Shown here in pieces: positions 1 through 64,000 of a stretch of DNA of 64,000 nt. Source of the stretch: Mugil cephalus (taxonomy: Eukaryota > Chordata > Actinopteri > Mugiliformes > Mugilidae); NCBI RefSeq assembly GCF_022458985.1, contig NC_061776.1:1301719-1365718 (forward strand). Direction: 5' to 3'. The position numbers and the translations under genes were made by a program. The notes under the pieces were generated by a model that saw only the letters and a program-made list of their open reading frames with translations, did not search any database and was not told the origin of the DNA. Position 1 is the first letter of the stretch; every line of letters begins with the position of its first letter.

Positions 1-140
1 TCCATCCATCATCCATCCATCATCCATCCATCTATTCCCTCCCTCCATCATCCCTCCCTCCATCCATCCATCCATCTGTTCTCACCATCTATTCTCTCCC
101 TCCATCCATCTATCCATCCATCCATCTATTCCCTCCATCC
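1..140. repeat. CATC/TCCA-type microsatellite at left edge
   Basis: Short tetranucleotide-like array of catc/tcca units interrupted by ccct. It lies beyond the 3' end of dnajc1. No gene is seen in 1-218. Confidence 0.85.
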
Positions 141-218
141 AGAGTGGGGTGGGGGGCAGGTGGGGGTGAGTGGGTGGGGTCAGATAATAAAGACGCAGCA
201 GTCAGATAATAAATACTG

Positions 219-224
219 TTTATT
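219..224 (-). terminator. Candidate poly(A) signal of dnajc1
   Basis: The plus strand reads tttatt, which is AATAAA on the coding strand, about 170 nt past the dnajc1 stop codon at 395-397. The spacing suits a short fish 3' UTR. Confidence 0.6.
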
Positions 225-300
225 GATTGGCTGAACGGAGCTAAGGCACATGAAGCTGAGGTCAAAGGTCACGTAAGTTCGGTCCAACCAGGAGATGGGT

Positions 301-366
301 CACCTGATCATCCACCTGATCATCCACCTGATCATCCACCTGATCATCCACCTGATCATCCACCTG
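301..366. repeat. 12-bp tandem repeat in dnajc1 3' UTR
   Basis: Five to six copies of cacctgatcatc, just downstream of the stop codon. The unit contains TGATCA, so each copy is palindromic. It should be transcribed in the 3' UTR. Confidence 0.8.
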
Positions 367-394
367 TCCAGAGGTCAGAGGTCATGAACGTTCA

Positions 395-3300
395 TCAGCT
401 CTTGGCCTGTTTCCTCTTCTGAACGAGCTCTGCCAGCATCTTGTATCGGTTCATACACTCCTCCTGAAACCAGATCATGATTAACACGGTTCTCCTGGAC
501 ACTCAGGTCGGATCTACCTGTACTAGCTCCTCCCCCTCACCTTGGTCTTTCCTGGGACCACCTTGGCGATCCGGTCCCAGCGTTCTGTGGTTCCTCTCGG
601 GAACTGTTGCAGAGCCAGTTCCAGAAGTTTCTGTTGGTTCTGAGTCCAGACGACAGGCTCCGCCTTCTCTTTGCTCTGTTGGGGCTCCGCCTCCTCCTCG
701 TCCACCGGGTCAAAGTCCCTCTGCCGACGACCTCTGACCTTCACCCCGCCCCCCTCTGCTGGTGCAGGACACTTCCTGTTCCTCCGTCGGACCGCTGGAC
801 CTGACTCCTCCTCCTCCACTTCCTCCTCAGAGGCCACGCCCCCCCTCTGGGTTACCACGGCGTCATCCACGACAAGAGGTGTTCTCCTGAGATCCGACAG
901 CTTCACCAGACCTGAACCACAACAACAGGAGAACAGTAGAACCCCAGCAGAACTCTAGACCTCCAAGAGATCCCCTGTAGAACCCAACAACAGAACAGAC
1001 CAGTAGAACTTTACCTGGGTTCTGGTTCACGTTGTCTTTCACCTGTTTGACTTTAGTCGTCACCTGTTAAAAAAAACAGATTCAGTCGTTTGGGAACAGT
1101 TGGAGTTCAGGACCGGGACCGGGACCAGAACCAGGACCAGAACCAGGACCAGGACCGGGACCGGGACCAGAATCAGGACCGGGTACGGGACCGGGACCAG
1201 AACCAGGACCGGGACCAGAACCAGGACCGGGTACAGGACCAGGACCGGGACCAGGACCGGGTACGGGACCAGGACCAGGACCAGGACCGGGACCAGGACC
1301 GGGACCAGAACCAGAACCAGAACCAGGACCGGGTACGGGACCAGGACCAGGACCAGGACCGGGACCAGGACCGGGACCAGGACCGGGTACGGGACCGGGT
1401 ACGGGACCAGGACCAGGACCAGGACCGGGACCAGAACCAGGACCGGGACCAGAACCAGGACCGGGTACGGGACCAGGACCAGGACCAGGACCGGGACCAG
1501 GACCGGGACCAGAACCAGAACCAGAACCAGGACTGGGTACGGGACCAGGACCAGGACCGGGACCAGGACCGGGACCGGGTACGGGACCGGGACCAGGACC
1601 AGGACCAGGACCGGGACCAGGACCGGGTACGGGACCAGGACCAGGACCGGGACCAGGACCGGTCCAGACTTACATCAGCCACTGATCGTCCCAGTTCCAG
1701 AGAGATCTTGTCCCAACGTCCTGGAGTCCCTCCTGGAAATTTAACCATCAACCTGCTGAGGAGACTGAGCTCGTCCTCCGTCCACACGGTAGCCTGAGGA
1801 CAGAGAGGACAGAGGGGACAGAGGGGACAGAGGGGACAGACGTTGAGGTTGACCTCAGCCATGGGCATATCTAATAATAACTCATTAATAACTAGTAACA
1901 GTCAGTGCCTTAATAATACCTACTTAATAATCAATTAATAACGAATTCATAATTAACTAATTAGCGACCTTCTTCTTGGCTCGGTCGTCCTGCAGCCAGT
2001 CGTCCATCTGGTCCTCGATGTCCTCGATGGACGTCGTCTGCTCGTAGCTCAGAGGCATCGACTCGTAGACTGGAAACTCCTTCTCCACCTTCGGCTTCTT
2101 CACCTTCGGCCTCTTCTCTCCTACACAAAGCGACTCGTTAGCTACTGATTCATTAGTGATTCACAGGTAAAACATGAACGTGTCTCTGAAGGTTCTTTTG
2201 ACATGAACTTTTCACCAGGTGTTGGTAACAGCCCCAGTGCTGAAACATAAAAGCATGAACAGACGCAGAGAGGGAGGTTCTGTCAGTGATCAGAAACATC
2301 CGGATCCTTGTCAGTGTCAATGAACATCAGCTGGTTCAGTCCAAACTGACGGTCTATAAAAAGTGTGTCAGTACCAAGGTGTCACACAAGGAACATGTCA
2401 TGATAGAAGCAAAGAACTCTCTCAAACCTTCACAACCTCATTGTTGTAAAACATTCTGATGGTTCCAGAAAGACTTTTCTTAACTTCTCAACGTTCCAGT
2501 GAGAACCTTTGGGGCCAGAACCAGGAAGTGGAAACAACATCATTCAACCACAAACAGAGGAGTGAAAAGAATTATCAGAAGAGTGTCCAAGAGCCAAGGA
2601 CGACGAGTGGAGAGTTTCACAAAGACCTGGAATTAGCAGGTACAATAGTTTCAGAGAAAACAATAAGCAATGAACTCAGCAGCCACGGCCTGTACGCACA
2701 CTCACCTCCACGACTCCATCTATGAAGACAAACCAGGCTGTTTGCTGCACAACATCTGGACAAGCCTGTAAAATACTGGGAGAACACAGTGGAACTCTTT
2801 GGATGCTGTAACACACACCACGTCTGGAGGACACAATGCACATCAGCCCAGAAACACCATACGACAGTGAAGTCTGGAGGTGGAACATCACGGTGTGGGG
2901 ATGTTTTTCTGCTTATGCTACTGGCAAACTTCATATAACTGAAGGGAGGATGAATGGGAAAATGTACCAACACATTCTTGATAAAAATCTGCTGCCGTCG
3001 ACCAGAATGAAGAAGATGAAACGAGGACAGACATTCAGAAAGACACTGATCCCAAACACAGAACCAAGGAAACTCTCACTGGCTTCAGAGGAAGAGAATA
3101 AAGCTGCTAGAACGGCCCAGACAATCACCTGGAACCCACCTGGACATCAGAGTTAATGGAAGAGGCCCACAGAACCTTCAAGATCTAAAGACTGTTTGTC
3201 TGGAAGAACCTGGACAGAACCTTCAAGATCTAAAGACTGTTTGTCTGGAAGAACATGGACAGAACCTTCAAGATCTAAAGACTGTTTGTCTGGAAGAACA

Positions 3301-6300
3301 TGGACAGAACCTTCAAGATCTAAAGACTGTTTGTCTGGAAGAACCTGGACAGAACCTTCAAGATCTAAAGACTGTTTGTCTGGAAGAACATGGACATGAG
3401 ACCTTCAAGATCTAAAGACTGTTTGTCTGGAAGAACATGGACAGAACCTTCAAGATCTAAAGACTGTTTGTCTGGAAGAACCTGGACAGAACCTTCAAGA
3501 TCTAAAGACTGTTTGTGAGGAAGAACCTGGACAGAACCTTCAAGATCTAAAGACTGTTTGTCTGGAAGAACCTGGACAGAACCTTCAAGATCTGAAGATT
3601 GTTTGTGAGGAAGAACCTGAGCAGCATGAGACTAGTTTCTCCAACAGGAGGCGTCTGGAAGCTTCATCACCAACAAAGGCTTTTCTACAAAGTATTAAAT
3701 AAATATCAGTGCACGTGTTCAATACTTTTTCCATCTGTTATTTCACATTATTACACATAACTTCATTTCCATCTAATGTGTTCTGGTTTTTCTGTGTGTG
3801 GATTATTTGGGCTGTTACCTGGTGAAAGTTCATGTTCATATCACCTTTAGAAACATGTTCACTGTGAAACATCGTGACGTGTTCGACACTTATTTTACCT
3901 GCTGTACAATTAGTTAATTAATGATCAGCGGTTAACGATGAGCGACTCATTCATTAATGATCAGCGGTTAACGATGAGCGACTCATTAGTTAATGATCAG
4001 CGGTTAACGATGAGCGACTCATTAATTAATGATCAGCGGTTAACGATGAGCGACTCATTAGTTAATGATCAGCGGTTAACGATGAGCGACTCATTAATTA
4101 ATGATCAGCGGTTAACGATGAGCGACTCATTCATTAATGATCAGTGGCCATATCACAAACTACGGCTGGAACGACACTTTACTTGTAGCAGCTTCGTGTT
4201 CAGCTTCAGCTTCTTGTTTCTGCTGCTGCTTCATCTGCTGAAGGTCCTGGTAGTACCTCCTCACTTCCTGAAACCAGAACCAGAACCCCGGCCCGTTTAG
4301 ACCATGACCAGACCCAGCCCCAGACCCAGACCCCAGACCCAGACCCAGACCCCAGACCCAGACCCAGACCCAGACCCAGACCCAGACCCAGACCCCAGAC
4401 CCCAGACCCAGACCCAGACCCAGACCCAGACCCAGACCCGGACGTGTGGACTGACCTGTACGGTGTGAGGAAGGTTTTTGATGGACAGGTAGAGCCAGAT
4501 GCTGAGTTTCAGAGGGAGGATGTCCTGCCAGTGAGGTCGGTCCTGAGCTCTGAAGAACCGACAACAAACACACATGTGTGACACAGACGGTGCTGATGAT
4601 GTCGTGTGACGGTGCTGATGATGTCATGTGACGTGCTGATGGTGTCGTGTGACGGTGCTGATGATGTCGTGTGACGGTGCTGATGATGTCATGTGACGTG
4701 CTGATGATGTCGTGTGACGGTGCTGATGGTGTTGTGTGACGGTGCTGATGGTGTTGTGTGACGGTGCTGATGGTGTTGTGTGACGGTGCTGATGATGTCA
4801 TGTGACGGTGCTGATGGTGTCGTGTGACGGTGCTGATGGTGTCGTGTGACGGTGCTGATGGTGTCGTGGACCTGTACCTGTCGGCCCGGTCCTGGCTGAT
4901 TCCCCGGAGCTCTTCGCCGGGTCTGGAGCTCAACTTCTTCTTCTTCTCCTTCTTCTTCTTACTCAGCAGCTCATCCTGGAAACAGGGAGGACTCAGGTCA
5001 GGTCACATGACGCGCAGCGCTGCGCTCTGATTGGCCGTCCAGGAGTCTCACCAGCTGCTTTTCCAGGTAGATGGACCAGATGACGGCGTAGTGTCCCACG
5101 GTGAGGATGAGGAAGAGGAGGAAGCCCAGCTCAGCGTTGCTCATCTTCCTCACGCGGCGATAGTAGAAGACCGGCTGCCTCCAGTCAGGGAGCCCGTTCA
5201 CCAGGATGTCGTCATACCTGCAAGAACACAGCTCTCTCAGCTCTGATTGGCTGACGGCCGGCTGCCATGGAAGCAGGGGACACTCACCTGCGCCGTCTGT
5301 CCTCGTCCTTCAGGACTTCGTAGATGGACACCAGCTAGAACCACAAACAAAGACAAGCACAGAGTGAAGGACAGAAGCTGAGCTGCTGCTTCAGTTTTCA
5401 TCGTCTCACCTGTCGGAACTGAGTCTCAGCGTTTTCATCTTTGTTCTTGTCAGGATGAAGAGACAGAGACAGGCGTCGGTAGGCTTTCTTTATGTCCCCC
5501 GCTGAGGCGTCCTGGACAGACAGAGACAGGTAGGGACAGGTGAGACGCTCGTTGTGTCCCTGTAATGAAACTCTCACACGTTTCCAGACGGATCCACATT
5601 AAAGTGGAAACGTTTCCCCGTCACCAGGGGTCATGTGACCAGTTCACCTGACGCCCAGAGTTCAGAGGCCGGTGGTTCAGACACGGAGCTGATGCCTGAA
5701 CCGTCGGCTCCGTGTCTGAACCGTCGGCTCCGTGTCTGAACCATCGGCTCCGTGTCTGAACCATCAGCTCCGTGTCTGAACCATCGGCTCCGTGTCTGAA
5801 CCATCAGCTCCGTGTCTGAACCATCGGCTCCGTGTCTGAACCATCGGCTCCGTGTCTGAACCATCAGCTCCGTGTCTGAACCATCAGCTGTTCTCCTGAA
5901 GAGAACTGACTGGGTTTGAAGTCCGTGATGTTTGAGTCTGTCCGACCCATCAGGTCAGAGCTGTGTGTGTGTGTGTGGGGGGGGGGGGGGGTCGCGGTCC
6001 TGGTGGTGCCGTCGCCATAGAAACCCTTAACTTTCCTTCACTAGGTCTGTGTGCCCCCCCCCCGTCGCCATAGAAACCCTTAACTTTCCTTCACTAGGTC
6101 TGCGCTTCCTCTCCACTCGCTCCATATGTCACGTTCTTATTAGTAGTATTTTTATTAGTAGTATTTTTATTAGTAGTATTTTTATTAGTAGTATTTTTAT
6201 TAGTAGTATTGTGGTTATTGTTCTCTGTTGATGTCATCTCATGTCTACTGGCTTCCTCAGAGACACAGGGACACTGAGACACTGAGACAGAGACACAGGG

Positions 6301-7427
6301 ACACAGAGACACAAGGACACTGAGACAGAGACAGAGACACTGAGACAGAGACACAGAGACACAAGGACACTGAGACAGAGACAGAGACACAGGGACACTG
6401 AGACAGAGACACAGGGACACAGAGACACAAGGACACTGAGACACTGAGACAGAGACACAGGGACACTGAGACAGAGACTGAGACACAGGGACACTGAGAC
6501 AGAGACACAGGGACACAGGGACACAGAGACACAGGGACACTGAGACAGAGACTGAGTCACTGAGACAGAGACACAGGGACACTGAGACAGAGACTGAGAC
6601 ACAGGGACACTGAGACAGAGACACAGGGACACAGGGACACAGAGACACAAGGACACTGAGACAGAGACAGAGACACAGGGACACTGAGACAGAGACTGAG
6701 TCACTGAGACAGAGACACAGGGACACTGAGACAGAGACTGAGACACAGGGACACTGAGACAGAGACACAGGGACACAGGGACACAGAGACACAGGACACT
6801 GAGACAGAGACAGAGACACAGGGACACTGAGACAGAGACTGAGACACTGAGACAGAGACACAGGGACACAGAGACACAGGGACACTGAGACAGAGACTGA
6901 GACACTGAGACAGAGACACAGGGACACTGAGACAGGTGTTGGACAGATTCTGTCCCAGAGATGAATAAACTATCAACCACTTACTAATGAACACGTCTCT
7001 GTTTCTACTTGTGGTTCATTGAATGAATTAAACTCTGAACCAGGTCCAGGACAGAACCAGGTCCAGGACAGAACCAGACCTCTACTCTGGTACCACCTGA
7101 ACAGCCGTTAGCATCAGCTAGCTCTGTTAGCCATGCTAACTAGCTTAGCCATGCTAACTGAGTACGTGGCCCTCTGATGCTAGGATTAGCAACCAGCTAG
7201 CTGGGGGTTGTGTGGTTACCGTGGTTACCGCTAGCCGTTAGCCGTTAGCCGTTAGCATTAGCACGGACCTGGTCCAGGTGGAGGAACTGGTAGAAGGTCT
7301 CCGGGATCTCCTCCACCAGGTCCAGCAGCTCCAGGTCCGCGTCCCAGGCGCTCAGAGATGGGGCCATCGAGACCAGGAGAGCCAGGTAGACCAGCACGGA
7401 CCCCCAAGGACCGCTACGGACCGACAT
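395..7427 (-). CDS. dnajc1: DnaJ homolog subfamily C member 1 (ER J-protein with two SANT domains)
   Basis: Type: ER-membrane co-chaperone. The J domain stimulates the Hsp70 BiP and the C-terminal SANT domains face the cytosol (family knowledge). Twelve exons were read on the minus strand, all GT-AG and in phase: 7427-7269, 5511-5410, 5334-5288, 5217-5052, 4975-4878, 4549-4456, 4267-4183, 2120-1969, 1793-1674, 1063-1015, 911-541, 463-395. They total 1,512 nt, or 503 residues (human 554). A hydrophobic signal peptide (residues 1-27) is followed by a J domain (about 41-105) with HPD at 72-74. The motif [17 protein letters not shown] precedes a membrane segment (about 133-155). A Lys-rich stretch follows, then SANT1 (about 302-350; [19 protein letters not shown]) and SANT2 (about 445-498; [19 protein letters not shown]). 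Protein ends KQAKS as in mammals. The start at 7427 was chosen because the signal peptide follows it; an in-frame ATG at 7508 is the alternative. Confidence 0.93.
1108..1662. repeat. Purine-rich minisatellite (GGACCGGGACCAG) in dnajc1 intron 9
   Basis: Hexamer-based array (ggaccg, ggacca, gaacca, ggtacg) filling almost all of the 610-bp intron between the SANT1 exon and the next exon. It is built of 6-bp units, so all six frames stay open for long distances and give spurious Arg/Thr, Asp/Gln and Ser/Trp reading frames. Confidence 0.9.
2340..3760 (+). pseudogene. Decayed Tc1/mariner-like transposon in dnajc1 intron 7
   Basis: Transposase relics occur in order on the plus strand. The helix-turn-helix region resembles [20 protein letters not shown] (near 2650-2720). 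The catalytic core resembles [20 protein letters not shown] and [11 protein letters not shown] (2896-3010), followed by a decayed ETLNW/PNT region. Stops and frameshifts are present throughout. The 3' end with a tattaaataaatatcag / gttcaatactttttcc segment is typical of fish Tc1 elements. The C-terminal part has been expanded into a 45-bp minisatellite. Antisense to the host gene. Inactive. Confidence 0.8.
3173..3620 (+). repeat. 45-bp minisatellite born inside the Tc1 transposase C-terminus
   Basis: About ten copies of a 45-bp unit containing ccttcaagatctaaagactg. The unit corresponds to the transposase stretch around NLQDLKTV followed by EEW, so transposase code was the seed. A 45-bp length keeps the frame; one stretch (3196-3399) stays open. 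Confidence 0.85.
3920..4145. repeat. 36-bp minisatellite in dnajc1 intron 7
   Basis: Six copies of a 36-bp unit (gcggttaacgatgagcgact plus an AT-rich half with taattaatgatca). It ends about 38 bp before the end of exon 7 (4183). Units alternate between attaatta, attagtta and attcatta variants. Confidence 0.9.
4312..4440. repeat. CCAGAC hexamer array filling dnajc1 intron 6
   Basis: About 20 copies of cagacc with occasional cagaccc. The intron (4455-4268) is only 188 bp, so the array is most of it and comes close to both splice sites. Confidence 0.9.
4575..4868. repeat. 22-bp minisatellite in dnajc1 intron 5
   Basis: About 13 copies of tgatggtgtcgtgtgacggtgc and variants. It fills the intron between exon 5 (ends 4878) and exon 6 (starts 4549). 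Confidence 0.9.
5685..5890. repeat. 20-bp minisatellite in dnajc1 intron 1
   Basis: About ten copies of gaaccatcggctccgtgtct with cag/cgg variation. No coding signal is associated with it. Confidence 0.9.
6133..6212. repeat. 15-bp AT-rich tandem repeat in dnajc1 intron 1
   Basis: Five copies of tattagtagtatttt. Confidence 0.9.
6258..6936. repeat. GAGACA-based complex minisatellite in dnajc1 intron 1
   Basis: About 680 bp of gagaca, cacagggaca and ctgagaca units arranged in higher-order repeats. Minus-strand open frames reading Ser/Val/Cys/Leu repeats are a by-product of 6-bp periodicity. Confidence 0.9.
7085..7262. repeat. Short GTTAGC/GCTAGC repeat cluster beside dnajc1 exon 1
   Basis: Repeated gttagc and gctaac words just downstream of the exon 1 donor at 7268, including several tandem gccgtta copies at 7230-7255. 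Low-complexity only. Confidence 0.6.
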
Positions 7428-7585
7428 CACTGACACGGAACCGGAGGAACCGGAGGAAGAAACCGGAGACAAAAAAGACGAAACTTTCCCGACCAGACCG
7501 GAAGACACCAGCGAGTCCGGCGAAATACAAATGACGTCACTTCCAGGCGAAGCGGCGCGGTCAAAATAAAAGCATGTATGAGAGA

Positions 7586-7960
7586 CAACACAACTTTATT
7601 AAGTCTATTCTATCACATCAATTCACAACCGAACAATAAATAGAATCTGCAATAAATAGATCAGGACAGGTGATCTGAGAACAAAAGTTCGTTCTCCTGG
7701 ACAGAACAACAGCATAAGTCCGAGTCCGTGTGAAAAGCTCCTGATCCTGCATTTCTCTGGAATAACTGAAGCTTTCATCATTCTGCTCAGCAACAGAACA
7801 ACACCAGAGTCCATACTGTCCTCTACATGTGAACAACATGATGACAATAACACTGTCAGAATCAGAAAAAACTTTATTTACTCTGCGATCTCTTTCAAAA
7901 GTGTTGGACAGGTGTGCAGAGCTATGTGGCGAGCAGGTGCGTGTTTGTGTGCAGTGTGAA
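7586..7960. other. Unassigned 5' flank of dnajc1
   Basis: No recognisable coding sequence is seen. The plus strand has a tttatt near 7592 and again near 7870, so a minus-strand transcript end is possible, but no exon could be tied to it. Confidence 0.4.
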
Positions 7961-8770
7961 CATATTCCAACCGGACTCCAAACGTCTTATATCTAGTGTA
8001 GTGGGTTCTGTGAAGCATCTTATATTGCATGATTGTAAATTAGCATTTTTAGTCATAGCATAAATGTTTTTGACCCAGATTTGGGTCCCGAAATCAGCAT
8101 TGGGAACAATGGTGAGGTCTTGTTCCCATTTTGTTGCTAGTAGAGAAATGGTCCTGTCTGATTGTGATATTATTTTATATATTTTGGAGGGAGTCTGTCT
8201 GGGGAGGGGATTGTAATCAATTCAGAGATTGTGTCTGGAAGATATAAATTGATATTTCTGATTCTGATTTTAATCATCGGTTGCTTCTAATGCCACATTC
8301 TTGGACCAAATGAGAGAATGGAACCAGGGTCTTAGTATGAACAATGTGTCTGAGGTGTGCGATGCCTGTATAGCCCATGTGTGAAATTTCTGTGTTTTTT
8401 GTTGCAGAGGAAATCAGGATAATTCAAAAGATTATATTATAAAAATATATATAAAAAGCTATATTATAACAAACAAGGCAGTGTTCAAGTAAAGAAGAGG
8501 TTACGCTTATAAGTATAAATGTATTTTTAGTGGTGACAGTGTAGAATATCTTGATCCAATTAATAAATGATTAAACCCATGTACTATGATGAAAAGAAAT
8601 GTCCAATTTACCCTGTCGAAAACTTTTTCTGCATCTAAGGTCGTTATGATGATGTCGTCTTCTTTCAGCGATGAATAATGAATTAAATTCAACAGTCTGC
8701 GTGTATTATTGGATGCAGCCGGTCTGATCTGAAGCAGTTATGAATGGTGTGACTTTTTCTAAGCGATGAG
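7960..8770 (-). pseudogene. Degenerate L1/Tx1-like LINE fragment
   Basis: The minus strand encodes a reverse-transcriptase motif A remnant (TLDAEKVFDRVNWTFLF, near 8590-8640), closely resembling the LSLDAEKAFDKVNWAFLF of the L1-type element at 34-37 kb. Downstream minus-strand sequence (8050-8330) resembles the ORF2 C-terminal region of the same family. Frame is broken many times and large parts are missing. Confidence 0.6.
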
Positions 8771-9380
8771 ATGATGTTTTACTGATGATCTTGATGTTTA
8801 CATTGATCAGAGATATATGGGACGGTAATTTGATGGCACCGTTGGCTCAGCAGTCTCCCTATGATCCTCTGTGACCTCCACCCCAGACTTCTCCTGTAGA
8901 CCAGGCCTCCACATCTGCTGCCTCTGCCCAGGAGGGGGCGCTCAGAAGTCCTCCATGACCCAGTGGTTCCCTCAGCAGCCAGTGCAGAGTCATGCTGAAC
9001 CCTCTGCCTCCATAGCAGCTTCCACACACTAAAGAGTCCACAGTAAAACACAGGAAGGAAGAGAAACCTCACAGCTTTAAAATCCTTCAAAAACACAGAC
9101 AACTACAAGGTCAGCTGAGCCAGAAGTGGCCACTCCAGGCGCCTCGTGCCCACGTCAGCGTTCAGATGTACCAAAAGTGAAATGACCGTGGAAATGGGCG
9201 GTGACCTCCTCCAACATCATGGAGGCTGCGCCGGCTTCCACAGCTGTTGTTTCTTTGAGGCGACGCTGAGGAACCATTAATAATGTGACATAAAGTAGAT
9301 CTCGGAGGATGTTCACATCAGAGACACATTAATGCGCAGTTAACACACACGTGTTTGTAACCATTGGTGGATATAAAAAC
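8770..9380. other. Unassigned intergenic stretch
   Basis: No gene is recognised. A minus-strand frame of 107 codons (8779-9102) has no recognisable motif. Confidence 0.4.
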
Positions 9381-9384
9381 ATGC

Positions 9385-10060
9385 GTAAAGTGATGAAGAA
9401 ACTGTATTAACAGTGGCAGCCTTGGCTTTGTTAGATCTCGGTAACATGAGGCGTGAGACAGTGTTTAGAGAAAACAAAGATCTACTCACAAACTACGACA
9501 TGTGGCTCATGAGTGGTTTTCTTTTACTGAGGCCAGTTTTACTGGAGCTGCAACCGGCCCTAGAGCGCATCACAGCGCGGAGTCAGGGGTCGTCCTGCCC
9601 ACATAGATGCTGATAACAGCGGCTTCTCTGACCGGTCAGGAGTGTATCAGTCAACCCTGAGCCGAGCCGAGCCGAGCCGAGCCGAGCCAGCTGTGTGGGA
9701 CGGGATCATCAGAATCATCCAGGTACATCACATCCCCACACAATGCTGTTCAACAGGTCAACATTAAAGTACAGTTTGCACCAAGAGCCGGTTTCCCTGA
9801 TGTAATCGGAGCTACTGACTGCACACACATGCTATCAAAGCGCCATAACAAGATGGATTCGTTTTTGTGAACAGGAAACATTTTCATCCCATAAATGTTT
9901 AAATAATATGTGATGCTCAGTAGCATCGTGGCACGGTGGCCTGGCCCATTCTGACCAGCAGCATGTTGGGACCAGGCTGGAGGCTGGAACAGTTAGTGCA
10001 ATGGGCGACTCCTCGGTGGGTAAATCATTTATAAGTGTTTGTTTCCCACTAAAGCACCTA
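9385..10060 (+). pseudogene. PIF/Harbinger (HARBI1-like) transposase relic
   Basis: Reading across several frames gives HARBI1-family landmarks in order. They are an N-terminal RRETVFRENKD region (about 9450), a GVYQSTLSR segment (about 9640), FPDVIGATDCTH (about 9795-9830; the family's GAIDCTH nuclease motif), and WP..H with GTRLEAGTV (about 9940-10000). A gagcc pentamer repeat (9660-9685) interrupts it. Stops make it non-functional. Confidence 0.7.
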
Positions 10061-11068
10061 TAATTAGAAAAGAGTTAGCGTGATTCGCCGTGTTTCAGTG
10101 GAAAATCCACGCACATCTTTGTACATGAGCCTCTGAACGAACTGTTAACTGAAAGCAGCGCCGTGGAAAAAACCCACAAGATCAGCCTGGACTTATATTT
10201 TCTTATCTCACTCGAATGCTGCCCTGTTTGTTTGTTATGTATCTTTCTTATTTTCTACTTTTATACTGCTATCATGTGTGCACTATCTGTGTGATGACAA
10301 TGAGAATTTCCCCACTGTAGGATGAATAAAACCATATCTTATGTTCACAGGTATCATCAGAAGCATAAGACAGAGTCAGACAGGGACGTGTGGTTCATTG
10401 AAATGACTCGTGACCTCTGATTTTATTGATTCTTATAACTGTAACATTTGGATCTGAATGAAACCTGAATGAAATCTGATCTGTGTCAACAACTGGAAAC
10501 GACTGAAATGAACAAGGTGGCAAAATGAACCAGAACGAGAACCTGTTTTATTTAGAACAACGATCAGAAGAAACCCTGAACAGAACCAGATGATCTGGAG
10601 AATGAGACACATATAAACATCAGACCAGAGACCAGATACGAGAACAGATCCATCATTCAGAGAGTTAATGGACGAAAGCTTCAGACCAGACACTGTAAAT
10701 AAACATGGAACAGCTCCTCTAAAGAAGCCAGAGCTAGTAGAGCTCCCCCTGGTGGCTGGAGGCTGCAGTATAAGTTACAAGCCCCACCCCCTTCATGTTA
10801 GTGGGCGGGACTTGGGCCTAAATTAAACAGTAAAATACACTTCAAATAAGTTTTATCAAGGGTGCTTTCAGTCATTTTAGGTAGTTGTTGAGTTGTTGCT
10901 CTGAGAAGTTTTATTATTTACATACAGGAAGGAGACGTGGGTCCATATATATATATAAATAGGGTTAGGGTTAGACTCTGGATTGGCAGAAATGCATGCT
11001 GGGTCTCAGGAACCCTCCTGCCACGGTCTGGTCCACCCCTGGTCCTTCCTGGCCCCTGTGACTATGAA
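10060..11068. other. Region 3' of the cadherin gene
   Basis: No coding gene is seen. Two minus-strand AATAAA signals (10547-10552 and 10422-10427) lie 500-650 nt past the cadherin's predicted end and could close its 3' UTR. A short agggttagggttag stretch sits at about 10961-10975. Confidence 0.4.
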
Positions 11069-14000
11069 CTACGAGGCCCCCCCACCTCCATCCTGGTGCC
11101 CATAGAGGTCTGCTGGCCTCTTGAAGCTTGGCCCCCACCCGGTCAGAAAGTCACGGCTCTGTTCCATCTCCAGCGAGGTTAACGAGGTTAACGAGGTTAA
11201 CGAACTGAGCGACTCAGCCACCGACCCGCGGCCCTCTAAGGCATACGTCTGCAGGGTGTCATGGGGGCGCCATCACGTCCAGGTCCGCCTTCTGGAGCCG
11301 GTCCTTAATAAACACCTGGATCAGCTGGTCTTTATCCGTCCTCACCTCCATCGTCATGGAGACAAAAGCAGGTTGAGGGTGGTTCTGGTGTCTCAGGGCA
11401 GACATGTCGAAGGCCTCAGTGTCCTCCTCTCCTCCACCTTCATCATCGTAACGAACAATGTTCTCATGGATGTCTCGCTCGTTGTTCGTCACCACAGACC
11501 CTGCCCCCCTCCGTCCGAGGGCCACTACCACGGTCATACCTGAGGAGACAGGGACGCAGTCAGGGACAAGAGTCAAGACCCCGAATAGTCTCAAAGTTTA
11601 AGGTTTTCGATGTAAAGGTTAAGGAGACAGTAACTCTGAGGACACCAGGTCTCAGGTTGTACCCAGCAGCGCGAGGACACAGGTGATGAGGACAGCTGTC
11701 CCTAGGCCATTTGGTAACGTCCACATCTCTGGGCTGCAGTGGAGACGCTTTCCATGGAGACAGTGGCAGACGGTGATGGTTAATGTGTTGGTGCTGCTAA
11801 GGGACGGGCGGCCGCCATCTGAGATCACCACTGACAGGAAGTGGACCGGCCGATCGCGCTGAAGGAACCCGGCCCGACGGCTCAGGATGGACGCAGTGTT
11901 GTCTGAGCACAAATGGACAGAAGAGGAGACACTGAGTGTCCATTAGGTGATAAACATTATTCCGGCCTGGTGGACTGTACCTCTGTTGTCTCTCAGGCTG
12001 AAGTTTACGTTCTCAGCGTCCACAGTAAACAGGAAGAGACGTCCGTCCTCTGGTTGATCTGCATCCACAGCACTCAGAGTCCCAACGGTCTGGAGGTCAG
12101 AGGTCAAACAAGAGGGTCACATGACCATTCTTCATCTTAGAAAACAGACTGGTTTCCCTGGTTGATCCTGGTCATGTAAGACACAAATGTGGATTAAGTG
12201 ACATTTGGATTAAAAGAACCAACAGATTAAATCAGATTTCACTGATGATGTGATAACTCAGATTATTTATGTCAGGTCAGAAGCTAACGCCACACGTCCG
12301 CACAGCTTATGTCTGTGGAGAAACTGTATTTTTCCTAACCAGAAGCCGAGGGTGGGCACAGTGTGGGCCCTGCTAAAAGCCCAGGACACAGCCTGCAGAT
12401 CAGGAGACAGGTAGGCTTACGTCAGGGCCCGGGCAGCAAACACCATCACAGACTACAAGCGCATGGACCAGCAGGTCAGAGGTGACCCCACCCTTCCTGA
12501 CACCTTAAACAGGTTCACACGGTTCGACCTTTCAAGCAGCAGTAGGACTGAACGTCTTCCTCAGCCAGAGGTGCAGCAACAGCCTCTCGTCCTGCAGCTG
12601 CACCAAGTGACCTCCACCCTGAGGAATTGTCTCATTATTCACAGGTAAGCTCTACCTGTCCAGGTTGCGTGTCCTCACAGACGAACGTTTGGTTCTCGAT
12701 GGCGAAGCTCGGGGGATTGTCGTTGATGTCCATCAAGGAGATGAGAACCACAGCTTTTCCCACCTGAGACGGATCCACTGAGACAGAAAGAAATCACCTG
12801 TCATGTACCTGTCCCTCACAGTCGATTAAAGAAATCCACATGGTGTCTTACTGGTCTCCGTGGCAACAATGGTGATGTTGTGCAAAGTGTTGGTCTCTCT
12901 GTCCAGACGTCGCTTTGTTGTGATTACGCCTGAACTGCTGTCGATGTCAAAGTAGCGCTGCAAGTCAGACGTCCTGTCGATGGTGTACCTAATAATAATC
13001 ATAACAATAATAATAAAAATACTATCAGGTTTTATAACACTTTTCTAAATGCCCAAAGACACTTTACATTTTTATAAACATAAAGGGACAAGCACATGGA
13101 CAGAACAAGACAAATACCTGCAGCACACACCTGCTCTCAGGATCTGGCCTAAAGTTACTTGACCTGGTCTCAACTGGTCTTACCTGACTGGGCTGGTGGA
13201 GGTGTCAGGGTCATGAGCTGAAACTGATCCAACGTCTGATCCAACCATGGCGTCCTCAGAGACCAGCATGTGGCTGACGGAGGAAGAGAAGACTGGGGGC
13301 TCGTCCACGTCCTCCACCAACAGTCGTAGTGTCACCGTGTCCCTGAACTGTCCCACCGACAGATAGCGAGTGTCCATGAAGTGATTGGATGCCTCGACAC
13401 GTAGAGTGTAGCTGGACCTGGTTTCAAAGTCCAGAGTCTGTGAAAAAGGAGGAGGAAGATACTGGTTCCATGGAGTCAACAGATCCTCCCAAGAATTCAT
13501 CTCAACTCTGAGGAAAACATCAGAACAAGAACATTTCTGTGGTCTTCAGAGACAACCTAGGGACCAGTACCTTGTGGAGGGTGATCAGACCTTCCTGGGA
13601 CGCTGGATCAGTGACGATCCTGAACGTTTCTAGTTCGTCTCCGTCCAGGATCCTGTAGTCCACCTCAGCATTAGGACCAACATCCAGATCCAGAGCTTTG
13701 ACCTTTGCGACCACAGTGAACTCTGGGACAGACTCTGGGACAGAGAACTGGTAACTCTCTGAGGACACAGACGAAAGGACTCATTCATCCTACACATGGA
13801 CTCAACTAACCCGGACTCCTCATGACTTTAACCAGGGAAATCTCCCCAAATATATGAGCTGCCACACCACTATGATTCACAGTCAGGTTCTAGTCTTATG
13901 GTGAAGGGGTCAGGGGTCAGGGGTCAGGGATCAGGGGTCAGGGGTCAGGGATCAGAGGGCAGGGATCAGGGGTCAGGGATCAGGGGTCAGGGGTCAGGGA

Positions 14001-16626
14001 TCAGACTCACTGTGGGGGAAGCGAGGAGGGTTGTCGTTGACGTCCGTCAGAGTCACAGTGACGGACGTGGTTCCTGACAGACCTCCTGTCTGACCAATCA
14101 TGTCTTTGGCCTGAATGACGAGCAGACAACGATCTCGCACCTCTCGGTCCAAGTCCGGCAGAGCCGTCCTCACCACACCTGGAGGACGGGTTCAGAAAGA
14201 CGGACCAGACTGAACTGGCTGTCTCACATCCTCCATGTTTGTCTCAACACACTCATGATTCAGGTGTGTTCAGGTGTGGTGTGTTCCTCACCTGTCCTTG
14301 GCTCCACAGAGAAGTAAGGTTGACCCTGCAGGAGGCTGTAAACCACTCTGGCAGAGTTTCCATACGTTGGATCATCAGCGTCAGAGGCCACCACAGTCAC
14401 CACAGACGTCCCTGGAGGACACGCCTCAGCCACCTGTTATTGGTTCTAGACTCACCAATAGGACATCCCTCTACTACCTGTTATTGGTTCTAGACTCACC
14501 AACAGGGGACCCCTCTACTATCTGTTATTGGTTCTAGACTCACCAACAGGGGACCCCTCTACTACCTGTTATTGGTTCTAGACTCACCTACAGGACATCC
14601 CTCTACTACCTGTTATTGGTTCTAGACTCACCTACAGGACATCCCTCTACTACCTGTTATTGGTTCTAGACTCACCAACAGGGGACCCCTCTACTACCTG
14701 TTATTGGTTCTAGACTCACCTACAAGACATCCCTCCACTACCAGTTATTGGTTCTAGACTCACATACAGGGCACCCCTCAGCCACCTGTTATTGGTTCTA
14801 GACTCACCTACAAGACATCCCTCTACTACCTGTTATTGGTTCTAGACTCACCAATAGGAGACCCCTCTACTATCTGTTATTGGTTCTAGACTCACCAATA
14901 GGAGACCCCTCTACTACCTGTTATTGGTTCTAGACTCACCTACAGGACATCCCTCTACTACCTGTTATTGGTTCTAGACTCACCAACAGGAGACCCCTCC
15001 ACTAACTGTTATTGGTTCTAGACTCACCTACAGGGGACCCCTCAGCCACCAGTTATTGGTTCTAGACTCACCAACAGGGCACCTGCTCAGCCACCAGTTA
15101 TTGGTTCTAGACTCACCAACAGGGCACCCCTCAGCCACCAGTTATTGGTTCTAGACTCACCTACAGGGCACCCCTCAGCCACCAGTTATTGGTTCTAGAC
15201 TCACCAATAGGAGACCCCTCAACTACCAGTTATTGGTTCTAGACTCACCTACAGGGGACCCCTCTACTACCTGTTATTGGTTCTAGACTCACCTACAGGG
15301 GACCCCTCTACTACCTGTTATTGGTTCTAGACTCACCAATAGGAGACCCCTCTACTACCAGTTATTGGTTCTAGACTCACATACAGGGCACCCCTCTACT
15401 ACCTGTTATTGGTTCTAGACTCACATACAGGGCACCCCTCTACTACCAGTTATTGGTTCTAGACTCACCTACAGGGGACCCCTCCACTACTTGTTATTGG
15501 TTCTAGACTCACCTACAGGACATCCCTCTACTACCTGTTATTGGTTCTAGACTCACCATCAGGGGACCCCTCCACTACCAGTTATTGGTTCTAGACTCAC
15601 ATACAGGGGACCCCTCAGCCACCAGTTATTGGTTCTAGACTCACCTACAGGACACCCCTCAGCCACCTGAGCAGAGTACGGTCCGTCCAAGAACTTGGGC
15701 TCGTTGTCGTTGATGTCCTGGACCTTGATGGTGAACGTGGACTCAGGTTCAACCGGAGCGTTGGTGTTTCTGTCCCTGACCTGAGCTCTCAGGGAGTAGG
15801 AGGCCTGCTGCTCCCGGTCCAATCTTTTGACTGCGTGGATGTCCCCCGTGTCCTCATCAATGGTAAAGACAGACATAGCTCCTTCACCACTCAGGACATA
15901 CGTCACCTGACTGTCCCCGTTGTCCATATCAGAGTGAAGCTGGTGGGACACGACATTAGAGACAGTCAGACCACCAGAGACAATGAGACCACCAGAGACA
16001 ATAAGACCACCAGAGACAATGAGACCACCAGAGACAATAAGACCACTAGAGACAATGAGACTGGAAGACAGTGAGACCAGAGACAATAAGACCACCAGAG
16101 ACAATGAGACTGGAAGACAGTGAGACCGGAAACAGTGAGACCACCAGGGACAGTGAGACCAGAGACAGTGAGACCACCAGGGACAGTGAGACCACCAGAG
16201 ACAATGAGACTGGAAGACAGTGAGACCACCAGGGACAGTGAGACCACCAGGGACAGTGAGACCAGAGACAGTGAGACCACCAGAGACAATGAGACTGGAA
16301 GACAGTGAGACCACCAGAGACAGTGAGACCACCAGAGACAATGAGACCAGGGACAGTGAGGACCCCCCTCATGTTGTTCTGCTGGACTGTCCTATCCTGG
16401 TCGGTACCTTTCCGACGTACAGAGGCTGGTCTCCCGTGTACTCCTCCAGAATGAAGAACTGATTCCAGACCCAGCTCCTCCTCTTCCTCTGGGTGAACTG
16501 GACCTCGGCTCTTCTGGACTTGTGGGGCAGGAGGACCGAGTTTAGAGTCATGGCCCTGCAGCCGGACCCCTCCCACAGGGACAGGACCAACAAACTGAGC
16601 ACGTTCACATCACAGAGACACTTCAT
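11069..16626 (-). CDS. Type II classical cadherin, CDH7/CDH19/CDH20 group, frameshifted in the cytoplasmic tail
   Basis: Calcium-dependent homophilic adhesion receptor that binds beta-catenin and p120 through its tail (family knowledge). Eleven minus-strand exons: 16626-16408, 15939-15645, 14411-14292, 14178-14011, 13758-13571, 13437-13184, 12988-12852, 12777-12656, 12089-11981, 11902-11663, and 11539 onward. All junctions are GT-AG and in phase, and several exon lengths (295, 120, 168, 188, 254, 137, 122) look like the usual type II pattern. A signal peptide and very short prodomain end at a furin-like site (RKRR) before SWVWNQFF, the two-Trp type II start. EC1-EC5 follow with [28 protein letters not shown] and DINDNPPSF calcium motifs, then a membrane segment and an [21 protein letters not shown] tail. 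As read, a stop at 11261-11259 gives 710 residues. A 1-bp deletion in a C run (11263-11267) explains it: the other frame continues with LQTYALEG and [14 protein letters not shown] to 11069. CDH7 is the closest match I recall; orthology is uncertain. Confidence 0.88.
12090..12655 (-). other. Cadherin intron between exons 8 and 9
   Basis: 566-bp intron with no repeat array and no recognised element. A short plus-strand open frame (12463-12648) has no recognisable motif. Confidence 0.5.
13895..14005. repeat. GGGGTCA/GGGATCA tandem repeat next to the cadherin exon 4 donor
   Basis: About 15 copies of a 7-bp unit (ggggtca or gggatca), ending a few bases from the donor of exon 4 at 14010. Confidence 0.85.
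14436..15645 (-). repeat. 44-bp minisatellite made of copies of the cadherin exon 2/intron 2 boundary
   Basis: About 27 copies of a 44-bp unit. On the coding strand each unit carries the equivalent of the last exon 2 codons, a G and then gtgagtctagaaccaata. The true donor at 15644 is itself the outermost unit. The array occupies almost the whole 1,233-bp intron, from the donor to about 20 bp from the exon 3 acceptor (14412). Every unit therefore keeps a near-consensus 5' splice site. Units vary mainly in the bases just before the donor (CTGTAG, CTATTG, CTGTTG) and in the ccact/ctact stretch. Confidence 0.93.
15955..16357. repeat. 18-bp minisatellite in cadherin intron 1
   Basis: About 22 copies of gagacaatgagaccacca and shorter variants. 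It fills the 467-bp intron and reaches to within about 15 bp of the exon 2 acceptor at 15940. Confidence 0.9.
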
Positions 16627-16639
16627 CTCTGGGACGGAC

Positions 16640-16772
16640 GATGTCCAACGAAAATAGAGAAAATAGAAAAACTAGAGAAAATAGAAAAATTAGAGAAAAT
16701 AGAAAAACTAGAGAAAATAGAAAAATTATAGAAAATAGAAAAATTTGAGAAAATAGAAAAATTAGAGAAAAT
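16640..16772. repeat. 18-bp AT-rich repeat upstream of the cadherin start
   Basis: Seven copies of gagaaaatagaaaaatta immediately 5' of the predicted cadherin start codon, in the 5' UTR or promoter. Followed by a TATAA array. Confidence 0.85.
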
Positions 16773-16814
16773 AGACTGGCAAGGTTAGAGACAACAAGAA
16801 GTCAGTCTGTCCAA

Positions 16815-16935
16815 CATAACATAACATAATAATATAATCTAATATAATAAACATAATATAATATAATATAATATAATATAATATAATATAATATAATATA
16901 ATAAACATAATATAAAATAATATAATAAATATAAT
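16815..16935. repeat. ATAAT/TATAA microsatellite
   Basis: Pentanucleotide-like taata array in the cadherin 5' flank. No gene signal. Confidence 0.9.
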
Positions 16936-17205
16936 AGGAAGCATTCTTTACTGTAGTTTAAAGCTGTAGATTTACAGAAACTAAAAGATAAAACTCTTCC
17001 TAAGCTGATGATGTAGAATCAGAGTAAACATGAAACACTTTTCTATAAATTGTGCTGATGTTAAAATGATTGTTATTAATGTGCAGCTCATCCTGATGAA
17101 TCTAAAAAGATGAAATGTCTCAGATCTGATAGAAGGTAGAAGATTTACCGCTGAGCTGTTGGTTCCTGGAGAATGAAATGAAGCAGCATCTTTAGCCTCA
17201 AATTT

Positions 17206-17352
17206 ATGGTTATATTATTATTATTATTTTTATTATTATTATTATTATTGCTATTATCATTATTATTATTACTATTATTATCATTATTATTATTATCATT
17301 ATTATCATCATTATTATTATTATTACTATTACTATTATCATTATTATCATCA
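17206..17352. repeat. TTA/ATC trinucleotide array, left side of the Rex1-like insertion
   Basis: Imperfect attatt array with punctuating gct, act and atc triplets. The same punctuation order recurs on the far side of the retroelement (18961-19040). Confidence 0.9.
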
Positions 17353-18960
17353 GCTGGCTGGAGTCTTCCTGGACATTTTCAACCTGTCCCTGCAGCTCGC
17401 TTCAGTTCCTGTCTGCCTCAAGTCCTCCATCATTGTGCCGGTGCCAAAAAAATCAGCTGTCACCTGCCTCAACGATTACCGTCCTGTTGCTTTAACACCG
17501 GTAATCATGAAGTGCTTTGAGAGGATGGTCTTAAGTCACATCAAGGACGTTATCCCTGCTACTCTGGACAGACATCAGTTCGCCTACAGGGAGAACCGAT
17601 CGACAGAGGACGCAGTCTCATTAGCACTGCACACGGCCCTGACTCACCTGGAGCATCCTAACACCTACGTCAGGATGTTATTTGTGGATTTCAGCTCAGC
17701 TTTCAACACTGTGATCCCAGACAAGCTGATGCTGAAACTCCACAACCTTGGACTGTCTGCCTCTCTGTGCTCATGGATTAGAGACTTTCTCACCCACAGG
17801 CCACAAGTGGTGAGAATTGGGGACCGTACATCATCTACACTGGTCCTGAGCACAGGGACACCGCAGGGATGTGTGCTCAGCCCGGCCCTCTTCACCCTCT
17901 TCACACATGACTGCACTGCCGTTCACCCCACAAACATGGTTGTGAAGTTTGCAGATGACACCACCGTAGTGGGTCTCATATCGGACAACGACGAGACTCA
18001 CTACAGAGAGGAGATCCAGCACCTGACAGGATGGTGTTCAGACAACAACCTTGTCCTGAACACCAGCAAGACCAAGGAGGTCATCGTGGACTTCAGGAGA
18101 TCCAGGAGTAAGGAACACACCCCTCTCCTCATTCATGGGGAGGAGGTGGAGTGGGTGGACAACATCAAGTTCCTTGGCATCCACATCACATCTGACCTCA
18201 CTTGGTCCACGCATACATCTCACCTGGTGAAGAAGGCCCAACAAAGGCTCTTCTTCCTCAGGAAGCTGAAAAGGACTGGACTCTCCTCTCAGCTTCTGAC
18301 AAACTTCTACAGAGCCACAATAGAGAGCATCCTCTGTCTGAGTGCAACAGTGTGGCGGGAGCTGCACTGTACAGGACAGGAAGGACTTGGCCCGGGTGGT
18401 GAAAACCGCACAGGGGATTGTTGGGAGTCCTCTCCCACACCTGGACTCAATATATGACAGCCGGGTCCAAAGGAGGGCGGGCCGTATAGCTGCAGACCCC
18501 ACCCACCCAGGCCACGAACTGTTTGTGCCTCTTCCCTCCAGGAAGAGGTTCAGGAATATAAAGACCAACACAAACAGACTGAGACACAGCTTCTTCCCCA
18601 GAGCTGTGAAATCCATCACCCCATCTCCTCACATACCCCCCCATCCAGAGACTGAGCATTAAACCCCTGCAGATGCCAGATAGACTCTGATACTGCACTG
18701 CACCTTGTCTAAACATGCTGCTATACATGCAATATTCATACTGGTCACTTTAAATATCCTTGATTGCACTACTACCTCTCATCTCATCTTATTTTATTCT
18801 TAAATTCTATTTTTTTTATTTTAACTTGTTATTCTATTTTATATTTCCTATTCTATATTTATATTATTTATATATCTCAGGTCTGTACATTTATACCAAG
18901 AGCTGCTGAACAGAATTTCGTTGTGCCTTGCATAATGACAATAAAGATTCTTGATTCTTG
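17352..18960 (+). mobile_element. 5'-truncated Rex1-like non-LTR retrotransposon
   Basis: Reverse transcriptase on the plus strand from 17435. Motifs in order are [21 protein letters not shown] (motif A), [14 protein letters not shown] (motif B), [10 protein letters not shown] (motif C) and [14 protein letters not shown] frameshift near 18350 moves the C-terminus into another frame (18342-18662; [38 protein letters not shown]). The endonuclease half is missing. The 3' end has gacaataaagattcttgatt and a short gattctt repeat, as in this LINE group. Almost intact RT implies fairly recent insertion. Confidence 0.87.
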
Positions 18961-19117
18961 ATTATTATTACCATTATTATTATTATTGCTATTATCATTA
19001 TTATTATTACTATTATTATCATTATTATTATCATTGTTATATTATTATCATTATTACTATTATTATTATCACTATTATTATTATTATCATTATTATTATC
19101 ATTATCATTACTACTAA
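18955..19117. repeat. TTA/ATC trinucleotide array, right side of the Rex1-like insertion
   Basis: Continues the array seen at 17206-17352. A segment of roughly 55 bp with the same irregular triplet order is found on both sides of the element. Confidence 0.85.
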
Positions 19118-19414
19118 ATCTGTCCAACATTTGATCCAGATTAAATATCTGAGCCATCTGTTTATGACCTGAACTAAGTCAACAGGACGAAGACAAACTG
19201 TCCTCTCTGTCTAGGAGATTCTCACAATGCAGAAAAGGCACTAGAGGAGACTAGAAGACAGTAGAGGACACCAGAGTAGACGGCAGGAGGACTGCTGAGG
19301 TCCTGCAGGGTTCGGTATGAGGCCGTCTCCTAGACCTTTCTGTGGGACAGATGGACAAATACCAGAGAAGCTGCAGGAGGTTGATCTTAGAGGACAGTCA
19401 GAGCCCTAACCTGG

Positions 19415-19602
19415 AGACTGCTCCACCTGGAGACTCCTCCACCTGGAGACTGCTCCACCTGGATACTGCTCCACCTGGAACCCCTTCACCTGGAACCCCT
19501 TCACCTGGAGACTCCTCCACCTGGATACTGCTCCACCTGGATACTGCTCCACCTGGAACCCCTTCACCTGGAACCCCTTCACCTGGAGACTGCTCCACCT
19601 TT
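19415..19602. repeat. 15-bp based minisatellite (CCACCTGGAGACTGCT)
   Basis: About 12 copies of a ctccacctggagact, ctggatactg or ctggaaccccttca unit between the Rex1-like element and mplkip. No host gene is seen in 19117-20975. Confidence 0.85.
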
Positions 19603-20029
19603 CGTCCTTGATCCTGTTCCTGAGCTCCCTGGTTCTGTCCCTGGTTTTCCCTTCAGCACCTGAATGCAGTCTGAGTCCTGCAGGTGTGCAGGGGGCGGAG
19701 CATCCGAGGAGTCTCAGGTGTCCTGTTCTCTGAGCCTGAAGCTGATCTGAGCTCAGGTGTTGTTCTGACACACGCACACACACGCACACACACACACAGT
19801 CCATGGTGTGAAATGCTCTTTCTTCCACTATTAAACACAGCCCTGAGTTCTACTGCTGCTTTTCTTCCAAACGTTTCTCCATCAGTCAGGATTTATTTCT
19901 TCCTGGTAGAACATGGTTCTCCACGATCCTTCCAGTCTGGAATAAAGGTCTTAAGACAGTTTCAGTAGTTTCTAGATGTTTCCTCTGCTTGATACAGCCA
20001 ATGATTTGACCCTTCTCCACCAGACTAAT

Positions 20030-20425
20030 ATCTCCTCCTCCACCAGACTAACATCTCCTCCACCAGACTAACATCTCCTCCTCCAGACTAACATCTTCTC
20101 CTCAGACTAACATCTCCTCCACCAGACTAACATCTTCACTCTCCTCCAGACTAACACTCCTCTCACTATCTCCTCCTCACCAGACTAACATCTCCTCCAC
20201 CAGACTAACATTCTCCTCCACCAGACTAACATCTCTCCCCAGATACATCTCTCCTCCAGACTAACATCTTCTCCACCAGACTAACATCTCCTCCACCAGA
20301 CTAACATCTCCTCCACCAGACTAACATCTCCTCCTCCAGACTAACATCTCCTCCACCACCAGACTAACATCTCCTCCTCCATCAGACTAACATCTTCTCC
20401 TCCAGACTAACATCTCCTCCTCCAC
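20030..20425. repeat. 18-20-bp minisatellite (CTCCACCAGACTAACAT)
   Basis: About 20 units of ctcctccaccagactaacat. The block at 20090-20260 is ragged, with many 1-2 base deletions, as if assembled from error-prone reads. Confidence 0.85.
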
Positions 20426-20776
20426 GGGATGTGGAGGAAATGAGAAGCTCCTCATTGCATCAGTTGGTTAAATAACTAGTGGAACTAATGATCCACCAGG
20501 AGGCGCTGGACTATGAGCTCAGTTACATCCATTTATTTTAGAAACAGACAGAAGGAACGTGATGAATTTATTGAGTGATGAGTTTGACAGCCACCTCTTT
20601 AAAAAGTAGTAATGAAGTTAAATGTTTGTCTTCATTTGGTGTTTCGAGGTTTTGGTTCTGGACATGAGCGGTTCTGAGAACTATTCACTGGAGACAGGAA
20701 GACAAGACGTCCTTAATGTCCCGGGCCGGACTCGTTAAACATCTCGTCATGAATTAACTCATTGGACCAAATCACA

Positions 20777-20782
20777 TTTATT
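20777..20782 (-). terminator. Candidate poly(A) signal of mplkip
   Basis: tttatt on the plus strand, that is AATAAA on the coding strand, about 195 nt beyond the mplkip stop. Confidence 0.5.
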
Positions 20783-20975
20783 TTCACTTACACTTTAAAA
20801 CCAGATAAATGGATTAAAGGGACAATATGAAACTTTTCTTAAAATTTTGAAATGAAAAACAAATTGATTTTTTTTTAACAAACAGTTTAAAAGATGAAAA
20901 CTAAAAACTGATAATCATTAGTTTAAAATCTCCAGTCCACTAGTAGAAAGACGTCTGATCCAGGTTTGCTTGCTG

Positions 20976-23900
20976 TCACGTGGCCGTCCTCCGGGCGGCG
21001 GCGGCGTCCACCGTGGTGACGGGATGCAGAGTCTTCCAGGGATCCTGCAGCATGGACGGACTGAAATACTTCTCCACCGGAGGCTCCGACGACCGTGACT
21101 GAAACACACAAGAACAACAATAGGACGATTCAGTCCCCGTCTTCAGCTCAGCGTCCAACACATGAGAGAAGCAGCAGCTAACGAGCCCGACGCCTCAACA
21201 CCTGCAGAAATTCATCTCATCTCTACCTCTAATCCTGAAATTCATCTCATCTCTACCTCTAATCCTGAAATTCCTCTCATCTTTAACTCTAATCCTGAAA
21301 TTATCTCATCTCTACCTCTAATCCTGAAATTCATCTCATCTCTACCTCTAATCCTGAAATTCATCTCATCTTTACCTCTAATCCCGAAATTCATCTCATC
21401 TCTACCTCTAATCCTGAAATTCATCTCATCTTTACCTCTAATCCTGAAATTCATCTCATCTCTACCTCTAATCCCGTCCCTCTTACTCTTAATCCTGAAA
21501 TTCATCTCATCTCTACCTCTAATCCTGAAATTCATCTCATCTTTACCTCTAATCCCGAAATTCATCTCATCTCTACCTCTAATCCCGAAATTCATCTCAT
21601 CTCTACCTCTAATCCTGAAATTCATCTCATCTTTAACTCTAATCCCGAAATTATCTCATCTCATCTCTACCTCTAATCCAGAAATTCATCTCATCTCTAC
21701 CTCTAATCCGAAATTCATCTCATCTCTACCTCTAATCCTGAAATTAGCATCTCTAATCCTGAATTCATCTTCCTCTAATCCTGAAATTCATCTCATCTCT
21801 ACCTCTAATCCTGAAATTCATCTCATCTTTACCTCTAATCCTGAAATTCATCTCATCTCTACCTCTAATCCGAAATCATCTCATCTCTCCCTCTAATCCT
21901 GAAATTCATCTCATCTCTACCTCTAATCCGAAATTCATCTCTCAACCTGAAATTCCTCTAACCCTGAAATTCATCTCATCTTTACCTCTTATCCTGAAAT
22001 TCATCTCATCTCTACCTCTAATCCTGAAATTCATCTCTTCCTCTAACCCTGAAATTCATCTCATCTTTACCTCTAGTCCTGAAATTCATCTCATCTTTAC
22101 TCTAATCTGAAATTCATCTCATCTTTACTCTAATCCGAAATTCATCTCATCTCTACCTCTAATCCGAAATTCATCTCATCTCTACCTAATCCTGAAATTC
22201 ATCTCATCTCTACCTCTAATCCGAAATTCATCTCTACTCTATCTGAAATTCATCATCCTCTAATCCGAAATTCATCATCTCTACTCTAACCCTGAAATTC
22301 ATCTCATCTCTACCTCTAATCCTGAAATTCATTCATCTTACGAATTATCTTTACCTCGAAATTCATCTCATTCTATCCTGAAATTCATCTCATCTTTACC
22401 TCTAATCCTGAAATGCATCTCATCTCTACCTCTAATCCTGAAATTCATCTCATCTCTACCTCTAATCCAGAAATTCATCTCTTCCTCTAACCCTGAAATT
22501 CATCTCTTCCTCTAACCCTGAAATTCATCTCATCTTTACCTCTTATCCTGAAATTCATCTCATCTCTACCTCTAATCCTGAAATTCATCTCTTCCTCTAA
22601 CCCTGAAATTCATCTCTTCCTCTAACCCTGAAATTCATCTCTTCCTCTAACCCTGAAATTCATCTCATCTTTACCTCTAGTCCTGAAATTCATCTCATCT
22701 CTACCTCTAGTCCTGAAATTCATCTCATCTCTACCTCTAACCCTGAAATTCATCTCATCTCTACCTCTAATCCTGAAATTCATCTCATCTTTACCTCTAA
22801 TCCTGAAATTCATTGCATCTCTACCTCTAATCCTGAAATTCATCTCATCTCTAATCCTGAAATTCATCTCATCTCTACCTCTAATCCTGAAATTCATCTC
22901 ATCTCTACCTCTAATCCTGAAATTCATCTCATCTCTACCTCTAACCCTGAAATTCATCTCATCTCTACCTCTAATCCTGAAATTCATCTCATCTCTACCT
23001 CTAATCCTGAAATTCATCTCTTCCTCTAACCCTGAAATTCATCTCTTCCTCTAATCCTGAAATTCATCTCTTCCTCTAACCCTGAAATTCATCTCTTCCT
23101 CTAATCCTGAAATTCATCTCTTCCTCTAATCCTGAAATGCATCTCATCTTTACCTCTAGTCCTGAAATTCATCTCATCTCTACCTCTAGTCCTGAAATTC
23201 ATCTCATCTCTACCTCTAATCCTGAAATTCACATCTTATCTTTACCTCTAATCCTGAAATTCATCTCATCTCTACCTCTAATCCTGAAATTCATCTCATC
23301 TTTACCTCTAATCCTGAAATTCATCTCATCTCTACCTCTAATCCTGAAATTCATCTCATCTCTACCTCTAATCCCGAAATTCATCTCATCTTTACCTCTT
23401 ATCTGAAATTCATCTCATCTTTACCTCTAATCCTGAAATTCATCTCATCTCTACTCTAATCCCTGAAATTCATCTCTTCTCTCCTAAACCCCTCCTGAAA
23501 TTCATCTCTTCCTCTAATCCTGAAATTCATCTCTTCCTCTAATCCTGAAATGCATCTCATCTTTACCTCTAGTCCTGAAATTCATCTCATCTCTACCTCT
23601 AGTCCTGAAATTCATCTCATCTCTACCTCTAATCCTGAAATTCATCTCATCTTTACCTCTAATCCTGAAATTCATCTCATCTCTACCTCTAATCCTGAAA
23701 TTCATCTCATCTCTACCTCTAATCCTGAAATTCATCTCATCTCTAACCCTGAAATTCATCTCTTCCTCTAACCCTGAAATTCATCTCATCTTTACCTCTA
23801 ATCCTGAAATTCATCTCATCTTTACCTCTAGTCCTGAAATTCATCTCATCTTTACCTCTAATCCTGAAATTCATCTCATCTTTACCTCTAGTCCTGAAAT

Positions 23901-25335
23901 TCATCTCATCTCTACCTCTAATCCTGAAATTCATCTCATCTCTACCTCTAACCCTGAAATTCATCTCATCTTTACCTCTTATCCTGAAATTCATCTCATC
24001 TCTACCTCTAATTCATCTCATCTTTACCTCTAATCCCTGAGTCCTGGAGAAAACCAGGATCAGAAAAAACTTTATCTCCGAGGGGCAATAAGGAGGCGAA
24101 GGGCAGAACTTAGAAAATAAAGAGCGTAAGTCACAAAGTGGGCGGGCGACAGTAGCGTATTGTGTGCGATAGTAACATATTGTGTGCGACAGTAGCGTAT
24201 TGTGTGCGATAGTAACATATTGTGTGTGATAGTAACATATTGTGTGTGATAGTAACATATTGTGTGCGATAGTAACACATTGTGTGTGATAGTAACATAT
24301 TGTGTGTGATAGTAGAAGACTGAAATGAAATGGTCATGTCCTGTGTGGTGTGGTGGTGAATGGTGGTGGGGGGGGCACAGGGACCGTACCTGTACCTCAC
24401 ACGCAGACACAGGGAGAACAAGCAAACGTCCCCAGAAAAACCGGAGCTGGACTCGGACCCGGATCAGTGCTAATCACTAAGTATGAATCACGTCCTTTTC
24501 AGTGCGTTTGTTGTAGATTCTCGTCTAGTTCCGTGATTTAGTGAATATTTATCTTTGTTACTAACAGGAGCGGTTCCTCTACTCGTTGCAGTTTATATGT
24601 TTATATGATACCGTGCAGCGACAATGAGGAGTCTGATCTCTGATCTGATCTAATTAACACTTTTGGAGGCGACTGTGAAACTCGTGAGTATCAGCTAAGA
24701 ACTTCATCGAAGCTGTTGTCATGGAAACAACGGGAAAGTATTTAACAACCCATTAAACGTTTGTGAAGTTTGATTAAATGTTTTGGAGACGTGGCTTATG
24801 GTGCTTTCCTCTGAATGTGGAACAAAATGATCCAATATTTAAAAGATTTCATTACAACCACGTTATGGAAAAGTCTGAATATTTCTAAAACACGTGTCTG
24901 ACTTTCTAAATGATTCCCAGACCAAGAGTATACAGAAATAAATGTGACGGTTTCACCGCTGAACCGGTTCACTGAGGACCCGCGGCCTCCGATGGGGCCG
25001 CGAACCACATGTTGGTGGTTTTGATTTACCTGGAGCTCCGGACCGGAGGACGGGCTGGACAGAGGCCGCCGGAACCCGTCGCCTCTGCGCCGCATCTGAC
25101 CACCGAAGCCCCGGGACCCGCCACCGAACCCGACCGGGGAACCGTAGCTGTGCCCTCGGTTGGAACCGGCGGAGTAGACCGGAGAGCCCGGGGAGTAGGG
25201 GGGGCAGGCCCGAGGGGAGCCTCCGTACGGGGACCGGGCCCCGGGGAAACCCCAGCAGGACACCGGGGACGGGAACCTTCCGGCGGCCCGAGGAGCTCCG
25301 GGACTCCGCTGAGGTCTGGCCGGAGGTCGGTACAT
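20976..25335 (-). CDS. mplkip: M-phase-specific PLK1-interacting protein (TTDN1)
   Basis: Small nuclear protein. In humans its loss causes non-photosensitive trichothiodystrophy and it binds PLK1 in mitosis (family knowledge). Two minus-strand exons: 25335-25030 and 21098-20976, joined in phase 0 by GT-AG; 142 residues against about 179 in human. Exon 1 encodes a Pro/Gly/Arg/Ser-rich N-terminus starting MYRPPARPQ, with repeated SPYGG, YGSP and GGS runs typical of the family. Exon 2 holds the conserved core EKYFSPSMLQDPW (human NYFKPSMLEDPW) and a following VTTVD. The protein then ends RRTAT and lacks the human GKKGRYFC tail. The start was taken at the Met aligning with the human N-terminus; the longer upstream frame to 25497 runs into the 5' flank. 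Confidence 0.9.
21208..24030. repeat. 2.8-kb 30-bp minisatellite filling the mplkip intron
   Basis: Roughly 90 copies of a 30-bp unit (attcatctcatctctacctc followed by taatcctgaa), with a 15-18-bp short form (attcatctcttcctctaaccctgaa). 30 bp is a multiple of three, so it yields long spurious frames on both strands. Near 22085-22400 and 23400-23500 many units have single-base deletions. Confidence 0.95.
24145..24315. repeat. 20-bp minisatellite in the mplkip intron
   Basis: Eight to nine copies of tagtaacatattgtgtgtga, with tgcga variants. Confidence 0.9.
24320..25029 (-). other. Non-repetitive 5' part of the mplkip intron
   Basis: About 700 bp next to exon 1, without a recognised exon or transposon. 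The minus-strand frame reading past the exon 1 donor (to 24796) is an intronic extension. Confidence 0.5.
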
Positions 25336-25496
25336 CTGAATCACGGAGGAACGGAGGAACGGAGAAAGGTACCAGGCCACCGACAATAAATAAACACACG
25401 TGACAGGAACCGGAAATACATACCAGCTTCCTTCCGGTCCTTCGGGCTGTAGCGCCCCCAGCCGGCCACCTCCCCACATTACACATGGTACATACA
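25336..25496 (-). promoter_or_regulatory. Probable mplkip promoter and 5' UTR
   Basis: This is the only unique sequence between the mplkip start codon and the 9-bp array, about 160 bp. It is GC-richer than the surroundings. No TATA box is evident. Inferred from position only. Confidence 0.4.
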
Positions 25497-26912
25497 TTAA
25501 AGTTTGTAAGGTTTATAAGATTTATAAGGTTTATAAGGTTTATAAGGTTTATAAGATTTATAAGGTTTATAAGGTTTATAAGGTTTATAAGATTTATAAG
25601 GTTTATAAGATTTATAAGGTTTATAAGGTTTATAAGATTTATAAGGTTTATAAGGTTTATAAGGTTTATGAAGTTTATAAGGTTTATAAGGTTTATAAGG
25701 TTTATAAGATTTATAAGATTTATAAGGTTTATAAGATTTATAAGATTTATAAGGTTTATAAGGTTTATAAGGTTTATGAAGTTTATAAGATTTAAAGTTT
25801 ATAAGATTTATAAGGTTTATAAAGTTTATAAGATTTAAAGTTTATAAGATTTATAAGGTTTATAAAGTTTATAAGATTTAAAGTTTATAAGATTTATAAG
25901 GTTTATAAGGTTATAAGATTTAAAGTTTATAAGATTTATAAGGTTTATAAGGTTTATGAAGTTTATAAGATTTAAAGTTTATAAGATTTATAAGGTTTAT
26001 AAAGTTTATAAGATTTATAAGGTTTATAAAGTTTATAAGATTTAAAGTTTATAAGATTTATGAGGTTTATAAAGTTTATAAGATTTAAAGTTTATAAGAT
26101 TTATAAGGTTTATAAGATTTATAAGGTTTATAAAGTTTATAAGATTTAAAGTTTATAAGATTTATAAGGTTTATAAAGTTTATAAGATTTATAAGGTTTA
26201 TAAAGTTTATAAGATTTAAAGTTTATAAGATTTATGAGGTTTATAAAGTTTATAAGATTTAAAGTTTATAAGATTTATAAGGTTTATAAGATTTATAAGG
26301 TTTATAAAGTTTATAAGATTTATAAGGTTTATAAAGTTTATAAGATTTAAAGTTTATAAGATTTATAAGATTTATAAGGTTTATAAAGTTTATAAGATTT
26401 ATAAGGTTTATAAGGTTTATGAAGTTTATAAGATTTAAAGTTTATAAGGTTTAAAGTTTATAAGATTTATAAGGTTCATAAGATTTATGAGGTTTATAAG
26501 GTTTATAAAGTTTATAAGATTTATAAGGTTCATAAGATTTATGAGGTTTATAAAGTTTATAAGATTTAAAGTTTATAAGATTTATAAGGTTTATAAGATT
26601 TATAAGGTTTATAAAGTTTATAAGATTTAAAGTTTATAAGATTTATAAGGTTTATAAAGTTTATAAGATTTATAAGGTTTATAAAGTTTATAAGATTTAT
26701 AAGGTTTATAAGGTTTATGAAGTTTATAAGATTTAAAGTTTATTAGGTTTAAAGTTTATAAGATTTATAAGATTTATAAAGTTTATAAGATTTATAAGGT
26801 TTATAAGGTTTAAAGTTTATAAGGTTTATAAGATTTAAAGTTTATAAGATTTATAAGATTTATAAGGTTAAAAGTTTATAAGGTTTAAAGTTTTAAAGTT
26901 TATGAGGAAGAA
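25497..26912. repeat. 1.4-kb array of 9-bp TTTATAAGG/TTTATAAGA units upstream of mplkip
   Basis: More than 150 copies of tttataagg or tttataaga, with a tttaaag variant that appears after about 25790 and organises the array into longer higher-order units. The 9-bp unit keeps frames open (Val-Tyr-Lys or Phe-Ile-Arg repeats); these are not genes. Confidence 0.95.
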
Positions 26913-26929
26913 AGATTTAAAGTTGGACA

Positions 26930-28580
26930 CATAAAAAAAGGCATGAAATCCTCCTACATCAATATCTTTTTTTCACACATCTCTTAAACAACCTCAGATC
27001 TGCTAAAAAACCACCAACGTTTCAACGGTTTTCAAGTTTTTAACCCTTAAATACTGGAATGAAAATGCGGAATATTAAATGTATTAAATATAAAAAAAAA
27101 AAAAACAGAACACAAACTGAATAGTTTTCCATAAATAGGTGGATGTGGCTTTGGTGGTTAGACTGTTGGCATTAACGTCAGCATTAAAATGGATTTGATT
27201 GCATTAGTATGTTTATGAAGCACCAGATTCTCTCTGGACGCCTTCGTGGCCAAAAATCAAGGATTCAGAGTTTCAACAAAACTTTATTGTCATTCCAACA
27301 ACATCTACTACGCACAATAAAGCCAAATAACAACATTAACGACGATATAAAAGAATAAAAACAGCATTTACATTAAATGACACTAATAAACAATATTTAG
27401 ATTAATTTTGGTGGTGAGGCAGCAGGGCTCCTGCCTTATAGCCTGCCTTCCATCATAATCACATTTTAATCTCACAGTATAAAACCATGAATTATGTCAT
27501 GTTAGCATTTCATTTAGAAGAAGAGTAGTGATGCATGAAATCAAGTGAGTGTTATTACAAGTCACTGGTATATAAAAGCCTGTAATCACCACCACTGTTT
27601 ATTTTATCGAAAGTAATTCAGTTTTCAGCCTCTCGCCCAATGACAGCTGGGATAGGCTCCAAAAACAATGAAATATTTCAAAAACTTAGACTGAAAGGGT
27701 TAAAATCCTAAAAATTGGTTTTGGACAAGTATGAAGGTGCTGATGAGATTTATGAAACAAAAGACAGAAGAAAGTATTGATGTATGAGGATTTTATGGCA
27801 GTTTTTCACACGAATGTTAAAGTGTCCTGCAATGGCTCAGTTTGTCCTCTGGGTGGAGCTCCTGTTCAGACCAAACTCAGACAACTGAAAACACACCAGA
27901 CATCAATGGAAACAAAAATCTCCTGGAAGTCTCTACTGACACTGGTTGAAATGAAGTAGATGAACCCACTGAGACCAGTCGAGTAACGTCCCGTCTTCTC
28001 CGGCGTCTGAGACCAAGGCTCATGCTGGTCCTCCACCCTCTCCACCCTCTCCACCCTCTCCATCTATGGGGTCCAGGTCTCTCCTCAAGCTAACGCTAAC
28101 ACTGACTCCTCTGCTCCTGAAACAATCCAGACGTTTCGCTGGCTTGATGCTAAGCTCTGATTTATTTTTTTATTTTATTTTTGTGGCGGTTCGCTGCGTC
28201 CTTCAGTCCTAGTGTGTGTCCAATAATAAACTGACTGCAGTGAGTGTCTTCTTCTTCTTTTCCATCATAAACATGATGAACTGAACCAGAGACGAGGACA
28301 GAGTCATGTCTGAACATCTTCACCTCCATTAACGCCTTGACTTTCTGGACATTAGTTAGTGAACCAGTTAGGTTAGAGAAGGGTGATGGGGTCTTGGGGT
28401 CCTGAGGGTCCTGGGGTTCAGGTCCAAGTGAGTATCAGGTCATTAATGGACTTCAGTCATGTGACCCTCAGGTGGACTCTACCCACTGAAGTTATTGATA
28501 AAAACCTAAACTTTGTCTTGGTTCAAGATGTCTGATGAACTGGTCCTTGACGTTGTGTGAGGGTTAAGATGTAGAACCTA
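26930..28580. other. Intergenic, no gene recognised
   Basis: AT-rich, with a minus-oriented LINE-type 3' tail near 27285-27320 (coding strand gacaataaagttttgttg). No conserved reading frame is recognised. Confidence 0.4.
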
Positions 28581-28587
28581 AATCTAT

Positions 28588-28700
28588 GAGGGCGGCACAG
28601 TGGACTGGTGGTTAGAACAGATGCCTCACAGCGAGAAGGTCTGGCTTCAAATCCTTTCTGGGGGGAGTTCGTATGTTCTTCCTGTGTCTCGTACATTCAG
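28588..28700 (+). repeat. Fragment of a common fish interspersed repeat
   Basis: The phrase gcggcacagtggactggtgg, followed by cctcacagcgagaaggtctgg and ttcgtatgttcttcctgtgt, resembles the widespread teleost repeat beginning gcggcacggtgg. Truncated at both ends. Confidence 0.6.
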
Positions 28701-29990
28701 GAGATCTGAAAACACAAATCTCTAATGAAAGTGAGGCTCAACGTTCGATGGTTTAAAGTACATGAACAGAAATCTGAAATTAAAATGAATGTTTCCTGTT
28801 TTCTCGTTTAAATCATCTCCTGAAACAAACCGTGTCCCTAAATGACAGTTTTCAGTCTGTCAGAATAAACGTGAGTAATGAAAATGAGAGTTTCATGGTG
28901 AGTGAGCTGGTGTCCTGACAGATGAACTCAGGTCTAATTTAGAGCGAAGCTGTGGGGGTGAATATCTTTGAATAGTAGCAGTGAGCGTGTAGCAGTTTGT
29001 AGTGGAGGTGGTGTCGAGGTTATCGGGCCTTCAGCTAACAGCACTGACGTGTCCTGCTGCCACCCACACACAAAAAATAGATCTCACATGACGATCCTCC
29101 ACCTCCATCACGTTTCTCTGGACGTCTTCAGTCCATCTGCACGTTCACACCGTCACTGCCTCCATCAGACACTTCATCAAAACACCTCACCTGTAAAAAT
29201 AAAACTTCTCACTGATGCTGAGACATTTTGACCAAAGTGAACTGGTTTAAGTCCTGAACTGAGAGAAGGGCCACGGTCTAAGGCCTAACTCCTAACTCCT
29301 AACCTCCTAAAGAGCTCTTAGGACTCACCTCCATGACATCTGTAGTAACTGCTGGACAGAAAGACCACGAGAAAACAATAAAATAAAACCCTGACACGTG
29401 TTGTAGAAAGAGTGACTCTTGTTCTGCTTTATTGTAATAAAACACTTGAACATAATTCTTCTTTTAATGTCACTTTTCTGTCAATAAGAAGTTGATATCT
29501 TAAAAGACTGGATTTTTGGAGTCTATTCTGTCACATTCACCCTTATTGCAATAGGACACTGGATCATTTTCAAGTCAAATAAATGACTTGGACTGATTTT
29601 AATTGTATATTTAAGAAGAAAATCTCTCAAATTGAAAAGGAAGTGTCATAATAAAGAGTTGAGACAACAGTGAGACTTAGAGAAATAAAATAACAAATGG
29701 AACCAAGAAGTGTGAAGAACCAGAACTATAGCACGTTAAAATGTTTTCACATAAGGACGTAAATAACCAGACGGGCTCGGCTCTTGGACGTGACGTTTTC
29801 TCCACATGGACTTCATCAACCAGCGATGAACAAATATTGCTTCAGTGTTTGAATGTTTCCGGCTCCAGTGTTAATGAACTCTCTGTGTTTGTTCAGTGTC
29901 TTCCTCTCTGAACACAACGAGCTGCCCTCAGGTCAAAACTAACTCTCATCATAAGGGAGGGTAACCTGAGTTTAAACCTACGCTCACTGA
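28700..29990. other. Intergenic, no gene recognised
   Basis: No exon, transposase or repeat array recognised. The short plus-strand frame at 28968-29231 has no motif. Confidence 0.4.
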
Positions 29991-30009
29991 TAATTAATAA
30001 ATGGCCACT

Positions 30010-30260
30010 GACAGTGCTGCTGTTAGCTCTAGCATGCTTGCGTTCAGCAGTAGAATAGAAGCTGCGCAGCTCTCTGTTCTCCCTCTTGATGCTGTGATGG
30101 CTTTTCTCAGCCTGTAATTTGTAGCTTCATACTTTGCCTCATTGGCTGATCTAAGTGCAGGAGAGTGAGCATGCAGCATGTGTCGTACCTGACTGTCTAT
30201 CCACGCCTTCTGGTTTGGGAACTCACTGACTTGTATGGTCGGTACAATGCTGTTAACACC
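30010..30260 (-). pseudogene. Non-LTR retrotransposon fragment
   Basis: The minus strand reads FPNQKAWIDSQVRHMLHAHS followed by ALRSANEAKYEATNYRLRKAI, which resembles the linker between endonuclease and RT (NQKPWI, YNLRRAIK) of Rex1/L2-like fish LINEs. Isolated and frameshifted. Confidence 0.6.
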
Positions 30261-30384
30261 AGTACTGATGTACAGAAGAGTGCTGCAGTGTGGCTGCAGC
30301 TTTAAACACATCCCAGTCTGTACTAGTAAACAATCCTGCCGGGTGAATTTAAGACCAGGGGAGTGGTCCACCAACAAACATCAC

Positions 30385-30650
30385 TCCATCATAGTGGGAG
30401 AGGAACCAGAGGAACCCAGGGGAACTTCTAAGCAGCTAAAGGCCTCTCTCACATTGGCTGATGTTCATGTTGATGAATCCACTCAACAACCAAAGACACT
30501 GCTCTCTGTCCACAAAGAACATGTGGGACAATGTTTAGTGGACAGATGAGACCAGAGTAGAATAGTTTGGTTTAAATGTTTGGGCATCGTCATGTTTGGA
30601 GATGAACCAACACTGCATTCCAGCATCAGAACCTGAATCTTTAAATTCAG
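30385..30650 (+). pseudogene. Tc1-like transposase fragment
   Basis: The plus strand reads TSKQLKASLTLADVHVDEST and then, across a frame break, a decayed W..DET segment with NVW and HCIPAS. These match DNA-binding and core parts of fish Tc1 transposases. Internally deleted. Confidence 0.6.
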
Positions 30651-30808
30651 TACAAGAACTGAGCTGGACCTTTCCAAAAGTCCAACTCCCACAGTCCTTG
30701 GCCTGTGATGACTTTGTTGTTAAGCCATCTCCTATTAATGTGGCGAAGGTTGAAAAGATTATCTCAACCCTGGCAAATAGTAAAGCCAAAGACATACATG
30801 GTCTAGAT

Positions 30809-31022
30809 TAGTGTTTCTCAATCCTGGTCCTCAGGGAACACTGCCCTGCATGTTTTAGATGTTTCCCTCCTCCACCACACCTGATTCAAACGATCAGCTC
30901 GTCATCAAGCTCTGCAGTGGCCTGATAAGGAGCCAGTCATTTGAATCAGGTGTGTTGGAGCAGGAAACATCTAAAACATACAAGGCAGTGTTCTCTGAGG
31001 ACCAGGATTGAGAAACACTGAT
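30809..31022. mobile_element. hAT-like MITE
   Basis: About 214 bp with near-perfect terminal inverted repeats of more than 50 bp: tagtgtttctcaatcctggt at the left and its complement accaggattgagaaacactga at the right. No coding capacity. Flanks show similar 8-base words (tctagat, tctactt), suggesting a decayed 8-bp target duplication. Confidence 0.8.
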
Positions 31023-31693
31023 CTACTTACAGTATTTTTAAAACATCCATTATGCCACCTTTACTTATGATTATAAACAAATCTATCGATGAGAGCATTT
31101 TTCCTAGTGTGCGTAAACCTGCCATAGTTACCTTGTGTACAAATCTGGTGATACACAGGTGGTCAGCAGCCACCGACCTATCACCATCCTCCCAGCCATC
31201 TCAAAGGTCATTGAAAAGGTCGTAGCAGAGCAACTAACTGCACATCTGGCTTCTAAGTCCCTTTTACATCCAATGCAGTTTGGTTTCAGAAAGAAACCCT
31301 GTACTGAAACAGCTTGCTGCTACTTCCTTGAGGAAATTAAAACCAGCCTAGATCAAGGAGGAGTGGTGGGAGCAGTCTTCCTTGATCTACGCAAGGCCTT
31401 TGATACAGTAAATCGTGAGGTGCTGCTACATAAATTAAGAAATTATGAACTCTCTGTGAATGTACAAAACTGTGTGAAGTCTTGCCTAAGTGGTCGACAC
31501 CAGTGTGTACGAGTGAATGGTGCACTATCTCCATTTCTAGCATCCACACTGGGAGTCCCTCAAGGGTCAGTTCTAGGGCTGCTGCTGTTTTGTTTATACA
31601 TTAACGAGTTGCCTTCTGGCTGTAAGGATGTTGACACTATAATGTATGCTGATGACACTGTATTGTATACTCATAGGAAAAATGTCACAGAGG

Positions 31694-31821
31694 TGGCTGT
31701 GAAATTAACAAAGGCAATGAAAAAGGTTAGTGATTGGTTATAAAACTCATGCCTCACGTTAAATGTGGAAAAAACGGTAACCATGTTCTTTACAAATAGG
31801 TGGAAACTTAAAAGTTATCCT
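31694..31821. repeat. Left copy of a 128-bp direct repeat flanking the L1-type insertion
   Basis: Identical in length to 37276-37403 and, by eye, differing at one base (gaaaaagg here, gaacaagg there). It lies inside the older LINE's RT sequence. Confidence 0.9.
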
Positions 31822-32359
31822 TTTTTTTTTTTTTTTTTGTCTGCATTTGTCTGCATAGTTGAACACCACAGGGTGTCAACATTATATGAGTTTGATGCAG
31901 TTATATTCTTGCAGCTGAAAGCTTTATTACTTCAGTGCGTGAGTGTGACCATCACCAGCCTCCCTGGGAACTGTCCTGTTGATCTTTATTGAGTGTAATG
32001 ACCTTGTGTGGCAGGGAGGGCAGTGCTACACCTCAGTGGATAGAGGGGGGGAACAAAGGAAAGAAAAGATTAGAAGGATGGACAGTGGAGGAGATACATG
32101 TGGTGCTAGTAGGAACTAGTGGAGTGTAGGGTTCTGTGCTTCCCAAGTCACCTCACTCAAGTATGACTGGGTACAGTCATCTCTGGAGAGATGAGAGAGT
32201 CCAGGGGGGTAAGGGTGTCCCAATGGAAGGAGAGAAGTCTGCCATAGGGCACGTAGTGATAGAGTGAAAACAAGAATCCAGCCCTTAATAGCCGGGACTC
32301 ATCAATTCTTTTTGATGTGATCCAGCACGGGCTGGCAGGTGACATGTCAATGTGGGCAT

Positions 32360-34140
32360 TCCCTAAATATGAGTGAGACCATTACCAGGGCCCAGAGTCA
32401 GGTCAGAAGCCCCAGCGCCCGAGAACCTCCACCCCAGTGTGGGGCGCATGGGTGACAGGACCAGAGAACCACCGTAGCCACGGGGCAAGCCACACCCCAG
32501 CGCAGATGGCGAGCGATGACCAACACCCCCAGACCGACCAAGCGAGCACAAGCCACCGCAGCCCGTCCACCCACCGCCGCCAACACCCCCCCAAAGACCC
32601 CACCCCCCGCCCGCAGGGCAGCCATGGACACCTCTCCAGCCGAGAGGACTCCCCCAGGAGCCCAGCAAAGCCCCCGCAGACGGGCACCGGCCCAGCGCCC
32701 AACCAGGGACGGGCCATCCGAGCAGGGGGGCCAAGGCGCCGGCCCCATGCCCCTGGCGCACCCGGGCCAGGGAGACCACGGGAAGAGAGAACCCCCACCC
32801 GCCAGGGAGAGACCCCAGCCCCCCATCGAAGGGAGAGGGGAAGCACCAAGCCACCACCCGAACCAGTCGATACCGGAACAACCGGGTACCCAAGGAAGCC
32901 GCCACGAACCCGTCGCCACGCAGCACCAGGAGACAAAGCCAGGCCAAGAGGACACCAGAGAACCTAGGTAGATACCCCTACCAACGGCCGTGGGGCCACA
33001 GACCGCCAGCCCAAGATCCCCCTGCTAGCGGAGGACCAGGCCCCCCAAGCCCTGCCAATGGATAATGAAAAGTGACAGTGTCCCTATTACTGTGCTTCCT
33101 CAGTCCCTGATGAGGAAGCAAGCCCCTACACCGTGACCCTGTGACCCTGGATGTGGTGTGGTGCATTAAGACAGGGGGCAAACAGGAGGGTGGGGTGGGT
33201 CAGAGGACTGCAGCACACTACTGTCCTGCAGCCTGCCCTGACCCTGACCGATCCTGGGTGGACCCCTAAGGTGAGGTGCATTAAAAACTTGGGATGGTGT
33301 GTGTGGTGTATCTAGCCTTGGTTGTAATGGGCGACATAGTGTATGGTGGAGTGTGAGGTGAGTGCAATTTAGGAGGCAGGCAAGTGAGGGCCAAGTCCCC
33401 GGCAGCAGGGCCAAGGCGCAACAGCTGCCCATGGGACCCACAGACGGGGCGAGGGCCCCCAGGACTCAGGAAGTCCCCCGACCAGACCCCACCCCCAGCC
33501 CAGAACAGCAACCAGGATGCGACAGACCCCCAGGAAACCCAGAAGAACCAACACCGACCAGCCGAGCAATGGCATCAGCTACCGGGGTGGTACGGGGTGC
33601 CCCCAAGGCGGACGGAGACCCCACCCCCCACAGCCCCCCCAGCCCCAGCGCGACGGAGCGACCGGACATGCCCAGGGTGGTACTCAGGCAGCCCCCCACA
33701 CCCTCAGGCTCCGACCCCAAGGCGCCGGGCGTGGCCCCGACCGACGGGGCCCCCCGGACCCCAGGAAGGCCCCCCACGACCAGCGAGGGCCCAGCCACCA
33801 GCGGAAGGAAGGAGGGGCCGGAGGAGGAGCCGGGCGAAGGGAGGAGGGCGCTGCAGAGGGGAGGGAGAGGAGGGGACAGGGAGCCCGCCAGCCCAGACCG
33901 CCAAGGCCCACCAGGAGATCCAGGGAGAGTCGGCCATCGATACACCACGACCCCAGGAAAGTGAGCAAGCGCCGAAGCCACAGGGAACCCCAGGCAAGTC
34001 TCCAGCGCCACCCCACGTGGGGGAGAGGGAGGCCAGCCAGGTAAACCGCTCAGGGCCGGAAGTCAACCCAGGGGTGAGAAGGAGTAGGGCACCCCTAATA
34101 CATGCTCAAGGTGTTGTGGTCCGGGGATCCTCCTTAGTGA
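32360..34140 (-). repeat. GC-rich, G-run-rich 3' region of the L1-type element
   Basis: About 1.8 kb of strikingly high GC inside an AT-rich neighbourhood. In the element's own sense (minus), it is full of G runs such as gggggtggggt. Open frames on both strands overlap in many phases, which is expected at this base composition. It lies between the ORF2 stop and the poly(A) tail and is interrupted by a less GC-rich segment around 33050-33360. Confidence 0.6.
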
Positions 34141-34243
34141 ACCTGGATGAAGAGGGCAATAAAATCTTTTCCATAACGACATTCATCACTGTAAGAGAAA
34201 TATTATTATAGCATTACAGTAAGTGGAACAGAAGTGGCAAAAG

Positions 34244-37187
34244 CTAGCAGGCAAAGTCTAGATGTAAATTAAGGTTGAGGGAGTCGCAGAATACAGACCA
34301 TTTTTTGGCAAACAGAGTCAACTGATTTTTTCGGGTAGCAGATATTTTCTCCAATGATATATAATCGGAAAGAAGGTTCAACCACTGGGAAATGTTTAGT
34401 GACTGTTTGTTCTTCCAGTTCATAAGGATTGTTTTCTTGGCGATGGTGAGAGCTACAAGGACAGATTGTGATAGATGGTGAGGAAGACTGATTGTTTCCA
34501 GGTCACCAATGAGGCACAAGTTAGGGGTTAATGGGATTCTGCAGTCCAAAATTAAGGCGAGTTTCTGTGTTACAAGTGACCAGAAGTGCTGTACCGGAGA
34601 ACAGAGCCAGAGAGTGTGGAAATAAGAATCTGAATAGTTTTGGGTGCATTGCGTACATTTGTCGGATTGGGAGAAGCCCATTCTATACATCTTGTATTGA
34701 GTTGTGTGTGATCTGTGGAGTACTTTAAACTGGATCAGCTGTAAATTCGAGTTTTTGGTCATTTTAAATATATTTTTGCAGATCTGAGTCCAGAAATCAA
34801 AGTCTGTAGACAGGGAAAGATCGGCTTCCCATTTTGATATTGGTACATGTATTAAATGTGTGGTTGATAGCAGCTTATATATTAAAGAGAGGGTTTTCTT
34901 CTTTTTCGGTGTGAGTTTTTTAATGTTGGTGACGAATTGTGGTGGCTGTATGCAGTTCTGGAGCACTGGGATTTTCTTTCTGATTGTCTTGGTCACCTGT
35001 AGGTATTGGAGGAATCTCTGTGATTCATAAGTAAGTTCCCCTGGAAGAGGTGATGGAGGTGGGTTATTCCTTTATGCTTCCAAGTGCTGAGGTGAAGAGG
35101 GACTTTGTTATTCACAAAGTCAGGGTTGTGCCAAATTGGGGAGAACCCACAGGGTTCCAGCAGGGATCCTGTGGTCTCTAGACTCTTCCCCCAAGCCGAC
35201 AGGGTGGCGGCAATAATGGGGTTTTGGAAGCAATTATGACGCTTAAGGGTGATTGTAATGAAGGGCAGGTCCGAAATGCATATGTTGAGGCAGTCGGCCT
35301 GTTCTATTTCTAACCACGAATTGTAATCTGCCTCTGGGTTTATCCATTTGGTGATGTATTGTAGCTGATTTGCCAGGTAGTAGATTGTAAAGTTCGGTGC
35401 ATCAAGTCCTCCTTCTGATTTATTTTTTTGAAGGGTGGTGAGGCTAATTTTTGTCTGTTTGTTTTTGGAGTAAAATTTGGTGACTGCAGAATCTAGGTTC
35501 TGGAACCATTTTGCTGTGGGTTTGAATGGGATCATGGAGAATAAGTAATTAATTTGTGGCAAAATTTTCATTTTAACTGTTGCTATGCGTCCCATCAGAG
35601 AGATAGGAAGATTGGTCCAGCGCTTCAGGTCATCACAGATTTTATCCAGAAGTGGATCAAAGTTCAGTTGCACTAACTCTGACAATTTAGGTGAGATGTT
35701 TATGTCCAAGTATTTGATATTTCCTATGGAAAAGGGTAGTTGGGGTTTATGGTCTGCAGGATCCCATGCTTTGTCCGTTATTGGTAGTATTGTTGATTTG
35801 GACCAGTTGATTGAGTAGTCAGAGAGGGCTGAAAATTTTGAAATACAATTATAAGCTTCCTGTAATGATCTCTGAGGTTGTTGCAAGTAAAGTAAAACAT
35901 CGTCAGCATATAGATTGATCTTGTGTTCAGAGATGGATGAGTGGATACCCTGGATACTGGAGTTCTGACGTATTGCTGATGCGAGCGGTTCAATAAATAA
36001 AGCAAACAGTAGGGGAGACAGGGGGCATCCTTGTCTGGTTCCCCTCTGTAAGGTGAAGCTTTGTGATGTGAAACCATTAGTGGTGACTGTGGCCTTAGGT
36101 GAATTATACAGTGCAGCAACCCAGTGGATAAATGACTCTCCAAAGCCGAAATTTTGAAGGGTGGCAAAGAGGAAAGCCCAGTTAACTTTATCAAAGGCTT
36201 TCTCAGCGTCCAGTGATAAAACAATGGCTTCTGTGTTTCTACGCTGGGACATGCTGATCAGGTTAAGGAGCCTTCTAACTTATTTGTAGATTGTCGGCCT
36301 TTGATGAAACCTGTTTGGTCATTGAGAATTATTGATGAAATTACTTTCTCTAGTCTAGATGCTAGTGCTTTGGAAATAATTTTGATGTCTGTATTAATCA
36401 ATCACAGAGGGCGATAGCTGGAAGGGAGTGTTGGGTCTTTATCAGGTTTTAAAAGTAATTTAATTGCAGCAGTATTCATTTGGGATCTTATGCAACCTGT
36501 GTTTTTAATTTCTGTAACAGTCCTTAGGAACAAGGGGGCCAGATCTGACCAGAACTGTTTCATAAATTCGGCAGGGAAACCATCTGGCCCAGGAGCTTTG
36601 CCCATAGGCATGTTTTCTAAAGCTGTTAATAGTTCTTCCATGGTCAGTGGTGAATCCAATATGTTTCTTTGTTCTGCCGTCAGTTGGAGTAGATTGAGTT
36701 TTTTGAGGAAGGCCTGAATGTCGTCAGGATTCGGGTTGGTAGTTGTTGAATATAATTTTTCATAGAAGCTGTAAAAGATTTGATTAATTTCCTGTGGTGA
36801 CTGAGTGTGTTTGCCACTTGAGTCCTGAATTGCATTTATAAGAGATTTTTCTCTGTTGCGTTGGAGTTGATTCGCAAGAAATTTTCCTGATTTATTGCTA
36901 TGCTCAAAATTTTGGTATCTAAGTTGTTGAAGTACGAATTCTGTTTTTTTGGTCAAGATATTTTCTAATTGTAGTTTCGCATTTTGTAGTTGGGTCCATA
37001 ATTGTTCATTTGGGTTTGCGGTGTATTGTTCTGTTATTTCTTTAATCTTATCCTCAATGTTTTTTTCTGCTTGTTGGTCCCGTTTTTTCTTGTAAGAGGA
37101 GTAAGATATAATTTTGCCTCTGATTACGGCTTTCCCAGTTTCCCAAATCAGAGTTGGGGATAAATTTGGAGAGTCATTTATTTCCAA
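34244..37187 (-). pseudogene. L1-type ORF2 (reverse transcriptase and CCHC tail), broken
   Basis: RT landmarks on the minus strand in order are GKAPGPDGFPAEF, then a stop at 36402 and a gap, LSLDAEKAFDKVNW (motif A), GTRQGCPLSPLLFALF (motif B), NLYADDVLLYL (motif C) and WTNLPISLMGRI. After a break near 34993 comes a C-terminal CTQC with SYFHTLWLC zinc-knuckle-like segment. At least two frame breaks. The N-terminal endonuclease is missing because the element is truncated at 37275. L1/Tx1 clade by motif pattern. Confidence 0.85.
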
Positions 37188-37275
37188 AAACCCCTTCCAT
37201 TCCCTCCTTATTAATGAGTCAAATTCAGGGTCTCTCAGTAATGAGGTGTTAAGGCGCCATGTGGGTGATGGTTGA

Positions 37276-37403
37276 TGGCTGTGAAATTAACAAAGGCAAT
37301 GAACAAGGTTAGTGATTGGTTATAAAACTCATGCCTCACGTTAAATGTGGAAAAAACGGTAACCATGTTCTTTACAAATAGGTGGAAACTTAAAAGTTAT
37401 CCT
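37276..37403. repeat. Right copy of the 128-bp direct repeat
   Basis: Repeats the host LINE sequence at 31694-31821, after which the host LINE reading resumes with tgacattgtagtaaatggg. This fits duplication of the target on insertion. Confidence 0.9.
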
Positions 37404-38300
37404 GACATTGTAGTAAATGGGCAAAAAATAAAACATGTAGAGCAATTTAAATACCCGTAGGTAACATTAGATCCAACACCTTCTGGTGTACATCCTGGTC
37501 TCAGGCATGTAAAACAGTTACAAAACCACTAGAGTCACTGTACAAAAGCAGATCTATGCCAAAAAACCACGGCATTACCATCATTCTCATGTACTCGCCA
37601 AATATGGTATTTTGAGCTTTGAAAACTTGAGTATACACTCAAATATTTATTTACTTCACAAAATTATCCATAATGCTTATGCCCCCCCCCCCCGAAAACG
37701 TTTGTGACGCTCTGAACACACAGCACGACTAACTCGATCTGTTGTGAGAGGTGAGTGTAACATTCCTCAACGTAGAACTCAGTGTGGCAGCTTTTATTTT
37801 TCATGTGTGGCCATGAGTCAGTGGAATATCCATCCCACGTATTCTCAGGCTTGTCAAAGCGCTGGTTACTGAGTAAGCAAGTTTGCACACGTTGTTGAGT
37901 ATGTATACTTGTCTGGTTATTAATACGTGTATGAGTGTGGTTATTAGAGGAGGATGGGGAAAGCTGGACTGTTACCTGTGTATGTGCTTGTGTTTGAATG
38001 TGTGATGAGAGTAAGAGAGAGTATGTGCTATTGATCCCATATGCACTTCATGATTTAGCAATCTTGTTCCCTGCTCTTACTAGTGTATTCTATCTGTTTT
38101 TAAAATATTATGGTCATCATGTCACTTATCTGTCATATTTCAATCATTTTAATACTGTATTTGCTTTCAAGTTACCTGCCCAGGGACTACAGGCAGAAAT
38201 GAGCAATTGTTGCTGTAACCTGGCTCAAAGCATCTCTTTTTGTTTTACAAGATTAATGTTTTTTTGTGCATTGTCCCTGTTTTTAAATAAATAAATTCAA
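37404..38300 (+). pseudogene. LINE, 3' portion of the split element
   Basis: Resumes at the equivalent of YPDIVVNGQKIKHVEQFKY and continues with decayed C-terminal RT sequence, then a 3' UTR ending gtccctgtttttaaataaat, typical of L2/CR1-like fish LINE tails. Several stops and a C-run (37683-37692). Confidence 0.75.
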
Positions 38301-38640
38301 CAACAAATCCCTCCATGAAACATGGGGGCGCTAATGTCCTGGTTTGGGCCTGTTCTGCTGCATCTGCTCATCATTGATGAACCAATGAACTATGAATTCT
38401 ACCAGTGAACTCTAAAAGAAAATGTCAGGACATGAGTCCATGAGCTGAATGTGAAGAGAAACTGGGTCATGGAGGAAGACAAGGAGCCCAAGAACACCAG
38501 TGGTTCTCCAGAGGAACCAGATGGGCACATGGACTCGACAACATGATCAACACTGGACCATTTTCCCGAATAAACAAATACACTAGTATTTGTGTTCCAT
38601 GTTTCCATGTTGTCATTCTGATGCAGAAATGTGGACATTT
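38300..38640 (+). pseudogene. Tc1/mariner-like transposase fragment
   Basis: The plus strand reads MKHGGANVLVW and then, after frame breaks, a region equivalent to LKENVRT, NWVM and QDNDPKH of Tc1 transposases (38400-38500). Heavily decayed. Confidence 0.55.
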
Positions 38641-38769
38641 CTTAAGGACACTAAACCTTTTAATTCTAACATTTGAAAGACCTGTTGTGTCGTCTCCATC
38701 CTTGCGCTGTGTTGGTATTGTTTGCTCCAGTCTTTATGTTTCTTAAATCGAGTTGCAGACTCAGCAAGG

Positions 38770-39140
38770 AGTTTGTAGGTCAGTGAACAAACACAATGTC
38801 CCCCTCCAACTGGATCTGGTTCTGCTCCTCATCAACCTGCAAAAGTTTAACTTTTCCAACATCAGCGGTTGCTTGGAGGTCAAAGCAGGACAGAGGAGGA
38901 AGTGCAGGAGCCTCTAGGTCTGACAGTCACATCTCCGTTCTTACCTGCAGACAAAGACCTGGGTGTCGGGTTCCTGCATCACTCAGTCGTCTTTGTAGAA
39001 GTGTGAAAGCAGCTCTGATTCTGATCTCTGGAAAGAGAGAAGGAAGCAACCTGGCTTCCAATGTACCATCAGCAGTCCAGACAAGAACATATGAAAAAAC
39101 TCTCACCATGTCATCAAACACAGGCCTCAGGCACAGACGT
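38770..39140 (-). other. Possible exon-like module, unrecognised
   Basis: The minus strand has two short intron-like gaps bounded by consensus signals. One is ATG|gtgaga to tttccag| (about 39109 to 39031). The other is CTGCAG|gtaaga to ttttgcag| (about 38948 to 38845). The last block ends VDEEQNQIQ and a stop. The frames do not join cleanly: two of three frames of the middle block have stops. I do not recognise a family. It could be a relic or chance. Confidence 0.2.
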
Positions 39141-39234
39141 GAACATTAAAGTCACATCTATAAGATTAAACTAAAGACAACATTCTGTGGCAGAAATGAA
39201 ACCAGATTTAATCTGATGCTACATCCAGATGATC

Positions 39235-39240
39235 TTTATT
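39235..39240 (-). terminator. Candidate distal poly(A) signal of inhba
   Basis: AATAAA on the coding strand, about 680 nt past the inhba stop. The intervening 39241-39918 is AT-rich, non-repetitive and likely 3' UTR. Confidence 0.35.
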
Positions 39241-39918
39241 TTAGTATTTAATCCTATAAACCATAAAAACACTGGTCATTAAATGTAAAGGGTTCACCTT
39301 CCAGACAGCAGGAAAAAGACATAAAAAAGAAAGAGACTAAATATCCAGACATTGACTGACACTTTGTTTAATGATGATTAAAAAATAGATGCAAATAAAT
39401 TATAGCTATAAAGTTTTATCTTTACAGTGAAGCAATGACCAAACCAACCACATAAATAATTTAACATCATGTTTGTCTCAAGAAAATGAAGCGTTGTCTT
39501 TGGCTTTGTTCAGAACCTTCAAATATCTACATTCAGCTTATTGAATAAGAAGAATCACGTTTGGCTCTAGAAGCTCAATGGACACGTTTCTTTCAAGTAT
39601 TGTAACAACACAGATTTTCACACCATATTCAAAAAAGATGAAACATATTCATAAGTCACTCATGCTTACTAGAAGAACATTAAACAATAAAAACAACTGA
39701 GAAATCACACTTGGAGACGGATGAAGTCCGACTTAGGATCTGTTGCATAGTTTTCTCAGCTCGTTCCAATATGGAAAATTGTCTCCTCCAGGAAGAAACA
39801 CAACGCTTCATCACTACGCAGAATATGTCGTCTTTACTGGGAAAGGCAGATCTAATTGTTTTCCTGCAGGATGCAGGTTTATAAAGTGTTGAAACATTGT
39901 TTAAGAAGTCACGCTTCC

Positions 39919-42900
39919 CTATGAGCAGCCACACTCATCTACAACCATGTTCTGGACGTCCTTCTTGATGATCTTCTGCTCCTCGTTGTAGTAGAGCATT
40001 GACATGGCTCGCAGCCTTGTCGGCACGCAGCAAGACTTTGTGTTTTGAAATGGACTGTAGCCCCTCATGCGATAATGATTGATAACTGCCGAGTGGAAGG
40101 AGAGGGATGAGCTTCCGAGGCTGGCCATGTGGTTTGGACACTCGCCCTCGCAGTAGTTGGCATGGTAACCGGATGGAGCGATAATCCAGTCGCTCCAACC
40201 AATGTCTTTAAAGTTCACATAAAACTGCCGTTTGCAGCAAATGTGGATTTTCCCGTCACACTCCAGGCCTCGTTTTACTCGCCTGAGAGTCTCTTCTCGA
40301 ACTCGTACAGCCACCATGAGGAAGGGTCGGTGAGACTGGTCTCGTCCGGTCCCTCGTTCGCCATCGGCAGGCGTCAAGACAGGCGAGACTCCAGCGTCGG
40401 CACACAGAGGACAGGAAACCCTCAGGCTGAGTGAGCGGCCGCCGCCATCCAGCAAACTCTGAATGCTGCGAGGAATGGCCAGAGTGTGCCAGCCGCTCCG
40501 ATGGGTGTCCAGCATTTTCTCTGAAACACACTCCTCCTTCTCATTACTGTCCTCATCAGGGTGAAGCCACAGTAGTCGCAGCATCACTTTGCCTTTCAGA
40601 CGGTTTCCCTTCGAGGCCTTCACGAAGATCCAAACGTTGGCCTGGTCCACCAGGGGTGAGACGCCATCTTCCTTGGAGATGTCAAAGGTGACTGTGTTTG
40701 GAGAGAGCCCTGCAGGACAAAACATTGTAAAAGAAAACTGTGAGTGAGAGGAAAGACTGACTGATTAAAATGTGTTCAGTCTCAATCTACTTTAAGAGAA
40801 GAGGATGCTGCTGTCACATGTTTACTGGCCTATAAGTCTGATCTCTAACTCTGAAAATGTGTTTTTATTGATTAAAAAATGGTGAGAAATTTTGAAATAA
40901 AAACAACAGCGTAAGGACCTTGTTCCTTTTCTCTGAAGTAGGCAATACAACCCCCTGGCCCCCAGTTTTGTCTTCTTGTCATTTGAATGAATGAACAAAG
41001 AAAGAGTCTGAAAGGATAAATGGAGCCCGTGCCTCTAAATATATTCAGAATGACCCACGACACTAAAAAAAGATCAGGCCTGATTTCAGGGAATGTTGTT
41101 AACAAGGCTGTTAGTATGGACCCCCCCCCCCCCTCGCCTGAATCTTCCCTCTTTGTCTCCAGAATAATTACCGAGGCCCACATTTCTCTGAATGAAGAGA
41201 TTATTTACGGCCTGAGACCACACGGTATTCGGCCCCTCCCCGCCCCTCGTTACTGTCCACTAATTTTGGTGAGTCTTAGGCTTTTAAGTGATAGGTTGGA
41301 AGAGATTACTATTTATATCACAAAGGCATCATAGACCTAAGCAAACAAGTAATGGACCAATGAGGTTGATCACAAGTAACACTCAGGACTCAACGCCCAC
41401 AAAAACTGTCCAACAGGTGACTTGAATCAGTTATTAACCCTGAGATTCAGCCTGGAGAACCTCTCTGATACGACTCTAGAAAAAAAAGACATAAATGTCT
41501 TTCTGCCGCTGGTTTCCAATCAGACTATAATGTCCTAAATCAGCAACTGAGGTTTATGTTATTATAATGTTATAAAAGCAAAAAGGATGAATCTATGTTT
41601 AAATATCTTCCGTAAACATCTTCTATGTCCAGAGAACTGTTCAGTCTTTAGACTGAACAGATGTAGGTCTGTTCATGCTTATTATCGAACTAAAGCAGTG
41701 AGGGAAGCATCGACTCATCAGCTTCGTTCCAACTGTTATTTGCCATTGGATTTACAGTTTGGAGGAAAACTAGAAGTAAAAACTCAGACTCAGTGTAATC
41801 AATAGACTCTGAACATGTTGCTGAAATCTGTAAACAAACTTTGAACTTTTTGGATTTTTCTGAATGAACAGATAAGAAAACACACACAGGCAGTAAACCT
41901 CAGCCTAACCCACCCACTTTAATGACGTCAGATTTAATCTAATGTGTCCAAATACAGAGACATGTTTGTTCTGTCTGCATTTAAAAGCAAAGTTTTATTT
42001 TTGTAGTTCTAGTCTCTCAAACTATCAAACAAATTGATGCTGAAATGTGGATTCATATTTACCTGTGTCAGAGCCAAATAATTGTGAACCAGGACCAATA
42101 AAGGTGACCCTAACCACAGGAGTCCCTGTCCCAGGACTATCAGCCCTAACCACAGGAGTCCCTGACCCAGGACTATTAACCCTGACCCAGGACTATGAAC
42201 CCCGACCCAGGACTATCAGCCTTGACCCAGGACTATGAACCCCGACCCAGGACTATCAGCCTTGACCCAGGACTATGAACCCCGACCCAGGACTATCAGC
42301 CTTGACCCAGGACTATGAACCCCGACTCAGGACTATCAGCCTTGACCATGGGAGTCCCTGACCCAGGAATATCAGTCCTAAGCACAGGAGTCTCTAACCC
42401 AGGACGACCAACCCTGATCCAGGACGGCCAACCCTGATCCAGGACTATCAGCCCTAAGCACAGGAGTCTCAAACCCAGGACGGCCAACCCTGACCCAGGA
42501 CTATCAGCCTTGACCTAGGACTATTAGTCTTGATCCAGGACTATCAGCCCTCCTCCAGAACTATCAGCCCTCCCCCAGAACTATCAGCCTTGACCCAGGA
42601 CTATTAACCCTGACCCAGGACTATCAGCCTTGACCCAGCACTATTAATCTTGATCCAGGACTATCAGCCTTGACCATGGGAGTCCCTGACCCAGGAATAT
42701 CAGCCCTAACCACAGGAGTCCCCAACCCAGGACGACCAACCCTGATCCAGTACGACCAACCCTGACCCAGGAATATCAGCCCTAACCACAGGAGTCTCTA
42801 ACCCAGGACTATCAACCCTGACCCAGGACTATCAGCCTTGTCCCAGGACTATCAACCCTGACCCAGGACTATCATCAAGACAGGATGATACTAGACACAA

Positions 42901-43359
42901 AAACGATGTCTCTCATTGATAGTTGGACTAGTTGGACTAACCTGGTTCTCCAAAGGTGATTATTTCAGAAGGTGGTTCCACAGCCGTTGAGTCCCCAGGT
43001 CCCTGGTTCTCGTCCTGGATTTCCACGCTACCATCCTCGGCCACTCGCCCAACGTGCAGCTTCTTGATGGCGTTGAGCAGTGCGGCGCGAGGGACCGGCT
43101 GGGTCAGGTTGGGCCGAGCGCTCAGGTGAAGCATGTTGAGAATGTGACGTTTCACAGCCTCCACCATTTCACTCTGACCTCCTGATGAAGACAAATTCCT
43201 CTTCATCTGAGACAGAGAACAAGATGGACAGTCTGAGGAGGGGCCCTCTTCCTGGAGATGCAATGCCACGTTCACTTCTGGAGACGGAGAAACTGTCGGA
43301 GAGGCGTCGACAAGAAGACAGAGGGCCACCAGGAGGAACCCAGCAAACACAGAGTACAT
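39919..43359 (-). CDS. inhba: Inhibin beta-A chain (activin A subunit precursor)
   Basis: Secreted TGF-beta family ligand. Homodimers are activin A, and pairing with the inhibin alpha chain gives inhibin A (family knowledge). Two minus-strand exons: 43359-42942 and 40709-39919. They are joined by GT-AG inside a Gly codon, giving 402 residues (human 426). There is a signal peptide at about 1-20 ([17 protein letters not shown]). The propeptide contains conserved [30 protein letters not shown] and the SEIITFGE segment. An RVKR processing site ends at residue 286. The mature chain is 116 residues (287-402) with all nine cysteines, including [33 protein letters not shown] and the terminal [14 protein letters not shown] and IIKKDVQNM favour beta-A over beta-B. 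An in-frame ATG at 43398 is upstream; 43359 was preferred because the signal peptide starts there. Confidence 0.96.
40895..41335. promoter_or_regulatory. Candidate conserved non-coding element in the inhba intron
   Basis: About 440 bp of complex, non-repetitive sequence within the inhba intron, containing gaagagattatttacggcct and a run of C (41121-41133). It stands out against the minisatellite at 42.1-42.9 kb. Conservation cannot be tested here, so this is a suggestion only. Confidence 0.25.
42090..42880. repeat. 20-bp minisatellite in the inhba intron
   Basis: About 35 copies of a unit built on gacccaggactatcagcc, mixed with an accacaggagtccctgaccc variant. It ends about 60 bp before the exon 1 donor at 42941. 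Confidence 0.9.
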
Positions 43360-43929
43360 GATGGGAAAGTTGGGAACGTTGGTACAGACACTATTCACGG
43401 TAGTGTCACTGGAAGACTAGCAGAGACTAGTAGAGACAGTAGAGGCAGTAGAAGACTAGTAGATATTAGTACAGACTAGTGGAGTCTAGTAGAGGACTAG
43501 TAGAGACAGTAGAGACAGTAGAACCACTGTCTGCAGTAGAATCCGGAGGTAACGTCAACTGTAGCTGGTTCAGTCTGATCTCTGAGGTGAATGAAGAGAC
43601 ACAGTTCAACAACCTGCAGTGAACTCCTGTCCTGACGTAGCTCTCTGGTCCTCAGTGTGAAGGTTCTGGTCCTGTTGGGTCCTGAACGTCTGAGCTGAAC
43701 CAACAGTGAGCAGGGTCACTCTCTTCTCCCTCTGTCCTCTGTAATTATACCTCTCTGTCTGTTTAATCCCTCCCTCCATTCACAGAGGTATTTCCCTGTG
43801 AGTCACTCACTGACACTCAGTCAGAATCTCTCAGGACTCTTCGTGGTGTTTCCTCGTGAATGAACGTCACGACATCAGAGGAGGAGGAAGGAGGGAAGAG
43901 GAGGAAGAGTCCCTGATTCATTCAACCCC

Positions 43930-43960
<31 letters not shown>
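43360..43960 (-). promoter_or_regulatory. inhba 5' flank, probable promoter
   Basis: Short tagtagagacag repeats lie at 43420-43520, a unique region at 43540-43870, then a poly(C) run (about 43926-43946), a CA run and a tgagtca (AP-1-like) word at 43968-43974. Promoter position is inferred from the gene start; no TATA box is assigned. Confidence 0.3.
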
Positions 43961-44239
43961 ACATGAATGAGTCAGCCATCGTCATCGTCTCCTCACGTGG
44001 ACAAGAAACTCTGTGAAATCATTTTTAGATTAGAGACACACTTTGTTGTTCCTGTTCACAGATGGAGGAACTCACTTCATCACCAGCCCTCTGCTGGTGG
44101 AGTCGGGAGTTACAGCCTCCGAGACCAGGTCCAGACCGAGTCCAGACACTATGGTCTACCCAAGACCAGATCCAGAAACTATGATTTTATTTATTTATTT
44201 CTGTTACTATTATTAAGTGAATATATAATTAATACCTGA

Positions 44240-44995
44240 GATCTAAGATATAGAATACAATAGGAAACTTCTTGGAATGTATGAATAAAGCAGAGTAGAA
44301 ATAAAGACATCAAGACACCATCAGTTCTTCTAGGTCCACTTGCACACAGTTTTTGAAGACAATTATTATTGTAGCGTCTAGAGACACAACCAAGAGGCTG
44401 TGATAATGTAGAGGAACATCTGTACCCAGTGTGGAATAGAACCACCCAAGTCCCAATGGGCCACACCACAGAAAGTGGTGCAGAACAACAGGACCAAGGT
44501 TCTGTGGGACTTCAGCTTCCAGACTGACAACCAGGTCCTGACTAACCAACCGGACACAGTGGAGGAGGACAAAGAACAGAAGAAGGTGGTGGTGATAGAT
44601 GTGGAGATCCCAGCTGATGCCAACATCAGAGAGAAGTAACACGAAAAGGTTGAGAAGCACCAAGGGTTGAAAGAGCAGCTGGAACAGATGTGGAAGGTTA
44701 AGGTAGCGTGGTCCCCGTTGTAAACTTAGACTCAACTTTATTGATCCCTTATCAATAAAATTATATCATATATTTATCTTATATTATCTGGTAGTAGGAG
44801 AGTGACCCCGGAACGGGTCCCAGAAACAACACCTGTAGCCTCTGTCCAGAGGAACCATGGCAGTACCAAGAACAGCTAAGATTCTGAACCCACAGAACCC
44901 TGAAACTCCCAGGCCTCTGGTAAAGGACCCGAGCTTGAGGATGACACAGATAGCACCCCATGTGGGTGAGAGGGACTTTTTTCATATGTAGTGTG
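44240..44995 (+). pseudogene. 3' end of a non-LTR retrotransposon
   Basis: The plus strand across frames reads VLWDF, QTDNQVLTNQPD, then VVVIDVEIPADANIREK and MWKVK, a C-terminal restriction-like module seen in several fish LINE families. Near the end the tail gcctctgtccagaggaacca / agctaagattctgaaccc is characteristic of those elements. Stops interrupt it. Confidence 0.65.
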
Positions 44996-46430
44996 ACAGT
45001 GATAGTGTATGATAATATTGAACTTGGACTGTATGCAGAAAATACACAAACATATCAAGTAAATGAAATATTGTACTTGGTTGAATGAATGCACAATGAA
45101 TACACAATACCGAGAACAGTGATGATGTTCTGAGCTGTTTTGATCACATGCTGCAGCGCTGTCTTGTCCCCAGCTATGCAGTTTGCAAACCACACCATGA
45201 TGCAGTATGACAAGATGCAACTGTGCACAGTTTGTTATTACATCTTTAAACTACTTTGACACTAATGTTGTTATGTGCATGATAGAAAACATTCAAAGTT
45301 GCAGTGAACTTTCATGTCAAGTGTGAGTCTTTGCTGACCCCTGGTGGACATTTAGAGACACTGATTTAATTTTTTTTAAACTATCTACATTTACACACCA
45401 AACAGAGTCCGGCTGAAAAAGAAAGAAAGAAAAAAAAATAAATAAATAATTGAAAAACAGTTATTATTTGAATCTGTTTATTTTACCCTCATCAGAAAGT
45501 TCAACTTGCTGGGTGTTCATTTCTGTCCACTCCAAAGAAGACAGTCTCTAGATGAAGACTGATCATTCATTTTCATTTCATTGTATTTACACTGAACATC
45601 ACTCGGCTTAATAGTAAATTAGCCAGTGTTGGGCAGCTGGATAGTTTTCAACTGTGGTCCTTAAAAACGAGGTAATTACCTCAAAGCTAAAACAAATACA
45701 ACCACAGACAACTCTAGAGGAGCAGCAACCAGAGCAATAGATAACAACATGCAACTACTGAGAGGTTATTATTTGGACAAAATTATGCCAAAAAGAAAAA
45801 ATGACTATCCCTGCCTTTAATCTCTAGTTGCTTATTAGGATCATTATTGGGTTTCTTGTTAATTTCTGAGGGCAATTCCAGATTTATTTATGATTTTATT
45901 TATGATCCTATTAGCATCATTCATATGTTTTATGAAAAGGTCAGATTTAGCTGCTCTGATATTCTTAGTTACCTTATTTCTTAAAAAAGTAAATATGTGT
46001 TTTTCAGTTGATGATTTGGACTTTGGGCACCGTCACTCTGCTTCATTCATTCCCTAAAGACACTGTCTCATATTTCTGAGTCTGAAGTTAATTCTGAGTA
46101 GTCAGACGGTCTAACTTTATTATTTGTCTTCAGACATCTTCATGTCAGTGCTTCGAGGCTGAGGAGAAACATGATCCTGATCAGACATTTATCTGACCAG
46201 GTCATCTGAAACCTGAGAGCTTGGTTATTTTACCTGTCCTCTGGTCCACCTGTCCTCTTTACGTCCACTGTTGGACCACATTGTCTCGTCCTATAATCAG
46301 AGACTCCTCCATCCTGTAACTGAAGGTTTGACACATTCATCAACTCAACCTGAAGCTGCACCTAAAACACGGTAAACAACAGTCTGACTGCAACTGTCCA
46401 ATCAGCTGAGAGGCTTTAGGCCCCGCCCCC
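44995..46430. other. Intergenic between inhba and amph
   Basis: About 1.4 kb without a recognised gene or array. Contains A-rich tracts near 45415-45450. Shared 5' flank of two divergent genes, so regulatory sequence for either could lie here. Confidence 0.4.
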
Positions 46431-46434
46431 TCCT

Positions 46435-46435
<1 letters not shown>

Positions 46436-46487
<52 letters not shown>
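46436..46487. repeat. (CA)n microsatellite in the amph 5' region
   Basis: About 25 uninterrupted CA dinucleotides ending some 50 bp before the amph ATG, so probably in the 5' UTR or core promoter. Confidence 0.95.
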
Positions 46488-46488
<1 letters not shown>

Positions 46489-46535
46489 CCCCCTGCTGAC
46501 TCTGGTAATCCTCTCTCTCCGTGTCTGCAGTCATC

Positions 46536-49500
46536 ATGGCGGAAATCAAGACGGGAATCTTCGCTAAAAACGTCCAGAAGCGTCTGAACCGAGCGCAGGA
46601 GAAGGTGAGAAGGCAGATGGAGGGTGGAGGGATGGAGGGTGGAGGATAGACGGAACTAGGATGGAGGGTCGACGGGGGAGGACAGGCGGAGGCTGGAGGA
46701 CGGATGGACGCTGTGGATGCAGTTCGGAGGCTGTGGGCCTCTGGATCAGTTGATCAAAGTCAAACGAGTCGTTTCCGTTTTTTTGAAGCGACAGCGGCTG
46801 TACAGAGGTGGTGACGTCATGATCCCGTTAAAATCAGCTGATAAAAACAACGTATAATGATTAAAGTAATGCGGAGCCTCTGATTGGCTGCAGCAGGTGG
46901 ATTAACATCAAGGCGTCACAAACATGTCGTTTAAATGAAGTCCACTGGCGCAAGGTCGAAGGCGCGGGGGGGGGCTACGCAATGACGCCAGGTCTGACGA
47001 CAGTCCAACAACATGGCGTCATTCATGGGTTGTCTAGGTGTTAAATTTAGTTTAAATCGATGTGATTGGTCTGATCAGAGTCACATGACTCATTCATTAT
47101 TAAAGCAGTTTATTCACAGAAAGTCTGAAGCTGTCAAAAAATCTGACTCTAGAGGACAGACTCTAGAGAACGGACTCTAGAGGACAGACTCTAGAAGACA
47201 GACTCCAGAAGACAGATTCTAGAGGACTCACTCTAGAGGACGGACTTTAGAAGACAGATTCTGGAGGACAGATTTTAGAGGACGGACTGTATACGACGGA
47301 CTCTAGAAGACAGACTCCAGAGGACGGACTCTAGGAGACAGATTCTAGAGGACGGACTCTAGAGGACGGACTCTAGAAGATAGACTCTAGAAGACAGATT
47401 CTAGAGGACGGACTGTATACTGAACTCTAGAGGACAAACTCCAGAGGACAGACGCTGGAGGACAAATTCTAGAGGACAGACTCTGGAGACCCGAGGACAG
47501 AGATGGAAGACATGTGACCCAAACACTGAATCATCTTTTCTGTGTTTTCTCAGGTTTTGCAGAAACTTGGAAAAGCAGACGAGACCAAAGATGAACAGTT
47601 TGAACAAGTCGTCATCAACTTCAGAAGACAAGAGGTGAGAGACATGTCCTCCTCTTCCCCCTCCTCTGCGAGACCAGGGAGAGGTCAATGGTTTCCATGT
47701 GGCCCAGTTAGAGGGTTCAGGGCTAGTGACCCTGTCCAGACCTGGTCTTGGGGTTAATGACTCATATGATGACAACGTAACCATGTACTGGTATTGGCAT
47801 GAGGTGGTCATAATCTTTTGGCAGGTGGCCTGACACAGCATCCTGTTGGTAGAGAGAACAGAACTGCAGCTGGAGCGTAGGACCTGAAGGCTTGTTGACC
47901 TGTCTCAGGGGGTGGAGGGGGCCCCGTCTGGTCTAGATAGGGGCTACGTCCACACCCATGAATGCCAGGTCCAAACCTTTCCCAGCACAACATTGAACTG
48001 TCACAAGATGGTCTATGAAAATTTCTTCTCCTGTCAGTGGTCATAATGTTGTGGCTGATGGGTACGGATATAGAGTTCATAGAGCTGCACTGAGCTCTGT
48101 GTCAACCTTCATTTTCATTTATTACCAGACGTTTCCTCTAAATGATCTATGTCTGGAACTTGTCGGTTTAGTTGGTTCTTCTCATCAGTTCCTGGAACTA
48201 GTCCCCGTTGTAACCCGTGTTCTGTGTTCAGTCTGAAGGTTCTCGGCTGCAGAGAGAGATGAAGGCCTACATGTCTGCGATCAAAGGTGACAAACATTAT
48301 CTCTATCAAACCACATCCATCCCTGTACTAGACTCCTTCCTCTGGAGTACGATGACCATCAGTGAGGGTCTGGTTGTTTGTGTGTTTGTGCAGCGATGCA
48401 GCAGGCCTCCATCAACCTGACCCAGTCTCTGCATGAGGTCTACGAACCGGACTGGCATGGAAAGGATGATGTCATGGTCATCGGGAAGGTGAGAGTCATG
48501 GAAACACCTACACAACACCTACACACCTGAACACATCGCAGATATGATGGAAACCACATTAACAAATATTCACTACATTTATTTGTACTGTAACCTTTGT
48601 TGAGCCATAGATTGTTTATTGCATAGAGGTCTGAGGAAACATTGTATAAAACTATTACAAAACCAATTTTACAACAGAGAGCAATAAGGATAACCACCAG
48701 GGCTGATTATCAAGACCCAACAAACTAATTATTTATAAACTCACAGACCTTAAATTCAATGATCTTCTGAACTATAAAACTGCTCAAATTATGTATAACG
48801 TAAATAAAAACCTGCTTCCAGAGGATGTTTCAGACAGAGATATGTGTGTATAGGGATGCAAAGGTATGAACAAATGTTAAAAAAAAAAAAAAAAAAAAAT
48901 GTGGATCAATTAAAGGAGTCAATATATGGAATAATCTAGATTTAGAAATGAACACATGTAACAAGCTTAATAGTTATAAAGACTTACTGAGATACAATAT
49001 CATCAATACATAGAAAAGTGAATTATAAGCACACTGCTCATAAACTGTTCACTGGACATAATGTACACGTTTTGTTCTGAATGAATCTTAAAATGAGCAG
49101 ATGGAAAAATGGTGATTTAAAAAGTCTAGACAAAATAAGATGAAACCTTTTCACTCAAGGTACATTTGTTTAGTTTTCGTAAATTATATTTTAACAGAAA
49201 AAGAAAGAAGTGAATTACTATTTTTTCTTGTGTACAAAAAGTTTGTACCTGACTGAAGTAAACTGAATAAATAAAAACAAACAAAAAAAGAGGTAGATGA
49301 CACCAAAACACGTCACAAAGGTAGACACGGTGTTACGTGAACACATCACACGGGGAGACACATAGGCCAATCAACAGCTGAACGGCTAACCCCCCGAACC
49401 CTAACCCTAACCCCTCTAACCCCTAACCCCCCTAACCCCCCTAACCCTAACCCTAACCCCCTCTAACCCTTAACCCCTCTAACCCCCCTAACCCTAACCC

Positions 49501-52037
49501 TAACCCACTCTAACCCTTAACCCCCCTAACCCTCTAACCCTCTAACCTCTAACTCCCTACCACCCGAAACCTAACCCCCTAACCCCCCTAACCCTGTAAC
49601 CCTCTAACCCCTAACCCCCTAACCCTAACCCTAACCCACTCTAACCCCTAACCCTTACCCTCCAATTCCTTACCCTCTAACTCCTAACCCTGTTAAGTCC
49701 TAACCCTAAACACTAATGCTAACTTCCCTAGTGTTGATTGTAAAACAGTTTATCTCCATGTTTGTTTCCTGCAGGACTGTGATGCACTGTGGGAAGACTT
49801 CCATAACAAACTTGTTGACTCAACGCTGTTGAACCTGGACGCATACCTGCAGCAGTTCCCAGACCTAAAAGTCAGCAGCAGTTTGTTGTTTGGTTAAAGT
49901 TTTTCATATTGAAAACAGATTCACCGCATGAATTTATCTGTTGTTTCAGACTCGTGTGGCCAAAAGAAGTCGGAAACTCATTGACTACGACAGCGCACGT
50001 CATCACGTAGAGACTCTGCAGACGTCTGGGATGAAGAACGACCGCAAGATGATGAAGGTGAGAGCAGAACATGATGGAGGTTGGGATATTCAGCTGTTCA
50101 GTGGCAGCCTGGCATCACCTGAATAAATTCAGTTCCTCTCAGAATCCGGTAGCTGTCCATCTGGAGATAGTCCTCTAATCAATCCGACTCATTTAGTGTG
50201 GAAACTAATCAAATGATGTGAGACTTCCGTCACTCTTATGGCCATCACCATGTTAAGCCCCGCCCCTATGATCTGATTGGCCTAGCATATCTTTCCTGGA
50301 GAAGAATCAGTTCCTGACAAAAGACTCCAGAACAACAGTCCTCCGCTACACATTTAGTGGTGGAGTAGTTGCCTCTCGTCATCAGTCTGTGCAGGATTCC
50401 ACCACAGTGTGCTGCCTTCTTTTCTGCCGTTTTGAGCCAGATGTTTCTGATCTGGTGTTGAATTTAATATTTCTGTCATGTGTTTGAAGTGATTTAGTGA
50501 AACAGTGTTTGTGTGCAGGCAGAGGAAGAGTTGAAAAAGGCCCAGAGAGTGTTTGATGAGCTGAACGTTGGTCTGCAGGACGAACTGCCAACTCTCTGGG
50601 ACCGGTGAGTCTCATCTCAAACTTCCTAAACACAAACTAATCTAAATAATTTTGTGTTTCTATGGAAACTGGTCTGTTGGTCAGTACTGTGCAAAAGTTT
50701 TAGGCAGGTGTGGGGAAAATGCTGTAAACTAAGAATGCTTTCAGGCATATAAACTTTATTTTTTTTATCAATTTGCAAAATGCAAAGTGAGTGAACAAAA
50801 ATCCCATTAATATTTGGTGCTACTACCCTTTGCCTTTAAATCAGCAGCAGTTCTTGCAAAAAAGTTAGGGACTGCAGTTATGTGTATGATCAACACATTC
50901 TACTGAACAGGTGCTAACATTCATCACTGTCACGTGTAGAATGAAACCTAGTCGTTAACTGAAAGAGAAACAGCTGTGTATGAGGCTTCAAACTGGATGA
51001 AGAAAAGCCAGACTGTGCCACTAAGGTGAGGTGTGGAAGACAGGTTCATGTCACAGATGAATACAGTACACTATGGCGAGATTGAGCACAGCAACAAGAC
51101 ACAAGGTAGTTCTACTGCATCAGCAAGGTCTCTCCCAGACAAATATTTCAAAGCAGACTGGTGTTTCAAGATGAGCTGCTCAAGCTCTTTTGAAAAAGCA
51201 CAAAGAAACAGCAACGCTGAGGATCGTAGACTCAGTGGTTGGCCAGGAAGCAGCAGATGAAAAACAATCAAGATTATTTCCACTTTTAAATGTGAAGAAC
51301 TCCACAGGTCAGATATTCAGCCTCCAGACCAGAGACCCTCACAAGAAGATGGAGGGAGAGAGGGAGACACAGTGGTTAGTAAATTATAAGAGATAGAAAA
51401 TAAAATGATAAGATATTAGAGGACAGGAGCCAGAGAAGAAAGAGGAGAGGACATGTCCTCAGTGCATCGTCCCCCTGCAGCCTAGGCCTATAGCAGCATA
51501 ACTAAGGGTTGGTTAAGTCCAGCTCTAACTATAAGCTTTGTCTAAAAGGAAAGTCTTAAGCCTGACCTTAAACGTAGAGAATATAGAATGTAGAATGTAG
51601 AATAACTGTTCAGTAAATACAGTTTACGTGTTTAAAATCTTCATATTAATGCAGTGTGAACAGTAGTGTTTTAATGTAGACACAAAGAATCATCTTACTG
51701 ACATGAATATATGCATCAAAGCGTTAATTGAAGGCTAAGGTAAAATATCGAGATATATATTGTGTATTTGTGACATGTCCTAAAAACAATTAGTTAGGTT
51801 TAATTAGGTTTACATATTATATATTGCAATTATGTATGGCCACCTTGCACATGACACATTTGTATATATTTTTGTATATTATTATTATTATTATTATTAC
51901 TATTATTATTATTATTATTTACTTACTATTTACCTTTACTACCTCAGTAGTTTATATTTTATTGTACCCAAATACCGGACTGCTGTGACAACCTAATTTC
52001 CCTTTGGGGATCGATCAATCAATCAATCAATCAATCA

Positions 52038-52116
<79 letters not shown>

Positions 52117-55100
52117 CATCCATCCATCCATCCATCCATCCATCCATCCATCCATCCATCCAGTAAAAGGCTATATCGCTCAGCCCAAGTCTGAAGTCTT
52201 CCAGGACTCTGAAGCTGCAGCTCAGATTGTGGCTGATCCCCGTCAGCCTGGACTCAAACTATTTAATAGACCCCCCTCTGGCAGGAGGCTGATTTTTCCA
52301 GGTTTCTGAGCCATAGAATAGAGTGGTCTTTACGTTTGAGTTGAAGATTTGTAGCTTAGTCTTGAGTGACAGGTTTTTTGCCTTCCAGATATTGCTTAGC
52401 ATGTTGAATGTTGTCCTTGCCTTTCCACAGAAATGATGGTCCTGAAGTATGTGAATCTGTTTACATCTTCTAGTGAGTTTTGGTCCATGATTATGAATGT
52501 TTTGTTCTTTAATAATCCTAAGGGTGGTAATTTGGTCTCCACAGGAACTGTTGTTCCTGAAGCCAGCCTGGTTTTCCCTCAGTTTCTCATTGACATTCTG
52601 GAGCCTTTCCAGCAGGATGTAGCTGAGCACCTGAACTCTCAGGTGTTGAAAGGGGCATTATTCCTCTGTAGTTTTTATAGTCCCTGAGGTCTCCTTTCTC
52701 AGGGACTTTCACGATGTGGCCATCTTTTCAGTCAGATGGGTGGAGCATGTTGGTGGAGCTTTCAATGTCGGCCTTGAAAGCTTCTGCTGGAATCCTGTCT
52801 GGTCCCTCCGCTTCACGTCATCTTAGGACATAATGGCTTTTCTTATTTCCAACTTGTTGGGGAGGTTGCAGATTGTCTCCAACTGCCCTGGGGCTGGTGG
52901 GATATCTGCTTTCAGCTGAGGAGGCTGCCTGTCGAGCAGATCTCTGAAGTGTTCGGTCCAGCTCATCACCTGTTCTTCCTTGGTAGATGTCACCCATCCA
53001 GATCAAGATGTCCTTTCCTTTCCTGGTATGGAGGATGGTGTATAGTTGGTTGTAGAATTGCTCCTTGGTTTTCTCGTCAGCATCGTTGGTAGGAGTGTAG
53101 CATTGTACAAGTTGGAAGTTTATTTTCTTATGCGTGCTTTAGAATTTGGCTGTGATTATCCGTGAGTTGATGGGTTCCCAGCTGATAAGGGTCATCTGTG
53201 CTTCTTTGGACAGCATGAAGGCTACTGTGTGTGGTGCAGAGTCATCTGGATGTCCTGAGTATGGTCTCTCCTCTCGCTAATTTGACTTAGGGTTAGGGAG
53301 ACTGACTGGAGCCACCTGGTTTCTCCTAGACCAAGGAGAGTTGTCCCATACCTCCTCATCTCCTCAACAATCACTGCTGCCTTTCCTCCTGCATACATCC
53401 TCACGTTCCATGTCACCATGGGGATGAGTCACCTCAAGGTCAGAAGCTTCAAATGTACAGTATGCTTGTGGTTTTCCATGCACGTCGTCATAGTCTATTT
53501 AGCTTGGGGCGCTGAAGAGGCTTCCTTTCCAAGACCTGAGGGTTTTTGAGTATCTTTCTGTAGCTATAGGCTTTTACAGGATGAGGTTGCTAGTCCCGAG
53601 CCCAACCCCCACCTGTGGAGGAGTTTTGGAGTTGTTTTGTTAGTCCTCTTCCCTGTTGAAGGCCGGGTTTCCCAGATGTTTGGTCTGGTCAATCAGAGCT
53701 TTTGAGGGCAGCTTCATGAAGGCAAAGGGTGGTCACACCAAATATTGTCTGAAAATACAGTCTGAATTAAATTTTTATTTGCTTCAGAGTGAGCTCAGCC
53801 ATAGAGAAACTGGAAAGAAGACTGTGAGACTGTAGAGCTGCATTCTGGTCTCAACCGTGTGTTTTTTGCCAGTAACATTGAATGGATTCCTCTCTGACCT
53901 GATTTTCAGCAGGTTATTAGTTTGGTAAAACGATCAGTCCTTGTGAGGCTCTAACAAAATCCCAAAAGAACCAAAAAGGAAAGTGTGAACCTTAAGACTG
54001 AGACTCACCTGATTGTTGAAGACCATTGATATGAATAGCATTAGTATGAAACGATTGTTTATACCGGCTCACATCATCAGTTTGTCTTCATGTCTATTGT
54101 CAAGTTAATGAAGTCAGCATTCACTGAGCTGCTCTGGTTCATATAAGAGTCAGTTTTTTTTAAAGCCAAGTGCCTCCTGAAAAAAAAGAAGAGGCTGAAT
54201 GATGTGACATGTCAGTCTGAACACGGCTGATTCAAGCTTTTATATATTTATAGATGAGACAAAAGGAATCCTGATCATCATTTCACTGCTTTAATACTCT
54301 AATACTTTAATACCTGCAGCCGGGTCGGTTTCTACATTGGCACATTTAAGAGTGTGACGAGTCTGGAGGCAAAGTTTCACCGTGAGATCTCACTGGTGAG
54401 ATTTTCTTTTGTCTTTGATTGACTACTTCTTTAAATAAAGCTACAGTATATTAACTCAGACCAACAGTGTCTGGGCCTGAATTATCATTGGACTTGTAAA
54501 TAATGATATTTCCTGTAACCCTGCAGGTGTGCAGACAGCTATATGAAGTGATGACCCAACTGGCAGAGCAGCACTCTGATAAAATGTTCACCATTCAAGG
54601 AGCTCCCAGGTCAGTGCCAGTGCCCACTCTCTAACCTTTCACTTCACAGATACATTGTTTTTGTGTAATTTTGTATAAGAGTTTCTGAGTTACACATATC
54701 TGGCAGATTAAAAAAAAGAAAGTGAGCACAATGACAGATTACTGGTGGAGTAAATTTTATTTACCAAAAAGCTGAAAAAATGCTGCATCTAGTCTTTAGG
54801 GGACATTCATGTTTCCCAGGGGCTGGTATAAATGGGCTAACATGGCTAAGACCTCCCAAGCTAACACAAAAACGATGAGAAAATAGTTTTTTAAATAACT
54901 TACAATGGATTCTTTTACGTTTTGATGAAACCACAGGCAGCAGCACCACCAAAAAGTCTATGAAAACATAGACTATCTCTAAATGGGCTGATTTATTACA
55001 CACCCAACGCCCCCAGTCTATTCTATTCATTAAATTCTTGTAAGTGATTGAAGTGTTATCCACTGATCATTTGGGCTAAATCCAGTCAGCTCTCAGGCTG

Positions 55101-58100
55101 CTCATTGGTCTAAAGTGCTGCTGGTGTCAGAGTGGCAGGAGCCAGAAGAAGTTCAGCTATGGCGGAGTTAGCATGAACCAGGTGGATAACTGGTATTCTA
55201 ATCTTTTTCCTTAATGACTTTGGAGAAAAATTGGAAGTTAAGAGACAAATGGTTTTCAAATAACTCGAAGGGACAAATTACAAATTCGTAAGTTTTGTGT
55301 TTCTGGTTTGAAAGAAATTACTGGCTAATGGGAAGTGTAGCCAAAAATTCACTTTTCTGTTTTCCATGCCTGTTTTTTTTTTTTTTTTTTTTGGAGGAGA
55401 TACGGCAAGAACCCAACAAGGTTCCTGTCAAGCTGAAATGTTTTGGTTTCAACATCTCACACTGGCCAGCCAATCAGAACACGGTTTTCTGTCTTATCCC
55501 TCAGTGATTCAGGACCATTGCGTCTCGCAAGGACACCTTCACCACCCGAAGATGAAAGTCCACCAGAGAGTCCGGATGCCAGCTCCAACCACATGCTGCG
55601 CCCTGTCTCACCTGGACCACCACGGCCCAAATCCCCCACACAGGTAGAACCTTACCTTAACTAAACCATCATCTCATCTCATCTCATCCTCAGGTCATAT
55701 AATTAGGTTATTGTGATTTGACTGATTGATAATATTTGTGATATTTGTAATTTATAGGCTATAGATACCAATGATTAGTACATATTATTGTCTGTGAGGT
55801 CATGGTTTATCTAAAAACAAAGCTCAAACAAAGACTACTGGATTTTAGTCTGAGCTGAAGCAGAACTCTAAGTATGTCCTGTTAGCTTACAGTGATTGCT
55901 AACAGAACTAACTCATAATGATGTTGATAGACAGTCATGGTGCAGAACAAAGTCTCTTTCTTGTCTGAACTTGATCGTAACTTTCTGTGACTGTTTTTTC
56001 TTTGCTGCTACTTTTGTGTGTTGATTGGTGAGTGAACCAAATGCTAGTTTGTTGTCATGTGTCTGTTCCAACCTGTATTTAGAGATGATAAGACCCCAGT
56101 GTTGTTGTGTACAGTCGAAACTTAAAGTAGAATACCTCTATGATTCTACTGACAGTTCAGATATCGCTGTCTTTCCTTCCATAGTATTTTAAAGAGGTGT
56201 GTGTGTGTGTGGATATGTGCATAGATGTGTGTGTGATATGCAAACGCTTCTAGAACACTGGTTCAGTTGGTTCTGGTGCTGTAAGACTAAATTAGATAGT
56301 TTATTTATCCCAAGGTGTTTGTGATGATGAGTTGATGGCTGAAACACATGGTCACAGTTGTGAGAAGGTTCTGCAGCTTCTCAAAAACATCACCTTGAGG
56401 TTAACAATGAACAACGCTTCTTTCTCTGTCAGTCCAATCAGAACATTCACCACCCGAACACCTTTACAGACTACGGTCTAGTCCCTTTGTACGCCGATTA
56501 GTTCTGATGGATCCTAGTTTGAAGAAGTATCTGTTGTCTGTAAGTCTGTACTTTTACTTTCAGACATTTAGGGTTGTTTAAACTGAACAAATGAATAGCT
56601 TTCTACTCCAGTCTTCATAATGAAACATTTCAAGAAGTTTTGATGAACTTTCTTCAAATATTCAGATTGTCTGACCTCAACAAGCCTCCATTTGTCCTGA
56701 ACCCTGCCCTCACATTAACTAAACAAAAACACATTACCAACGGAAGTGATGTGATTTTAATTTTATACATTCATAAAAGGACAACCTCACTGTAACATCA
56801 TGAAGAAACATGACATACCGTAAATGAATCGTATCAGTTGACTGGTTGGTGGAGGCGTACAAATGCGTATATATCCCACATACTTTTGTTTGTACTCCAT
56901 GTTGGAACCAGTGTTTTAGAACCTCTCATCCTCATCTTAACAGTACAATATTTAATTCATGTTGTACTTGTCTGTTGGAGGTTTCATTAAAACAAATACT
57001 TGTTACTCACTCCTCAGAGTATGATTTATTAATGTCAGCAAACATTTTTAATGGAACAATTTTTTTTACCATCCTACACTGTGACACAGAGAGCCTTTGA
57101 GGTGGAGCACTTAAATCGCCTTAAAACGTCGTCTTCTTTTTTGTCTTTTCATCCCCAAATCTAACCATTTTCAGCTCCACAGCTGTAAAATTAAAATAAT
57201 TGAAATAAAATCCATTCAAATCTCTCATCAGGCCATGTAACATTTAAATGTCTTTTGTACAAATTATAAAATAAAGAGTAAATAACAAAGAGTATGTGAC
57301 ATTGATGTTAGATTCTGAGGCTCTTCTAATCAGCCTGAAATAGAGGCAGCCAGTCTAAGTTGTATCTGTTCAGTCCTTTAGTCTCTGTGTCTTCAGACCA
57401 GTCCTCTAAATGCTTCATCTCCATGATCATGCTTCCACCACTAAAGCTGCTTCATGTTTCTGTGACTGTGGGTTCTAGTATTTCGCTGTGTTTCTCTTTG
57501 ACTGATGGCTCGATGGTGTTGGTGACTCTGCTGTGTGACTGAAATGAAATATATGTTCATTCACTACAGGGATGTTAAATGTTTTTGCTTGTGAGGGAAC
57601 TGTGAACATTAGGGAGCACTCTCGTTTACACCTGTAGTTTGTCTTGGAAACATTTACTGCTTCAGATCTAATTTGTGTCTTTGATTTCAAAGACAAACTG
57701 ATGACTGAAGGCTTTTTCATTTTTCTGTTCAACAATTAATAATAGATCACTTCTTGTCTTTAGCAGACACAGCCGAACCCTAACCCCAACCCTAACCCTG
57801 ACCAAGCTAACCCTAATCAAGCTAACCCCAACCCCAACCCCTAACCCTAATCAAGCTAACCCTAATCAAGCTAACCCCAACCCCAAACCCTAACCCTAAT
57901 CAAGCTAACCCTAACCAAGCTAACCCTAACCAAGCTAACCCCAACCCCAACCCCTAACCCTAATCAAGCTAACCCTAATCAAGCTAACCCCAACCCCAAC
58001 CCCTAACCCTAATCAAACTAACCCTAATCAAGCTAACCCTAACCAAGCTAACCCCAACCCCAACCCCTAACCCTAATCAAGCTAACCCTAATCAAGCTAA

Positions 58101-61100
58101 CCCCAACCCCAACCCCTAACCCTAATCAAACTAACCCTAATCAAGCTAACCCTAACCAAGCTAACCCTAACCCTAGCACCCTGTTGTCCTGCTCTTGTGA
58201 TCAGATGTGTTTTGGTTGTTGCTGCCTTGCTGTTCCGATTTATTAACATAGCTTTGTTTCATTTTTGTGAAGCTTAAAAAGGGTCCACCAGTGCCTCCAC
58301 CACCGAAGGTCACACCCACCAAGGAGGTGGCAGAGGAGCAGATTATCGATCTGTTTGGTGGAGAATTCTTACCAGCGCCTTCACCCTCACAGGTCTGAGT
58401 CCACTTCAGTACGGACAAACCAGTACATGCACTGTGTTATGAGTATGTTCTTACCTGTTTTCCCTTTGTTGTCATCTACAGCCCAATGAAAGACCTGGAG
58501 AGTCGCTTCTTGATCTAGACTTTGATGCTTTCCAGCCAGATGAAAGTGTTTCGCCAATACCACAGGTTTCATTCATCAACTGAACATGTTTCAGGACAAA
58601 ACAGCATCAGCACCATCACAGTATACATGTTTACATGCACGTGAAAAAACAAATTAGTGCCTTAATCCGACTTTAACTGTCTTTATCTGCACTGTAACTA
58701 GCATGCACACAATGTGTGAGATTAAAAAGCTGAACTATTCTCCATCTGGTTGTTGTTTGAAATGCTGGTCTGCCACATGAACGATTCTTGTTTATTATAT
58801 GATGTAACAGGTCAACCAGAAGGGGGGCCCCTATTAACATGGTATTAACCATGTGTGAAGGAGGAGGGCGTGTTCCTGTCAGTTAGGGTTAGGGTTTCTC
58901 CATTGCATGTAAACCAATGGAGGACTGTATTCAGAAAGTCAAATTTAGAGCACAGCTCTGTTAAGCTGCACATGTATGTGTGTCTACGTGCAGGTGGTCA
59001 TAAATCAGATCTTTTAGTTTGTGTTTGGTCAGATTTGATATATACTCTCTCCTTGTAGCAAACTACAAAAAGTAAGTTACAAAATAAAGAAGTAATCCTA
59101 TAAAGTGGCTTAGGGTTAGTACACTTGGTCTAAATACAGGTTCATCCTTCCCACTCTGTATTGGTTCAAGCTATAAGAATTGCTTGTTGATTCTAGTGTA
59201 TATAAGATGTGTGTTATTTTATTATCATTAGTCACACTAAACAACATTAACTCTTCTCTTTCAGACAGCTGTACCTTGGGATATGTGGTCGGTGAGTATG
59301 ATTTGCTAAATTATACAAATTTACATTTACTTCTAATACAACTTCACATCGGTCAATCAACAGAGAGTTACCCTGTTCAGTCAGGAACCATTTTCCTTTT
59401 CTTTTTTTCAAGGCCAATGCCCAAGCAGCTCAGCCTGTAAGTACCTCCAGTTACATGTGTTCATTTAAACTAATCAACAAGAGTCTTTTCCCGTTTCCAT
59501 ATTAAGTTTGAATGCATTTGTTTTCATTGTCACTTTTTTCAAGATTTGTTACAACGACTTTGACAGAGTTTCATTTTTTCTGCTAAAATATTGATGTGTA
59601 GTATCAGGCAAACACTTACATTCTTGGTCAGGGGCGTTTGTTACGTGTCATGTTCTCTTTGTCCAATAAAGTAATGGAATAAGGAAGAAAAGTGTAAATG
59701 GTAACTACTGGGCAATGCTCCAGAGTGGTGCTGGTGGCCCTTTCATCTTAAGTCAGTTCTACTGAAGGAAGAACCCGGTGGACTCAATTAATTCTAACAT
59801 CATTTGTGTCAAGTCTACTTTGTTTACATCCTCTGTGTCATGCCGGCCTTCCAGTCACAGGATGGGGCCAAAGTTTAACCCTTCATTCCCTGCCTTTCCA
59901 AGCAGGCTACAGATTCTGGTTTCGTCCCTGACTGGTCAGCTGACTTTGGTTCTGTGTCAGCAAACGGAGATGCTGGTTCTGGAGCTGAGGCCCCAGATGC
60001 TCCAGGGGCCACCGCTGTAGGGCCAGAAGGGGTGCAGGGCGAGACTCAGAGCTGGCCCCAGGCAGAAGGCTTGCAACCAGGTGCAGATCCAGCTACACCC
60101 ACCCAGGACTGTAATGCCAAGGCAGCTGAAGATGAGGTTAGCAGCTGGGACTCTCAAACTAACCCTCTTCCTCAGCCCTGTGGTAGTGATGAAGACGAGG
60201 CAGGGCAGTCAGATTCAGAAGGAGATCTGATAGGGCAACAAGACCACAGGAAGTCCACCCCAGGACTTATATTCACCAATGAGTATGGTGAACAGGTTGA
60301 GGAGATTGCAGAGGATCGAGGAGACAAGTGCTCCAGGTCTCCGGACGGATCTGGGTCTGAATATGAGACTGCTGAAGAGTGGGGGGATGGGGGTCAGGGA
60401 GGAGGCTGGGTGAGTGCTGATGACGAACTTTCCTGTGGACATCGCTCTCCAGTGAAGACGTCAGGGGCTGAGAGTGTAGCAACAGCACAAGTTTCACCAG
60501 AGGGCGCTGTAGCTGATGACTCAGGAAAACTAAGTGATGAGACTGAAACACAGGGAGGGGGGGGTGCGTTTGATTCGGATCCTTTTCCTGAAACACAGGG
60601 AGGGGGGGGTGCGTTTGATTCGGATCCTTTTGCTGAAACACAGGGAGGAGGGGGTGCGTTTGATTCAGATCCTTTTGCTGAAACACAGGGAGGAGGGGGT
60701 GCGTTTGATTCGGATCCTTTTGCTGAAACACAGGGAGGAGGGGGTGCGTTTGATTCGGATCCTTTTGCTGAAACACAGGGAGGAGGGGGTGCGTTTGATT
60801 CGGATCCTTTTGCTGAAACACAGGGAGGAAGGGGTGCGTTCGATTCGGATCCTTTAGCTGAAACACAGGGAGGGGGGAGTGCGTTCGATTCGGATCCTTT
60901 TGCTGAAACACAGGGAGGGGGGGGTACATTTGATTCGGATCCTTTAGCTGAAACACAGGGAGGGGGGAGTGCGTTCGATTCGGATCCTTTTGCTGAAACA
61001 AAGGGAGGAGGGGGTGCATTTGATTCGGATCCTTTTGCTGAAACACAGGGAGGAGGGGGTGCGTTTGATTCGGATCCTTTTGCTGAAACACAGGGAGGGG

Positions 61101-62355
61101 GGGGTGCGTTTGATTCGGATCCTTTTGCTGAAACACAGGGAGGGGGGGGTGCGTTTGATTTGGATCCTTTTGCTGAAACACAAAGAGGGGGGGGTGCGTT
61201 TGATTCGGATCCTTTTGCTGAAACACAAGGCAGTGCTGTTAGTGAACCGGGTGGGAACAGAAGGGAGGATTTTACTCAGGCCTCAGGTGAAGGTGGGGTG
61301 GATTTAGAGTCTTTCGCCAACAGTTTCCCAGCATCCTCTTCAGGAACTGAGGGTCCTACCTCCGACAGCACTTCCTGGCAGGACGCTGGCTCCACGTCTT
61401 CTGTCACTAAGCAAAGTTCAGCGTCCATCTGTGGAACAGCAGCACAAGGAAATAATGAAGTAAACTGTCCCAGAATTCACAAAGAACCAGAAAATTCAGA
61501 CATGTCCGAAGATGAGGCCGCAAACCGGAGATTTGGAAAGTTATACCAAGAGCTAGATAAAGAAAAGGAAGAGGTACTTACCTTCCTTCCGTCTTGGTGT
61601 GGTAGATAGCTTAGAGTAGACTAGAGATCAGTGAGAACCCCCCTTTCCTCTCTCCCCTCCCCCAGACTGAGAGAACATAAAGTCCAGTTGTTGCTCTGAA
61701 GTCTGGATCCCAGCCTGAGCTCCTCCTGCCTCCACTCTTGCTTGCTCCCATCTCTGAACGTCCTCTGCTTGTTCATCGTTTCACCCTGAATCTGCCTTTT
61801 TATTTTAGACTCATCTCACTTTAAAAACTAATTTGTGTCTCTGCAATTTAATTTAGGTGGCCAATTCATTTAATGGATTTTCACAGGTAACGTTGAAACT
61901 GAACTTGAAGTATATTTCACCTACTCAATGACTCAAATGTGCAGAGATGAGACGGATTTAGATCCTTTGATTCAGTATAAAGCTGTCCAACATTCAATGT
62001 TAAGTTGTTTTGGATTGTTTCTAATGTTCACTTTTTTTTGTCAATTTTTTTTATCCAAATCTTGCCACCAGAATTGTGTCTAAAACTATTCTGTTTTATT
62101 GTTGAGCAGTAAAATATGAACAGGAGAGAGGTCACTGATTTAAAGTAGCAGCATGCTTACAGCACCATACCCTTAGAAACCTTTATTCATCCCAGTAATG
62201 CCTCTTAAGTCTTTGACCAGTTTCTGTTGTGGGTGTTAAAATGTCCTGATGTCTCATCTCATAATGCTCATTAAATTTCTCTATTTCACATGCTGTCTGA
62301 AGGATGCAGCTGCTCCGGCATTTTTTGCTGATTTTGACAAGATGGTGAGTTGTAA

Positions 62356-62431
<76 letters not shown>

Positions 62432-62444
62432 GTCTATCTGTCTA

Positions 62445-62488
<44 letters not shown>

Positions 62489-63656
62489 ACCCTTTGCTGT
62501 TGGGAAGCTGTTGATGTGGTTTGTCATGTTCTTCTCGTTCAACTTAGTCGTCTTTTCCTCTTTCACTGTTTCACGGATTCTCTCCTTCTCTCCTTCTGGG
62601 AGTTCACCACGTTAGAGTGATCCAGATTTACTCCTTCTCCGCCTCCTTCTTCTTATGGATTTATCTCTTGTTGTGTTGCCTTTATTTCCCCATCCTCTCC
62701 ACCAGCTTTCCATTTACAGACCTAGGACTAGGACTAGGACTGCTGCTCTGAATTTAATGAACTGTGGAATCTTTTCTAGTCGGTTCTAATCAGATATGAC
62801 AGGAAGTGAAGATGACTTTAGACCAGAATTACATCCAACACATTACCACTGTTTCTTTTTGCAAAAGAACCAAGTTAACAGTGAACCAACGGAGTCTCCT
62901 GAAGCCTCAAAGACACCAGCTGCTAGTCCAGCAGAAGAACAACCTCCAATTCCCTCACCGGGAGGAGAACAGGATCAGCAGGCACCTCCATCTGAAGAAG
63001 AACAGGTGAAGGAACATGTAGCGCCTCCTGCTAGTGAGGTGGAGGAACATGTAGTGCCTCCTGCTGGTGAGGTGGAGGAACATGTAGCGCCTCCTGCTGG
63101 TGAGGTGGAGGAACAAGAAGCACCTCCTGCTGGTGATCAAGAAAAGATAGAAAAAGCTTCAGACAGCCCAAAGGAGGAGAAGCCAGCTGTAAGTGGATAT
63201 TTTGATGATGTGATAACAGCAACAGTGGCATTTGAGATCATCATCATTATCCTTATTGTCCTTATCACCATCTTCATCAAGTTCATCATCATCGCCATTA
63301 TTACCTTCATCTCCATCATTTCCATCTTCATCTCCATCTCCTTGTGGCTGTGGTGGAGCAGGTTGTCCACTAACCAGAGGGTTAGGGGTTTGATCCCTGG
63401 AACGTGCCACATTCTGAAGTGTCTGTGAACAAGACCCTGAACCCCCTGGTGTTCCCAGTTTGTAACCCTATTCACCACCATCTTCATCCATATCACCATA
63501 ATCTTCATCATCATCATCTTCATTGTTTAAATGAAATCAGACTGAAACTTAAGTGTCAGAGTGAAATGTTTTGAAGTTGAGGTTGAATTAAATCTGATTT
63601 TCTCTCTGAAGTCAACAGTTGGCTCTCCAGGCTCTGGCAAAGCAGATCTTGGTGAA
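46536..63656 (+). CDS. amph: Amphiphysin (N-BAR endocytic adaptor), 3' end beyond window
   Basis: N-BAR protein that bends membrane and links AP-2, clathrin and dynamin in synaptic vesicle endocytosis (family knowledge). Nineteen GT-AG exons, all in phase, 1,083 codons so far: 46536-46604, 47554-47634, 48232-48286, 48394-48488, 49775-49870, 49950-50057, 50519-50604, 54320-54395, 54527-54609, 55505-55643, 58273-58392, 58482-58565, 59265-59291, 59413-59436, 59906-61573, 61857-61886, 62303-62344, 62868-63188, 63612-63656. N-terminus [20 protein letters not shown] is amphiphysin rather than BIN1. The BAR domain spans about 1-249 ([15 protein letters not shown]). A Pro-rich PPRPKSP segment comes next. 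Clathrin motifs follow: LLDLD at 345-349 and PWDMW at 368-372. Exon 15 adds 556 residues with a DPF array. The SH3 domain is not in the window; a possible next exon starts near 63984. Already longer than human AMPH (695). Confidence 0.95.
47150..47490. repeat. GACTCTAGAGGACAGA minisatellite in amph intron 1
   Basis: About 20 units of a 15-16-bp gactctagaggacag or gattctagaagacag repeat, ending about 65 bp before exon 2. Many units contain TCTAGA. Confidence 0.85.
48560..49290 (+). pseudogene. LINE C-terminal fragment in amph intron 4
   Basis: The plus strand reads a decayed [27 protein letters not shown] and NKNLLPEDV, matching the C-terminal part of L2/CR1-like RT proteins (LQKRAVRII...LIMYKA..NLLP). 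Stops and an internal poly(A) run (48880-48899). Confidence 0.6.
49388..49705 (+). repeat. Telomere-like CCCTAA-derived array in amph intron 4
   Basis: About 310 bp of ccctaa, cccctaac and ccctctaac words. The vertebrate telomere hexamer is the core unit but it is imperfect. It ends about 70 bp before exon 5. Confidence 0.85.
50683..51360 (+). pseudogene. Tc1-like element (5' end and N-terminal transposase) in amph intron 7
   Basis: Begins with tactgtgcaaaagttttagg, a familiar fish Tc1 terminus. Decayed transposase N-terminus follows (51075-51260: STATRHK-like, QQ.S..EIS-like, then [13 protein letters not shown]). The catalytic half and 3' end are missing. Confidence 0.7.
51360..51640 (+). 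repeat. Interspersed fish repeat
   Basis: Contains ctgcagcctaggcctatagc, agcataactaagggttgg and ctataagctttgtctaaaag, words of a widespread teleost repeat. No coding sequence. Confidence 0.55.
51700..52160 (+). repeat. LINE 3' tail with ATCA/ATCT/ATCC tetranucleotide run
   Basis: A LINE-like 3' UTR ends at caacctaatttccctttggg / atcgatcaatc. It is followed by tcaa, tcta and tcca tetranucleotides (52011-52160), a normal retroposon tail. Confidence 0.7.
52180..53430 (-). pseudogene. RTE-like non-LTR retrotransposon remnant in amph intron 7
   Basis: On the minus strand, an endonuclease start ([14 protein letters not shown], then LLGLGETRW) near 53420-53310 is followed by RT sequence ([20 protein letters not shown], then [11 protein letters not shown]) near 52600-52500. 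Then comes a C-terminal [20 protein letters not shown] segment. Frameshifts and a deletion of the catalytic centre make it inactive. Confidence 0.75.
53440..54310. other. amph intron 7, right part
   Basis: No recognised element or exon; non-repetitive AT-rich intron sequence up to the exon 8 acceptor at 54319. Confidence 0.4.
55650..57760. other. amph intron 10
   Basis: About 2.1 kb without a recognised transposon or array apart from short GT runs near 56200. Short open frames have no motif. Confidence 0.4.
57770..58168 (+). repeat. Telomere-related minisatellite (CCCTAATCAAGCTAA) in amph intron 10
   Basis: About 400 bp of units combining ccctaaccctaa with atcaagctaa and ccccaacccc, in higher-order blocks of about 68-80 bp. 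It sits 105 bp before exon 11. Confidence 0.9.
59906..61573 (+). CDS. amph: amph giant exon 15 (556 codons)
   Basis: Acceptor tttccaagcag| at 59905 and donor GAG|gtactt at 61574. Phase 0 on both sides, so skipping it leaves the frame intact. Residues 382-937 of the reading. The N-terminal part is acidic and Gly/Asp/Glu-rich, starting [15 protein letters not shown]. The middle is the DPF array. The C-terminal part contains ESFANSF, then Ser/Thr-rich sequence and ends [15 protein letters not shown]. The open frame continues past the donor to a stop at 61607-61609, but the consensus donor and a downstream in-phase exon ([10 protein letters not shown]) show splicing there. It may be alternatively spliced, as internal amphiphysin segments are in other vertebrates. 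Confidence 0.88.
60545..61219 (+). repeat. Coding 45-bp repeat: 15 tandem DPF motif units in amph
   Basis: Exactly 15 units of 45 bp, 675 bp, in frame. Consensus [15 protein letters not shown]. Thirteen units end in DPF and two (units 7 and 9) in DPL. Other changes include GGRG, GGGS, ETK, ETQR and one FDLDPF. A 16th partial ETQG follows. Units are nearly identical at DNA level, many with G runs of 8, and every unit contains GGATCC. DPF is the established ligand of the AP-2 alpha-appendage platform site. Confidence 0.97.
62354..62488. repeat. TCTA/TGTC tetranucleotide array in amph intron 17
   Basis: About 20 tcta units followed by about ten tgtc units, starting 10 bp after the exon 17 donor at 62345. 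Confidence 0.95.
63007..63138 (+). repeat. 36-bp coding repeat in amph exon 18
   Basis: Four copies of a 12-residue acidic/Pro unit of the form [11 protein letters not shown] with variants ([15 protein letters not shown]). In frame, so it lengthens the disordered region between the DPF array and the SH3 domain. Confidence 0.85.
63240..63340. repeat. ATC-rich trinucleotide tract in amph intron 18
   Basis: Imperfect atc/atcatt array; a similar stretch at 63478-63525. Together with the intervening sequence it belongs to a 423-bp intron. Confidence 0.7.
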
Positions 63657-64000
63657 GTATGTTACTCCACTCTTGTTTTTATTGGCTCTTTATCTTCCAC
63701 TAATTATAAGTGAAAACTAAAATGTCTGTGAAGTGATGGAAATAGTATTTCCTGAGCCATTCAATGAAACTTCTTATGGTATGCTTGTCAAACTATTGGA
63801 TGATGTTTTATCAGACTGAATTTATAACCTGGTAACTGACTCTTTTAATTTTCAGGTCTTTTCTGGAGTACCCACAAACATTTTATTTAATCAATCACCT
63901 CATGTAGAATGATGTATGGCCAGGTTCTCTGATGACAACACTTGCTGTTCTGTTTGTTTGACGTATTTTCTGTCTGCAAACAGATTCTTCTTGCTGAAGA

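Follow-up and report, generated by a model that had tools for sequence, protein, structure and literature searches.

The closest described counterpart of a multi-DPF tail is Eps15, for which the accessible text of PMC4731787 gives fifteen DPFs. Two ways of reading such motifs have been reported. The AP-2 alpha appendage reads single DPFs with a Kd of about 120–200 µM, strict spacing being unimportant (PMC5694535 and PMC4921775, accessible parts), and several appendages can bind one array by avidity (PMC5694535, PMC4731787 and PMC4921775, likewise in part). According to the same portions of these three papers, the mu-homology domain (muHD) of FCHo/SGIP1 instead reads two or three DPFs that lie 2–3 residues apart.

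The closest described amphiphysin is a retinal one. Terada (2002) and Hosoya (2004) reportedly described amphiphysin Ir, a retina-specific amphiphysin I. In human retina, AMPH isoforms detected through five peptides are longer by 102, 406 or 415 aa, inserted downstream of BAR, and human AMPH is enriched in retina and brain (PMC11450717, accessible text). The AMPH insert peptides are given as novel and absent from UniProt in Table 2 of that atlas. Its accessible text states neither that other tissues lack the insert nor that it is identical with amphiphysin Ir, and Terada is not mentioned there; the insert may correspond to the one already known from amphiphysin Ir, and on our own reading we take it to be so. 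What amphiphysin does in ribbon-synapse endocytosis is unsettled, as the reviews conflict. In the accessible part of one (PMC11536687), a retina-specific amphiphysin variant acts in the fast endocytosis of bipolar cells, while slow AP-2-dependent retrieval needs no amphiphysin; in that of a second, dominant-negative amphiphysin had no effect on either fast or slow retrieval in bipolar terminals.

The window, that is, the whole 64-kb stretch of Mugil cephalus DNA that was analysed, contains the greater part of a gene with 21 coding exons, of which 17 lie inside the window, one spans its end and three are in L009 (Table 1). The model encodes 1215 aa with a BAR domain, a clathrin box and an SH3 domain; its sole stop is terminal, and AG/GT borders and matching phases were found at the joins throughout. 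Pfam recognised BAR (4.6e-47) in the product of the first twelve exons and SH3_9 (1.5e-9) in that of the last five. By sequence match the gene is amphiphysin 1, since the BAR part matched human amphiphysin in the PDB (4atm, 1.6e-117) ahead of BIN1 (9.9e-89) and BIN2 (9.1e-71). The SH3 part matched the amphiphysin 2 SH3 (1bb9, 1.8e-22), and BIN1 SH3 structures as well. The identification as amphiphysin in a preliminary description of this DNA is thus upheld by the BAR domain, the SH3 domain and the closest PDB entry, but the exon that was numbered 15 there is coding exon 13 of 21 in the present model. A PF03114 profile search of the genome listed no place in the amphiphysin gene, probably because the BAR domain is divided among short exons, and the BAR part gave no tblastn match in the extracted loci. 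Elsewhere in the genome, the BAR part had seven matches (on contigs C12, C23 and C4), all only 42–59% identical. The existence of another amphiphysin 1 gene that keeps the usual motifs was considered and rejected, the matches being taken as of the BIN1/BIN2 type.

Table 1. Positions of the exons, the repeats and the candidate splicing element, numbered from the first nucleotide of the window
Feature	Position	Strand	Description
e1–e12	46536..58565	+	Splice borders and phases; BAR = e1–e9; Pro/Ser-rich = e10, e11; clathrin box in e12
e13	59906..61573	+	1668 bp, coding for 556 aa; AG/GT borders, phase 0-0
DPF array	60545..61219	+	15 x 45-bp units, 225 aa; 13 DPF + 2 DPL
Stretch common to human retina insert	61493..61558	+	22 aa; aligned with DQDINNSDLSEDEIANQR and DEIANQRYGLLYQEIEA
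Five UAGs, candidate Musashi-1 cluster	61603..61624	+	30–51 nt after e13 donor
e14 (micro-exon), e15, e16, e17	61857..63656	+	Splice model
e16 coding minisatellite	63004–63136	+	33 bp x 4, in frame
e18 start	63984..64000	+	Remainder and e19–e21 (SH3) past the window, in L009; stop at L009:876

The array in e13 is real, being far beyond chance. TRF placed it at 60543–61227 (period 45, 15.2 copies, 94% match, 0% indels, score 1202), and in-frame cutting from 60545 produced fifteen units, the last of which ends at 61219, as the preliminary description of a single-exon array of 13 DPF and two DPL units had it. The motif at the end of the unit is DPF in 13 of the 15 (FDSDPF in 12 and FDLDPF in one) and DPL in units 7 and 9, so that D and P are kept in every unit and F in 13. 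The motif-to-motif spacing is 15 residues in all 14 intervals, which leaves gaps of 12 residues. When a degenerate pattern of the unit was searched across the 634.8-Mb genome, all 11 matches fell inside the array, and the reversed control returned 0. There were four other protein matches to the unit in the genome, each 29–35% identical and with internal stops. Among PDB sequences, the array matched only Nup54, weakly and through low complexity (E 0.09); this match was rejected.

The motif inventory of the protein is one-sided. All 13 DP[FW] motifs of the 1215-aa product lie inside e13; FxDxF, DNF and PW were each found zero times across the whole protein, and NPF was not found in e1–e16. A clathrin box, SLLDLD, is present in e12 and is followed by DAF, and there is a second match, LLNLD, within the BAR part. 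The protein reads FGGEF and DAF where human amphiphysin has FEDNFVP and one DPF, respectively. Provided that this human comparison holds, the protein minus e13 would be without a known AP-2 alpha motif. The preliminary description, in which the array adds avidity, therefore appears to give half of the picture, as the solitary FxDxF, DNF and DP[FW] motifs were not found outside the array. The accessible text of PMC6031744 reports that a DNF peptide disrupts the amphiphysin–AP2 interaction. BAR, clathrin box and SH3 are features common to mammalian brain amphiphysin 1 and the protein described here, whereas the PWxxW of the mammalian protein (PMC5694535, accessible part) has no counterpart in it. 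The reading that we favour, tentatively and at slightly under an even chance, is that a minisatellite-expanded DPF tail lies in a retina-type exon, that splicing of this exon is under Musashi-1 control and that the tail holds AP-2 multivalently.

It is possible, albeit at appreciably less than even odds, that the array is instead a neutral coding minisatellite, in which 45-bp copies have accumulated in a disordered exon and the DPFs have no effect beyond perhaps one weak site. The expansion may be mutational only, because the window contains 22 minisatellites (period 10–100, at least 4 copies) in 64 kb as opposed to 8 in the 200 kb of 20 other stretches from the same contig; the one in e16 is also coding. 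The changes among the units do not prove selection on the protein, since five of the 13 distinct changes are synonymous when 3.3 are expected (P 0.20), which is no significant excess. The loss of F from two units fits this alternative too, F-to-L being one of eight amino-acid changes among the units and at about the chance level. Frame-keeping was rejected as evidence of coding constraint, since 0% indels is a feature of further arrays in the window too. On the other hand, the unit contains a motif known from the protein's own pathway, the protein yielded no further AP-2 alpha motif, and the D and P have survived in every unit and the F in 13 of them.

The locus as a whole is rich in minisatellites. 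They are about nine times denser in the window, which lies 1.30–1.37 Mb from the contig start, than in the stretches from the same contig. Upstream of the amphiphysin gene there is a very long 30-bp minisatellite of about 96 copies (21207–24012), followed by a 9-bp array (25498–26907). The intron directly before e11 contains a CCCTAA-like interstitial array whose period is 49/113 bp (57776–58173), and a similar CCCTAA-rich tract stands before e5 (49386–49707). Open frames at 31117–31740, 37326–37457 and L009:3767–5402 resemble, by eye, fragments of LINE-type reverse transcriptases.

The number of units is a separate matter. A G-rich repeat may be collapsed or expanded in the reference, and individuals may differ, so that fifteen could be wrong or variable. 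This is rather unlikely in our estimate, and it is compatible with the other readings. The units are 94% alike and contain G-runs, and the identity of units 4, 5, 6 and 12, of 8 and 10, and of 2 and 13 suggests recent copying; against this, the 15 units are in frame, and private changes are present in units 1, 3, 7, 9, 11, 14 and 15. On the coding strand, most units between 60545 and 61219 contain a G-run of the G3AG8-like or G3AG2AG5 type, and the G-rich tandem DNA or RNA could form quadruplexes, which would favour gain or loss of units.

Whatever the number of units, the retina-type setting of the favoured reading comes from the last part of e13. The joined human peptides NSDLSEDEIANQRYGLLYQEIE, taken from the accessible part of the retina atlas (PMC11450717), were aligned with the end of e13 with 15 of 22 residues identical and a score of 85; the best of 500 shuffles scored 42, and none reached 85. 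Two of the five human insert peptides, which overlap one another, align with e13, and the other three do not. The exon is likely the counterpart of the human retina AMPH insert, judging from this alignment, which makes the retina the first place to look for it. Like amphiphysin Ir and the retina insert, e13 is a large insert of the same gene downstream of BAR, with the conserved stretch near its end; the sizes are 556 aa here, of which 225 are the DPF array, and 406 or 415 aa in human. Pfam found no family in the whole e13 frame. The composition of the multi-DPF chain (24.9% Gly, net charge −42) points to disorder, and e13 is likely disordered. On this view the insert would be of a known retinal kind, and what appears new is its multivalent DPF content. 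The absence of an earlier account, as claimed in the preliminary description, agrees with the literature search: no amphiphysin with a DPF array appeared in the titles and abstract starts among the matches listed, a scope outside which most subscription papers fall. Many of the matches on dpf were zebrafish titles, where the term seemingly means days post fertilization.

The sequence downstream of e13 is consistent with such a setting. In the accessible parts of two studies, photoreceptor exons are associated with UAG clusters, the sites of Musashi-1, that lie no further than 200 nt from the 5' splice site (PMC6952364), and clusters on the downstream side with three or more UAGs at a spacing of 10–15 nt are enriched up to 8-fold (PMC4991804). 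Among 20 donors of the gene, only that of e13 is followed by a cluster of five UAGs in which neighbouring motifs are no more than 15 nt apart; the next best, e10, has three. Such a cluster occurred in 0.56% of 20,000 200-nt windows sampled from 20 stretches of the same contig, one of which (L024) had been picked for a BAR match; the test was a post hoc one, made with the sequence already known. Tight clusters (five UAGs in 30 nt) were found five times in 400,000 background strand-bases, two of them being TAGA repeats, and there is another inside the window, at about 43475 within a minisatellite. A bare count of UAGs in 200 nt was discarded as a signal, because e10 also has five and 7.8% of background windows reach five. 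The gaps between the UAGs after e13 are only 1–2 nt, tighter than the published 10–15 nt, which weakens the support that they give. The cluster is thus suggestive of a possible Musashi-1 or photoreceptor control of e13. AMPH is not named as a photoreceptor exon in the accessible parts of PMC4991804 or PMC6952364, one of which only cites Terada.

Phase 0 at both ends of e13 means that the exon can be skipped without a frameshift. Its donor, GAG/GTACTT, has six of nine consensus bases, a score equalled by five others and undercut by one of the 17 donors scored. A short brain form made through an internal donor was tried and rejected: the sole phase-0 donor with at least 7/9 consensus sits 504 nt into the exon, so that skipping of the whole exon is equally likely. 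The pyrimidine words of PTBP-like type upstream of e13 (ten, the second highest among 16 exons with a range of 0–11) were not adopted as support.

These splice signals also bear on the reading of the preliminary description, in which e13 belongs to brain amphiphysin generally and the array forms an AP-2 scaffold at all synapses. The exon is a coding one, as described there, and the DNA forbids no constitutive use, as the splice sites are usable and the phases are 0-0; the human gene, moreover, is enriched in brain as well as in retina. However, the similarity to the retina insert, the UAG cluster after the donor and the 6/9 donor, though not unusual among those scored, shift the setting towards the retina, and brain-wide use appears improbable. 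A nerve-cell AP-2 scaffold is plausible on the sequence, perhaps one of the eye rather than of the whole brain.

As to what would bind the tail, the preliminary description took DPF to be a motif of the AP-2 alpha appendage, and the accessible parts of PMC4921775 and PMC5694535 agree and add that it is read singly. With its 12-residue gaps, the array suits this single-DPF binding and not that of FCHo/SGIP1. The alpha-adaptin C-terminal family PF02296 is present at two places in the genome. The likeness to Eps15 proposed earlier holds in that both proteins have many DPFs in a disordered tail (13 here), and the avidity mode by which the single DPFs of Eps15 bind AP-2 in the accessible sources is also the one proposed for the array; it fails for the muHD-type spacing, as Eps15 has DPFs 2–3 residues apart that bind FCHo/SGIP1 (same sources) and no such close pairs exist here. 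Unlike Eps15 and Eps15R, moreover, the array is derived from a minisatellite, has a regular 15-residue period and is part of a BAR/SH3 protein; no EH domain was detected by Pfam in e13, e1–e12 or e17–e21, that is, in all but the 131 of 1215 aa encoded by e14–e16. It is very improbable that another partner such as the FCHo/SGIP1 muHD reads the array instead of AP-2. This domain does bind Eps15 DPFs and favours Gly or small linker residues, but its structures have DPFs 2–3 residues apart and a 5-residue linker already binds weakly (accessible sources), compared with gaps of 12 in 14 of 14 intervals here.

Taken together, the favoured reading of a retina-type AP-2-holding tail may be envisaged as follows. 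A coding minisatellite would have expanded within the amphiphysin 1 exon that encodes the retina-type insert, and Musashi-1 would control the splicing-in of e13, which would most likely take place in photoreceptors or in other cells with ribbon synapses. Inclusion of the exon would add 13 single DPF motifs to the protein, on an acidic and flexible tail whose contour length is about 85 nm. Each motif would bind weakly to the platform site on the alpha appendage of AP-2. One BAR dimer, with 26 motifs, could then retain several AP-2 complexes through avidity, in the manner of the single DPFs in Eps15, and the tail would act beside the clathrin box, the membrane-bending BAR domain and the dynamin-binding SH3 domain. 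Without e13 there would be no DP[FW] or FxDxF, so that the coupling to AP-2 would be switched by splicing. In a worm-like-chain estimate, neighbouring motifs are 5.7 nm apart along the contour and 2.1 nm in rms distance, and the whole array has a contour of 85 nm. In our estimate, adjacent motifs could hardly hold two appendages simultaneously, so that perhaps every second motif is usable, i.e. 6–7 per chain, a number that BAR dimers would double. From the gene model, the motif inventory, the similarity to the human insert and the UAG cluster, we infer a splicing pattern of e13, its AP-2 binding and valency and a consequence for vesicle retrieval; avidity, condensation and a synaptic role would follow in the same conditional manner.

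A natural amphiphysin in which the AP-2 alpha motifs lie only in a retina-type exon, as a regular row of nearly identical single DPFs, would amount to a ready-made experiment on how far the valency of a single weak motif affects coat recruitment, and it could also address why the retina uses its own amphiphysin. It would exemplify how, through a minisatellite, a short linear motif may become a tunable scaffold. A wider proposal, which we consider unlikely, is that the lineage has shifted its AP-2 binding from solitary motifs, now decayed, to an array of variable copy number, where splicing switches the binding and the number of units tunes it. If this were true, the coupling of amphiphysin to AP-2 would be adjustable at the tonic synapses of the eye, through an exon of photoreceptors or other ribbon-synapse cells.
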